Positions 1 to 64,000 of a stretch of DNA of 64,000 bases are shown piece after piece (the first letter of the stretch is position 1; the number at the start of each line of letters is the position of its first letter). The notes beneath the pieces were generated by a model. It did no database searches, was not told the origin of the DNA, and saw only the letters and a list, made by a program, of their open reading frames with translations. The stretch lies in assembly GCA_964017185.1 (NCBI GenBank), contig OZ024875.1, forward strand, positions 50,361,986 through 50,425,985, written 5' to 3'. The translations under genes and the position numbers were made by a program. This DNA is from Rugalucina vietnamica (taxonomy: Eukaryota; Mollusca; Bivalvia; Lucinida; Lucinidae).

Positions 1-580
1 AGAAAGCGCCCATAGTTGTTTGAACCTTTTTTTCAATTCCTTGTAACTATTTAGTTGCAAATAGAGATCTCGTCTCTCCTATCACTTTTATTCCTGGGCT
101 CTCTCATTTCACTCTGTTGTCCCTTTTTACACCATAACACAATAACAGTGTAACTGCCTGAATATGTTTATGTGCTAATGTGACGATGTGTTCGATTACA
201 ATTCATGAGCTTAGTATGATCAGAAGGAAAATAAATGACAATCACAAGTATTAAAAATTTGTTGACTAAAAACCTTGAAATCTAACACGTCTTACAGTTT
301 GCGCGCGGTGATAATACAATACAAATACAATAGTGACCATGATGTTCATTCTTTTTAATCTCTATATTCTTATGAATGATAGTTTGTATCTCTTCAATTT
401 ATATTCCTTATAATCTAATGCAGTATGATAGCTTTCAAGTATTACTCGAATGAAAAATGTCACACAAAAACATCAAATATCTGCATTTTATTTATAAAGT
501 AACATCATAGATATCGGATCTGTTATTTTGGTATATCACTTGATAATTTCCATGCATACAGTACAGTCTCACTGGGGTCT
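1..580. other. Unannotated AT-rich stretch
   Basis: No reading frame, repeat match within the window or RNA signal was recognised. The sequence is AT-rich with short homopolymer runs. Confidence 0.5.
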
Positions 581-581
581 A

Positions 582-725
582 AAAAGGTACAAGTAGGCAA
601 AGCCCGGATCAGGAAAAGTTGCAGTCAGAAAAAGATCCCCACTCCAAAAACCGAGGTGGGAAAAAACCAAATTAACAATCAGGTACCTATACCATGAAAA
701 CATATCGTAAGCCGAATGAGCAGCT
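582..725 (+). repeat. Dispersed repeat family R1, copy 1
   Basis: About 140 bp that recurs at 18238-18352 in the same orientation and at 60504-60642 in the opposite one. Shared landmarks are 'gtacaagtaggcaaag', a 'gatcaggaaaag' block and 'ggtgggaaaaaaccaaa'. The copies at 582 and 60504 also share the outer part ending in 'gccgaatgagcagcta'; the 18238 copy lacks it. A fragment of one end ('cctacttgtacctttttt') occurs twice near 42093-42130. It has no coding potential and its class is not known to me. Confidence 0.75.
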
Positions 726-849
726 ATTTTCCCAATAGGTGGCCACTCAGTTACCTAAACTTAACTAATTATATGAAAACATACACAAGGCGCCAACAGC
801 ACAAAAATTTTAAACACCAAGACATAAAACAAAAAGAACCACCACAGAA

Positions 850-1196
850 GTATCGCCTTGGAAAGCTGCATACAAAACATTGGTTCGTCCTCAGCTCGAG
901 TATGCAGCTCCTATTCGGCGCTCCCTATAATGATACTGAGACAGAGAAAGTGCAAAGGACAGCAGCCAGATGGGCCTGCAGGCGATGGAGGTACAGGAGT
1001 AGCGTCGACGATATGTTGGACGAACTCGAGTGGCCATCCCTGGAGGACCACAGGGTGAAGTCCTCCTTAACTTTCTTCTACAAGATTCACTCTGGTACAG
1101 TGTCCCATGATTCGCAATACGCAAGATACATGGCCTATAGTGATGCTCTGAAGCAATATAGGTCTTTGCAATGTACAGTTAAAATTTGTCTCGATA
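850..1196 (+). pseudogene. Non-LTR retrotransposon reverse-transcriptase 3' fragment, frameshifted
   Basis: The translation matches the C-terminal tail of LINE reverse transcriptases (jockey/CR1-like). 'YKTLVRPQLEYA' is read in the frame of base 865. 'TEKVQRTAARWACRRW' followed by 'SSVDDMLDELEWPSLEDHR' is read in the frame of base 716. A frameshift therefore lies near 920-940. The RT catalytic core, the endonuclease and the ORF start are all absent, as in a 5'-truncated dead insertion. It runs directly into a SINE-like segment. Family-level assignment is from motif memory; the exact clade is uncertain. Confidence 0.75.
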
Positions 1197-1490
1197 GGGT
1201 AATGGTTAGAGCGTCCGCTTCGGAATTCGATCCCGAGCCGCGTCATACCAAAGGCGTTAAAAATGGTACCAGTGGCTACCTTGCTTGGCGCACAGCATTC
1301 AAAAGGCAAACACTGGCTTCTCTTCTCTCAAAAAGATAACTTCAATGATGGGAATACAGTAAATATGTTAAGGTGATGGTTGGTGGTGGGCAGTGTAATT
1401 CTATCATTGGGGGCTCCTTACATCGTGTTTTAAACGAGATGCGCCGATAAGTCAACGGCAGAACACTACGAACATACATACATACATACG
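1190..1490 (+). mobile_element. tRNA-derived SINE-like element
   Basis: A tRNA-like head is visible: 'tggttagagcgtccgc' resembles box A, and 'aattcgatcccgag' resembles box B. A body follows ('gccgcgtcataccaaag', 'gctaccttgcttggcgc') of a type I associate with bivalve SINEs. The segment ends in a catacata-rich tail that also flanks the palindromic element inserted next to it. The box sequences are degenerate, so this copy is probably not transcribed. Confidence 0.6.
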
Positions 1491-1846
1491 TATGGGGTGC
1501 CGTTTTACTATTTATTCCCTATTTATGGATATCCATAATTCATTTTTGGATATCCATAATTCATTTTTGGATATCCATAATTATTTTGGATATCCATAAT
1601 TCATTTTTGTATATCCTAAAATCGATTTATGGATATCCTTAATTCGGCTGAATATTGGATATCCATATATCCTAAAATCGAATTATGGATATCCTAAAAT
1701 GCAATCCTATTTTTGGATATCCATAATTCGATTTAAGGATATCCTAAAATCGGGCTAATATTGGATATCCATAATTCGATTTATGGATATCCATAAATGA
1801 ATTATGGATATCCTAAAATAGGACTGTATTTTAGGATGCCCATAAT

Positions 1847-2931
1847 TATGGGGTGCCGTTTTACTATTTATTCCCTATTTATGGATATCCATAATTCATT
1901 TTTGGATATCCAAAATTCATTTTTGGATATCCAAAACTCATTTTTGGATATCCATAATTCATTTTTGGATATCCATAATTCATTTTTGGATATCCTAAAA
2001 TTGATTTATGGATATCCTTAATTCGGCTGAATACTGGATATCCATAAATTTATTTTAGGATATCCTAAAATCGAATTATGGATATCCTAAAATACAATCC
2101 TATTTTTGATATACATAATTCGATTTAAGGATATCCTAAAATTGGGCTAATATTGGATATCCATAATTCGATTTATGGATATCCATAAATGAATTATGGA
2201 TATCCTAAAATAGGACTGTATTTTAGGATATCCATAATTCATTAAAGGATATCCTTAAATCACAAAAATGATGTACGTGCCTAAGGGATACAATGATTTC
2301 TCCCTAGTCAGAGAATGGCGGCATCGGTGTGGTTGAATAAATAACTTTTTTTTTTCGTTCAGTTTTCGTTAGGAACCTTAGCGCATGCATATTACACGGG
2401 AGAAATCATTATAGAGAAGAAATATTTTTAAAAATGAATCATGGATATCCTAAAATCGATTTATGGATATCCTTAAATCAGATCATTTAAGGATATCCTA
2501 AGATATAATTATGGATATCCAAAAATCGAATTATGGATATCCTAAATTCAAGATTATTTTGGATATCCTAAAATACATTTAAGGATATCCTTAAATAAGC
2601 TGATTAAAGGATATCCATAATTCGATTTTTGGATATCCATAATTCATCGTGACTTTTGGATATCCAAAAATGTATTTCAGGATATCCATAATTCAATTAA
2701 GGATATCCATAATTCATTTAAGGATATCCATCATTCATTTATGGATATCCATAATTCATTTATAGATATTCATAATTCATTTTAGGATATCCAAAAATAT
2801 TAATGGATATCCTTAATTATTTTAGGATATCCATAAATGAATTAAGGGTATCCATAAATGAATTATAGATATCCTTAAATAAATTATGGATATCCAAAAA
2901 TAGGGAATAAATAGTAAAACGGCACCCCATA
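1847..2931. mobile_element. GGATATCC-palindrome element, inner nested copy
   Basis: It has the same termini as the outer copy: 'tatggggtgccg' at 1847 and 'cggcaccccata' ending at 2931. It is flanked by a direct 'cataat' on each side (about 1841-1846 and 2932-2937), which looks like a 6-bp target-site duplication. Removing the insert and one repeat restores the order seen inside the inner copy itself ('ggactgtattttaggat' followed by 'ccataattcatt'). This shows that one family member transposed into another. The inner copy carries an extra ~125-bp MITE-like insert at 2289-2413 that the outer copy lacks. Confidence 0.8.
2289..2413. mobile_element. Small MITE within the inner palindrome element
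   Basis: The ends are inverted: 'aatgatttctccc' at about 2292 and 'gggagaaatcatt' at about 2398-2410. The corresponding empty site is visible in the outer element near 2990 ('gcctaagggaatattttt'). The interior holds a T-run and no coding. The target duplication could not be fixed because of small differences at the edges. Confidence 0.65.
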
Positions 2932-3594
2932 CATAATTCATTTAAGGATATCCTTAAATCACAAAAAAATGATCTATGTGCCTAAGGGAATATTTTTAAA
3001 AATGAATTATGGATATCCAAAAATCGATTTATGGATATCCTTAAATCAGATCATTTAAGGATATCCTAAAATAGAATTATGGATATCCAAAAATCGAATT
3101 ATGGATATCCTAAAATCAGATCATTTAAGGATATCCTAAAATAGAATTATGGATATCCAAAAATCGAATTATGGATATCCTAAATTCAAGATTATTCTTA
3201 GATATCCTAAAGTACATTTAAGGATATCCTTAAATAAACTGATTTAAGGATATCCATAATTCGATTTTTGGATATCCAAAAATCGAATTATGGATATCCA
3301 TAATGCATCGGAATGTTTGGATATACAAAATGTGTTTTAAGATATCCATAATTCAATTATGGATATCCATAATTCATTTAAGGATATCCATATTTCATTT
3401 ATGGATATCCATTATTCATTTATGGATATCCATAATTCATTTCAGGATATCCAAAATATTAATGGATATCTTTAATTTGTTTAGGATATCCATAAATGAA
3501 TTAAGGATATCCATAAATGAATTATGGATAGATCTATCCTTAAATAAATTATGGATATCCAAAAATAGGAATAAATGGTAAAACGGCGCCCAAT

Positions 3595-4084
3595 ACATAC
3601 ATACATACATTTGGCGTCTGATTTTGGTGTCGGGTCCCGGGTGTTGGTTCCGTGTTTGACTTCCCCGTTTTCGTACTTTAGGGTAACCGCCAAAACATTC
3701 CGGTAATTACTGTGAAGTTCGGTTTGATTAAAAGAGGATGGAAAACCGAAAAATTCTACAGTGAAAGTTGTAAGAAAAAACAGATGTAAACGCTTCATAT
3801 TATAGCTGGGTAATGGCCATTAACATGTCAACGCATGCTTTTACCTTTTCCACCCCTCCAGTATTCGGCTAGAACGTATGATCTATCAAATCATTGCTCT
3901 GATATGTGAGGTTCAGCTTTCCTATTTTTTTTTTTATAAATTTACAATACAAGTACTAGCTTTGCTAAAATTGACCAAACTAAATATATTTATGTGAGAC
4001 ATACTCAGACAAAGAACCATTTAGCACTTAATTTTTCATTGCCAAAAATACAATTATCGACTTCAAGACTTTGAGAAGACTGTT
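3595..4084. other. Unannotated stretch
   Basis: After the catacata flank there is about 490 bp with no convincing reading frame and no match to other repeats in the window. Confidence 0.5.
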
Positions 4085-4640
4085 TTGGAAGGTCTGGCCA
4101 GAAATGGGACTGTTCATTATGATGATTCAGTGATAAACCGAAGGATCACTCACTGGGCGCCGGAATGGCTCAGCCGCTCAGGTGTTTCGTTCAGGAATTC
4201 TAAGCTACATAACCTATTCCATAGGTTGCAGGTTCACATCTCAGCATATGCCAAATATATTTGTTAAAAAACACCAGCATTTTATCAAGAAAAGGATGAA
4301 ATTGGTGATGTGCATTGTGTCTGGAAAAATGCAGGTTTCAATCTTATGGCAATTAAGAAAGCTGGCATAAAGACAAGGCTCATGACAAGCACAAAAATTC
4401 TTTCCAGTTTGTTCGTGCTAAGTTTAATCACTACAGTACTGACCCAACATGTTTGCTGTGTGATGAGAATTCAGAAGGTCATGAACTGTTCCTCCTGAGG
4501 TGTAGTTCCCTTTTAGAGAGCCATGATCGATTTATTAAGACTATTGAAAATGTTATCACAGTATCTTGGAGATGACGAGCAACAGGGTAAATTGTTGTGA
4601 CTCTGGAGTTGTTAGTTGCGCTGATTCTGAATTTTACAGC
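4085..4640 (+). pseudogene. LINE ORF2 C-terminal remnant with zinc-knuckle tail
   Basis: Three separate frames give pieces typical of the tail of a non-LTR retrotransposon ORF2. 'VLEGLARNGTVHYDDSV' lies near 4085. 'VWKNAGFNLMAIKKAGIK' lies near 4320-4380. 'DPTCLLCDENSEGHELFLL' with a following RC lies near 4440-4500, giving a C-X2-C-X(8-9)-H-X5-C knuckle. The frame changes near 4410, and about 100 bp of tRNA-like sequence sits between the first two pieces (4157-4260). It is a dead 3' fragment, different from the LINE tail at 850-1196. Confidence 0.7.
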
Positions 4641-4649
4641 AGTAGAGCT

Positions 4650-5530
4650 AAATTTGAGAGAACCCCAAAGGAAGGACTTTTTGTTTAAATTTGAATTTGT
4701 CGCCTCTACACTGTAAACGGGCTAGAATTTTGAATGACTTGAAACAAACATTTCTTAATGTTATTGTTGTGCAAGTTTATGTTTGAATTAAAAACATTTA
4801 TTCACAAACATGAATTTCTCTAGACAGTGGAGGAATTTACCAAGAACAACAACCCGACGGAATGAATGTGATATGTCTGTCGCTTTCCGAATATGTAGGG
4901 TTCACAGGCTTACTCCAGGAAGCTGAGGTGTGTCCTGGCTTTCCTTCACCCCAGGCAGCACTCCTCATTGTTGCATCTTGGGGGGAAAAAGGACTAAAAT
5001 AATCAGACATTACTTATCGATCAATCACTTTTAGATCATTCATCCATTATAATTGAAATTGGGAATGTTTTAGTGTTTTGAAATTGCTTTTAATTAAGAG
5101 TTTGTTAGATTGTTTGCTTTGGTCATTTAAAACACCAGAAAGTTTTCTGGTATTTGAAAACGGGTCCAGGATCCTTTGAATGGGGAATTTTTTTTCTCTG
5201 TCAATGCCTGAAATTGGGAATTTTGAATCAGTTGAGGTATAGAATTTGGAAATTTGACAACTTTATTACCAGTGTCGGAAGAAAAATAGATTTTTTTTTA
5301 ATTTTCTTTTTTCATTCTTTATCTGTTATTTATTTTCTCTCGAAATCTTTTTCAGTTGTGGAAAGCTCTGTTTTCACATAAGCTTGCCTGGATTGGGAAT
5401 TTTGAGCAAGATTTTCGGGAATATTAGGTTGGAAATTGGGAAAAATTGAGTGTTGGTGGCATTGGGTCCCATATTCGGCCTAGAAAAATCCCTGAACGCA
5501 TATCTGTGAAACTACAAAGTTTAATCACAT
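4650..5530. other. Unannotated stretch with diffuse 'gggaattttgaa' repeats
   Basis: No gene was seen. Between 5150 and 5460 the phrase 'tgggaattttgaa' and variants recur, suggesting an old repeat. It has no coding signal. Confidence 0.45.
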
Positions 5531-5860
5531 AAATTTTAAATGTTTGAAATAACATACATATTTATTAATCTATACTCACGATAATATTACTCTGCTACTC
5601 TCTCTATTCCCCCATGAACGCCGACTTATTACCAGCCGTGTAAGACGCCGATACGTTTGTAACCCGTGTGAAATCAACCACCGTAAAATCATGCAAGTCA
5701 TGAATCGATAACAGTAAACTTCCTCTTTTTGCGAGAAAATAAGTAAAGTACAGATATGCGGGGAGGCGGGAAGCAGAGTAATTGTCTGCTCGGGCCTATC
5801 GTAATATTATCGTGAGTATAGATTAATAAATATGTATGTTATTTCAAACATTTAAAATTT
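5531..5860. mobile_element. Short TIR element (deletion relative of the 6.4-kb element)
   Basis: Bases 5531-5590 and 5801-5860 are perfect inverted repeats of 60 bp. They contain the core 'actcacgataatattac'. Bases 5591-5730 are repeated, apparently exactly, in inverse orientation at 12085-12226, just inside the right end of the neighbouring long element. This is therefore probably a shortened, non-autonomous derivative of the same family. It abuts the left end of the long copy. Confidence 0.8.
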
Positions 5861-7493
5861 ATTACATCTAACTCACGATAATATTACTCTGCTAAACAGA
5901 TTTTATCTATAAGGATGGTGGGAATAATCTGGACTGAATGGAAAACAAGTCATAGACTTACCATTCGAACTAGGTTACAATAAGATTCGGTGTAGGAACA
6001 ACAGGGCTGGAAATGTCCATGGCAAAAGTAATGCACATGAAGCCAACCCGGAGATTGCCAAATTCGAGTCTACTAGTACTATGGCTGGGATACAGTCATA
6101 ATGAAAAGCCGCAATAATACGGCTATTTCACGCTAGAGATGACTCGGATTAGCGTCCAAACGGAAGCATTTGACAAAACGTTCTCACCAGAAAAGATGCC
6201 TACCTACGTTCAGAACAATTCAACAAGAAAAAGTTCAGAACGAGCCGAAAAAACGAAGTTTGTTGCAAGTCAACAATACTCGATTACACGTTCAAAACCG
6301 GAACCGGAATTTATCTCCAGTTGCATAGCAACAGAGACTGACTTCCGGAACACGGTATATACACGCAAAGAATAAAAACTTGGAGGTATGCGTATTCGAG
6401 ACCTTTCGATCCCAAGAACGCCACTGGAAAAAGGGCGCAAATAGCCGCTCTGCAATGGTAAGGAACCATTGTCGAGCAACGCTAGATATCACCAAAAAGG
6501 CGAAAAATAATCAAAATCAATGAGCTTCACAGTGAAACTAATTCACAGTGTATATTGAATACCTATGAATAAGAAACCTGTATAACATGTAAGACAATAA
6601 TGAGAACGGCAGACTACATTGTAGTCGGCAACAGAGAAAAACGATAAGACACGTGTCTGTCTAAAACAAGTCCTCATTATTAAGTTTGACATGTAAGAGA
6701 CAAAATTGTCCAATGCAGTCAAACTGAAAATGGCACAGATCTCAAAGAACATCTGTGTCCAATATAGCAATTTAGCTGCTGTATCAGAAAACAGTGATAC
6801 AGACGCTAAAAGAACCGGAAGTAGCAGAAAATTCTCGCTACTTTCCCAGGTAAAACAAAATGCAGCCAGAAAATTGTTCTGATCTGCAGGAAAAAAGGCA
6901 TAAACAGATAGCCTGTGACAAAAAGACAATTAATCAAAGACGTTGCCTAAGCTAACATCTAAATAAATGACTTTTCAAATTCTGAAAAATCAGAATAAAA
7001 ACCGTTCACGCTGTTTAGAAATGCAGAATGGCCCGAGTCTCTACAGAAACTCAAAGATCCCCCGAAGGATAGATCATATGCAATGTCTAAACAGATATAA
7101 AAAAAGGTTCAATATTTACTAAAAACATTGAAACATTCGTGAACTAGTTGGAAGCTGTCAGGAAATATTCTAAGATAGAGACTATCAGAATAGTAAACTG
7201 ACACAACCTGCAGAACAAAAACTGTGCAGGAAAGAAGAATCCTAAAATTGATGGTGTGACCATCAAGAAGAAACGCAGGAAACTAAGTCTTGCATAACCA
7301 ATCAGGATTCAATTATGTGTCTTCACTATAATTGGCAGAGTCAAGAATGAGACATAAAACATTGACTGTTAGCCAAAGCAAACACATCTATGAGAAGGGC
7401 AACCGGAATACCTCAGAATATACACTATTCCGAGTGGTAATCAGCCCTACTAAATAGCGAAATGGTATAATTCAGCAGATATATTACGAACAT

Positions 7494-7645
7494 AACCGAT
7501 AAAGACGCATGTCTATAGGTACCGGTTTAAGTAATGCCTTCTCGTACCAGTCTGTCAGACTGATAGGCATGACCGATAAGACACGTCTATAGGTTCTAGA
7601 CTACGTTATGCCTACTCGTACCAGTCTGTTAAACTGACAGGCATG
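7494..7645 (+). repeat. Tandem duplication, ~75-78 bp x 2
   Basis: Two adjacent diverged copies. Each begins near 'ccgataa', contains 'tctataggt' and 'ctcgtaccagtctgt', and ends 'aggcatg'. Each contains a short inverted repeat of the kind 'cagtctgtcagactg'. It lies inside the 6.4-kb element. Confidence 0.75.
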
Positions 7646-10600
7646 ACCGTCAAGTTCGAAATATCGCCCCCCCCCCTCCTTTTTCAAGAAGACAAAACTG
7701 TAACATGCTACAGATAGCAAGTGCTACAGAATAAAGCTTCCAGAAGGATTGAATTATACCCGCAATATGGGTCATCCAAATAAAGAAGAATGGACGAAAA
7801 CCATTTCTTCTTAAGGAGGGGAAAATAGTCAATACCACTGCTCTGTGAACTAACGAATTATGTAAATTGGTCAGAACAATGAAGGAACAAAATGCTATCG
7901 AAATACCAGGTAAACTAAGACTGGTGAAGTCCAAACAGCGAATTAAGACAGGTAATTCGTGATTGGCTAAAAAAGATAGCAATGCAGATTAAAACACACA
8001 TGGTAATACGACTCATGGGTGATCTGTTTACGACCAAGGTCTGATTAACTGAGATTGGTCGATAGGTTGAAGCCGAATTAACGACTTAAACCCTAGACAG
8101 AAACAGAAACACGCTGACGAGCCGAATTGAAAACATTATAAAAATTGACAATTCGGTCAGCATATAATCTGCATGTTCCATTGCAAGAACTATGACCGGA
8201 AACAATACTCCAGTTAATTCTTGCGCATACAAAAAGGACAATCCAAGAAACAAATCCTAAAAAGATGTTGTTTCAGAAGGAAATTCTTGGGAGCACATAC
8301 AAAAAGTCTTGAGGCCCCAAGGGAAAAGATTAAGGAACCTTTCCCCGTGAAAAGGAAAAGAGATATCTCATTGACAAGAAACTATTCCGGAAAGAACGTC
8401 AGGTCAATATAAGTAGCTCGCCCATACCTCGAAAGGCAGAAGAGCTGATACCAATGTTCCGTTGAGGAAAAAATGTGTATGCCCATTTAGTCAGAAAGTA
8501 TATTTCATGACCAACGAACCAATCAATGCTATAATTAGCTACTTCATAAGAATGAAATGATAGGTTGAATGGCATAAACTTCACAGATTCTACCTCTATT
8601 GAAGATTGAATCTTTGGTAGAAGTTGGGTATGTTCTCAGATAGATAGGAGAACTCCCCGCAGACACATGAACTGTATCTAGAACCTAAGTGAGACTACAG
8701 CTCCTAGATAAGACCAAAACGACTAGAGTCTCCAAGAAACTTAGTCGAAAAATGACTAACGTCATAAAATGGCCATATAAACATAATAAGCAGAAGCTGA
8801 AATCTCACAAAGACCCGAAGCCACAAGATGAGGTCTACCCTGTACAGAACACTAGCCCCAGGAACCCCCAGGCAATGTCTATACGAAGGTGCATGATAAC
8901 CCTCAAAGGAAGTCCCCACTACCTTGTTATGATATACAAGGAACTGCAACATTCCGTGGAAGCTTTCAGCTTACGAAATAGCAGTGGCATTCCTGCCCAG
9001 AAGCATTTAATGGGCAAGAATGGGACGAAGGACGAATATGAATACATTGAAAATTACATCAATGAATCATGAAATAACATGGCTGCTAGCACGAACTGAT
9101 ACGTTCTGTGCGAAGTCAGTGTTGAAACGTACAGCGAGGGATGCAAGATAAAACCCCGCCAAACGTGCTCAACGGTGTATTCAAGCAGAACACGTACTAA
9201 AAAGAAACATGCCTGCGCCGAATACAAAACAACTCCCCAAGCTTCCAAGTTTGCGAAACTGAAGCACAGGGAAGATAACTCCTGTTTGAACTTCAAATAT
9301 GAAGGAACAAGAGATGACAGGAAAACATGAACCGCCCGGTAATCGGTCATTAGACTTAACCGGGATGTATGCAAGGAACAACTATTGTAATTTGCATAAA
9401 AGAATACCTGGCAACATAAAGATGGACACCTCTTATTCAACATTCAAAGTCAGACTACTCAACAAAGAGCTAGATGATCTTATAAGTTGAATAAGAAAAC
9501 GATTCCAATTAAAAAGTTAGTAAAATAACTTTGTATGGAATCATAAAAAGAAAATAAACATAGTACAATGTAACTATGTTATCTTCATCAAATGTAAAGT
9601 AACTCTTACAATCCGAAGACTGTTATGTTACCATAACAAATGTCCAACCAATTTTGACAAAGAAACTGATCTCGGATCTATAGTCACGATCAGGTCTTAG
9701 CCAAATATTGAATTTCAGGTGTAGAGATCCTGTAATTCAAATAGCGGGGAACAAATTTGTCTTAAAAATGTGCACCCGAGGAAGAAGCAAGCAAACTGAT
9801 GCTGCTCTTAAAAATGAGACCCTGATTATTTCATCAGTAGTATGAAATAAATAAGTCTCTCGGCTACCAGAAAGAGTATTTCGTAAACTAATTATTAGCG
9901 AAATAAACTGTGGTCTGGTTGTACCCCGTGCGTCTTAGGTGCACGTTCATAATAAAGTGCCCCAAGAAAATTGCCACCAAGCACATGGGATGGTGTCAAA
10001 ATAAAAGGTACAAATCGTCATGAGACACGTGAGATAATCCACTGACACATGACAAAAAGGAGAACGATCTGCATAAAACGAGATCTTCTCACGTAGTACG
10101 ATGTACGAATGGGAGCCGAAGGTACCCAAAACCATGGCTCAAGGAGAAAGAAAATGCCTCAATTAGAATTGAAACTACGCAACAAACGAGTGTACAATTC
10201 CAATGGCAAGGCAAATAACTATCGTACAAGCGATAAGGGCTGACCATGGCTCGTTGTGAGCCGTGGCAAGCGATGTTCAGAAATGAAGTCGAGATATAGA
10301 AATCAGCGCTTCCTACTGAACATTTCCCGTTATACACGGTGATAAAAACCGTGCATCGGAAATAAACTTGAAATTGTATGAGTCATTGAAATGATCTAAA
10401 AACATTCTAAGTTTCCAGACTGACACAACCTGCTGGTGTCACTGGACAAATTAAGGAATCGGCTCAAACTACGTTACGACGAGCGTAATTCCAAAAAGAA
10501 GCCGCAAGTTAGCCGTATCATCTGATATCAGAACAACGGTTCTAACAATAAGCGCCTCAATGCCTGTAACTACACATGCATTCAGTGGTTACAAAGCAAA

Positions 10601-10867
10601 ATGTGTGCAATGCTCGAACTTAGCCAGACGACAACACAAAATGCAATCGAATGGCTTCGAAAGACATGAGCATTTCCATTAGCGTGTGCTACACCCTTAA
10701 GAAGCTCTTCTGTGCACTTGGCAGTCACTTGCATACAATCGTTTGCAAGGCATCTATCGTGCACCAGACGATGGACATACGAGCCGCCATTAGCTCAGAG
10801 CTCGTGTTGAGCGGAAAGCCACTCATCGTCTAGTGTTGCTCGAGCAAAGACTGCACACGAGTTAAAC

Positions 10868-11075
10868 TCGTCGACGCTAGAAGCGAGTGCAAGCAAACGC
10901 CTAGCATCTAAAAGAGCACACAAGCCAATGCTCGCCCGAGTTCGCAACACTCGAGGCGTGCAATGAAGCCGTCGACGCTCGAAGCGAGTGCAAAGCAAAC
11001 GCCTAGCATCTAAAAGAGCACACAAGCCAATGCTCGCCTGAGTTCGCAACACACGAGGCGTGCAATGTAGCCGTC
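10868..11075 (+). repeat. Tandem duplication, ~104 bp x 2, GC-richer than its surroundings
   Basis: Two close copies sharing 'gtcgacgct', 'agcgagtgca', 'aaacgcctagcatctaaaag' and 'gcgtgcaatg'. They explain the repeated look of the 111-codon minus-strand frame over this site, which I do not regard as a gene. Confidence 0.8.
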
Positions 11076-12258
11076 TAGTGCTTGAGAAAAAAGACATACG
11101 AGCCATCGCTCGGTCTAGACTCAAGATCACTAGTTACGACAGCCGGTGCGTAGTAACGGCCTATATCACCCGAGCGTTAAGCAACTAGCTATAGCGCGAG
11201 TTCAAGGCGCATCACCTTCCCAACCAAACAAAATCACACAATGTGTCTGTTAGGTTCGAAATTAGGCCTAAACGTCCCAGAACAAATTCATGTCGGAACG
11301 GAATCACACAATGTGATACGGATGGCCTGAAAAAGAGCGGTTCCTGAATATAGCATTCAGAAGAGCGCTCATACGGTGCAAATATGGCACTGCCAAGGCA
11401 GGCCTACATATTAAGCACCCGGCTGTTATGTTCAAAAGCTAGATACTTCAATGAACTTAATCAGAAGAATCAAAGCCATGGGAGCCTGAACTAAAGACAG
11501 ATTCCCCGAACACAACTGTTGGGAAGAGTTTTCCAGATACATGTACGTGGAATACTCAAGAGAATATGCCCCAGTGTTTGGACCAATTAAGGGCCAAAGC
11601 CTGAGAGGAAGAAATTTCACACCAAACTACTTACCAAAGTTCAGCGGATTCTCGTTACCCTCGGAAAAGGGCAAGGAGAAACTCAAGAAATTTCAACCGG
11701 CTGCATAAACTCCCCAACATCGTATAAGTTATTTCGCTAAAACAACCACTGCCAACAACCGACGAATGTGGTCGAAGAATGGAAGTTAAAGCCGAAAATA
11801 CTTCGCATGAATTGTCATAAAACAATTCCTGCATAAGAAAAAACTGTCCCATAATGAAACGGGAACAGTCTGCACTTACCTGTATCGACATCAAATTTCA
11901 AAGCAAACTCTGAAATAACAAGAGAAATACATGGCATGGAAACAAATACATACAAAACAAAGTTTGTTCAGCAATCCCGGGGGGAAGAAGAGCTGCTCGA
12001 GCCAAGGACACAAACCAAGACCCAAAATATTTTGGAAATGTCTTGAATTCAAAAACACGTCCTTTCGCCATAAATGCGCCGAGCAAAAAGAGGAAGTTTA
12101 CTGTTATCGATTCATGACTTGCATGATTTTACGGTGGTTGATTTCACACGGGTTACAAACGTATCGGCGTCTTACACGGCTGGTAATAAGTCGGCGTTCA
12201 TGGGGGAATAGAGAGAGTAGCAGAGTAATATTATCGTGAGTTAGATGTAATAAATTTA

Positions 12259-13030
12259 GCTTTTGCAATCTTGTCTGGAAATACTTATACAATAGGACAG
12301 GTGCAAAGGAAGATTACAATTTGCGTTGGGTAATTGGTTTGAAATTGCAATCGATTATCGGTTTATAATCTGAAGGACTAAACCAACTAGCTATTGATTA
12401 TGTAATCGGTTCAACCACCTATGTATTGTGCAATTACCCATCATCCTTGTCATCACAATGGTGAGGTGTTTATATAAAGACTGAGGGGTCAAGGAGAGTG
12501 ACATTAAGTCTCACTGTCTCTGTTTGTTGAGACTGTCTACAACGATTCTACTTACATAAACATAAGATGGCATGCATTTAGAAAATATCCCCTTTTCTGC
12601 TCTGATATTCTGAAGAAAATGAAAGAGACAAAGTTGTTTAATATATAGGACGGGGACCTTAGGAGTGTGTAGACAAAGTAGTTTAATATATAGGACCTTA
12701 GGACTGTGTAATGTAATATATTGCCCTTGGGGCTTCAATAACACTGTGATTTGTGAGATCTACCTCTACTTTGAAATTTTTAACTAACCTTAAACTTTGT
12801 CAAATATAAAATGCACAAAGTAAAATTTTCTACACACTGAGTAATGAAACCGATAACTATCGATTGCTGCATTTTACTATCGATTATGGCAGTCAGAAGC
12901 CCAAACCAACTGACTTTCAATTATAATGGTTCATCAGCCCATCACTAGTAGCCGCTCAAATGTCTACTGTTACAGAAGGTAATGTAGTGGGTGGATTTGA
13001 TTGGATCATTGTTGCACTGTGGTACACATA
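12259..13030. other. Unannotated stretch
   Basis: No gene was seen. A short imperfect tandem repeat around 12637-12710 shares 'gtttaatatataggac'. The rest is AT-rich, unassigned sequence. Confidence 0.5.
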
Positions 13031-13034
13031 ATAT

Positions 13035-13268
13035 GAGTCGCCTCGTGGGAAAACCAACAATATAGTTTCCGAACAGGTTCGACACAAACCAACCTGTACA
13101 GTCACAGAAGCAAGCCAGAAGCTTGAAATTTTGTATTTAAGTAGAAGAGGAAATGTACTATCCGAGTAGCGAAAACTAAGGCGCTGATCAGCTTCGCAGT
13201 TACTGCGAAGCTGATCTGCGCCTTTGTTTTCACCTATGCAGATTGTTGGTTTTCCCATGTGGCGGCTC
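13035..13268 (-). mobile_element. Palindrome MITE family PM, copy 1
   Basis: One of 17 copies of a ~235-bp non-coding element. The ends are GAGCC...GGCTC, with longer inverted termini covering 'cctcgtgggaaaaccaacaa'. An off-centre palindrome of ~65 bp is built on 'gatcagcttcgc' and its complement. 'Plus' is defined as palindrome near the left end. Flanks: ATAT left, TTAT right. It forms an inverted pair with copy 2, 244 bp away. Confidence 0.9.
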
Positions 13269-13512
13269 TTATCATATCTATATTTTCAAGTTTCAGTGTT
13301 AATTTTGAAACATTAGAAGTGAGGCAAATTTAAGTTTGATGTGAAGGTAATCAGTTAATTGTATATTGTATGTATGTAAGTCAGCATCAGTATCTTAGTG
13401 CATGTATTGCAAATGTATGGAAATTTCAATTGATCTGTGTGACCTGTAGCTATATATAAATGTAATCTGTCAATCCAAGTGGTTTGTTCTGTCACTTATG
13501 CAACTCAGATTT

Positions 13513-13746
13513 GAGCCGACCCATGGGAAAACCAACAATGTGCATAGGCGAAAACAAAGACGCAGATCAGCTTCGCAGTAACCGCGAAGCTGTTCAGCGC
13601 CTTTGTTTTCGCTACTCGGATAGTACAATTCCTCCTCTACTTAACCTTAAAATTTCTAGCTTCTAGCCTGCTTCTTGGACTGTACAGCCTGCTTTTTGTC
13701 GGACCTGTTCGAAAACCACATTGTTGGTTTTCCCACGAGGCGGCTC
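13513..13746 (+). mobile_element. Palindrome MITE PM, copy 2 (abuts BORCS6 exon 1 acceptor)
   Basis: A full copy with perfect 4-bp flanking duplications ATTT (13509-13512 and 13747-13750). The right end lies 21 bp before the AG at 13766-13767 that precedes the BORCS6 start codon. The predicted polypyrimidine stretch, 'ttgttggttttccc', belongs to the MITE terminus. Confidence 0.93.
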
Positions 13747-13768
13747 ATTTGATTCTTTTGATTACAGA

Positions 13769-16700
13769 ATGGCGTCAGAACCAGACTTGGAACAACCTAC
13801 AGTTGAACATCATAAAACACAAGACAAAGATAGCATAATGGAAAATGGAGGAAATAATGGAGTTGAAGTAACTAAGAGCAAAACAATCAAAATATGTCAA
13901 AATTTAGAACAAAATAGTGAAGAAAATATATTAACAAATGGAGAAAATGATACTACGGATGAAAACTTGATAGAGCTTGACTCCCCTGGTTCGGATACTT
14001 TCAATGCATTCCTGAGTTGTAGGCTTATAGAAAGGGCTACAGCACTAAGGAATGCTGCAGATGAAGCCTCGTGTAGTGCCAATGTCCAAAATTATGGTGA
14101 TAATAGACTCAGTGACCAAAGTATGCATAGTTCTCATGCAGAGAGCGGGTATCTGACCGAGTCAGTGGCTTCTACCTCGACTCTGGGATGTGATAGACTG
14201 GAATCGGTGAGTTCTGAAGGAGATAGAACACCGTGTGATAATAGAACTGTACAAAATGACTTATTCAGCTCAAGAGATGGTGTTGCCGGGTGCGGTAGCT
14301 GTGGAGCGGAAGGATTTTCGGGAAGCTGTGATAAACCAAGGACAGATTCAACAAGTTCAGCCAAAGCTTTTGACCTCATCAATGCTTTGGATAATTTAAA
14401 GGACCTTGATCTTGGTACAGATGTTCGGTTCAAATCGAATGCTACTCCTGTAAAACTGATAGATTTAGATGAAATTTTTGTCAAATGTGATTCAAGTAGT
14501 GGTCAGTCTAGGCCTGAAAGCCTATCTCTTCCCAAACCGCCCAGATCAACTGAGAGACCTCATAGTAAAAGTGACGCTAGCTCCGCCATTCCAGAGCAAG
14601 TGGAAGAGACAAGGGAAAGAAAGAGAAGTAAAAGTTCTGGGTTTCCCATTCCGAGGGTGAAGGAGGGGGTTGATATTACAGACGATGGACTGTCCAAGAG
14701 TTTACCACATGGTATAGTCACTAGAAAGGGTGATATGATAGAATTTGTAGCTGACGATTTACAAGAGATGATTAAAAGGAGTAGTCCTATGTCCAAAACA
14801 GGTATGCCTAAACCAAAATTGTTACATTGTACCATTACCTATTCATTTGTGATATGTATCTGTTTTCATATTTGATTCTGTGTACACTTACATGAATTTA
14901 CAATTCAGTAAATAAATTGCAATGTTTTATCGGTATATTTGAAAATATTCAGCTGCCTGTGAGAAGCTCAGTGATGTTCACTAAATTAAGCTGTTAAGAC
15001 TATAAACTGTTTATTCTGTTAAGGAAATGTTTGTGGGAACTTAATTTTGGCTAATATAAAGTCCGTGCTAATAAAGTGTTACTATAAGCTTTAAAGACTG
15101 CAAGAATACTCATAAGCAAATTAAAGAAATCGCTAATGATTTGGAAAGAGAAAAATTGTGAAATAGAAGTCATGCTAAAATGTACAATGTTATAGTACAT
15201 AATGCAAAGTGATCTATAATTTGAGCCGCCTCATGGGAAAACCAACAATCTGCATATGCAAAAACAAAGACGCAGATCAGCTTCGCGGTAACCGCGAAGC
15301 TGATCAGCGCCTTTGTTTTCGCTACTGGGATAGTACATTTCCTCCTCTACCTAAATCCAAAATTTCAAGCATCTAGCCTGCTTCTATGACTGTACAGCCT
15401 GGTTTGTGTCAGACCTGGTCGGAAACCACATTGTTGGTTTTCCCACGAGGCGGCTCATGTGATTGCAGCATCCAGTGTGAGCAGTAGGAGGTCCAGTCTG
15501 ATCAGTATCTCCAGCAATGGTTCCTCTGCCATGGCAACATCCATGACCTCCGGCAGTGCGTACCCCCAGAGTCCAGATCTGATCCCGCCCATAGACCCCA
15601 TCGCTATAGTGGAGATAGAGAACCAGGCTAGACTGGTCGCTGATAGTCTTGACTTGATGATGGGAAATCTGAGGAGTAACCTACACAATGTAAGTTGATT
15701 GGTTGATTTTATATAGATCATGACCCTGAGATGACCTTGACCTATTTTATAGCAATACAAAGTCAACCGAGGTAGCCAATGTGTTTGAATTGGGAAAATC
15801 CGTAGAATGTCATTTTATTGGGAAAAAACATAAGGTAATAATAAGTCATAGGCTAGTTAAATCATTATGGATATGCAGAGACAACCAACACAACTAAGAA
15901 CAACCAATATAGATGAATTCAAAATGAGGCTGTATGATGCGAAAAACTTATGACAGATTAGAGTGTAAGTTGTTCCCAATCAGGTATTTACTCTGTTGTT
16001 GCTTATTATTATTATAGCCCCGCTTTGGAAAAGCGGGGCTATACTGGATTCACCCTGTCCTTCCGTGATTCTGTCTTTCCGTCATTCCATCATTCTGTCT
16101 TTCCGTGAACAATTTGTTTCCGTTCAATATCTTGAGAATGGCTTGACAGAATCTGACCAAATTTTGTATGCACGTCAACATCGACATGACCTAGCTTGGG
16201 ATTGTTGCCCGTCATTTTTCACAAAATTTTGACAGAGTTACAGCCCTTGATTGACGTCAGAATTTTGTTTCTGCTCAATATCTTGAAAACGAATCGACAG
16301 AATCTGACCAAATTTTGTATGCACATCATCATTGACAAGATCTAGCTTGGGATTTTTCGCAAAATTTTGACGGAGTATCGGCCCTTGATTGACGTCAGAA
16401 TTTCGTTTCCCCTCAATATCTTGAGAACGAATTGACAGAATCCGACCAAATTTTGCATGCACATCATCATAGACAAGATCTAGCTTGGGATTGTTACCCG
16501 TCATTTTTCCCAAAATTTTGACAGAGTTACGGCCCTTGATTGACGTCAGAATTTTGTTTCCGCTCAATATCTTTAGAACGAATTGACAGAATCCGACCAA
16601 ATTTTGTATGCACATCAACATTGACAAGATCTACCTTGGGATTGTTACCCGTCATTTTCCGCAAAATTTTGACGGAGTTACGGCCCTTGATTGACGTCAG

Positions 16701-19700
16701 AATTTCGTTTCCGCCCAATATCTTGAGAACGAATTGACATAATCCGACCAAATTTTGTATGCACATCATCATTGACAAGATCTAGCTTGGTATTAATACC
16801 CGTCATTTTTCGCAAAATTTTGATGGAGTTACGGCCCTTGATTGATGTCAGAATTTCGTTTCCGCTCAATATCTTGAGAACGAATTGACAGAATCCGACC
16901 GAATTTTGTATGCACATCATCATTGACAAGATCTAGCTTGGTATCGTTACCCATCATTTTTCGCAAAATTTTGACCGAGTTACGGCCCTTGATTGACTTC
17001 AGAATTTCGTTTCCACTCAATATCTTGAGAACAAATTGACAGAATCCGTCCAAATTTTGTATGCACATCATCATTGACAAGATCTAGCTTTGGATTGTTA
17101 CCTGTCATTTTTCGCAAAATTTTGACGGAGTTGTGGCCCTTTATTGAGGTCAGAATTTCGTTTCCGCTCAATATCTTGAGAACGAATTGACATAATCAGA
17201 CCAAATTTTGTATGCGCATCAATATTGACGAGATCTAGCTTGTGATAGTTACCTGTCATTGTTTTTTTTCACCCTGCAAAAAAGCTGAGAAGCGGGGCTA
17301 TAGTCAGATTCTCTGACAATTCTAGTTGATATTATCTTTGTTGATGGGTCTCAGTTGTGTTGGTTGTCTCTGAATATAGGGTTTGTATTTTTAGGATTTA
17401 AGATTGACTTTGTCTTTCCAACCATTCTTACTTTATATTAATTGGAGAGGACTGGTACAATGATGAAACCTAGGACTTAGGGCCATGGGGTCCATGGTTC
17501 GAGCATAAGGCCCTCAACCTGAGCATCATTTATTCTGACCTTAAGAATTTAGCTCCCCAATTCACCCCGCTTTGATAAACCATGATAAACCGTGGTAGAA
17601 GAACTGGGGAGCCTTCCCGATTGTATTAAAATGTTTAATACAACTTGGTCGAACAGGGAGAGATGTAAAAAACTGGGTAAAACAGGGCCGACACCAGGAC
17701 AAACCATCATACCAGTGGGGCTCGACTTAGATAAACTGGGATGATCCGGCATAAATGGTGGGTAACCAGGAAGAAACCGGGCTATTCCAGCATAAACTGG
17801 GGCTTCACCAGTGTCAACCGGGACCTCAACGGGACAACCGTCTTTGAAAGTTTGGCCATGGTGAATCCCGGTTTGCTTCGTTTGCTATCTTTTTCAATAC
17901 CGACGGTATGACGTTGACATCGCAAAATGTGAATTAGAAATTGACGTCACGAAATTGCATGCAACTAATTGGATTTTAGTGTATTTAGGCACTAGTTTCA
18001 AAACGCTGTCTCATAAGGAAGGTTTGAAATTTCAAGCAAGAGCTTTGAAATTTCTGATTCTATAATATTTAGCCATCACATACTTATAAAGACAGCAGAA
18101 AATGTCACTTTAAATCAGTTAAAAAACGTTTTTCCAGGGCCAATTAATTTCTTAATCAATAAAATAAGATACGAATTGAGGATGGTGTGTGTTTTTTCTA
18201 TGTTTCTCATTTATCATGATGATGAGTTGAGTTTATGAAAAAGTACAAGTAGGCAAAGATCAGGAAAAGGCGCAATCAGAAAAAGACTCCCACTCCAAAA
18301 ACCAAGGTGGGAAAAAACCAAACTAACAATCAGGCACTTATACCATGAAAACACTTATATGAAAGCTTTTGGAAATGTATTATAAAAATATTAAAGATAG
18401 CAAAACTGTTAAAAACTTCTGGCTTCGGCTCCACAAGACCCAAAATGCCTGATAACATCGCATATAGGCCATCTCCAGGTTTACAATTATATCCTAGTCC
18501 TACAATCTAAAATCTGGCTTTAGAAGCCAGGCCCCAAGGTTATACGACTTTTTTCACGCTAAAATTTTTCTAATACTGAGACTAAAACTTATCCTAGGCA
18601 GCCCCTGTGGCCAAATGGTTAAGGGTGCTGATATTTGATAATTTCATTATCACGCTTAACCATTTGATCATCTAACTGCTGTGTCTGGTGTGGGTTCGAT
18701 CCCCATGCGGGGCATATGTGAGCAAAGCCAAGTTCTGCTTATGAGTGTGCCAGTTTTTGCCCCACCTACTGATTGGCCCGTAAGCTGAATAAAAAAAAAG
18801 TAACAATAAAAAATATCCTGCTCATCAATGTTAAAGCATTTTAACATTTATAAGCAGGATAAAATTACACACACTAGTGATCTAAACCTGAAATTTCATT
18901 TCTTTTGGGATATTTCAATATTTATGAGCAGTTTAAATTTCATGCTCAGCTGAGTTGAGCATGGAAAAAGTTTTATAACCTTGGGCCAGATTCGGAATAA
19001 TGCTTTGGCAGATAGAATTTCTCCTTTGACCTTTCAGATTTGGCTGAATTATTATTGCAAGCTCAGAAACACTTACAAAAACTTTACTTTTGCTTATGTA
19101 GCAGATTTACTATGCTTCCAAAGTTGTCGCTATAAAGACTTACATGTGTAAGTTTTATCGACTGCGCAAATACTGGCTGCAATTCCATCATGATAATAGA
19201 AATTCATGGTAGAACACTAGATATCATGTGAATCTACAGTTTGTTTCGTAACTTTTGCATTGTCATTGTGATGTGATTAAAAAGAACACCTGTTTTATAC
19301 TGTTAATGCATGTCATTTTCTTATTGTTCACACTTTACTTAATTAATACATAATACATGTAAAGTGCTCATGATGTAGCATTAACTGATCTGCGCCTTTA
19401 TTTTTTTTCCATATACATGTATAGTACAATGTCTCTTCTTTCTAAATCTAAAATTTCTATCTTGTTGCTATTTTCTGTCGCTGTATGGCCTGGTTTGCGC
19501 CGACCTGGTCTTAAACACAGATTGTTTGTTTTCTCATAAGAAGGCTCAAACCTTTAAGATGAGGTATTCTAATGGCTACTGATCTTCTCCAAGGCTTCTG
19601 GTTCATTTATAAATATTGACAACTGGTAGCTTTCATTTATTCAGGGTGGTCGTATAATATTATGTCTGTTTAATAAACAAAATCTAACAAACCATTTGTT

Positions 19701-22700
19701 AGATTTTGTTTAGTAAACGGATGAAACCAATAATGAATGCATTTCAATAGCTGAAGAAGATATAAATGAACCTTCGCATAAGAAAACCATCAATTTGGGA
19801 TTCTGTCCATGTCTGGCACAAACTGGCCTGTACTGTCACAGAAGCAGGATAGAAGCTTGAAATTTAGGATTTAAGTAGAGGAGCAATTGTTCTATCCTTG
19901 TAGAGAAATCAAAGGCCCTGATCAGCTTCGCAGTTACAGGTTACTGCACAGCTGATCTGCGTCGTCGTTTTTTATGCTCCCAACTTCGAAGAAAGTGAGG
20001 GGGCATATTGGTTTGGGTCTGTCCGTGCAGTGCAGTGAGTGCATTCGTGCAGTCAGTCAGTCTGTGATGCGTGAGCACACGGTCAGGAACCGTTAGAGCT
20101 AGGATCTTGAAATTTGGTATGTAGTTTGTATATGAAAATTAAGAGGACCCGTATTTTTTCTTTCAGGTAAATTCAAGGGGCTAGGGGCCAATTCTGTGGG
20201 AGTTATTTCCCTTTTTAATTCTTGATAAAGTGAATAGATAGTGGATACCTTGTGTGCGCAACTCCTACAGTTTTATTCCGATTCTCTTGAAACTTTACAG
20301 ATGTTGTGACCATGCTTTGAAGATATGCATGTGGTTTGGATATAATCTTCAGATTAATTTTTTTCACTTTTTTTTTGCAATTTGAACTTAGCCATAGCCA
20401 TTTTTCGGGCATTTTGACAATGAAAGTGAATGGTACCTTGTGTGCGCAACTCTTCCTACAGTTTCATGCCAATTCATTTAAAACTTTACATGTATTATGG
20501 GCATGGTCTGAAGATATGCATGTGGTTTGGATATAATCCTTGGATTATTTTTTGTCATTTTTTTTCACAATTTGAACTTTTTTCGGGCATTTTTTCGGGC
20601 ATTTTAGTGGATGGATAGAGGGTAACTTGTGTGCACAACTCCTCCTACAATTTAATACCGATACTTTTGAAACTTTGCAGACATTGTGACCATGCTTTGA
20701 AGATATGCATGTGGTTGAGATATACTCCTCAGATTAATTTTTGTCACTGTTTTTTACAGTTTAAACTTAGTCATTTTTTGGACATTTTTACATCTTGAAA
20801 GTGGCTTACCAGTTGGGGGCATAGTGTTTCATAAACAGATTTTCTAGTTAATTCAGATTGTTGGTTTTCTGCAATTTCTGGTGTGGTGGCTCATATTAGT
20901 TTGGCATCTTTTGTAACTTTCATTTGGTTTTAATGCTCATATTATTCTGTCCATTTTAACAAAACTAACAAATAGTGTAAACCACTTTTTTGTTTCAATG
21001 TGCGATGCAATTGCCAAAGCAATAATAGATCACCATAGTCCAGCATAGGGTTTCAATTGACATTAATTCAATTGCTTGAAAAAGCAGTGATGTGAAAAAT
21101 TAATGCTGAAACTCAATACATGTACTTGGAAAGCATTTTTAAACAAAATACATGGAAAGTCAGTCTGGATTTACTCTTTAGGTGGTAACACACTCATACA
21201 AGATACTTTTTTGTGGAATCATTTTCCAAATTTTCAACAGGCTATTATTTTGTGTTCAAGTACATTGTGGAGAATAAAGGAAACCAAAATGTGACCCAGT
21301 TGTTAAGATTGCTTTAGCATGTTGAGGACATGTATTGGCAATACAATGCGGTGCTTGAACTACAGCCAAAGAAGAAAATTCAAAGTAACTTTTTGATGAA
21401 AAAACAACAACAACAAAACAATTCTATTTCTAATGTTGACTTCAATTGAAAAAAAAGTATATATACAGTTCAACCTCGTTATAACGCGGCTCACTATAGT
21501 GCGGTTTTCAGTATAACACTGCTATGTCATGGCTCCCAAAATGATTACTTTGCTATATGTCTATTGTAAATAACCTCATTATAACACGGTTCACTTATAA
21601 CACGGTCTGTTTTCATGGACCCCAAAGATAGCGTTATAATGAGGTTGACCTGCACTCATTTTACATTGAGTACATAGATTGGCCGCTGTGTGAACATTTG
21701 GAGAAAGGGTAGTTATTCTTGCTGAGATGGACTTGTATTTGTAGAAATTGGTTAAATGCTTGGTCATTGTGATTCAACAAAAAATGTTAAGTTTTGTAGC
21801 CAATATTTGTTTACTATAATGATGACAAAGGCTTTTGTATCAGTCAATTGATGAGACACATTATGTTTAGGGTATCACAACTTGCATTTTAATACCTATC
21901 TATTTCAGGAGACTTGACATGATGGCTTTAAAGCTTTTGGTTTTGTTGTTGTTTCAGTAAGAAAGTCCCATTTAATAGCTAAGATCATGTTGTGATCGGT
22001 CAGATCTTTTCGGGGACACTGCAATATGCAACAATTGTTGGCATTTTAACATTTGAGCCCCAACAGAAGAAAATCGGTCTTTGGGGTTTCAGACTAGGTC
22101 TGACGTAAACTGGCTTGTGCAGCTAGAGAAGATTTCTAGAAGCTTGAAATTTGGGATTTAGGATTTTACTATCCATGTAGCGCTACTAGCGAAAACAAAG
22201 GCTGTGATGAGCTTCACAGTTACCGCGAAGCTAATTTGTTTCTTCGGATTCTCATATATGCAGATTGTTGGTCTTTTCATGAGGCGGCTCAAATATTAGG
22301 AACTGTAGAAATTGGTATTGTTGTGCATTATCATTGTGATTTAACAAAAATGTAATATTTTGCAGTCAGCCAGGATGTTTTTGTTTACTATTTTAGCCGC
22401 CTTGTGAGAAAACCAACAATCTGCATAGGCGAAAACAAAGGCGTAGATCAGCTACGCGGTAACCGCGAAGCTGATCAGCTCCTTTGTTTTCGCTACTTGG
22501 ATAGTACAATTCCTCTTCTACTTAAATCCGAAATTTCAAGCTTCTAGCTCTTTTCTGTTCTTGTACAGGCCGGTTTGTGTCGGACCTGGCCGGAAACCAC
22601 ATTGTTGGTTTTTCCATGAGGCGGCTCATTTAATGATGACAAAGAGTTTTGTATCTGACGGTCCATTGATGAGCAAGACACCATGTTTAAGATTTCACAA

Positions 22701-25700
22701 CTTGAATTTTTATACCTATCTATTTCAGGTGACTTTTCAGTGACTTTATAAGTTTTATTTTTGTATTGATGACATTTGTTTTTATTTTTGTTTCAATAAG
22801 AAAGTCCCATTTAATAGCTAAGACCATGTTGTGATGGTCAGATATTTTTGGGACTACATGATTGCGGTGACTCTGCAATATGCAACCATTGTTGGCATTT
22901 TAACATTTAAACAGATTAATTTCATGCTCAGCTGAGTTGAGAATGACAAAACTTTTATCACCTTTAGCCCATGCCTGTTGGGTTTCTTACCAGGTCCGGC
23001 AACAAGGTCACTACCCGGAAGATAGCTATAGGTTAGATTTGTAAGAAAAGGTCTTATGTTCTACCTATATGTAGAGAAAACAAAGGGGCTAATCGGCTGC
23101 ATTACAACTTAAGCACCATTCATTTGTAACCACGGCCCCCACCTTTGGGAATGTGGGGTGGATAGCCGGGCTAAAGTGCAGGGCTATAACTGTTTGAGTG
23201 TCCCCCGCAGTGCAGGGAAAATGATGGGGTTTTGACATAAGGAGATTTTCTATTGCGAAGGGCAGAGCAAAGAGCAAATGTTTGACCTCCAGTTTGTCTC
23301 CTGGGGGTTGGGCTTATAACAGGGCACTGAAAGCTGTAAAGTAAAAATCTCCACCCTTTCCCGTAGGTGGGGGAGCACTGGTTACAAATGACTGGTGCAT
23401 ATGCCAGCTGCATGGTGACCAAGAAACTGATCATTGTCTTTCATTACGAAATTTTCCCATGCAGTATACAGAGATTTTTTCAGCTGTAAAAATTGAAAAT
23501 TTCACCAGAAAAAAAAAATTGTTTATTATCTTTACTCAAAACATAGATTGTGGGTACGTTAGAACTGTCTCGGCGAGACGGTTCTAACAAGTACCCACAA
23601 TCTATGTTTTCGATCAAAAATAAGAAAATTAAGAAGTATACCCCTGCATACCCCACATTTACTATATAAAAGTGGGGTATAAGAGGGTATTTATTACACG
23701 GACATGTTTTCTTGATGCATGCTCACAACATTGCTCAAAATAAACATTGTGAATACAAGTAGGGCAGTCGAATGTAGAGTGTTGGTCATGGGTTGTCCTT
23801 GAAGGAGACACATTTACACCAGTCCCAGTACTGGTGTACTAACCAGGAAAGCATTTGTTCTGTTCCAACTTGACAGAATAATTGTTGACTGTTAGTTAAG
23901 CCTTAACCCTCACCCCCTCCACACCCCACCCCGACCTAAAAAAAGTAGCACAGTTATTCTCTATTTCCAGATGTCTGCTATCAGTGTTGGCTGTGAAGAA
24001 GCGTACAAGACCTCAGTGGATGTGACATGTGATACTGTTGATAGCAGCATTAAGGTAACACGGTTTTATGTAGCATTTCTTATGTAAAGTAAGAATAGAA
24101 GGACCAGGAATTGATGCAATTAAATTTAAAGTCCCAACATGGACACCAGGTGGTAGAGAAAATACATAAAACATCACAAAACATTTTTTCTAACAACACA
24201 CTCGAAGAGCTTAATGACGAGCTCTTTCTTAACAAGGTGGCCATCCGGCAAGTCTCAACCAAAACCAAAGGCAACTTCAGAAGCACTACCATAATGTGGG
24301 TAGCACAGTGGCCTAGTGGCCTCCAATTGAAATGACCTTGCTTCTAAGCAAGAACATTTGAGCCACCTCATGAGAAAACCAACACTGTGGTTTTTGAACA
24401 GGTCCGACACAAACTGGGCTGTACAGCCACAGAAGACAGCTAGAAGCTTGAAATTTCGGATTTAAAAAGAAGAGGGATTGTACTATCTGAGTAGCGAAAA
24501 CAAAGGTGCTGAATTAAGCTTCACGGTTACCGCGAAGCTGGTCTGTGTCTTTGTTTTTGCTTATGCAAATTGTTGGTTTTCTCATGAGGCAGCTCATTTA
24601 ATACTGCCCTTAGTACTGGAACTGCCCAGAAAGCATAATATGCTTCTCCCTTAAATGACTGAAAAATTGTTGACTGGGATGTTCAGAACCCGATGACACA
24701 CACAAATGAAAAAGCCTGACGTGAAAAAGAACATATGAGCCGCTGCATCAGAAAAACAACAATCTGCATATGCGAAAACAAAGGCGAAGATTAGCTTCGC
24801 AGTAACTGCATGAGAAGCTGATCAGCTCCTTTGTTTTCGCTACTCAGATAGTAAAATTCCTCTTCTACTTAAATTAAAAATTTCAAGCCTCTAGCCCGCT
24901 GCTGTGACTGTACAGCCTGGTTTGTGCAGAACCGGGTCGGAAACCCAGATTGTTGGAAGTTCTCACGCGAAGACTCATATTAAGTCCAATTCGCATGCAC
25001 CAAAAATACACACGTGTAAATATACTCTGGTGTGCAAATTTTACTCGGGGTAAGTAAATGGCGCATGCCAACGCAAATACACACCGGAGTATATTTACAT
25101 ATGGGTAAATTTACTCCTGGGTCTGACCAGATGCAAATTTTATTTTTACAAATACACACGTGTAAATTTACTATTATGTCCCATGCGAACGCAAAGTAAA
25201 ATTTACCCATGAGTATTTTTATTTCAAGTCAATATTCTGCTTTTAGAAAACGAATGTTCACATTTTTTGTTCCTACCTGATTAGATGACAGTTGCTGAAA
25301 CTGTGGACATTGTTGCTAAATAAGAGTTTATTGCCATTCATAACATTTTAGATCATATGGAGTGCAAACAGCCAAACTATTTCTTCATCATTCTTGGTTA
25401 GGATTCTTGGGGCATTTTAACAGTAATTCCTTGTAAAAGGATGAAAAAAGGGAACTGTATAACTGCTAAGGTTATGCCTGACCATTACATGATTCCCCTC
25501 TGCTGCCAAAGTCTACATGAACACCTTGAAGCAGCCTCTTCTTGTTTTGCAAATACAGAAAACTTAAATGAACAGGTTTTAATCCAGAAATGATAAATTT
25601 ACCTACAAAAATACTCCTTGCGATAAAACCCATGCGAACACAATTTAAATTTACTCTCAGGTTGATTTGCACACCAGAGTATAAATACACACCGGAGTAT

Positions 25701-27226
25701 ATTTACACGCGTGTATTTTTTGCGCATGCAAATTGGACTTTAAATGAACAGGTTTTAATCCAGAAAGTATAAATTTACATACAAAAATACTCCTGGTGAT
25801 AAAACCCATGCGAACGCAATTTAAATTTACTTACAGGTTGATTTGCACATCGGAGTATATTTACACACCGGAGTATATTTACACGCGTGTATTTTTTGCG
25901 CATGCGAATTGGACTTAAGATTTTTAATGACCAATCAATAAGACATGTACACATTAAGAAAATGTTGTGTAGATTAGTAAAACACAAATCTTATTGTCTG
26001 TCCCAAAATGACTGAAATATTTTTGACAAGGACATCAAACCACACACATAAAATCTTATTGATTTGGTATGAAAGAGCAAAAATAATTTTTTAGACCTGC
26101 ATCAAATTCAACTGAATAAAATTTTGCTTAGAAGTTAAAAAGGTAGCAACGATTTGCGTGGATTTTCTCGCTTTATTGCAAGTTTTTATGTGCAGTTTTC
26201 ATCAAAAGATGAAAGAATTTAAGTGTGTTCTATCCATTTCAGTCGATGTATGCTCTGATGGCCAAGTGCGAAGAATTATCGGCATCCATGCAACCTGTCT
26301 ATAAACTAGCGGATCAAATGTATCCTTATATCTCCATATTGATGAGCTGCCACATGGGAAAACCAACAATCTGCATAGGCGAAAACGAAGGCGCAGATCA
26401 GTTTTGCAGTAACTGCAAAGCTGATCAGCGCCTTCGTTTTCACTACACAGATAGTACAATTCCTCTACTTTCTAAATCCAAAATTTCCAACCTCTAACCA
26501 TCTTCTGTGACTGTATAGCCTGGTTTGTGTCGGACCTGGTCGGAAACCCAAATTGTTGGTTTTCTCATGCTAAGGCTCAATTTTAAAAGATACAAGCTGC
26601 ATAATGTGAAGGTATTGTCTTTAAGAGACCTTCAGACAAGGTTTCATTCAAACTGAATGGTTATGGTTCCCGCCCATTGGGGCCTAAAGAAATAGATGGG
26701 CTGCTCGTTCTACTCTGCTAACTGACCATCTGATTACTGGTTAATGGCTCAGGCCTGTGCCTGCCCCCAGGAAAAGTGGGTCAAGTCCATCCCTACATAT
26801 TAGCCTTAGAGGCTTACTTGGGTGGTTAAATTTAAAGCTCTTTTTGGATGTCATGACATCCTAATGTTAGGTAAAAGTGACCATGACCATAGTTGTTGAC
26901 TGGGACGCTAAGCTACAAATCAAACAAATAAAAACTGAGTGGTAAAGGTTGCTGATTTCATTCCCACTCTAAACCTTTCAATTATTTTACAGCAAAGTCC
27001 AGGGTGGGTTTGAGCCCTGTATGGGGCACAAGAGACTAGCCAAGACCTGCTTTCAGATGTGTCTGATGTTTTCTTTTTTTGAGGGGTGGGGGGTAATACC
27101 CTTTTTGCCCCATCTACTGAGTGACCGGAGAAATAAACTTGAATGGTATTAATTCTTCCTTAACACTTGTACAGTAAAGAGATCAAGAGACTTCTGGACA
27201 GGTTAGAGAGCCAGATAACAGAATAG
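13769..27226 (+). CDS. BORCS6: BORCS6 (lyspersin)-like BORC subunit, five coding exons
   Basis: The exons are 13769-14801, 15469-15689, 23971-24054, 26243-26319 and 27175-27226. All have GT donors and AG acceptors and keep phase, giving 488 residues. The first ~345 residues are low-complexity, Ser/Asp-rich and acidic. The conserved part starts in exon 2 ('DPIAIVEIENQARLVADSLD'). It continues with 'MSAISVGCEEAYKTSVD' in exon 3 and 'SMYALMAKCEELSASMQPVY' in exon 4. It ends in exon 5 with 'KEIKRLLDRLESQITE' and a stop. This order matches the coiled-coil C-terminus of animal BORCS6. In known animals this is a subunit of the BORC complex, which recruits ARL8 to lysosomes for outward transport. An AG two bases before the ATG suggests an untranslated exon upstream, which was not found. 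The introns carry at least eight PM MITEs. Identification is from remembered family motifs. Confidence 0.88.
15223..15456 (+). mobile_element. Palindrome MITE PM, copy 3 (abuts BORCS6 exon 2 acceptor)
   Basis: A full copy with flanks ATTT (15219-15222) and ATGT (15457-15460). Its right end is only 12 bp before the exon 2 acceptor AG at 15467-15468. Practically the whole upstream splice context (pyrimidine tract and likely branch region) lies in the element. Confidence 0.93.
15697..15830 (+). repeat. Fragment of the 'gaccttgacctattttat' repeat
   Basis: Resembles the internal units near 36540-36650 and 37190-37310 of the large repeat at 36098-37500. Shared phrases are 'tgaccttgacctatttta', 'gtcaac' and 'gccaatg...ttgaat', followed by 'gtcattt'. 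An old fragment within BORCS6 intron 2. Confidence 0.6.
16013..17302. mobile_element. Element with eight 151-bp tandem units between inverted 'tatagccccgctt' ends
   Basis: The left end 'tatagccccgctt' (16013) has its inverse 'aagcggggctata' at about 17290-17302. Between them is a 151-bp tandem array, marked by 'caatatctt' at about 16126, 16277, 16414, 16565, 16716, 16867, 17018 and 17169. One unit is ~14 bp short. Because 151 is not a multiple of three, the repeat gives a ladder of overlapping minus-strand frames of ~83 codons with the same sequence; these are not genes. It lies in BORCS6 intron 2. Confidence 0.85.
17303..18237. other. Intronic stretch with degenerate 'aaactggg' phrases
   Basis: BORCS6 intron 2. 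From 17560 to 17860 short phrases such as 'aaactgggat', 'aaccgggcta' and 'aaccgggacc' recur irregularly, suggesting a decayed short tandem array. Nothing coding was seen. Confidence 0.45.
18238..18352 (+). repeat. Dispersed repeat family R1, copy 2
   Basis: Matches 582-725 over its inner part ('gtacaagtaggcaaag' to 'taccatgaaaac'). Confidence 0.75.
18600..18795 (+). mobile_element. tRNA-derived SINE
   Basis: The tRNA-like head reads 'ctgtggccaaatggttaagg' (box A type). After an enlarged middle region comes 'gtgggttcgatccccatg' (box B type). The body ('gccaagttctgctt', 'gccccacctactgattggcc') also occurs at 36930-37080, and in diverged form at 27000-27140. It ends in an A-rich tail. Confidence 0.75.
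18796..19386. other. Intronic stretch, partly repeated
   Basis: BORCS6 intron 2. About 50 bp around 18938-18985 ('ttcatgctcagctgagttga') recur near 22920-22970. The rest is unassigned. Confidence 0.45.
19387..19546 (+). mobile_element. Palindrome MITE PM, copy 4 (left-truncated)
   Basis: Begins inside the right arm of the palindrome ('gatctgcgcc') and keeps the long right part and the GGCTC end. The first ~75 bp are missing. It forms an inverted pair with copy 5. Confidence 0.8.
19768..20892 (-). mobile_element. Palindrome MITE PM, copy 5, split by a larger insertion
   Basis: The long arm and palindrome lie at 19768-19972. The missing end ('attcagattgttggttttct' to 'ggctc') reappears at about 20851-20892. 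Roughly 880 bp of another repeat (19973-20850) has inserted between them. Confidence 0.8.
19973..20850 (+). mobile_element. 'ctcccaac...gttgggggc' element with ~190-bp internal units
   Basis: An insertion within PM copy 5. The left end reads 'tgctcccaacttcgaag' and the right part 'accagttgggggcatagtg'. The interior has about three diverged units of 185-195 bp, each starting 'accttgtgtgcgcaact' (about 20248, 20434, 20627) and containing 'gaagatatgcatgtggtt'. A related fragment lies in the opposite orientation at 45015-45128. Confidence 0.75.
20893..21465. other. Intronic stretch, nothing recognised
   Basis: BORCS6 intron 2; AT-rich with no repeat match seen in the window. Confidence 0.5.
21466..21652. 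mobile_element. pogo/Tigger-like MITE
   Basis: The left end 'cagttcaacctcgttataac' and the inverse of the right end ('caggtcaacctcattataac') match closely. They have the CAGT...ACCTC...ATAACG style typical of pogo/Tigger-type termini. It is 187 bp and non-coding. A TA precedes the left end, but no clean TA follows the right end. Confidence 0.7.
22055..22290 (-). mobile_element. Palindrome MITE PM, copy 6
   Basis: A diverged full-length copy. The left flank is ATTT and the right flank AAAT. The palindrome is partly decayed ('gatgagcttcacagttaccg'). It forms an inverted pair with copy 7, 103 bp away. Confidence 0.85.
22394..22627 (+). mobile_element. Palindrome MITE PM, copy 7 (empty site available)
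   Basis: A full copy with flanks ATTT (22390-22393) and ATTT (22628-22631). The first nucleotide is T instead of G. The duplicated intron segment near 21832 shows the site without the MITE ('ttactataatgatgac'). Confidence 0.92.
22975..23104 (-). repeat. Probable decayed PM MITE fragment
   Basis: 'accaggtccggcaacaagg' followed later by 'gagaaaacaaaggggct' follows the order of a minus-oriented PM copy, but is heavily diverged and cut off by the TIR element at 23105. Confidence 0.45.
23105..23403. mobile_element. Foldback/TIR element
   Basis: The left arm ('accattcatttgtaaccac' then 'ggcccccacctttgg') and the right arm ('gtaggtgggggagcactgg' then 'ttacaaatgactggt') are inverted copies of ~45-50 bp. 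The interior is non-coding. Confidence 0.7.
23466..23718 (+). mobile_element. Hairpin repeat family HR, copy 1
   Basis: Contains an inverted repeat of ~65 bp: 'aacatagattgtgggtac', a GC-rich centre ('gtctcggcgagac') and 'gtacccacaatctatgtt'. After it comes 'tatacccctgcatacccca'. A second copy is at 28128-28382. This one is in BORCS6 intron 2, ~250 bp before exon 3. Confidence 0.8.
23755..23905 (+). mobile_element. SINE-like fragment
   Basis: Ends with the tail 'aattgttgactgttagttaa', which resembles the recurring SINE tail 'ttgactgggatgctaaac'. The head is weak. Confidence 0.5.
24290..24710 (+). mobile_element. SINE interrupted by PM MITE copy 8
   Basis: The head 'cacagtggcctagtggcc' (compare 'catcgtggcctagtggat' at 27756) lies left of the MITE. 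The tail 'aaaattgttgactgggatg' lies right of it at ~24665. This gives a clear relative age: SINE first, MITE later. It is in BORCS6 intron 3. Confidence 0.7.
24360..24595 (-). mobile_element. Palindrome MITE PM, copy 8
   Basis: A full copy with perfect ATTT flanks (24356-24359, 24596-24599), inserted in a SINE. It forms an inverted pair with copy 9, 141 bp away. Confidence 0.92.
24737..24976 (+). mobile_element. Palindrome MITE PM, copy 9
   Basis: A full copy with perfect ATAT flanks (24733-24736, 24977-24980). The next element begins immediately after it. Confidence 0.92.
24981..25917. mobile_element. TIR element with internal tandem duplication
   Basis: The left end 'taagtccaattcgcatgc' (24981) and the right end 'gcatgcgaattggactta' (to 25917) are inverted; the match runs ~44 bp, into 'acacacgtgtaaatatac'. 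Phrases such as 'ccggagtatatttac' recur. 25565-25742 and 25743-25916 are tandem near-copies. It is non-coding, in BORCS6 intron 3. Confidence 0.75.
26344..26578 (+). mobile_element. Palindrome MITE PM, copy 10 (next to BORCS6 exon 4 donor)
   Basis: Begins 24 bp after the exon 4 donor GT (26320). The palindrome centre is 'ttgcagtaactgcaa', i.e. both arms differ from the 'cgcggtaaccgcg' type. The flanks (TGAT, AATT) do not match. Confidence 0.9.
26640..26935 (+). mobile_element. SINE-like element
   Basis: A tRNA-like stretch lies around 26730-26800 ('ggttaatggctcaggcc', 'gggtcaagtccatccc'). The tail 'agttgttgactgggacgcta' at ~26895 is shared with other SINEs here. Confidence 0.55.
26985..27150 (+). 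mobile_element. SINE fragment
   Basis: 'gtgggtttgagccctgtatg', 'gccaagacctgctttc' and 'gccccatctactgagtg' parallel the SINE at 18600-18795. It stops ~25 bp before the exon 5 acceptor of BORCS6. Confidence 0.6.
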
Positions 27227-27744
27227 TGGGACAGTGCAAGTCCCATCTCCATATCACCCTAGCTTTGTGTGGGATGTAGAGCGTGAAGTCAACCATCCAT
27301 TAAATGTGCCATAGAAAGCCAATGTTAATTGTCCAAAGGATTGGAGGAAATAATGCCGACATCATTCCTGCTAATTCAAGAAAAGGCTTGTGATCCAGAT
27401 GCATGTTTTGTTTATTTTGTGTTTAATTTGTTTGTTTTTGTTTAATTTAAGCATCATTGCCAGTAAACTTGTTTTTAGGGGTTACTGACCAGGTCAGATG
27501 CTAACAAATTTCTACGGCCACGGAAGATGTGTTGTAGAGCTGTGAAATGAAGAATATGCAGGCAAGTAAAATGGAAGATAATACTATTATTGAAAAATGA
27601 AGCATTAACTAGCCTGTGCTGTAGGCCAGCTTATCTGTGATTTTGATACATGAAATTCAGAAGTAACAATTCATTCATTTATTGTTTAATCAGACAGTTG
27701 AAAACAATGTAGATCATGATCGGTAACTGCTTGTATGAGGGTCC
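27227..27744. other. Region downstream of BORCS6 stop
   Basis: Presumed 3' untranslated and flanking sequence. No clear canonical polyadenylation signal close to the stop was identified with confidence. Confidence 0.4.
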
Positions 27745-27890
27745 ATCTGGGTTACATCGTGGCCTAGTGGATAGTCATTGTGTCTGACTAGAGACCAGGT
27801 TGTGTCCCATAGTACCATGAAGCGGTGGCTTTGTCCTGATGTGAATAAAAAATTGTTGACTAGGATCTTAAACTAGTGAGCAAATGAAAA
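27745..27890 (+). mobile_element. SINE
   Basis: The head is 'acatcgtggcctagtggat' (box A type). A degenerate box B ('gaccaggttgtgtccc') follows. The tail is 'attgttgactaggatcttaa'. Confidence 0.65.
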
Positions 27891-28127
27891 AAGACCAACA
27901 AATTACAATCATCATATTAGCACCATTTTTAAAGAAGCATAGTAATGTACTAAATCGTAGATGCTTTTAAGATTATACATATGTTCTACGAAGTTCATCG
28001 CATATTATCATATAGATCACTTCACACCATCACCTGGCACCTGGGCTGGTAATTTTGTATGGAAATCAGAAAACATGTTACCTTTATGTAAATAGGTATA
28101 TGTCATTACAAAAACATGCACATGTGA

Positions 28128-28382
28128 TATACAGATTTCTCCTAAGTTGTAAAAATTGAAAATTTTCAGAAGTAAAATACATTGTATTGATATTTCTCTT
28201 ATTATTGCTCAAAACATAGATTGTGGATACACGTTAGAACCTCGATGAGGCGGTTCTAATGAGTACCCACAATGTATGTTTTGGTGCAAAAATAAAAATA
28301 GGTATACCCCTGCATACCCCAGTTTTGCTATATAAAAGTGGGGTGTAAAGGGATATACATTGCACGGACATGTTTTCTTGAT
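28128..28382 (+). mobile_element. Hairpin repeat family HR, copy 2
   Basis: A diverged copy of 23466-23718, with both hairpin arms ('aacatagattgtgg', 'ccacaatgtatgtt'), 'tatacccctgcatacccca' and the end 'cacggacatgttttcttgat'. A further arm-like scrap lies near 31000-31040. Confidence 0.78.
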
Positions 28383-28501
28383 GACTGGCTTACGGAAATC
28401 TTATTGGTTCATCATAAGTACATGTTGTTAGTACCATGACAGGTTTGCAGGCAGGGGGGGATCAAGTCATCCTTATAGCTCCAGAACAATTACAGAGTAA
28501 G

Positions 28502-28580
28502 TTATGAATGAGCTGTTCGAGAGGTAACATGAATGAGCTGTTCGAGAGGTAACATGAATGAGCTGTTCGATAGGTAACAT
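28502..28580 (+). repeat. Short tandem repeat, ~27 bp x 3
   Basis: Three consecutive copies of 'atgaatgagctgttcgagag' plus 'gtaac', the third with one change. Confidence 0.9.
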
Positions 28581-28609
28581 TTTATGAATTACATTGTATT
28601 TTGAAAATT

Positions 28610-28831
28610 GAGCCTTCTCCTGAGAAAACCAACAATTTGGATTTCCGACCAGGTCTGACTCAAACTGGGCTGTACAGCCACAGAAGATGGTCAGCGGCTT
28701 GAAATTTCGCATGTAGAAAGTAGATGAATTGTACTTTCCGTGCAGCGAAAAGAAAGGCGCTGATCAGCTTCGCAGTTACTGCGCCATTGTTTTGGCATGT
28801 GAAGATTGTTGGTTTTCTCATGAGGGGGCTT
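28610..28831 (-). mobile_element. Palindrome MITE PM, copy 11
   Basis: A nearly full copy, slightly shortened in the palindrome. The flanks AATT and ATTT are imperfect. Confidence 0.88.
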
Positions 28832-29085
28832 ATTTTATTATTTTCAAATGATTTTCCACCACATTCCATGTTATGTTTGTCGTAACATTGTATGAAATCT
28901 TTTTTAATGAACTGCACTTCTGTACATGAGGAGACACTGAATACCTATTTCATATGTAGCATTGTAGAAATTATTTGAAGAGATAGATAGGTCTTTATCA
29001 CAGATCTTTTATTAAGTGTTTCTCTTTTGATAAACTGTTGGTAAACTGTTCTAAACACCTTTAAAAGCTGGGTTTCCATAAAGTC

Positions 29086-29290
29086 CGTAAATTTTTGCAC
29101 GACTTTTATTTTGCTAATTTTCGTTTCCCGATTTATTAGAGATTTCTTGAATTCGCGAGCGTGTTCTATTGCAGTCTATAAAGCTTATAGTACATGTAAG
29201 TCTTTATCAGCGAGAACTTTATTTTCGTGAGGCGAGGAATTCACAATTATAAGCGAAAATTAAGTTTATGCAAATATTTCCAAATTTACA
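29086..29290. mobile_element. Foldback MITE
   Basis: The left end 'gtaaatttttgcacgact' and the inverse of the right end ('gtaaatttggaaatatttgc') are partly complementary. Inner pieces 'gctaattttcg' and 'cgaaaattaa' also pair. ~205 bp, non-coding. Confidence 0.55.
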
Positions 29291-29291
29291 G

Positions 29292-30370
29292 TATCACTTT
29301 GTGAGTCATATTGTCTTTTTCTGAGCAAGCCTGGTTACATTACCAAATAATATGATAATTCATCAAATACATATTCAAGTTTTATCAGTTTTAAAAATAA
29401 TCTTTTTATCATAGAAACTTTATTACTTTGGTTAAATTTGATTCTAAATACACTACCTCCTTTTTGTGGCCATCTTAGGCACTATCTTGAGTTTCTTAAA
29501 GTGCTCAGTGATGGCGGGCTGTCGTCATCCAGAATCTGTGATTGTGGGCTGTCATCGTCCAGAATCTCTGATGGCGGTGTGTCTAGCCTGCAGGATTCCA
29601 TCCGGAAAGAAGCTTTGTATACTCCGACCCTACTGTATCACGGCATATTCTGTATCGCGTGATTTGCATATCACATGAATTTTCGAGCGCAGTGCCCCCT
29701 AGCAATTGTTTACGTCGGTCGTCTTGGAGGCAAACTTCAGACGCTTAATTCCAGCGAAAATTGAGCAAAATGTTAAGAATTATGGTAAATAAAATGTATA
29801 CCTTTACAAATATTCATGTAGAAAACATTTGATCTGCAAAAACTGGTTACCCCTTTCCCATGAAATGCCCCATCAGTCCGTTGAAAATCCTTTGTTTTTA
29901 TTTTCTTCGAGCCGGATCTGTCGTCTGGATGTCAGAGATCACGTGCAATCACTAGGTCACATAATCTCCCTATATGGAAACTTTGACATTTGCTTTTTAG
30001 GTGATCCCTGATATACAGAAGTCTCTTTTGCCACTTGGGTATTAAACAACATGGCCGCAGTAATGCTGAAGCCACACAATATTAACAAATTTGTTGTAAT
30101 TTTATTCATAAATGGGTCCCAGGGGAAGGATTTTGGAAGATGTTGAGGGGGAATAAAATTCAATTACGGTATTCATCTTGTGTATTTGGTATTTCCCATT
30201 TACAAATAAGGGCCGCGATACAGTAGGAACCCAGTATACATGTACCACAATTCCAGGTCCATCGGAAAAAAAAACATACTGGTGCCAGCCTATACAGTCT
30301 ATATGTGTTTAAAGTTAAAGGCTGAAGTTTACATGAGTACATACGCTGCAGCTGATCATCATTGTCTCCA
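29292..30370. other. Unannotated stretch with a short tandem repeat
   Basis: 29505-29590 has about three ~32-bp units ('gtgatggcgggctgtcgtc', 'atccagaatctct'). The rest, including a GC-richer part near 29690-29770, has no supported gene. Confidence 0.45.
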
Positions 30371-30374
30371 AGGG

Positions 30375-30600
30375 AATACGCTGGTTTGGTGGTTAGTGTA
30401 TCATAGTCTGGAACGAGAGGTTGGTGTTTGATTCCCTCTGGCACCACTGGATCACTGGGCTTTGTCTTTGAGCAATGCATATTAGCACAATAAAGAACTT
30501 GATACCGTAATGTCCAGTAAGCACTGGATCTGTCTCGACATGGTTGCAGTATTTTTGACTGGGATGCTAAACCACTTAAAAGATAAAAAAAAATAAAAAA
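30375..30600 (+). mobile_element. tRNA-derived SINE with A-rich tail
   Basis: The tRNA-like head is clear: 'ggtttggtggttagtgtatc' (box A region) and 'ggtgtttgattccctctggc' (box B region). The tail 'tttttgactgggatgctaaa' is followed by an A-rich stretch. It is the best preserved SINE of the tail family here. Confidence 0.75.
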
Positions 30601-31439
30601 AAACACTGTTCTGAATATGTAAACAAAAATAAAAAAGAAATAATTAATAAAAAAAAGTGTTTCTGCTAATTGAAGAATTAGTTATTTTTACAATGAAAGT
30701 TGTAGTGTTATATACAAAATGCCCAAAATACAGAATTCAAAGCAAAATCTTACAACTCTACATGCTGAAGTCTAGTAAAACCAAAATCTTATTTCAACAC
30801 TGTCTACTTCATGTATAACAATGAACATGTATATAACAATGAACATGTATATAACAATTCTACTTGTATGATTCGTTCGACCGTCCACAGACGGTCGACT
30901 TATAACATCTCCCTTCGATCTCCATTTCTTAGTGTGCCGGCCTAGCCACATAGGGGTAAGCGGTTATTAAATTTTTAATACCGAACGGTACTTAGCTAAG
31001 GCTGTTCTTACAAGTATCCACACAATCCATGTATTGAAGCGATAATAAGAAATAATAGTCATGATTTTGCTAAATTTTGCACATTACTTGTGTATTATGA
31101 ATTAAACAAATCAAATGTATATTCTGGATGGTGCAACAACGCCATTTGAGATTTTGGAACAATTGTATGGTTTCGTTTTGTAATGATTCCAGTGTTTATA
31201 TTATATTTTTATGTGAATTGGAATCCATTTCAACTCTATCACAGTCAATGTTTAATGGTTCGAATTCTGAAAAGTCTTGATCACTCCGCTCCAGTATCCA
31301 CAAGAGTTCTGATTCTTTGCTTGCCTGTCTTTACTAAACAAGAGTTTGCACTACCTGAAACACTGATTTGAAAAGTTTCTTGAGGTAAATTATCTTTTAT
31401 CAGGTTTTATGTTGCAATTTTGACTCTTTGTTTTGACCT
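30601..31439. other. Unannotated AT-rich stretch
   Basis: Small features only: a repeat of 'aacaatgaacatgtatat' near 30820-30855, and a short hairpin 'cgaccgtccacagacggtcg' at ~30878. No gene was seen. Confidence 0.45.
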
Positions 31440-32368
31440 CTCTATACAAAGAGTGTCCTAGTTTTCCTGATTGTTTGGATCGCTGTCCTTGACCCTCCTT
31501 TGCCCGTGACCCATTGGTGGTCTCGGTCTGTTTGTCTCTACAGTCTCTGCTGAAATGACCCATTTTGCCACAGGTCCAACATCGGATAGGTGGTCTATTT
31601 GATTGTGTACTTTTATTCTTTTTTGAACCTATTCAAATGGTCAACTTCCATTGGTGTAGCTGCACTCGAACCTTGATGTGACATTTGCACCATGGCCCTA
31701 AGGTTCTGTTCATTCGTTGCAGTTGCTGCTGCCCCTTACAAAGTATTTGGCTGTTCTCTCAAAATTTTCATCTTAAGTTGATCATTAATTAACCCATCAG
31801 CAAAAATATCAATTAACTGTCTCTCGATAGCGTCACCTCCTTGATTTGCTTCTTCCGCTAAAGACGAAATTCTTTTGGAAAAATTCTGAATAGTATCACC
31901 CTGTTTTTGCCTAACACGTCTAAGTAATGACAGTGCCATTTGGGCATCCGTCACATCGGAGAATCTTACTGCCAACTGTTCTTTGATTTTGAGGGTTACC
32001 ATCAAATTTTAAAACTATATGAGCCGCATCGTGAGAAAACCGGATTTTTGCCTAGGCGAAAACAAAGGCGCAGATCAGCTTCGCGGTAACCGCGAAGCTG
32101 ATCATCGCCTTTGTTTTCGCTACTCGGATAGTATAATTCCTCTTCTACTCATAGTCAAAATTTCAAGTATCTAACCTGCTCCTGTGACTGTACAGACCGA
32201 TTTGTGTCGCACCTGGTCGGAAACCCCGAAGACCGGTTTTCTCACGATGAGGCTCATATTAGAAATACCCTGTGCAGTGAGAGCCTGCGTAACATTTGTC
32301 AGTTCTTGCGTAAAATGTGCCGCTGGGTTGACAGGTATTTGACCCTGCTGTCCCTGACCATCTGCCAT
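31440..32368 (-). pseudogene. Retroelement gag remnant, split by a PM MITE
   Basis: On the minus strand a start region ('MADGQGQQGQIPVNPAAH', near 32368) is followed by the MITE. Then comes a gag-like part ('RFSDVTDAQMALSLLRRV', 32005 to 31736) and, in another frame, a zinc knuckle ('CWTCGKMGHFSRDC', near 31580). The middle part closely parallels gag of the intact element at 58718-59626 ('RFAEVTDHQYALSLLRKV'). About 90 residues expected between the first two pieces are missing at the MITE site. No pol or LTR was seen, so it is a dead relative. Confidence 0.75.
32021..32255 (+). mobile_element. Palindrome MITE PM, copy 12 (CCGG-type ends)
   Basis: Perfect ATAT flanks (32017-32020, 32256-32259). 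The ends read 'gagaaaaccgg' and 'ccggttttctc' instead of the 'aaaaccaacaat' type. Inserted in the gag remnant. Confidence 0.93.
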
Positions 32369-32369
32369 A

Positions 32370-32992
32370 TCATTGATTTTAATTTAATTTAATTATTAAC
32401 TTGAGTCTTACTTAAACTTCAAAGATTGGTAAACGACAGACCAATAATCTAAGGATGACAAGAGTAAGATAAAACACCTGGTTTCTTTTCTGTTCCATTT
32501 TTGAATTTCCACTGGTTTAAGGTAGGTTCCAAATCCTGTCCTGGGCACCATTAGATACAGGCTGTTATGTAGCTGTATTTATGTGATCATATAGTTTCTA
32601 TTAATTTAGTACTTCTGCGTTGTGTTTCCATAATAAAATAAAAGTAAGTCTTTTTAAATTTTCAGTGTTTTAATTTGACAACCCAAAAAGAAAATTAACG
32701 TTTCAAAGCCAAAATCTAAACCCCAACTGAAGAGTGCGGTCAGTCCTGCAGTATTCTAAATGATCTGCCCACAATGCATCACTTGTGACCGCACGTTTCC
32801 ATTCCAAAATAATTACGCAGTATTAACTAATTGTCATAATGTGATAAGTACACCAAAACAAATTCCTTCTAGAAGCTTCTGCCTAGGTGCAAACATGCAT
32901 CAGAATGCTGACATAAACAAGTTGATATTTGATTTTATTTAAAATTCCTTTTTTGATTTGAATTGAATCCAGGTAAACAATAACAATCATAT
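32370..32992. other. Unannotated stretch
   Basis: Left of it is the gag remnant start; a retroelement leader or LTR could not be recognised. It has no coding signal. Confidence 0.4.
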
Positions 32993-33227
32993 GACCAGCG
33001 TCATGAGAAAACCGGATTTTTGCCTATGTGAAAACAAAGGCGCAGATCAGCTTCGCAGTAACTGCGAAGCTGATCAGCGCCTTTGTTTTCGCAACACGGA
33101 TGGTACAATTCCTCCTCTACCTATTCCCAATATTTTAAGATTCAAGCTCTTTTCTGTGACTGTACAGGCCGGTTTGTGTCAGTCTTGGTCGGAAACCCAG
33201 AAGACCGGTTTTCTCGCGTCGCGGCTC
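32993..33227 (+). mobile_element. Palindrome MITE PM, copy 13 (CCGG-type ends)
   Basis: Perfect ATAT flanks (32989-32992, 33228-33231). The second base group of the left end is changed (GACCA). Confidence 0.92.
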
Positions 33228-33455
33228 ATATGATGCTTAGTTAGAGTACATTTCTGCATTTTACAATACCTTATAGCTACTAGATTTTGCTGTTATGAAA
33301 TGAACTTATGCTGTCTCTTTCGATCTGCAGGTTTTAAAATTACACAAAGTGCACTTACGAACCCTTAACAGTATTTTAGTAGTAATACTTTTACATACAA
33401 TGAATATGATTTAAGTCAAACTGAGCAGTTACAAATGGTACTATGTTATATCAGA

Positions 33456-35387
33456 CTATCCACATTTTATCATCATAGTCGTTGCCTCTAGGAAGTATTT
33501 CCAACCATGCCAATGATGCCAATATATACCAGTCCTATCCGGAGCACTGACAGACTGGTGATACACTCCGTTGAGATTGGAGTAGCTGCACCGCCAGTAC
33601 CTCCAGGCTCCTCTTTGCTTCACAGCACAGTTGCCATGTGACCAGCTGTCATTGTCAATGTTTTTTTTCCAATCATGCCAATATATACCAGTCCTATCTG
33701 GAGCACTGGCGGACAGGTGATACACTCCGTTGAGATTGGAGTAGCTGCACCACCAGTACCACCAGGCTCCTCTTTGCTTCACAGCACAGTTTCCATGTGA
33801 CCAGCTGTCATTGTCAATGTTGTTTTTCCAATCATGCCAATATATCCCAGTCCTATCCGGAGCACTTGCAGACTGGTGATACACTCGGTTGAGATTGGAG
33901 TAGCTGTACCGCCAGTACCACCAGGCTCCTCTTTGTTTTACAGCACAGTTGCCACGTGACCAGCCATTATTGTCCACATTGTTTTTCCAACCATGCCAAT
34001 GATGCCAATATATACCAGTCCTATCCGGAGCACTGGCGGACAGGTGATACACTCCGTTGAGATTGGAGTAGCTGCACCGCCAGTACCTCCAGGCTCCTCT
34101 TTGCTTCACAGCACAGTTGCCATGTGACCAGCCATTATTGTCCACATTGTTTTTCCAACCATGCCAATCATGCCAATATATACCAGTCCTATCCGGAGCA
34201 CTGGCAGACTGGTGGTACACTCCGTTGAGATTGGAGTAGCTGCACCGCCAGTACCACCAGGCTCCTCTTTGTTTTACAGCACAGTTGCCACGTGACCAGC
34301 CATTATTGTCCACATTGTTTTTCCAACCATGCCAATCATGCCAATATATACCAGTCTTATCCGGAGCACTGGCAGACTGGTGATACACTTCGTTGAGATT
34401 GGAGTAGCTGCACCGCCAGTACCACCAGGCTCCTCTTTGCTTCACAGCACAGTTGCCACGTGACCAGCTGTCATTGTCAATGTTGTTTTTCCAACCGTGC
34501 CAATCATGCCAATATATCCCAGTTCTATCCGGAACACTGGCGGACAGGTGATACACTCCGTTGAGATTGGAGTAGCTGCACCGCCAGTACCACCAGGCTC
34601 CTCTTTGTTTCACAGCACAGTTGCCACGTGACCAGCCATTATTGTCCACATTGTTTTTCCAACCATGCCAATCATGCCAATATATACCAGTCCTATCCGG
34701 AGCACTGGCAGACTGGTGATACACTTCGTTGAGATTGGAGTAGCTGCACCGCCAGTACCACCAGGCTCCTCTTTGCTTCACAGCACAGTTGCCACGTGAC
34801 CAGCTGTCATTGTCAATGTTGTTTTTCCAACCATGCCAATCATGCCAATATATCCCAGTTCTATCCGGAACACTGGCGGACAGGTGATACACTCCGTTGA
34901 GATTGGAGTAGCTGCACCGCCAGTACCACCAGGCTCCTCTTTGTTTCACAGCACAGTTGCCACGTGACCAGCCATTATTGTCAACATTGTTTTTCCAACC
35001 ATGCCAATCATGCCAATATATACCAGTCCTATCTGGAGCACTGGCGGACAGGTGATACACTCCGTTGAGATTGGAGTAGCTGTACCACCAGTACCACCAG
35101 GCTCCTCTTTGCTTCACAGCACAGTTGCCACCTGACCAGCCATTATTGTCCACATTGTTTTTCCAATCATGCCAATATATCCCAGTTCTATCCGGAGCAC
35201 TGGCGCACAGGTGATACACTCCGTTGAGATTGGAGTAGCTGCACCGCCAGTACCACCAGGCTCCTCTTTGTTTCACAGCACAGTTGCCACATGACCAGCC
35301 ATTATTGTCAACATTGTTTTTCCAACCATGCCAATCATGCCAATATATACCAGTCCTATCTGGAGCACTGGCGGACAGGTGATACAC
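33456..35387 (-). CDS. Tandem array of fibrinogen C-terminal subdomain units, with terminal end
   Basis: A 643-codon open frame of 11 near-identical units of 53 or 56 residues. Each unit reads like the C-terminal third of a fibrinogen-related domain: 'GNCAVKQRGAWWYWRCSYSN', then 'LNGVYH', a short linker, and 'GIYWHDWHGW'. The last unit ends 'WKYFLEATTMMIKCG' and stop, the usual fibrinogen-domain terminus, so this is a real last exon. Known domains have this part once, after an N-terminal portion not found in the window. The two cysteines of the usual disulfide are kept in most units, but the second is Tyr in a few. The calcium-site 'DVDNEG' of the first unit is 'NVDNNG' or 'NIDNDS' later. The call start is only where the frame reopens after a stop. 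Function is unknown; relatives are lectin-like. Confidence 0.8.
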   Translation of the reverse strand: MYHLSASAPDRTGIYWHDWHGWKNNVDNNGWSCGNCAVKQRGAWWYWRCSYSNLNGVYHLCASAPDRTGIYWHDWKNNVDNNGWSGGNCAVKQRGAWWYWWYSYSNLNGVYHLSASAPDRTGIYWHDWHGWKNNVDNNGWSRGNCAVKQRGAWWYWRCSYSNLNGVYHLSASVPDRTGIYWHDWHGWKNNIDNDSWSRGNCAVKQRGAWWYWRCSYSNLNEVYHQSASAPDRTGIYWHDWHGWKNNVDNNGWSRGNCAVKQRGAWWYWRCSYSNLNGVYHLSASVPDRTGIYWHDWHGWKNNIDNDSWSRGNCAVKQRGAWWYWRCSYSNLNEVYHQSASAPDKTGIYWHDWHGWKNNVDNNGWSRGNCAVKQRGAWWYWRCSYSNLNGVYHQSASAPDRTGIYWHDWHGWKNNVDNNGWSHGNCAVKQRGAWRYWRCSYSNLNGVYHLSASAPDRTGIYWHHWHGWKNNVDNNGWSRGNCAVKQRGAWWYWRYSYSNLNRVYHQSASAPDRTGIYWHDWKNNIDNDSWSHGNCAVKQRGAWWYWWCSYSNLNGVYHLSASAPDRTGIYWHDWKKNIDNDSWSHGNCAVKQRGAWRYWRCSYSNLNGVYHQSVSAPDRTGIYWHHWHGWKYFLEATTMMIKCG

Positions 35388-35998
35388 TTCGTTGAGATTG
35401 GAGTAGCTGTACCACCAGTACCACTAGGCTCCTCTTTGCTTCACAGCACAGTTGCCATGTGACCAGCCATTATTGTCCACATTGTTTTTCCAACCATGCC
35501 GATCATGCCAATATATACCAGTCCTATCCAGAGCACTGGCGGACAGGTGATACACTACGTTGAGATTGGAGTAGCTTTACCACCAGTACCACCAGGCTCC
35601 TCTTTGCTTCACAGCACAGTTGCCATGTGACCAGCCATTATTGTCCACATTGTTTTTCCATCCATGCCAATCATGCCAATATATACCAGTCCTATCTGGA
35701 GCACTGGCGGACAGGTGATACACTCCGTTGAGATTGGAGTAGCTGTACCACCAGTACCACCAGGCTCCTCTTTGCTTCACAGCACAGTTGCCTCCTGACC
35801 AGCCATTATTGTCCACATTGTTTTTCCAATCATGCCAATATATCCCAGTTCTATCCGGAGCACTGGCGGACAGGTGATACACTCCGTTGAGATTGGAGTA
35901 GCTGCACCGCCAGTACCACCAGGCTCCTCTTCGCTTCACAGCACAGTTGCCAAGAGACCAGCCCTCGTTGTCCACATCAAAAGTTGTGAACTTTTCAC
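33464..35998 (-). repeat. 15-unit coding minisatellite, 159- and 168-bp units
   Basis: The units differ by presence or absence of 9 bp coding His-Gly-Trp. Some units form a two-unit higher-order repeat: the pair with 'SASVPDRTG' followed by 'NNIDNDSW' occurs twice in succession, indicating block duplication of ~336 bp. Confidence 0.88.
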
Positions 35999-36014
35999 CA
36001 TTGTTGTTGTCCAC
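35388..36014 (-). pseudogene. First four fibrinogen-type units, interrupted by two in-frame stops
   Basis: Same frame as the 643-codon frame. It starts with 'VDNNNGEKFTTFDVDNEGW', which resembles the stretch preceding the calcium site in fibrinogen domains, and continues with four units. A TAA at 35577-35579 (minus) and a TAG at 35424-35426 each replace a codon of the conserved Trp/Tyr cluster by one base. Apart from these the whole 36014-33456 frame is open for 853 codons. No splice acceptor was evident just upstream: the flank is a TTA/ATT-rich stretch. Confidence 0.7.
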
Positions 36015-36097
36015 AGTGATGTTGTAATAATAATAATAAAAAAAATAATAAGAATCCTTTAAAAGCCTGATATGCTTTCCTTCTTGGGTAGACTCTT

Positions 36098-37500
36098 TTT
36101 AGCTCACCTGAGCCGTTAGGCTCACAAGGTGAGCTTATAGGATGGCAATGATCCAGCGTCCATCCGTCAGTCCGTCGTCTGTTCTTCCGTCCACAATTTC
36201 AAAGATCTTCTCCTGAAACTGCTTGGCCATATGAATAAAAATAATTGTTAGATCCTTTGGAAGCAGTAAAAATACAAAGCTAGAAGATGGGCCATATTGT
36301 ACAATTTCGGGTAATGAACCTTCATCAGTGACCCTTTATAAAACTGGCAGCGAAAGCCAGACATCTATAGGAAGCATCTATAGGAAGGGGGAACCAATGT
36401 ATAGGTCACATGACCTAGATGGCCCCCACACCCATATATGGTAAAAACCTTTAAAAATCTTCTCCAGAACCCAAATACCTAGTATTTTGAAACTTGGCAT
36501 GTAGCATTAGCGACTCGGGGATCACAATGTATAAATAAATCATTACCCTGTGATGACCTCGACCTATTTTATGGCAAGGTCAACATAGGTTGCCAATGCA
36601 TTTTGAATGGGGAAACGTTTAAAATGTCATTTAAAGTGAAAGTCTTGCAGGAAATGGGCTGTAGGACTGAATATTAATGATTCTGAAAAAATTGGACCCC
36701 AGGGGCTCATATGCCCACTCCCCGGGCAATATACATGTATATCTCCATAATATTCAAACGTCTTCTTATCTGAAACCACTTGGCCAATCAAAGCCAAATT
36801 TTATGTGAATCATCTATATAGGATAGGGTAACCAATGTGTATATAAATAACCCAGGTCACATAACCACGATGGCCGCCATGCCCATTTATGGTAAAAACC
36901 CTTCAAAAATCTTCTTGTCACTGCTGTGTCTGGTGTGGGTTCGAGTCCTGTTCTGGCCACATGTGAGACAAGCCAAGTTCTGCTTGCGGGTGTGTCAGGT
37001 GGTTTTTCTCGGGGTTCTCTCGTTTTCGCCCCACCTACTGATTGGCCCGTCTCACATGAGCTGAAATAATCTTGAAATTGACGTAAAACTGAATTAAAAA
37101 AAAAACAACAAAAATCTTCTCCAGAACCGGTGGACAGATTTCAACGCAACTTGGCATGAAGTGTCGATGACTCAAGCACACTACAGTGTATATATAAATC
37201 ATGACTCTGTGGTGAACTTGACCTATTTTACGACAAGGTCAACATAGGTCGCTAAGGCATTTGAATGAGGAAAACTTTTAAAAAGTCATTTGAGATGAAA
37301 ATCTTGCAGTAAATGGGTAGTAGGACTGAATATTAATGATTCTGAAAAAAATTGGACCCAAGGGCTCATATGTCCCCCACCCCAGGGCAATATACATGTA
37401 TATTACTATAATGTTCAAACATCTTCCCTGAAATCGCTTGGCCAATTTAAGCCAAATTTTATGTGAAGCATCTATAGGAAAGGGGAAGCAATTTGTATAT
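36098..37500. repeat. Large interspersed repeat beginning 'agctcacctgagcc'
   Basis: Starts with an inverted pair ('agctcacctgagc' / 'ggctcacaaggtgagct'). It contains two long diverged internal units, ~36540-36830 and ~37195-37480, sharing 'gaatattaatgattctgaaa', 'gcaatatacatgtatat' and 'gccaaattttatgtgaa'. A SINE interrupts it. It is a non-coding element type common in mollusc genomes, to my recollection. Confidence 0.7.
36915..37115 (+). mobile_element. tRNA-derived SINE inserted in the larger repeat
   Basis: 'gtgtgggttcgagtcctgtt' (box B), 'gccaagttctgcttgcgg' and 'gccccacctactgattggcc', with an A-rich tail. Same family as 18600-18795, but box A is missing. Confidence 0.75.
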
Positions 37501-38850
37501 TAATAATTTTGGTCACGGCCATGTTATATTTTAAGTTTTTCAATGGTTTTGTCATATGCTTTTCTGTGCTTCATTATAGTGGCATTTGCTCTATCAAGAT
37601 TGTCTATACATTTGCGACAGACAATATCTGTGTGCAGTACAGGAGATACTGTTATATTCAAATATGTTTCTATAAGCAAACCGTTGTCTGTTTTTGTGTA
37701 ACCATGACGCTATTTTCTTCTTGAGTCAATTCCAATTACCAGTCCATATGAAATACACAGTGATTGCTTTGTCTTTGGTGTGTATGCAATATGCATATTT
37801 GTTTTTGTTGGTGTAAATCCTGAAGCATTATTTTGAAAATTCTAAACATTTTAACTAATCTTTCAGAGATCACTATTGTAAACTTGAACAATTAAAACTT
37901 ACAAATCTTATATGTTTCACAAGCTGCATATACTAGTATATGACATGTTGAATCTGCATTTGAAATATTGAATAGTCAACATATTTTCGATGTTCAGCAT
38001 TGTTAGAAAACTCTGATGATAAAAATCTTCTACACAAAGCACTTTCACTAAATAGATTTTTTTTTTTTTTTTTTTAATGTAGTAGACTTGTACAAGTCTA
38101 ATACATATTTTGTTTGTTAGTTTACTTTTTGATCACCTCCTTACTGTATTATTTATCCTTACCAAAAATCAAAAGTGTTTGAACAAAAGGCCGCAGGCCA
38201 CATGTTCAAACCCCTTCCGAGTGATCCAGCGAATGTTTGAACACTGGAACAAAACATGGCTGATCACCATTATTGCATTTTCACATTAATTCACATAAAA
38301 TATCTTGAAAATAACATTAACAATGTAAAAACTTGCTGAAAACCATGGAGCTTCTTCAACGTCGACCATTTTGTTTTGACGGAATACAATGACGTCAGGT
38401 TGCATTGACCAGTGGCGTCGGCCAAAACCCATGTTCAAACGGCACATGAATTTCATGATTTGAACATGGGTCTTGCTGTTTGAACACAGCTTTCAACCAA
38501 CTGAAAACAGCTTCAAACAGCTATGTGCATAGATATCTATGCAAGAATGTCCTTTCAAACACTTCAAAAGAAGGACCACTGAAATCATCAAGTAATTCAT
38601 TATTATGGAGCCAGTTAATCAAATACTACTCACCTTTTTCATTCTTTCCTTCCTTTCACTCTTTTCTTTCCTCTCTTCCATATCACTCTCTACAAACTCT
38701 GATGCTAGTAGTGCAGTTACCTGGTCACCGGCTTGGATTGTGGCAACATCGCAAGTCTTCGTGTGCACAGTGAAAAAAGGGTGATGTGGGTGCAAGATGA
38801 AATTATTTCTCTACCAACTTAAAGAAAGCCCACATCAGCCTAAACACCCT
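37501..38850. other. Unannotated stretch
   Basis: There is a T-run at 38058-38077. Around 38175-38420 phrases 'tgtttgaac' / 'gttcaaac' recur in both orientations. No supported gene. Confidence 0.45.
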
Positions 38851-39024
38851 CATTCACCATTTTTGCATTATCGGCTGGTTTCCAGCTTACAAAAATCAAT
38901 ATCGGAAATACAGGTAACCAAAACCACCCTGACCTCAAGGTCAGGGGGGTTAATGGTTACCTGTATTTCTAATATTGATTATTTCCAAGCTGGAAACCAG
39001 CCGATAATGCAAAAATGGTGAATG
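38851..39024. repeat. Long hairpin (foldback), ~85-bp arms
   Basis: The left arm begins 'cattcaccatttttgcatta' and the right arm ends with its complement. Arms include 'tcggctggtttccagctt' and 'acaggtaacca', and the centre is 'tgacctcaaggtca'. Arms match almost perfectly, implying a recent or conserved structure. Confidence 0.85.
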
Positions 39025-39384
39025 GGAACACTGATGATGGTGGTCTGCTCGACTTTGACATTTTATATTTGGAAACCAACATAAACTGCTGGATTTTCTT
39101 GTAGAGCTGATGGAACTTAGAAGTTGTACTTTTGTTCTCCCGACTCATCTTCAGAATGGAGTAGGACAAATCAACAACCATTAGTTCTTCTGTGATGTTT
39201 TGTCTGTGATATTGTTGGTTGGCAGTTACTCCTCGTCCCCAAAACGCTAGTCATTGTCTGTTGCCATAGCCTGAGATGATTGATATTAACATAATGGGTG
39301 AATTTATAATACTGATGATCGCATAGTATGTGCAGTTTAATTTATAATGCTCAAATCCATCCTTAGAAAAACAGAAATTGTTCC

Positions 39385-40815
39385 TTGCGTAGTCGAATAT
39401 AACTTCACTGGTGATATCCATTAGTCAAAGTGGTGTTGTATCATCATCGTCATCCCTCTCAATTCTGGTCCAGACTTTTAGGGCTTGGGAGCCGTGCTGT
39501 TGTGCATTGTTTGCAGCCATTGGAAAGATTGATAAAAGCTGATTCATGGACAGGAATCGTCAAATCAGACTTAGCTTGCACTGGCTCTACCATAGCAAAC
39601 TGGTCATCTATTGACTTTTCCTTTGCACACTTTCTCATTTCGTGTGATTGCAGTGAAATCATATGAAGCAACACTAATATAAATGCAGTTATTAATTAAA
39701 TATGAAAATATCCTAGATGTATATGCAATCAGATAAAATAAACAGTTATAATAGGTTCAAGTTATAGTTCTTCACCTCGTCTTTTAAGATCACGGATCTT
39801 GTCTCCTGAAAGCCCTTCACTTCCTGTCCACTTGACGAAATCCAAAAAGTAGTTGAACGACCCCAAGTATCTTCGAAGAGTTCCTGGATTAATTATTAAA
39901 CCTCTTCGTTTCAACATAATCAAATATACCTTCACTGGTGATATCCTTTAGTCGAAGTGGTGTTGTATCGTCATCGTCATCCCTTCCAATGCTGGTCCAG
40001 ACTTTTAGGGCTAAGTAGCCATGCTGCTGTGCATTTTTGGCCATTTGCTTTTTGCCTTTCATTGTTTAAAGCCATTGGATAGATTGTTTGATGAAAGCTG
40101 ATTCATGGACAGGTTTTTTTTATCAGACTTAGCTTGCACCAGCTCTACCATAGCAAACTAGTCATCTATTTACTTTTCCTTTGCACACTTTCTCATTTCA
40201 TGTGATTGTAGTAAAATCATATGATGCAACACTAACATAAATGCAATTATTATTAATTCAATATGAAAATATCCTAGATGTATATGCAATCAGATAAAAT
40301 AAACAGTTATAATAGGTTCGAGCTGTAGTTCTTCGCCTCGTCTTTAAGATCACGGATCTTGTCTCCTGAAAGCGCTTTACTGCCTGTCTGTCCACTTGAC
40401 GAAATCCAATAAGTAGTTTAACAACCCCAAATAGCTTCGAACAGTTCCTAGATCAATTACAGACCTCTTCGTTTCAACTTAATCAAATATACCTTCACTG
40501 GTGATATCCTTTAGTTTAAGTGCTGTTGTATTATCATCGTCATCCCTGCCAATGCCGGTCCAGACATTGAGGGCTAAGTAGCCATGCTCCTGTGCATTTT
40601 TGGCCCTTTGCATCTTACCTTTCATTGTTTGCAGCCATTGGATATATTGTCTGATGAAAGCTGATTCATAGACAGGAATCGTCCTATCAGACTTAGCTTT
40701 CACCAGCGTGCCATAGCAAACTGGTCATCTATTGACTTTTCCTTTGCATACTTTCTCATTTCATGTTTTTACAGCAAAATCATTATGCAACACTAACATA
40801 AATGCAGTTATTAAT
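39385..40815 (-). pseudogene. Three tandem copies of a degenerate coding segment
   Basis: Units of ~540-560 bp start near 39385, 39925 and 40480; the last is partial. On the minus strand each contains pieces such as 'KSDRTIPVYESAFIRQYIQW' and 'VWTGIGRDDDD'. Downstream, in frames broken by stops, come 'GTLRRYLGSFNYFLDFVKW' and 'LSGDKIRDLK'. All copies carry frameshifts or stops. The last piece recalls the N-terminal core-binding region of tyrosine recombinases, but this is only a resemblance. Product unknown. Confidence 0.55.
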
Positions 40816-40816
40816 T

Positions 40817-41051
40817 GAGCCACGTCATGAGAAAACCGGATTTTTGCCTAGGCGAAAACAAAGGCGCAGATCAGCTTCGCGGTAACCACGAAGCTGATCA
40901 GCGCCTTTGTTTTCGCTACTCGGATAGTACAATTCCTCTTCTACTTAAATACAAAATTTCAAGCCTCTAACCATCTTCCATGAGTGTACAGCCCGGTTTG
41001 TGTCGGACCTGGTCGGAAACCCAAATTGTTGGTTTTCTCATGCACAGGCTC
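40817..41051 (+). mobile_element. Palindrome MITE PM, copy 14 (hybrid ends)
   Basis: The left end is CCGG-type ('gagaaaaccgg') and the right end AACAAT-type ('attgttggttttctc'). Such a hybrid breaks terminal complementarity. Flanks AATT/AAAT. It forms an inverted pair with copy 15, 80 bp away. Confidence 0.92.
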
Positions 41052-41131
41052 AAATTAAATCCTCGTCACCATTTCGTTCCATTTCAGATACTTGTTTACA
41101 CTTTTCTTTTGATGCATCCTCATCACCATAT

Positions 41132-41366
41132 GAGCCGCGACGCGAGAAAACCGGTCTTCGGAGTTTCCGACCAGGTAAGACACAAACCGGCCTGTACAGT
41201 CACAGAAGCAGGCTAGAAGCTTGAAATTTCGGATTTAAGAAGAAGAGAAATTGTACTATCCGTGTAGCGAAAACAAAGGCGCTGATCAGCTTTGCGGTTA
41301 CCGCGAAGCTGATCTGCGCCTTTGTTTTCGCCTAGGCAAAAATCCGGTTTTCTCACGATGCGGCTC
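41132..41366 (-). mobile_element. Palindrome MITE PM, copy 15 (CCGG-type ends)
   Basis: A full copy; flanks ATAT and ATGT. Confidence 0.92.
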
Positions 41367-43105
41367 ATGTTTTAGTCTTAGTCTCTACCCAGTATCAAGA
41401 TTTTTCTTAAATAGGAGCCCAGTCTAAACTTTTGATATACGTCTTGACATACTTATTTACAATGTCAGGTTTTTGGAGCTAGTGAAAATGTATTTCTTCG
41501 TCAGAACCATCATCCGAATTGTCATCTGAACTCAGCAGCTGTAGTCGGATCTCGAACACAGTGTTTTTAATTCAGAACCTAGCCTTCGCTGGGTTCGTAC
41601 ATAAACGGTACTGGTAATGTCACAAATTTTTTTTTTTTCATCATATCATTCTCATACACATATAAATTGTCGTGCAAAGATTTGTTTCTTTTGTCACAAT
41701 GGATCCAGAACACTCATTTTGTGAAGAGCCTACCTCGCCAGGTAACTGCTAAAACTGTTAATAAAATATAGTAGCACACCATACATTACTTTTAAATTTT
41801 AGAATTATACAACACAACACATCTAACTACATGTATACTCTGTCATGTTAAGCACACACATTAATATTAAAATTTCCGCAGGTTAACCCATTTTTGCCGA
41901 ATATATTTTCACTTTTATTTTTAGGGGCATCAGGAGTGATTTAAAATTTTCATATAAATGTTTGATGAAAATCCTCTTAGCAAACAGAATAGCTCCAGAT
42001 GGGATGCCGCGTTTTGCAGCGTCGCATCTGGAGCTATACTGTTTGCCTATGTCCCATAAAAAGGACGCCAGGCTTATATGAGTTAATTCGATTACCTACT
42101 TGTACCTTTTTTGTTGCCTACTTGTACCTTTTTTCTTATTTGTGGCATCTGCTAGAACTTTAATAGTTTCCCTTACAAAAGTCTCTATTTCTTCCCGATC
42201 AGGGTCGGTTTCAACGATCAGATCCATAGGATGACACCGGAATGTATTTGTTACTTTTAAGGTCATCATTGATTTGCACAAGTTCAAACTGCATAACAGG
42301 TCATTTGCACATGGCCTGTCTAGCGGACTGAATATTACAGATTGGTGATACAGGTTCTCTATTGCAGAACAATATGCTATTCTGTCACTTGCATATTTCT
42401 GATGGTAGGCTTTGTTTTGACATGAGGCTTTTCAATTCTTTACCAGCGTTTTTAGGCTTTCTCTATTTCTAAAATTAATGGGTATTTAACATTAGGATTG
42501 ATAAAATTGTATAAAACAATCCCTGGTGACCATATGTCCATTTTCTGTTACTTCTGAAATGCAGTATATTACTTCATTGCTCTGCAGTTCCGGGTCACCA
42601 TGTACTTTTGGACATATATATTTGACAATGCCAGGCAGGTCGATCTTCTAAGCGTTCATTATTGCTGCCTCGAAATCTTGACAATCGTGCCACAATCCTG
42701 TAATGGCTTTAAACTTGTTAGTTTGTCTTTTTCGCTTGAGGGACATGCGTCTTTTAGTGCTGAGAATTCCCTGATGTTGTTCAAGCACATACATTAATAT
42801 AAAATTATTAAATTTCCACAGGATGAATGGATGATCTGATTTGTGAGCTTAAACAGTTTCCCATACTTCCCAATCATGGTAGTTTTCAATGGTCGTATCC
42901 ATGCTACCGGAATGTTTTTGCTATCTCTGAAATGTTGAAGCATCGCTGTGTAGTTCCAAATTGTCACCTGCTTTTGGACATACATATTTGAAAAGGGTAG
43001 GTAGGTCAATTTAATAAGCGTCCATTACCGCGGCCTACCTACATCCTCCATCACACCAGAGTGATGGTCATGTTAGATGAGTACTGATACAAAACAAATG
43101 ATAAT
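41367..43105. other. Unannotated stretch
   Basis: There is a small hairpin at ~41988-42036 ('agctccagatg' / 'catctggagct') and two 'cctacttgtacctttttt' scraps near 42093-42130. A 63-codon minus-strand frame at 42096-42287 has no recognisable family. An ATG with a following GT (41701, 'tcgccaggtaactg') could be a first exon, but nothing supports it further. Confidence 0.4.
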
Positions 43106-43183
43106 CAGCTGAATTCAATATTATAGCTATCAGCTGAATTCAATATTATAGCTAGCAGCTGAATTCAATATTATAGCTATCAA
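43106..43183 (+). repeat. Short tandem repeat, ~26 bp x 3
   Basis: Three copies of 'cagctgaattcaatattata' plus 'gctat'. Confidence 0.93.
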
Positions 43184-43476
43184 CAATTATGCAATACAAA
43201 TATAATGAGTGATCATTCTAGATTATTTTACAAATAAACAGAACCAGGAAGAGGCTATTCAGACAGTTATGAGTGACTTTAATCACATATACTCCTATAT
43301 TCAGACCCCGTCTAAAACAAAATGCTTTATTTAACAAATTTAAGTAGTTAAGAGAAAAATCTATATTACTAATAAAGTAGCCATGCATCAAGCAAGCAAT
43401 ATGCATAATATTATAAAAAATCAGTGCATCGGCAAAACCCTATGTAAATATCTTATAACATGAGGCCACCCCTTCC

Positions 43477-44113
43477 CCGCAATTTCTGTTTATCAGCATT
43501 GTCTCCAATCGCCACAGTACAGATCACAATGTACTTTGTCTTACAGAGTTCCCAGAAATTTCCCACAATTTCTGTTTATCAGCATTGTTTCCAATAGCCA
43601 CAGTACAGATCACAAAGCTGTAGTTTGGCCTACAGCATTCCCAGAAATTTCCCACAATTTCTGTTTATCAGCATTGTCTCCAATCACCGCGGTGCAGATC
43701 ACAACGCTGTATTTCGGCCTACAGCATTCCCAGAAATTTCCCACAATTTCTGTTTATCAGCATTGTCTCCAATCCCCGCCGTACAGATCATAACGCTGTA
43801 TTTCGGCCTACAGCATTCCCAGAAATTTCCCACAATTTCTGTTTATCAGCATTGTCTCCAATCCCCGCCGTACAGATCATAACGCTGTAGTTTGGCCTAC
43901 AGCATTCCCAGAAATTTCCTGCAATTTCTGTTTAACAGCATTGTTTCCAATCCCCGCCGTACAGATCATAACGCTGTATTTCGGTCTACAGCATTCCCAG
44001 AAATTTCCCGCAATTTCTGTTTATCAGCATTGTCACCAATCCCCGCCGTACAGATCATAACGCTGTATTTCGGCCTACAGCATTCCCAGAAATTTCCCAC
44101 AATTTCTGTTTAT
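43477..44113 (+). repeat. 89-bp minisatellite, seven units
   Basis: 'cagaaatttcc' recurs at 43553, 43642, 43731, 43820, 43909, 43998 and 44087, exactly 89 bp apart. The units are ~90% alike by eye. The overlapping ~85-codon plus-strand frames are by-products. Confidence 0.93.
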
Positions 44114-44565
44114 TGTTGCATAGTCTGGTCATCGTCTACTAAATAAAACGGTATAAGTAAGGGGGCCAAATTAACGTCCTTACCTTCGACGATATGCTTT
44201 TTCAAAGACGGATGAACAGTTCCCAAAAAAGGTAAGGATTCAGCAGAGTAACCAAACATGGTGCAAGAAGCTCCTCCCGTTGATAGGGTAGAATTGGGGT
44301 CAGATAGTTCCGAATCAAGCGGGTTATTATTCCTAACTTGGGTAGTATCCACCGTTGACGGTACCTTGTCTTGCAACAACTTTTGAACGTTCCCAGTCAA
44401 TGACAAAACAGTTTGTTGTAGTTCCAAAACAGTTTTGTTGAGGGTTTGTAAAGGCACGTCCTCATCAATGTTAATCCTGTCCTGATCAGGGCGTCTCGTA
44501 TATACATGTAATCCATTCTTCACACACAAATCAATTAATTTCGATTTCCTAGCTAATATTGTTCT
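44110..44565 (-). pseudogene. Retroelement ORF1-like fragment
   Basis: A 139-codon frame (44529 to 44110), extendable upstream. It starts with a basic helix segment ('RKSKLIDLCVKNGLHVY') reminiscent of a SAP motif, has a coiled-coil-like middle, and ends with 'HPSLKKHIVEGKDVNLAPLL'. The last motif is typical of ORF1/gag-like proteins of invertebrate tyrosine-recombinase or other retroelements, from memory. It breaks off at the 89-bp satellite. No RT nearby. Confidence 0.5.
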
Positions 44566-45014
44566 GATTTAGTTTAGCGTTGAGTTCCACCATCAAAAGT
44601 TAATGTAAATCCGAAGATGTCTCCATGTTATTGTGAGTCCTTGTTCTTGACGACATGATGAATATGTTTAGACCTTGAAAAGACGAATGAAAAATTCGAA
44701 TATTTGGAAAGAAGCTCACACTTTCAGTTTAACATATTGGAACAATTTATTACACATCTTCGGAGATCAAGAATCGAAATGTAAACAGTTGTTCTACGTT
44801 GTGTATTATCTAGCGGTCACCTCGAGCCAATCAGAAAAACAGTGTATGAATATGCATAAGCGCATTGATAATGCCTGCAACTCCATTCGTTGAATGAAAG
44901 CAGCACAGACCGTAGATACCTACATGTGTATACTTAAACAATAGATCAGGGCAGAATTAGGCTCGTCTGCGTATAAAATACAATTAAAGAACTTTAATTG
45001 ACACGTAACATAAT
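44566..45014. other. Unannotated stretch
   Basis: Nothing recognised; possibly the leader of the ORF1-like fragment. Confidence 0.4.
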
Positions 45015-45128
45015 TATATCCAAACCACATGCACTTTCCTAGTTGCACACACAAGGTACCCACTGTCCATTCACTTTCATTGTCAAAATGCCCGAAAAAT
45101 GACTAAGTACAAATTGCAAAACAAGTGT
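45015..45128 (-). repeat. Fragment of the 19973-20850 element
   Basis: The inverse complement contains 'catgcatgtggtt'-like, 'gcgcaact'-like and 'ttgacaatgaaagtgaatg' phrases, in the order of the internal unit near 20340-20440. Confidence 0.7.
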
Positions 45129-45146
45129 CTTGTTAAAGGGGGTGGG

Positions 45147-45245
45147 GGGGGGGGGTCAAAATACTATAGGGAAAAAAGTGACCAGCGGGTCATTATATTA
45201 TGACCGGTGGGTCACTTTTTGGGTGGATCAAAATATTATATTACA
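45147..45245. repeat. Imperfect hairpin after a G-run
   Basis: The arms 'aaaagtgaccagcgggtcat' and 'atgaccggtgggtcactttt' pair around a 'tata' centre. A G/T-rich run precedes it. Confidence 0.75.
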
Positions 45246-46689
45246 CCGTTACTTTAAGTTTTAATTTACAACAACAAGATAATAAAACTATTTAAATGTT
45301 ATTTATTCATGAGAAAGCAAAATACCAAAGAAGCTTATGCATAAACAATTACACTACAAATGCCCTCCCCAACTAAAGGAAATTTTCTTAGATTTTATTA
45401 AAGAAATTTTAACCATTAATTACTTTACCCGAAACAAGTTTGCCATGTATTTTCCTAATCACTCATACAATAATTAAACAGTAATATTAATATTTACATA
45501 AAAATTAATTTAATGTTAATAAATGTACACTTTAAAATAAACTGCACAATATCAAACACATGATTTAACCTAAAGGACATAAGCCTATAATTAAATTTAA
45601 ACAATTAAAACTCTTATGTCTTGCAATTTAATTAAAACAATGTAAAGAAATTAATCTTTAAAAACATTTATTTATGAAAACACCCAGACACACACTCATT
45701 ACCTGAATTTATAATTTTACTCCTGTAGCAATAACACCCTCTGTACCTGTGATACAATCAATTACCTTACGTCGGAGACTGATACAACTAGACGCGGCGC
45801 GTGGCTGAAGATGGAGTCAGGTGAGTTGACGATTATTTTAATTTTACAGGTATTTATGCGGGGGAGTTTGGGTCAAGAGTTGGCAGAGAAATAAAGTGTA
45901 CATACCTCTGTTTGTTTGCCATCAACAGTATTCTAAACAACATCTCCTTGCCACAGAAACAATAGTTTTGTCGGTGGAAAATTCCACCATTGTCACGAAA
46001 AATGATTGCATTTGCTTATTTCTCCAATCTCTCATCACCTATTGACATTTTTAACGTTTCAATATAGACCAAAAACATTCTTTGTTACATACAAGCAGAA
46101 AACAATAATGAAGTCAGGCTGGTTTGTTCATAATATGGTGTTGAACACACACAGGGTAGATCGATTAGGATACAACTTACCTATATGAGTCAATTACCTC
46201 GATACAACTCACGTATAAGACTTTTGGATAGAAAATGATGCTCCTTACGTCGTAGAATAGAGCAAAAAATGATACTACTAAGTATCATAAATAAATTTGA
46301 TAAACATGTTATGCAATATGAATTACAAGTAATGTTCCTGGGGGAATATTCTGGGCCAACCGTTATCATAAGCACAAGTTTCGTTATGACAGCGTCAAGA
46401 CTTTACATTTATATTTTCATACATGTGTTACATCTAAAAAGCCAAATAGGGAGATTTACTTTTCGAAATAGGGAGAATGATTAAACAAAGAAGGAAATTC
46501 TTGATTTCAAATAGCGAGATCTGAAATTTGAAATAGGGAGATGTATAAGTTATATTGGGAAATTTTGAAATTCCAAAAATGGAGATTTGCTCAAAAATAA
46601 GGAGATCCCTCTGAAATTGGGAGATATCACATGTATGATATTTTATTTCAATGATGACATGTCAGACAGACACAGTCATCAGGCTGTCA
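45246..46689. other. Very AT-rich unannotated stretch
   Basis: 45250-45720 is extremely A/T-rich. At 45812 'atggagtcaggtgagt' would fit a tiny first exon plus donor, preceded by a GC-richer 60 bp, but there is no downstream exon to support it. From 46440 to 46630 phrases 'aaatagggaga' recur. Confidence 0.4.
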
Positions 46690-46985
46690 TTTCTACTTTA
46701 CGCTGCTTACTTCGAGTTGGCTCAGACACATCTTCACACATTCACCTTTGTTGGTAAATCGTTTCCACTGCACATGTCTTTTTGTGGAAGTTTCCTCTGT
46801 TTTTCTAGATGTCTTAACTTTCAGTGGACTATTTGAAGCCCAGTGATCATATGAACCACACTTGAAACATTGTCCATGTGTTGGTGTTGTGTCTGGTTGT
46901 TCTCTGGCAAGCCTTAACTTCAAACAATTGATGGCCCATTGTGTTGTTTCTTTACAGTTGTAGCACTGTCTTTACAGTATTATTA
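46690..46985 (-). pseudogene. Double zinc-knuckle gag/ORF1 fragment
   Basis: The minus strand reads 'CYNCKETTQWAINC' and, ~30 residues on, 'CFKCGSYDHWASNS'. Both resemble CCHC knuckles, but the first lacks the His and the second the last Cys. It could belong with the ORF1-like fragment at 44110-44565, as both are minus-strand retroelement scraps. Confidence 0.55.
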
Positions 46986-47111
46986 GTGCTACAAAGCACA
47001 ATTGTACATGTCAAATTGTAAGACCTGATCGAAACATACAGGTAGACTCTTTGTAAAGGTTTTCATGATATATAACCGAGTATCTGGAATAAATTGTAGG
47101 ATACTGCAAAG

Positions 47112-47752
47112 TAACTTGATCATCTGCTTGTGTCTCGAACAGCTTCCAGTTTCCAACTTGTGTCTTGAACAGCTTCCAGTTTCCAAATGATATCATCTGC
47201 TTGTGTCTCGAACAGCTTCCAGTTTCCAAATGATATCATCTGCTTGTATCTCGAACAGCTTCCAGTTTCCAAATGATATCATCTGCTTGTGTCTCGAACA
47301 GTTTCCAGTTTCCAAATGATATCATCTGCTTGTGTCTCGAACAGCTTCCAGTTTCCAAATGATATCATCTGCTTGTGTCTCGAACAGCTTCCAGTTTCCA
47401 AATGATATCATCTGCTTGTGTCTCAAACAGCTTCCAGTTTTCAAATGATATCATCTGCTTGTGTCTCGAACAGCTTCCAGTTTCCAAATGATATCATCTG
47501 CTTGTGTCTCGAACAGCTTCCAGTTTCCAAATGATATCATCTGCTTGTGTCTCGAACAGCTTCCAGTTTCCAAATGATATCATCTGCTTGTGTCTCGAAC
47601 AGCTTCCAGTTTCCAAATGATATCATCTGCTTGTGTCTCGAACAGCTTCCAGTTTCCAAATGATATCATCTGCTTGTGTCTCGAACAGCTTCCAGTTTCC
47701 AAATGATATCATCTGCTTGTGTCTCGAACAGCTTCCAGTTTCCAAATGATAC
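47112..47752 (+). repeat. 43-bp minisatellite, about 14-15 units
   Basis: The unit contains 'cttccagtttccaaatgata' and 'tcatctgcttgtgtctcgaa'. It is very homogeneous (single-base differences), with a shorter variant unit at the start. There are no unique spacers. Confidence 0.93.
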
Positions 47753-47889
47753 TTTGTCTTTGCCTCCGTCTTCTCGTTTTATATTGTCTAGCAGACTCCA
47801 ATTCAAGTACAGTTCTGTCTCAGTTTTAATATGAAATGTTGATTTGATTATTCCCGTCATTCTAAAGAAGAAAATGGGTAAGCCTCCTA

Positions 47890-48735
47890 GTAATTCAAAG
47901 ATGTCATATTCATCCATTTCATGATTGAGTAACAAAATTAATGTCCATTGTATGTACTACTTCAGTCAGAAATATATCCTGTCATGAAATGTTCCTTTAA
48001 GTCAATGTGATGAAGTAGTGGTTCTCTACATAGATCACAATAAAATGACCATGTTACACTCCAAAGTTTGGATGACTTTAATGTAAATTACTGTTGAACA
48101 TGCAAGTCGTAAATCGCTGTGTGGAACTTAAATCGATCTAATTTTATTTGTCACTGTTTGCCATTTGATCTGTCCAATAACATTTGCACAATTTAGTCTC
48201 TGTGATAAGTTTCCCAAGGTCTTGTAACCAAAACTCTCTTTCAACCACGCCTCTTGCATCTTCCATTTGAATGCAAGTCCTTTTGCAGACAAGTACACCA
48301 TGAGAGGCACTTCTAATGCAACACTGACCTTTTTGGACATAACTCAGAAATCAATTAACTGTTATGACTGAAAAATTAAATGTCACAATAACCCGGTTGA
48401 ACTGATAACTAAATGGAAGTTATCACGGATATCACAGCAGTAAAGTTTATCATATATATATAGTCAGTTAATATCCTGTGTGTCCAGAATAGTAATTCAA
48501 AGATGTCATTTCATCCATTTCACGATTGGGTAACAAATATCCATTCAATGTATGTACTATGTACTACCTCTCTGAGATATAACCCGACATGAAATGTTCC
48601 TTTAAGTTGCACTGAAGTAATTGGTTCTATACCTAGATCACAATAAAATGACCATGTTACACTCCTAAGTTTGGATGACTTTAATGTAAATTATAAACTT
48701 GAACATGTAAGTCATAAATCGCTGTGTTGAACTTA
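47890..48735 (+). repeat. Direct duplication, ~240 bp, copies at 47890-48130 and 48490-48735
   Basis: Shared order: 'aattcaaagatgtcat', 'catgaaatgttcctttaag', 'gatcacaataaaatgacc', 'agtttggatgactttaatg' and 'aaatcgctgtgt'. The spacer includes a 70-codon minus frame without recognisable family. Confidence 0.8.
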
Positions 48736-48944
48736 GTTCTTATTTTCATCAGTCACTATGCTGTGTTCTTGTGCAAGACACATTGACTTTACAGAACTGG
48801 GTAATACTCAGCTTAATATATTTTCTTGGATTTCTGGTGGTATGTAGACATTAGCCATGCATATTTTGAGTAGCTGTTATGGCATAGTTCTCAATTTTAA
48901 AGCTGCAGGATTCAGTCTACATGTTCTTACATAATTAAATCATT

Positions 48945-49154
48945 TTAATGGTCAATAGATCTAGGTATAATATACGAAAAGGCTTGTTCATCATCCCCAT
49001 TACAAGTACATCTGCCCACTTCATGGCAGTAGTCCGGGGATGGTCTTGCTGGGCCCACAATTTCCTTCCAGGAATTTTCCTCCCCTTCTTTGGTTTCCTC
49101 TGGAAGCTTTTGAACACGATCATGACCTGCACCAAAAAAGCTTCCTGTCCCCAA
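48945..49154 (-). CDS. Possible 3' coding exon, unidentified
   Basis: A minus-strand frame with polar, non-repetitive composition ('GPARPSPDYCHEVGRCTC', 'NGDDEQAF') and a plausible acceptor before it ('cttttttggtgcag'). It ends in a normal stop. The segment at 49494-49790 could be the preceding exon. No family recognised; it may equally be chance. Confidence 0.3.
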   Translation of the reverse strand: MGTGSFFGAGHDRVQKLPEETKEGEENSWKEIVGPARPSPDYCHEVGRCTCNGDDEQAFSYIIPRSIDH

Positions 49155-49255
49155 TTACTTCACTTCATTTACAGCTGGACAGCGTCATCTCCACGGAATG
49201 TAATGTTCCACTTTGTTGTAAGGGACAGCGTCACATACCCTAGAGTTTAATATTT

Positions 49256-49490
49256 GAGCCTGTGCATGAGAAACCAACAGTTTGCATATAGGCGAAAACA
49301 AAGCCGCAGATCAGCTGTGCAGTAACTGCACAGCTGATCAGCGCCTTTGTTTTCGCTACACAGATAGTACAATTCCTCTTCTACTTATTGACAGAATGTC
49401 AAGCATCTAGCCTGCTTCTATGGCTGTACAGTCCGGTTTGTGTCGGATCTGGTCTGAAACCCAAATTGTTGGTTTGTCACACACAGGCTC
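49256..49490 (+). mobile_element. Palindrome MITE PM, copy 16 (covarying palindrome)
   Basis: Perfect ATTT flanks (49252-49255, 49491-49494). The palindrome core is 'gctgtgcagtaactgcacag', with both arms changed together relative to 'gcttcgcggtaaccgcgaag'. Confidence 0.93.
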
Positions 49491-49493
49491 ATT

Positions 49494-49790
49494 TCACTTT
49501 TCCAGGTGCAGCCTGACCCCAGCACTATTTATTGTCTTGATCATCGAGTCCAGCTCGACTTCTCTGTCACTTGCCGTATTTTGAAGCATCTTCAACACTC
49601 TCATTATCCTATTCGTGGCTATGTCACATAGTTGGACATAGTTCCCATACCTCATCCCTGACTTGGCAGTATGTTGACGGGGTACCAATCCCAGCAGAGC
49701 CAAAAAATTATATTGATCAAGCAAGTCCTTCTTTGCTGACACTGGCTTTGTCGTCACATGCTGCTTGAGGTCTCCCATCCGGTTGCTCAT
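49494..49790 (-). CDS. Unidentified ORF or exon
   Basis: 98 codons of balanced composition ('KSGMRYGNYVQLCDIATNRI', 'DREVELDSMIKTIN'). The stop overlaps the target duplication of PM copy 16 and would exist without it too. An alternative reading is a donor 'gtgaaat' at that point, leading to 48945-49154. It lies 120 bp from the retrotransposon insertion. No family recognised. Confidence 0.35.
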   Translation of the reverse strand: MSNRMGDLKQHVTTKPVSAKKDLLDQYNFLALLGLVPRQHTAKSGMRYGNYVQLCDIATNRIMRVLKMLQNTASDREVELDSMIKTINSAGVRLHLEK

Positions 49791-49913
49791 CTTCTCTCCA
49801 TCAAAACACCACAGGCAGAGTACTGTTTGACAAAGGTGGTTGGAACTTCAAAATTATGTGTGCTCTCAGCTCTTTCTGGGTGGCAAAGGTAGTGGGACAC
49901 AACCAGCATTGAG

Positions 49914-50290
49914 TGTAACCCCATTGTCCAAGGAACTCAATAAAGACAATTTAAATTTTCTACATGTTTATTTTCAACCCAGGTTCTTCTTTTATTTCCA
50001 TACGAGATCTTTCCACTTTCACACCAGACCACAAACTGCTCTTTCTGCCTTCTCTCTCCGATATATGTCTTCTTGCACACGTCATCCTTTCTTCTACCAC
50101 GCATGCTCACCCATCCAACATCTAGCACATACCCATATATGTTCACCACCTCATAACCTATACTCATTCATTATCATAACATAGTATACACTCGATCTAG
50201 TACACTCGTACTCAACACTCGACCTAGTACTCTCGTACTCACCCAGTACTTAAACAACTGAAAAACTACTATTTTATCAATACTGTTACA
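49914..50290 (-). repeat. 3' LTR
   Basis: 377 bp with TG...CA ends (TGTAAC / GTTACA inverted tips). It looks identical to 59806-60182. On the minus strand U3 carries a ~27-bp direct duplication (50187-50241, 'gagtacgag...ctag...tcgagtg'), a TATA-like 'acatatatggg', and AATAAA at 49967-49972. Confidence 0.95.
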
Positions 50291-50310
50291 AATGCCTCCC
50301 CCCAATAAGT
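50291..50310 (-). promoter_or_regulatory. Polypurine tract
   Basis: On the minus strand 'ggggggaggcatt' lies immediately before the 3' LTR start TGTAAC, the expected place for the plus-strand primer. Confidence 0.75.
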
Positions 50311-50703
50311 TTTTATGTTGTTTAATATGTCCTTGATATGTCTTTGATAACTGCTTTCCAGCTTATTTTGTATTGTGAATTTATAATGAAACACTAACTG
50401 AGTCATCTACACATTTGAAAGACATATACATGCTCTAAATAAGTTCACTACACTTTTTATTAATATTCATCCAGAGTAAGAATGTATTTTAAATCCAAAT
50501 GAGAATAGATACGTCCAACAGTTGAAATAGTTAGAAACACAGTTACTCGATACAGTTACTCCACACCATTCCGTCAATCGTTGCTCTCCATGTAAACGTC
50601 GCTTTAGTCATAGTCCATGCACGTTTTTTTCATAGGTAATGTAGTATATGTAGGTCCTGTCACATCGCTGTCTCGCTGTCTACACAATTAAACCCTACTG
50701 CAA

Positions 50704-51018
50704 TTATTCGTCATCATCCGAAACGTATATGGCCATTTCCGCATTTTCCCCGCTCCTCATTTGCGTGCCCCGATCTATTTTAGTTTTCTCTTGCTCCATA
50801 GCGTCCGTTTGACAACCTTTGGTGTTATTTTGCACTTTCATTTTCTTGTATGTATCCATTTGCCGCATTGTAGCGAGCAGTATGTCCATACTAGCTGACA
50901 CACAAGCTTGTTCCCTATTGCCATTAGTCACACCATGCCTATCTAACTGATGAAGTATATTCCGATATGCTGTGTCAAATAGTTTCGACATGTCTAGTGT
51001 TGTTTTGTTTCTACTCAT
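50704..51018 (-). CDS. Small accessory ORF of the retrotransposon
   Basis: 104 codons between env and the 3' LTR, with an acidic C-terminus ending 'AIYVSDDDE' and many charged residues. No signal peptide or membrane segment and no family recognised. It is intact although the neighbouring TIR insertion is only ~170 bp upstream. It could be an extra element-encoded protein or a chance frame. Confidence 0.5.
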   Translation of the reverse strand: MSRNKTTLDMSKLFDTAYRNILHQLDRHGVTNGNREQACVSASMDILLATMRQMDTYKKMKVQNNTKGCQTDAMEQEKTKIDRGTQMRSGENAEMAIYVSDDDE

Positions 51019-51188
51019 GTTTGATTTGATTTTTGGAAGTTAATGTAAGGTTCTATAAGTTTATAAACTAATATCCGAGGAAATCTAGCTATGGTAGAAT
51101 GTGCAGCTAAGTTGCAAAACGTTGTCATCAAGATTATTAATTAAAGTTATTGTCTACTCTTTATTTCTGCCTATCTTGTATTCTTATG

Positions 51189-52161
51189 CTGCTCTCACAT
51201 ATACCGAATATCCCTTGCGAATCCTAAAATTTGAAATTCGCGCTGAAATTACGGAATATGATGCGAATGGACGGGGCGGGGCTTGTAAAAAACGATGTCT
51301 TTGCGAAAGCGGTAAGAATGCTTGCGGCTCCTTACAAATGTCTGAAGAATGTTGCGATTGATTGCCTTCCTCATTACCGAATTCTTGAAAATGCCTTACG
51401 AATGTTCCGAACGCTTACAAATGCCGTTACAAATAATACGAACGTCTTGCAAACACCTTACAAATGAAGCGAATGTGTAGCGAATGCTTGCCGAATTGTT
51501 TCACTTTTTACTCATTCGCAAACATTGTAGCCAATAATATCAATGTAAAATGAAATCACCAACAATGCCATGGGGCATGAAAAAATATGTCATTATTGGT
51601 CCAAGTCTTCTCTTGAAACACACACCTCTTTGTTGTTTCTCTCAAATTGCGATTTACACAATAAAAAGATCATTTTACTGGGCAAACGAAAATTTCACGG
51701 GACTTTAATTTGTCTGTCATACATTGATGGATAGCTTAAAGTCAAACGCCATAAATAATGGCCTTTACTTGAAGGATAGAGAGAGAATAAATAAACTATG
51801 CTAAAAACTGAGTCTTGAATGTGAAAATGTTGCGATTCACTAGCGATTCTTTACGGACATCAAAACTCAATAGAATTTAATGCCACAGAATCCTTGCAAA
51901 TGGCTTGCGTGTGTTACAAATGTCTTGCAATCAATCCGAATTGTTTACGAATTTTTTACGAATATGTTAAGAATATGATTTCCTTGCGAATTTTAGGAGC
52001 ATGTTCCTAATTATCGCAGCTACTCGAAATTTTCACCGAATGCTTCCGAATGCTTACAAATGCTACCGAATGCTTCCGAATTTCTAGCGATTAATGCGAA
52101 TTTGATCAAAATTGCATTCGGAAGGGCATTCGCAAGGGAAATTCGGTATATGTGAGAGCAG
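51189..52161. mobile_element. 973-bp TIR element with 'gcgaatg/ttacgaatg' repeats, inside the retrotransposon
   Basis: The ends 'ctgctctcacatataccgaa' and its inverse are exact at the tips and diverge inward. The flanking third on each side is crowded with variants of 'cttgcgaatg', 'cttacaaatg' and 'cttccgaatg', resembling the subterminal transposase-binding repeats of some DNA transposons. It is non-coding. The target duplication is uncertain ('tat' on both sides). Confidence 0.8.
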
Positions 52162-52581
52162 TATTAGCGATTATATTTCCAGGTAAGTTGAAATTCAGGG
52201 AAAATGTTTGGCAATCATTCAACTCGTAGGTAAGTCTAGGTAGATATGGTTGGATCACAGAAAAGTTTCACTTATGTTTCTGAGTGACTGTTCTGACTAG
52301 TCTGTGTTGACTTGGCAACATGCCAACTACTGTCCCATTGGTCTGGTAGATCCATAAAGTTTTTAATAGAACATATACATGACAAATGTCCTTGTCGCAC
52401 ATTTGAACCTGGGTTTTTATTACATGTCTTCAATAAACAGTTTCACTATATACATGTAACTAGTCACACATAATCCTTATTGTCTTTATGTCATTATGAT
52501 CTTTATAATTTTTATGATCCCGGGATTTACTGCAACACTATATACAAGCATATTTATACTGGTACCATACAGTTTCATAGT

Positions 52582-54369
52582 TTATAACCCCGTAACTTCG
52601 GCGCCATCCATTTTAAACAACGATGGATATAGTTTCTGGGTGACATCCTCGTGGGCTGCTACGGGCGCTGATGGAGTGGGACCACCACAATCCGAAGCTT
52701 GATTGTCGATCGTTGTCGAAACGCCCGGTTTAGGCTTCATGTTTACCGTCTCATGTGCTCGGCAACATTCTCGCAAGGAAGAACAGGTCTGACTTAAATT
52801 AGCATGGTACTTGCAACATAAGTACATGCACCCTATGGCTATACTCATTATTATAGAGCCAATAATGAAATAAACCCATTTTGGCCAAGCATCGTTTTTA
52901 ACCTTTATTTCTGCGGTGGTGTCTAATTCAGCCAATAATCCGTCAAGGGATATTTGTTGTATTGGTTTCAGTGATTTTGGCAAGGGTATCTTAGTGAAAT
53001 TAGGATACCGTTCTTGCAATGGTCTTATAGCATTTAGCTGGGAGATATTTATAGATCTCAACAGTGCAAGATCTTGATCTCTTATGTCATAATCATTTTC
53101 CTTTTGATAAGAGGCTGTTAATGTGAAATAGTCACTAGATGCCACACATGTAGTTGGTACTTCCAAAATATCAATGGGTGGTTTTAAGGTAATAGTTTTG
53201 CTTTGATCATTATTGCAAACGATTGAAAATCGTAGACTTTCTTGTGAAACAACTCCCCACAAGAACCCCATTAATTTAGTAGCAGAAGGAAGTTTCGTAT
53301 TCAGAGTGATGACACTTTTACAATTTTCCTCAATTTCATTCTGTTTCCTTAAGAACAGGTTGATCACACACAACCGTGCCAAATTGACTGGATAGATTGG
53401 ACTTTCTACCTTGCAGTATGTTGTAGTAGCTTTACTGCAAATATTTGTCTCAGAAGCAGTCAAGATAGCATATTTAGTGTGAGCCTTGTTAATCATGAAC
53501 CCCTCACTCTCAAGCTGGTATGTAGCAATCATACTTTGTGCATTTCCTAGATTTGGAACTGCTAAAGGAAGATTAAACACCTGATAGATATCAAACTGAT
53601 GATTTATTTCAAGCAAGGGAATTTGTATGATAACAACTATTTTATTCTCATACAACATAGCACTTATCTGTAAACGCTGATAAAACAGCCATAAGTCTGA
53701 TTTTGGATCTCCAATTAATGCCAAAGAAGCTGGAAGATGGCTTTTTATTTCTAACATTAAACTACGCAAATTGGTTGGAGATAAGGTACTCGGGATTAAT
53801 CTTCCTAATGAGAGGAAATTCAGTTGTGTTTTGAGGTGTTCGAGATAAAGCATGGCATTTTGAATCATATCTTTTATTTCCATGGTGATGAGACTCAATT
53901 TCATGTACATAGCCATAAAGTTCTTAGTTTCATATATTTGCTTTCTGACGTCATCGACTAGATTTTCTAGCTTTTTATCTAAAGCTGTTACACTTATGAG
54001 TAGATCTGCTACTGCCTGTCTATTTTCTGCAATTTCAGTTCGTGACACATTCAGAATAGAAATGCTTTCATGCACCACATGCATTATGTCACGCTGATTT
54101 GCAGCAAGATTTTTAATGTTTTTGCGGATGTTGTCTAAATCGGAATCGGTAACAAGACCAAATGCCCAGCCTACTGCTTCACCTACTATTGGGATAAGGG
54201 ACCTTTTCTCGCGATGCGGCAGCAATCTATATTCCCTTAAACCGTTTACTATGTAGTTGCATGTTTCGTTTAAATATGCCACTTCCTTTTGGAGTGCATA
54301 AATTGTAGTCCAATACTCGCGCTTATCTTTCCCGCGAAACTTTGATAAAATGATATTTCCAGTAAGCAA
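52582..54369 (-). CDS. env: Env fusion glycoprotein (errantivirus/baculovirus-F-like)
   Basis: About 595 codons. The furin-type site 'HREKR' is near residue 55, followed by a hydrophobic fusion-peptide-like 'SLIPIVGEAVGWAFGLV'. Heptad-like helices come next, and a membrane anchor near residue 520 ('WVYFIIGSIIMSIAIGCMY') with a Cys-rich start of the ~50-residue tail. This plan is that of insect errantivirus Env and baculovirus F. The first codon used here (54369) is a TTG inside a longer open frame that starts after a stop near 54463. A signal-peptide-like start lies upstream in another frame (54463-54558). Expression would need splicing or a frame change. Confidence 0.82.
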   Translation of the reverse strand: MLTGNIILSKFRGKDKREYWTTIYALQKEVAYLNETCNYIVNGLREYRLLPHREKRSLIPIVGEAVGWAFGLVTDSDLDNIRKNIKNLAANQRDIMHVVHESISILNVSRTEIAENRQAVADLLISVTALDKKLENLVDDVRKQIYETKNFMAMYMKLSLITMEIKDMIQNAMLYLEHLKTQLNFLSLGRLIPSTLSPTNLRSLMLEIKSHLPASLALIGDPKSDLWLFYQRLQISAMLYENKIVVIIQIPLLEINHQFDIYQVFNLPLAVPNLGNAQSMIATYQLESEGFMINKAHTKYAILTASETNICSKATTTYCKVESPIYPVNLARLCVINLFLRKQNEIEENCKSVITLNTKLPSATKLMGFLWGVVSQESLRFSIVCNNDQSKTITLKPPIDILEVPTTCVASSDYFTLTASYQKENDYDIRDQDLALLRSINISQLNAIRPLQERYPNFTKIPLPKSLKPIQQISLDGLLAELDTTAEIKVKNDAWPKWVYFIIGSIIMSIAIGCMYLCCKYHANLSQTCSSLRECCRAHETVNMKPKPGVSTTIDNQASDCGGPTPSAPVAAHEDVTQKLYPSLFKMDGAEVTGL

Positions 54370-54462
54370 AGCATCATGAATATCTTTATCAAGCTTATCT
54401 AAAAATCCACTGAAAGGCTGAAGATCAATTAAAAATGATGCGAGCCATTTGGCATGGGTTAT

Positions 54463-54558
54463 GTGACCTCATTTGTCTTTTGAAAAATAACATTTTCATT
54501 TATAATAACAGACCCTGTTAATCCCATAAAAACTGCCACTAAGCCTAAAATTCTCATT
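54463..54558 (-). pseudogene. Signal-peptide-like start of env, out of frame with the rest
   Basis: ATG at 54558 followed by a hydrophobic stretch ('MRILGLVAVFMGLTGSVII'), ending in a stop at about 54463. The env frame continues in the -1 frame from this point. Either a one-base change broke env, or a splice joins the parts. Confidence 0.6.
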
Positions 54559-54653
54559 TTCTGAAAGAAAAATCAGAAAATAGATAAATATATTTCATAT
54601 GTCTGCCCACACTTATCTTTTTATGTTATTTCAGACAACCATTATCTTAAAGC

Positions 54654-57600
54654 TTAGATAACACCTGTCTGGGAAGCCTTGAGTAAACCAACTATGCCTG
54701 TAAGCAATTCACATGTTGCTTCTAATGGCTTCTTAGTTCTGTTGAACTTGTTTTCTTGATAAGGCACAACACATGCCTCATTAACCGATTTTACAGATAA
54801 TGTATCACACTCCATAGACTCAGATGCGTCAGCTGTATTCTGCTGTTCAGATAACTGTGTATTTGAGGATGAATCAGAGGATGAGTCTGAATCATCTTCA
54901 TACCATTTTTTCTTGCGACGGCCATGTTTTGCCAATTCCATTTTTGGGATAGGACCTTCACTTTCAGAGTCCTCCCGCTCATGTCGATAGCGTCGCGCTA
55001 GACGAGCTAATGGTACATTGTCTTCACTGCTATCCTCACTACTACTGGAGGTATCAGTTTCAGGTGGTACAACATACGCTGTTTTGCGCAACGACCGACT
55101 TGGCTCTGGTATTTCCCAGGTGTCTACCTTTGCTTTGCGAATGTTATCAGCATGGCAAGGAATAACAGAACCATCTAATTGGTGTTTTATCTTGAAATTC
55201 ACAGGTGATGATTTCTCAATGATACGATAATAAGGTTTCCAGCCAAGACTGAGCTTGTTTGGCTTAGGTATGCTGTAATAAACTGGGTCACCTACTTCAA
55301 AGTGATCATCTTTTGCCTTCCTGTCAGCATATTTCTTCTGACCTTTCTGCGCACGTTTAAGGTGCTTGTGCACTTGTACAAAAGATTTGTGTTGCTGTTC
55401 TAAAGCAATCTGATGAGCATTTTCTCCCATGTACTTCCGTCTAGGTTTTAAAATGTTGTCTAGTGGAAGAACCACATCACGGTTATACAAGAGGAAGAAT
55501 GGTGAAAACTTAGAAGATTCACTGACATTGAAACGAATAGCAGCCAGGGCTTGATTAAGATGTAAATCCCATGTGGTTACATCATTTTTCAACTTTTTAG
55601 AAAGCACGTCATGTAAAACTCTATCAAAACGCTCTACCTTGCTATTGCTAGCTGGGTGGTAAAAGCTGGTTTTCACATGATGTATATTGAGTGCTTCTAA
55701 AGTCTCCTTGACCTTTCTATTTACGTTCTCACTTCCGTTATCAGTTACAATCTCTAATGGTGTGCCATATCTTGGAAATATTTCCTCTATGATAAGGTGA
55801 GCTATGGTATCAGCGCTCTTATCAGGAACAGCAAATGCTTCTGGGTAACCACTATACCAGTCAACAAACCCTACGATGTACTTGTTTCCGGACAAGGAAG
55901 TTGGATATGGGCCAGAGACATCGAGGCCAATCTTAGCAAAAGCATATGGTGGTATGTCGGTCTCCTGTAAAGGTGCCTTATGTTTCTGTAGGCTCCTAGC
56001 TTGACAAGTAACACAACAACCAACATAGTCATATACTTCTTTGTACATGTTTGGCCAATAATACTTAGACTTCATGGAATCATAAGTCTTATCTGTACCC
56101 ATGTGCCCATTCAAATCATGATATTGTTTGATAACAAAATCTCGTAAATGTTCCGGAATGTACAGTCTCAAAACTGGATCAGAATCAGCATTTGAGATAA
56201 AGTAGAGGATGTTGTCCATCACAATATGTCTTTTTTGTATAGACTTTGGGAGCTTATCATTCTGTAACCCTATCTTCAGCTCCATGATAACAGCATCCTT
56301 TGATTGCTCAGTTGCCATATCAACATCATCACCTAAGTTGGGTTTTATCACTGTCTCTGAAGGTGGTAATTTACAGCTGGCAAACTCTTTAGGATCAAAC
56401 CTATTAGAGTTTAGTGCATTTATCTGATAAGCCTTATCGCTTATGTCTGGTTCATAGGTATCATTTTCCTGCGTTAAACCAGCACTTTGTGGTATACGTG
56501 ATAACAAATCAGCACAGGAATTATCAGTACCTTTGATGTATTCTATCCGGCAATTATAACCAGATATGCCTAGCGCCCAAAGCTGGATTTTCTTGTTTTG
56601 CATGGGCGAATCGAGAAGGTATTTCAGAGGCTTGTGGTCTGTTTTAATGACAAATTCTGCATTATGTAAATAATGATCTAATTTCTGCAACGAAAAATGA
56701 ATAGCAAAAGCCTCCTTCTCAATTGTAGACCACCTAGTCTGTGTATCTGACAACTTATGGGAAAGATAATATATAGGTTTTTCATTTTTCTCACATTCAT
56801 TTTTCCCACGATTGTCAGTGTCAGACAAGTCATCACAAGTCTGAGTCAGACAAGCACCTATACAATCATGACTTGCATCTGTATAAAGGATGTATGGTTT
56901 ATTTGGGTCAGGGTAACCTAAAACAGGATAGGCTGCCAAATGTGTCTTCAAGGTTTCAAAGGAAGACTGACATTTCACATCCCACTTGAATTTCGCGTAC
57001 TTGCGTGTCAAAGCTATAATTGGCTCAGCTATCTCAGAGAATCGAGGAATAAATCTTCGATAATATGAGCACATGGCAACTAGACTTCTTACTTCTCTTA
57101 CAGTTGTTGGAGGAGCCAAGGACATGATAACATTCACTTTTCTTGCTTCTGGCTTTATTCCATTTTCATTGATAACAAATCCAAGATAATTTGTCTCAGA
57201 TTTCAAGAAACTACACTTTTTCAGCTTCAGTCGTAGACTATGTTCTCTCAGCCTATTAAAAACGTTTTGAATATGAGCCAAATGCTCGTCCAGTGTATTG
57301 GAATATATCAAAATATCATCCAAATATGCGACAGTGAACTTATCAAGTCCTTCAAGCACCCTTGACATTAATTCCTGGAAAACAGCTGGGGCAGTGGTCA
57401 GTCCAAAAGGCATTACATTAAATTCAAACAGTCCTCGGTGGCATGCAAAAGCTGTCTTTTCCTTATCTGTTTCATTCATCAACACTTGCCAGTAGCCGCT
57501 TTTTAAGTCTAAGGATGTGAAGAATTTGGCTTGACCTAAGAGTGCTAATATGTCATCTATTACAGGTAGGGGATATGAATTTGACTTGGTTATCTTATTT

Positions 57601-58726
57601 AATGCCCTGAAGTCTACACAGAATCTTTTTGTGCCATCTTTCTTATCAACTATGACAACCGGAAAGCTCCATGGTGACTTTGATCTTTGAATGATCTTTG
57701 CATCTAACATTTCATCAATTGCATTGTCAATTACCTTTCTGTTATTTAAGGGAGTGCGATATGGCCTTAACTTAATCGGTGGGTGTTCACCAGTATCAAG
57801 TTTCATTTTTACCGTATCGGTATGACTAAGGTCTGAATCTTTCTCTGCAAACAAGTCAGCATTGACCTTGAGAAGATTAATCACGTCTGACCGATATTTT
57901 TCTGGCACCTCAACATCCTCACATGTTTCATGAGTCTGGTGCGTGTTAGCCTTATTTGTACATTGGCTGACTTCCATTATTGTTTGACCTTGAACTTGTT
58001 CGACTTTTGCAATAGGACAACCTTTCTTTATTGTATATGTCTTATTTGTACTATTGACTACCAAAACTGGAATGAACCGGTTTCCAGACATCTTTGCAAC
58101 CGAGTTTGTAACCATTAAGCCTGGCTCATGCCCAAGAAAACCGACATTTGTTGGTGTGATTTGATAGGTTTCTGACGTAGGTAAATCAGGACTATTTCTA
58201 ACCTTACATTTACAGATAACAGCTGTTTGTGCCTTAACTTTTGTTTTTGTATGAGCCCGCACAATGGAAGATATATGAATATCCTCCTGTAGTGGTACAT
58301 AAGTTTGATGCACTCTGATACACCCTAGATCAAAGTATAATCGGACACCATTGTTTTGTAACCAGTCACGGCCTAAGATAAGTTTTCTATTCATATTTGG
58401 CACAACAAAAAATGTTTGTTTCATTTTTATACCACTTATTTCCATGGGAATTTCAATGCAGCCATCAAGTTTCAAGGGTTCTCCATTGACAGTCTGCAAA
58501 GCAGCATTTCTGTGATTCAGTTTTGGCTTGCATTTCAGACTATCATAAACCCGCCTATGCATGAGAGAACATTCAGCACCTGTGTCTATGAGAGCTCGGA
58601 TTTTATGTTTATCTACAGTAATTAAACATGAATTTTGATTTCCTGAAAATGCTACAGTATAAGTTGGTTTACTTTTTGATCTACCCTTTCCACTGGCTTC
58701 CTTGTGGAAGGGTGGCTTTAGTTTCC
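54654..58726 (-). CDS. pol: Pro-Pol polyprotein (protease, RT, RNase H, integrase)
   Basis: The open frame reaches back to the gag stop, although the first ATG is at 58562. Protease 'LIDTGAE' lies just upstream of that ATG, with a 'LILGRDWL' flap-side motif ~60 residues into it. RT runs from ~residue 240 ('FCVDFRALNK', catalytic 'YLDD' at ~410). RNase H has 'YTDAS' near 555. Integrase has an HHCC zinc region (~820-850), then catalytic D in 'GLDVSG' (~877), D in 'VTDNGS' (~939) and E in 'KVERF' 35 residues on. A GPY/F-like stretch near 1140 and a Ser-rich acidic tail follow. All key residues are present, so the enzymes look functional. It is made by -1 frameshifting from gag, as inferred from the slippery site. 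Confidence 0.93.
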
Positions 58727-58727
58727 C
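58718..58727 (-). promoter_or_regulatory. -1 ribosomal frameshift site at gag-pol junction
   Basis: The minus strand reads G GGA AAC TAA in gag phase: the classic X XXY YYZ heptamer GGGAAAC (58721-58727) directly followed by the gag stop (58718-58720). The pol frame is -1 relative to gag and is open across this point. Confidence 0.85.
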
Positions 58728-59626
58728 TGATTATGAGCAGTAGTTGTCTGACCTGGCCGACCGCCAGCTTGTATTGGATTTTTATTATGCCAACATTCAT
58801 TTGCAAAATGCCCTTTTTTCGAGCAGTGCCAGCAGACAATTTCAGAACGTGGCCTTGGCCTGCCCGAATTTCTTGTTTGATTCACCGAGTTTACACTAGC
58901 CTTGCGTAACCGACAATCTTTTGCTTTGTGGCCATGTTTTTTGCAATTATAGCACTGAAAGGAAGGTCGTGCATGACCAACTTCCATGGGCTCAGGGCCT
59001 GTACCTTGAAAAGACTGTGTGTGATTCCCTGATCTTAAATTAAACCGTCTGCGCAGATTTTGTTCAGCGTTTGCAACTTCAATGGCCTTTGCCAAAGTAT
59101 CTGGATTATCGCGCATGATCTTTATTTTCATAAAATCATTCATCAGCCCATCTATGAAGAACCCAATCAATTGTTCATTTGCAGCTGTTACATCATCAAA
59201 GGCATCTTCTGCCAATGCCATGATGCGCTCTGCATACACCTGAATACTTTCGCCTTCCTTTTGCCTTACTTTCCTTAAAAGAGAGAGTGCATATTGATGA
59301 TCCGTGACCTCTGCAAATCTGGAGGTCAACTCTTTCTTTATGTCCTTCCATACTTGTGTGGGATTTGCACCTAAGTGTCGTTTTAGAAAATCACTGACAG
59401 GGCCCTTGCTTGCCTGGTAGGCCACTAATTTGTATTGTGCTACATCAAGATTTGTCAAGATACCATATTTTTCGATTCCTTTTATCCAGTCCTTAAATTC
59501 TTTTGGATTACCCTCGAATGGTTTAATGATTTTGGCTACACTTTGTGCCCCAATTGTTGTGGTCAGTCCGGTCATTTGGTCACCCACATTTTTGAGGGCA
59601 GCAACAAATTGAGCCTGTTCTCCCAT
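58718..59626 (-). CDS. gag: Gag capsid-nucleocapsid protein
   Basis: 302 codons. A capsid-type helical part (residues ~30-200, 'KIIKPFEGNPKEFKDWIKGI', 'YALSLLRKVRQKEGES') is followed by two CCHC zinc knuckles, 'CYNCKKHGHKAKDC' and 'CWHCSKKGHFANEC'. The ATG at 59626 is ~180 bp into the element after the 5' LTR. A dead relative is at 31440-32368. It packages element RNA and forms particles in related Ty3/gypsy elements. Confidence 0.92.
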   Translation of the reverse strand: MGEQAQFVAALKNVGDQMTGLTTTIGAQSVAKIIKPFEGNPKEFKDWIKGIEKYGILTNLDVAQYKLVAYQASKGPVSDFLKRHLGANPTQVWKDIKKELTSRFAEVTDHQYALSLLRKVRQKEGESIQVYAERIMALAEDAFDDVTAANEQLIGFFIDGLMNDFMKIKIMRDNPDTLAKAIEVANAEQNLRRRFNLRSGNHTQSFQGTGPEPMEVGHARPSFQCYNCKKHGHKAKDCRLRKASVNSVNQTRNSGRPRPRSEIVCWHCSKKGHFANECWHNKNPIQAGGRPGQTTTAHNQGN

Positions 59627-59773
59627 GTTTAAAAATTGTCGAAAATGAAACTAATAAACACTTACCATATTTTTCCAGGACTTGTCCGACTTGATCTTAA
59701 CACAAGCGTCCCACGGTGGAATTTACAAAGTCTTGTAATATTGTCACATGTCTCTTATCACTGGAAATAAATA

Positions 59774-59791
59774 TCCTGTCGTACGGCACCA
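59774..59791 (-). promoter_or_regulatory. Possible primer-binding site
   Basis: The minus strand reads 'tggtgccgtacgacagga', starting with the TGG expected opposite tRNA CCA. It lies 14 nt inside the 5' LTR edge, farther than usual. The tRNA was not assigned. Confidence 0.35.
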
Positions 59792-59805
59792 AAAACACAT
59801 GTCCT

Positions 59806-60182
59806 TGTAACCCCATTGTCCAAGGAACTCAATAAAGACAATTTAAATTTTCTACATGTTTATTTTCAACCCAGGTTCTTCTTTTATTTCCATACGAGAT
59901 CTTTCCACTTTCACACCAGACCACAAACTGCTCTTTCTGCCTTCTCTCTCCGATATATGTCTTCTTGCACACGTCATCCTTTCTTCTACCACGCATGCTC
60001 ACCCATCCAACATCTAGCACATACCCATATATGTTCACCACCTCATAACCTATACTCATTCATTATCATAACATAGTATACACTCGATCTAGTACACTCG
60101 TACTCAACACTCGACCTAGTACTCTCGTACTCACCCAGTACTTAAACAACTGAAAAACTACTATTTTATCAATACTGTTACA
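59806..60182 (-). repeat. 5' LTR
   Basis: 377 bp, apparently identical to the 3' LTR base for base on reading. It contains the promoter and polyadenylation region of the element (AATAAA at 59859-59864, minus). The ~76- and ~86-codon frames inside both LTRs are not genes. Confidence 0.95.
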
Positions 60183-60358
60183 TGAGATATGGAAGACATT
60201 CTGAAGATATAACATTGGATTCTTCTATGACTGTGATTATTTTCTATAAGCTTGATCAGACTATGTTTATGACGGTAAATACCCATACTGGGTATGTTTA
60301 CAAAAGGAAAGAAACTTGTGTTTGTATATGTCACCTAAGTTAGTCATTGCTTATTTTT

Positions 60359-61120
60359 GGGTACCCACGCTTTTGTCAAAACCAAATTCCAGGACTTTTC
60401 CAGGACTTTTCCAGGCCAGATGAGTAATTTTCAAGGTCTGATCACAACAAAATTCCAGGACTTTTCCAGGATCGTCAAATTTTTAACTTGCAACAAGAAA
60501 CAATAGCTGCTCATTCGGCTTACGATATGTTTCATGTTATAAGTACCTGATTGTTAGTTTGGTTTTTTCCCACCTCGGTTTTTGGAGTGGGAATCTTTTT
60601 CTGATTGCGCCTTTTCCTGATCTTTGCCTACTTGTACCTTTTTCTTATCTGAAACAGCGGACCTCGGTGATTGGGAGTAAGGATTTGACTTTGCACGTTC
60701 TTAACTTTGAGAAACTATGTTTAAACAAACCTTTTCTCGAAATTCGAAAACGCATCCGCGTTAACTTTGATCCGTGTGTATTCGGACTCCCTCGGCCAAA
60801 CCGATTATTTCCCTTGTTCGGTTGGGTGTGAAAGCCCCATCCAAGCTGTATATAAGACGGTACAGCAAAAAAGACCGGAATATAGCATCGCGCCCGAAAA
60901 TATGATCAACAACGATCGCTATTACTTATTTTATTGTTCACTTGTTCGCCGCTTTAAATCTTACACTTCTTTCTGGGCCTGACATTTCCAGGGCAAACCA
61001 TATTCCCGGACGATTCACGGAAAAATGATGAAAATTACAGATTCCAGGACTTTTCATGACCGGGAACACCGTTTTACTAATTCCCGGACCTTTCCCGAAT
61101 TCCAGGTAGCGTGGGAACCC
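60359..61120. mobile_element. hAT-like non-autonomous element
   Basis: The left end 'gggtacccacgc' and the inverse of the right end ('gggttcccacgctacctgg') match. Flanks 'ttatttttgg' and 'ttatttgg' resemble a diverged 8-bp target duplication. Near both ends 'ccaggacttttccagg' type phrases recur. The R1 repeat (60504-60642) lies inside. It has no transposase. Confidence 0.65.
60504..60642 (-). repeat. Dispersed repeat family R1, copy 3
   Basis: Inverse of 582-725, matched over nearly its full length ('tagctgctcattcggc' to 'cctacttgtacctt'). Confidence 0.78.
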
Positions 61121-61855
61121 TGTTATTTGGTTTGATTAGTTAAGAGCAATAATTGCCACAGATATTACACTATGCTATAAAGCTTAAAGATTCTGAATTA
61201 GTCAAAGTACTAGCCAACTACTCATTTATATACATTGTTCTCCTTCTTGTGTCTTTGGTTTGATTATTTCAGATTAACACATATATGTTGCCTAATTGTC
61301 ATTGCTGAAAGTTGCATCATTTGTAATAAAATCAATCCCATTCATATATTTACCTGTTGTAATGCTTTCATTGGGCCAAGATAGTGATAGTCGCCCATGT
61401 TTTACCAAGATTCTTGTTAAAGGCCAGCTGTTGTTTTAGGTTAGCCACCTGATGATTAGGTGTTTTTGTTCTTTTTTTTTTTTTTTTTACACATCTGCAA
61501 ACATGTTTAATGTCAGTATCATTGTGCGTACAAAATAGTTGCATTCTGTAAATTCATTCCCAAGACATAAGAAATTAAATTCTGGCATTAATGTTAATTA
61601 ATTTCAGCTTCCATGTACCAAAAAGCTTACCTACAAAATCTGGTTAAAAATGGTCCAGTGGTTTCTGAAAAACGCAAGTTCAAAATTTTCATATGTAAAT
61701 GACCTTGGGCCAAGGTCAAGAAATGACCCACTCCCATCGCTTTCTAGGATGGATTTCTAGAAAACTATCCTACACTACAGTGTGACAAAAACATTAACAC
61801 AGATGGAAACAGGAATAGTTCTTGGCTTTTTGTGCAGTCAAGCACACAAATATTT
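61121..61855. other. Unannotated stretch
   Basis: There is a T-run at 61472-61489. No gene or repeat match seen; it may include the 3' untranslated region of the minus-strand ORF that ends at 61856. Confidence 0.45.
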
Positions 61856-63110
61856 TCAGTGTGCACCTTCAATGTCAACTAAATCATAAGCAACTTGGAT
61901 TTCTGAAGGCATTGGAATAGCATCCATTTGATGCCAGCCTTCGCTACTTGCGTCTTTAGTATTTTGTCTGTGGGCTGGCTTTGTAACATCACTCTTATAT
62001 ATGTTCAGAAATGAACCAACGTGTTTGAAAAAATTTGATGGACAAGATTTCATTTCAGCAGTAATCCCTGAACAAAATAATTTGTAATTTAACGTCAACC
62101 AAAGAAAGACTACTCTGTTAGTAACGAGTGTACCCTTTCCGCACAAAAAAAGAGGTGCTGATTCAAGCAGAACATCATATTCTGAGTCATAAAATACAAA
62201 ATATAACTCTTCAGTACTTATCCCTATTCCTGGAACAAGACATGTTTTCATTTTTTCTTTGTTATATTTTTGCTGGTAAAAAGAAAAGACAATTGTCTGA
62301 GCTTTTATCTGATTGTAACTCGGCCTCGCTTTTATTTCCACTGACGATACACTGTCAACGTCATCCTCTTCACCATGATCAGTCATAACAGTAACTGGAA
62401 CACTGTCCTCCATGATGATATGAGCTGCATCGTGAGAAAACCGGATTTTTGCCTAGGCGAAAACAAAGGCGCAGATCAGCTTCGCGGTAACCGCGAAGCT
62501 GATCAGCGCCTTTGTTTTCGCCACTCGGATAGTACAATTCCTCTTCTTCTTAAACCCGAAATTTCAAGCTTCTAGCCCGTTTCTGAGCTTGTACAGGCCG
62601 GTTTGTGTCGGACCTGGTCGGAAACCCCGAAGACCGGTTTTCTCGCGTCGAGGCTCCTATCAGCATTACCCATCCAGGCCTTAGTACAACCATAGCTTGT
62701 ATACCCGACTTTACCCATTAGGTTCTCATGAGCCTTGCAAGTGCATGCCATCAAAGGCCCATACATCTCGTCAATGGTGAATGTGCTGTTGGCGGTCAAC
62801 CTTGTCAAAAGATGCTGGGCAATGCGGACAGCATATGATTGCTCTTTTTTAGCCTCCTTCTCCTTTTCCAGACCCTGATCATCCCATAAAACAGCATGAT
62901 CGTCTTCTTTGATGAATTTCAAGAGTTTTGCAAGTGCACTGCTAAGCCTTTCATCTTTAGGGATCTTTTTTGCATAAGCATAATGTTCAAGTACATAAAT
63001 TCCGTCGGAGAATATACTTCCAGCAACAAAACCCACATCTCTTTGATTTGTTGTCTCAAGCGTAGCTTTTGAAAACGGAACTTTTGAGCAAGCATTCGTA
63101 TCAATAATAT
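61856..63110 (-). CDS. Unidentified ORF (>330 codons) split by a PM MITE
   Basis: The upstream part runs from about 63110 to 62661 (contains 'SIFSDGIYVLEHYAYAKK', 'FTIDEMYGPLMACTCKAHEN'). The downstream part runs from 62417 to 61856 (contains 'SVPVTVMTDHGEEDDVDS', 'YFVFYDSEYDVLLESAPLF'). If PM copy 17 and one 4-bp duplication are left out of account, the frame runs through. It ends in a normal stop. Composition is protein-like, with an acidic patch after the split. No catalytic motif was recognised. It may be a host gene piece or part of a transposon. Confidence 0.55.
62422..62656 (+). mobile_element. Palindrome MITE PM, copy 17 (CCGG-type ends)
   Basis: A full copy with a near-perfect palindrome ('gatcagcttcgcggtaaccg'). 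Flanks ATAT and CTAT. It disrupts the minus-strand ORF at 61856-63110. Confidence 0.93.
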
Positions 63111-63118
63111 AATGTTAC

Positions 63119-63245
63119 TAATCAAGTAATTTCGTATTGGCCCAGTTACAGGTCCGAGGTCTGCTGTATTGGCCCGAGGCGGAGCCGAGGGCCAATACAG
63201 CTGGCCGAGGACCTGTAACTGGGCCAATACGAAATTACTTGATTA
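63119..63245. repeat. Long hairpin, ~60-bp arms
   Basis: The left arm starts 'taatcaagtaatttcgtatt' and continues 'ggcccagttacaggtcc'. The right arm is its exact inverse. The inner part 'tgtattggccc' / 'gggccaataca' also pairs. The phrase 'cgtattggcccagtt' recurs at the window end. Confidence 0.88.
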
Positions 63246-63571
63246 ATGACAATTTTATTAATTAACTTTTCTATTTGAATTGTGCTCTTTGACAAAGTGC
63301 ACAACGCAATGGATAAAAATATTAGACGCATGCATGTACATGCACAAAAAATATAACAGCCGTCTTCTTCTGCTTTAAACACTGAAGCCACGAGTAGAGG
63401 CCTATAAACTACAGAGAATTTTCTGATAAAATCTCGAATGCAGGCCACTGTATGATCCAGTCTCATCGAAACACTGCGAAATTCGTGATAGCGAGTCAAC
63501 ACTTGAAGAGGAAGAAGGCCAATGAACATAATAACATAATGTATTTTAACTATTTAGCAAGCCTAAAGTAA

Positions 63572-63614
<43 letters not shown>

Positions 63615-63909
63615 CATTTCATAAGATAAAACAAAGTCAACAAACGCCTTTGAGACTTGGTGAGCTGGAGTAAAATGCCTACAAACCTTGTGTTTTCATA
63701 CAAGATTGACTAGATCTAGATACAAAATAAACCAAGCTTGTCGTCTGAATTCCGTTTTTCCTTTTTATTAGCGATAACTGTTGACGATTATTTCTACTTC
63801 TATAAATGCAACTGCAGTGTAAGTTTTATGTTATAAATACAACTGCAGTTTTGAAGCGGCGAAACGGAGGAAAACATGGCTGCCATTTTCTTTTGAAAAA
63901 GAACGTCGA
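63246..63909. other. Unannotated stretch with an AAAT microsatellite
   Basis: 63571-63613 is a pure (aaat)n run of ~11 units. The rest contains no supported gene. Confidence 0.6.
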
Positions 63910-63924
63910 ATGACATCATTTTCA

Positions 63925-64000
63925 TATTGGCCTTGTTTTTCTGTATTGGCCTTGTTTTTCTCGTATTGGCCCAGTTATTCTCGTATTGGCCCAGTTTGTC
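63925..64000 (+). repeat. 'tattggcccagtt' tandem phrases, cut by window end
   Basis: Four consecutive variants of 'cgtattggcccagttattct' or 'tattggccttgtttttct'. They are related to the arms of the hairpin at 63119-63245, so both may be parts of one element. Confidence 0.65.

Follow-up and report, generated by a model that had tools for sequence, protein, structure and literature searches.

The window, a stretch of 64,000 nucleotides of Rugalucina vietnamica DNA, harbors on its minus strand a tandem array whose constituent units match the C-terminal part of a fibrinogen-related domain (FReD). Tandem Repeats Finder places the array at 33498-35977 (period 168, 15.0 copies, 91% matches, score 3987). 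The locus consists of the following features, all on the minus strand:

33456..36014, minus strand: probable remnant of a FReD last exon, including the 15-unit array, read from 36014 to 33456
35982..36050, minus strand: 5' edge of the probable exon remnant, NITVDNNNGEKFTT, behind a TTA-rich tract; boundary AG absent
33498..35981, minus strand: tandem array of 15 units (eleven of 168 bp, four of 159 bp); unit 1 starts at 35981, unit 15 at 33665
35577..35579, minus strand: in-frame TAA in unit 3, where the second core Cys is expected; units 2, 4, 6 and 13 have Tyr here
35424..35426, minus strand: in-frame TAG in unit 4, at the site of a core Trp
33456..33497, minus strand: normal domain end, KYFLEATTMMIKCG, in single copy and with the stop codon TAG; its first codon is shared with the unit

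The repeated unit comprises about 56 codons, from the calcium-site region to the ...YWHDWHGW motif, and in the minus-strand frame the 15 head-to-tail units are spaced by 53 or 56 codons. The frame ends after unit 15 with ...YFLEATTMMIKCG, followed by TAG at 33456-33458, so the normal domain terminus described in the original prediction is present. The repeat length, said there to be always a multiple of three, is indeed so in 15 of 15 units (168 bp in 11, 159 bp in 4). Only one gap type occurs among the aligned units, a gap of 9 bp; in the four shorter units (159 bp), nine bases of an internal near-duplicate are missing. Three pairs of units (2 and 6, 7 and 9, 8 and 10) are nearly identical (99%); two-unit blocks were therefore probably copied, as is given by unequal exchange.

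The assignment to the C-terminal part of the fibrinogen-related domain, for which a profile search had been proposed as a check, is correct. With the Pfam profile Fibrinogen_C (PF00147) both open parts of the array frame exceed the curated cut-off of 22, namely a part of 655 amino acids (E = 4.1e-78, 262.6 bits, 11 separate stretches) and a part of 173 amino acids (E = 7.1e-19, 68.9 bits). The best stretches cover profile positions 142-206 and 157-219, or 143-219 when unit 1 and the end are joined. A complete domain (profile 1-221) is not found in the array, which holds C-terminal stretches only, and the rest was not found in the surrounding 184 kb. Among solved structures, those of angiopoietin-related proteins, ficolins and tachylectin-5A match the last two units plus the end, again with their C-terminal part. 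A single-sequence structure model of the last 224 residues (mean pLDDT 38.5) is uninformative for or against a living gene.

The genome (1.09 Gb in 47 contigs) contains at least 154 Fibrinogen_C matches (150 of 487 candidates scored, a list that does not include the window of the array). Two paralogous last exons serve here for comparison:

C17:34243588-34243833: L034, paralogous last exon in single copy, the nearest paralogue found
C3:77101228-77101473: L027, paralogous last exon in single copy

L034 has 78-79% DNA identity to the array units plus end (two best pieces), L034 and L027 have 54-59% protein identity to units plus end, and the domain end ATTMMI is common to all of them. Unlike the array, both exist as a single copy, their exon is open, and an acceptor AG is present; the single TAA reported for L034 overlaps the acceptor on the intron side. 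The protein alignment between a unit and L034 is without internal gap, and the blastn alignment has a few small gaps that cancel each other (its 185 columns hold 182 bases of either sequence). The open exon and the acceptor of L034 hint that the parent of the array may have been a still functioning, fast-evolving exon. The single-copy state of L034 and L027, together with the same domain end, indicates a local amplification, and the label 'coding minisatellite' in the original prediction is right in the sense of origin.

The array frame contains two stops in 852 codons, whereas each of the other five frames has 15 to 50. Because these stops fall into units 3 and 4, the complete units within the two long open parts are 1-2 and 5-15; of the fifteen in-frame units put forward originally, with no strand given, the number stands, a single open frame does not. 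The open frame expected of a functional FReD gene is interrupted (TAA in unit 3, TAG in unit 4). Thirteen of the 15 units are free of stops, despite about 34 to 41 changes each with respect to L034; in a simulation, 40 random changes leave zero stops in 0.1065 of runs. Both core cysteines are present in 10 of the 15 units only, the second being replaced by Tyr in four units and by a stop in one, which contradicts the view that the Cys core is kept in nearly all units. No in-frame ATG was found upstream of the array, and Met codons occur in frame only twice, both close to the very end.

A functional FReD gene is also expected to have either a splice acceptor or a read-through at the conserved exon boundary. 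We compared the starts of 20 paralogous last exons, drawn from the Fibrinogen_C matches in the genome; in most of them the match is restricted to the C-terminal part of the profile. According to the alignment, read by eye, an AG is found at the boundary in 16 of the 20 paralogues, preceding Gly-Asp-type codons (Asp-Asp in L034), and the other four (L031, L032, L038 and L040) have no boundary intron and read through as a longer exon. The array has neither: its place is occupied by TTACAACATC, behind the TTA-rich tract. Nine AGs were scanned between 36098 and about 35950, three of which would be in frame with the array after an upstream exon ending in phase 1. These three are preceded by 0 to 6 pyrimidines in up to 20 upstream bases, fewer bases being considered where the bound of the scan at 36098 intervenes. 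The AGs upstream of the array are weak cryptic candidates.

We searched for partner exons with phmmer in the window, extended by 80 kb on its upstream and 40 kb on its downstream side, using 34 FReD proteins and 8 translations from the same genome; the queries derived from L004, L006 and L008 are wrong-strand translations and useless, and no counted upstream-exon match rests on them. No other FReD exon was found in the 184 kb around the array, and the N-terminal half of the domain was not found within 80 kb upstream. A match to P0016 at 66639-67592 (with an overlapping frame at 66662-67303) was rejected as repetitive sequence, as judged from the sequences. Four weak plus-strand matches inside the array (E = 0.0042 to 0.072) were rejected because their queries are the wrong-strand translations from L004 and L008. 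As a control, the same queries were run on the 20 paralogue loci, each taken with flanks of about 2 kb: in 11 they recover an upstream FReD exon separate from the last one, and a twelfth locus, L032, has an extended last exon. No upstream FReD exon was found within about 2 kb in eight of the 20 loci (L022, L023, L027, L028, L033, L034, L035 and L039), and none for L034 and L027 even with a further 10 kb (about 12 kb in total; L041 and L042). Given these eight paralogues, orphan last exons may be common in this genome. The lack of an upstream domain half in the genome had been named as evidence that would speak against the original prediction; it applies locally, within the 184 kb, and not to the genome as a whole, where many complete domains are found elsewhere.

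To describe selection on the units, we consider pairwise comparisons as well as the distinct changes with respect to the consensus. The pairwise Nei-Gojobori dN/dS between units is 0.31. For the distinct changes, the null model keeps the base change and its CpG context, and the set of 41 changes corresponds to 47 types minus the changes found only in unit 1 within the first 21 positions. All 41 changes divide into 16 synonymous, 23 non-synonymous and 2 stops (null 9.7, 27.26 and 4.04), with 16 synonymous changes being reached in 0.0096 of simulations and two or fewer stops in 0.1736; changes in linked blocks are not independent, and hence these and the following selection figures are rough. 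The 20 private changes, each found in one unit, consist of 7 synonymous, 11 non-synonymous and 2 stops (null means 5.07, 13.21 and 1.72; 0.2004 of simulations reach 7), both array stops being private. The 21 shared changes consist of 9 synonymous, 12 non-synonymous and no stop (null 4.64, 14.0 and 2.35); 0.0168 of simulations reach 9 synonymous changes, and 0.0518 lack any stop. Restricted to sites beyond position 21 and with a null model without CpG context, 34 changes divide into 13, 19 and 2, respectively, and 0.035 of simulations reach 13.

These patterns suggest a weak coding constraint on the shared, presumably older, changes and near neutrality of the private ones. They also suggest a coding phase after the start of amplification. 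Relative to L034, dN/dS amounts to 0.69-1.32 over the 15 units, the plain reading of which would be that change has been near-neutral or diversifying since the units and L034 split. Relative to L027 the units give 0.22 to 0.39, and L034 versus L027 gives 0.31, with dS of at least 1.0 rendering these values unreliable. Relaxed change between units, likewise listed beforehand as evidence against a coding array, is therefore seen in part: the private changes look neutral, and the pairwise ratio between units is not that of fully relaxed sequence.

The window contains further tandem arrays against which the preservation of the frame can be compared:

16113-17260: control tandem array (151/453 bp)
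43476-44113: control tandem array (89 bp)
47157-47751: control tandem array (43 bp)

The 151-bp array (16352-17260) is non-coding, has a unit that is not a multiple of three, and shows 39 substitution types in 6 units with zero gaps. The 89-bp array (7 units) has 22 substitution types and two 3-column gap types, one of them at the edge, and the 43-bp array (13 units) has 5 substitution types and zero gaps. Since the 151-bp array is also gap-free, the missing frameshifts in the FReD array are weak evidence for coding, and we rejected the kept frame as proof of it.

The array shares the C-terminal part of the profile with the family PF00147 (ficolins, tachylectin-5A, angiopoietin-related proteins and other FReD proteins). 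Within the family this piece occurs once per domain, whereas the array has it 15 times and without the N-terminal half. Proteins with two FReDs (P0002, P0004 and P0024, as well as P0001, P0005 and P0006 by pattern only) have more than one FReD tail, as does the array, but in the five of them that show two pattern matches the tail motifs are separated by 217 to 364 residues, corresponding to whole-domain spacing. Tail motifs at unit spacing (53-56 residues) were found in none of the 34 protein matches, which were drawn from 7996 candidates scored at 0.55 to 1.75 times the query length, using two crude patterns: the first misses 3 of the 34 proteins entirely and detects a single one of the two tails in P0004, and the looser one gives other spacings, the closest being about 105. 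No description of an array of FReD tails was found in the titles and opening parts of abstracts among the papers listed. Minisatellites and exonic tandem repeats of coding origin are a known class. With these the array shares a unit that is a multiple of three, similar copies and block duplications; it differs from them in general in that its unit is cut from a globular lectin domain and its frame is now broken. The array is a new case in this class, a minisatellite born from coding sequence.

We consider the locus to be probably an orphan last exon of a FReD lectin gene that was amplified by unequal exchange and is now a pseudogene. The last exon would have been separated from the rest of the domain, and the stretch of about 56 codons would have been duplicated head to tail to reach 15 copies, presumably by unequal exchange, some steps of which probably duplicated a pair of units together. 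Evolution of the parent exon may have been fast while its frame was still open. Coding function would have been lost during or after amplification, when the stops in units 3 and 4 arose and the acceptor AG disappeared, such that the locus would now behave as a minisatellite of coding origin. Upstream exons beyond 80 kb, the use of a cryptic acceptor, or stops that are private to the haplotype or due to assembly errors could count against a pseudogene. The new repeat architecture for a lectin-like family, as offered in the original prediction, is not borne out by a locus with two stops, no acceptor AG, no in-frame start and no N-terminal half within 80 kb upstream.

An unlikely alternative is that a dead orphan exon was amplified as a non-coding minisatellite from the start, with no selection ever acting on the units. 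The 151-bp non-coding array without indels, the neutral appearance of the private changes, the dN/dS of 0.69-1.32 relative to L034 and the equally missing partner exons of L034 and L027 within about 12 kb upstream all agree with such an origin; the synonymous excess among shared changes and the pairwise dN/dS of 0.31 (modest statistics, from linked changes that are not independent) argue against it, as does the gap-free protein alignment to L034. The same synonymous excess, together with the absence of stops among shared changes, the single 9-bp gap type, the nearly open frame and the pairwise dN/dS, would also be expected of a living gene, i.e. a length-variable repeat lectin with a multiplied tail subdomain. 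Such a gene is rather improbable in view of the two stops, the lack of an acceptor AG and of partner exons in 184 kb, the loss of the second core Cys in five of the 15 units, and the absence of unit-spaced tail motifs from all 34 protein matches; it retains its small share since the haplotype in the assembly may be a null allele.

It is quite improbable that the locus represents a polymorphic immune lectin in which the part with the calcium and ligand sites was multiplied, selection kept the frame for part of its history, and the assembled haplotype is null; unit number and stops would then vary between individuals. An assembly artefact, with a wrong unit number or false stops, is highly improbable. 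Tandem arrays are prone to assembly error, but 41 distinct changes between units and a block structure are not expected from simple stutter.

Read as an amplified and decayed last exon, the locus would exemplify how an exon of a large lectin family can become a minisatellite that bears traces of a coding phase and was broken later. Were the array expressed, it would represent a new way of making a repeat lectin out of one portion of a globular domain. We note that nearly open arrays with strong domain matches require a check of stops and splice sites before they are labelled as a protein architecture.

Several other elements are found in the window. A very young LTR element of the Ty3/Gypsy type occupies 49914-60182, with its genes on the minus strand and direct repeats (49914-50290 and 59806-60182) that are 100% identical over 377 bp. 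It contains a gag-like ORF (58718-59650; zinc knuckle, Retrotrans_gag), a pol-like ORF (54654-58730, assigned by eye) and an ORF of 628 amino acids (52582-54468) that has no Pfam match, lies in the place of an envelope gene and has a putative envelope-like look. A palindromic MITE-like element with the core AAAACAAAGGCGCAGATCAGCTTCGC has 27 matches (up to 3 mismatches; 0.00 expected) scattered over 13172-62518, and one pair (33031-33089) lies near the FReD array, about 0.4 kb from its 3' end. A satellite-like stretch with the palindromic core GGATATCC covers 1521-3530, with periods of about 21, 48, 70 and 106-119. The neighbouring ORF at 13760-14875 has no Pfam match; its matches in named organisms are to molluscs, bivalves first, and the match in Mya arenaria is annotated as BLOC-1-related complex subunit 6-like.
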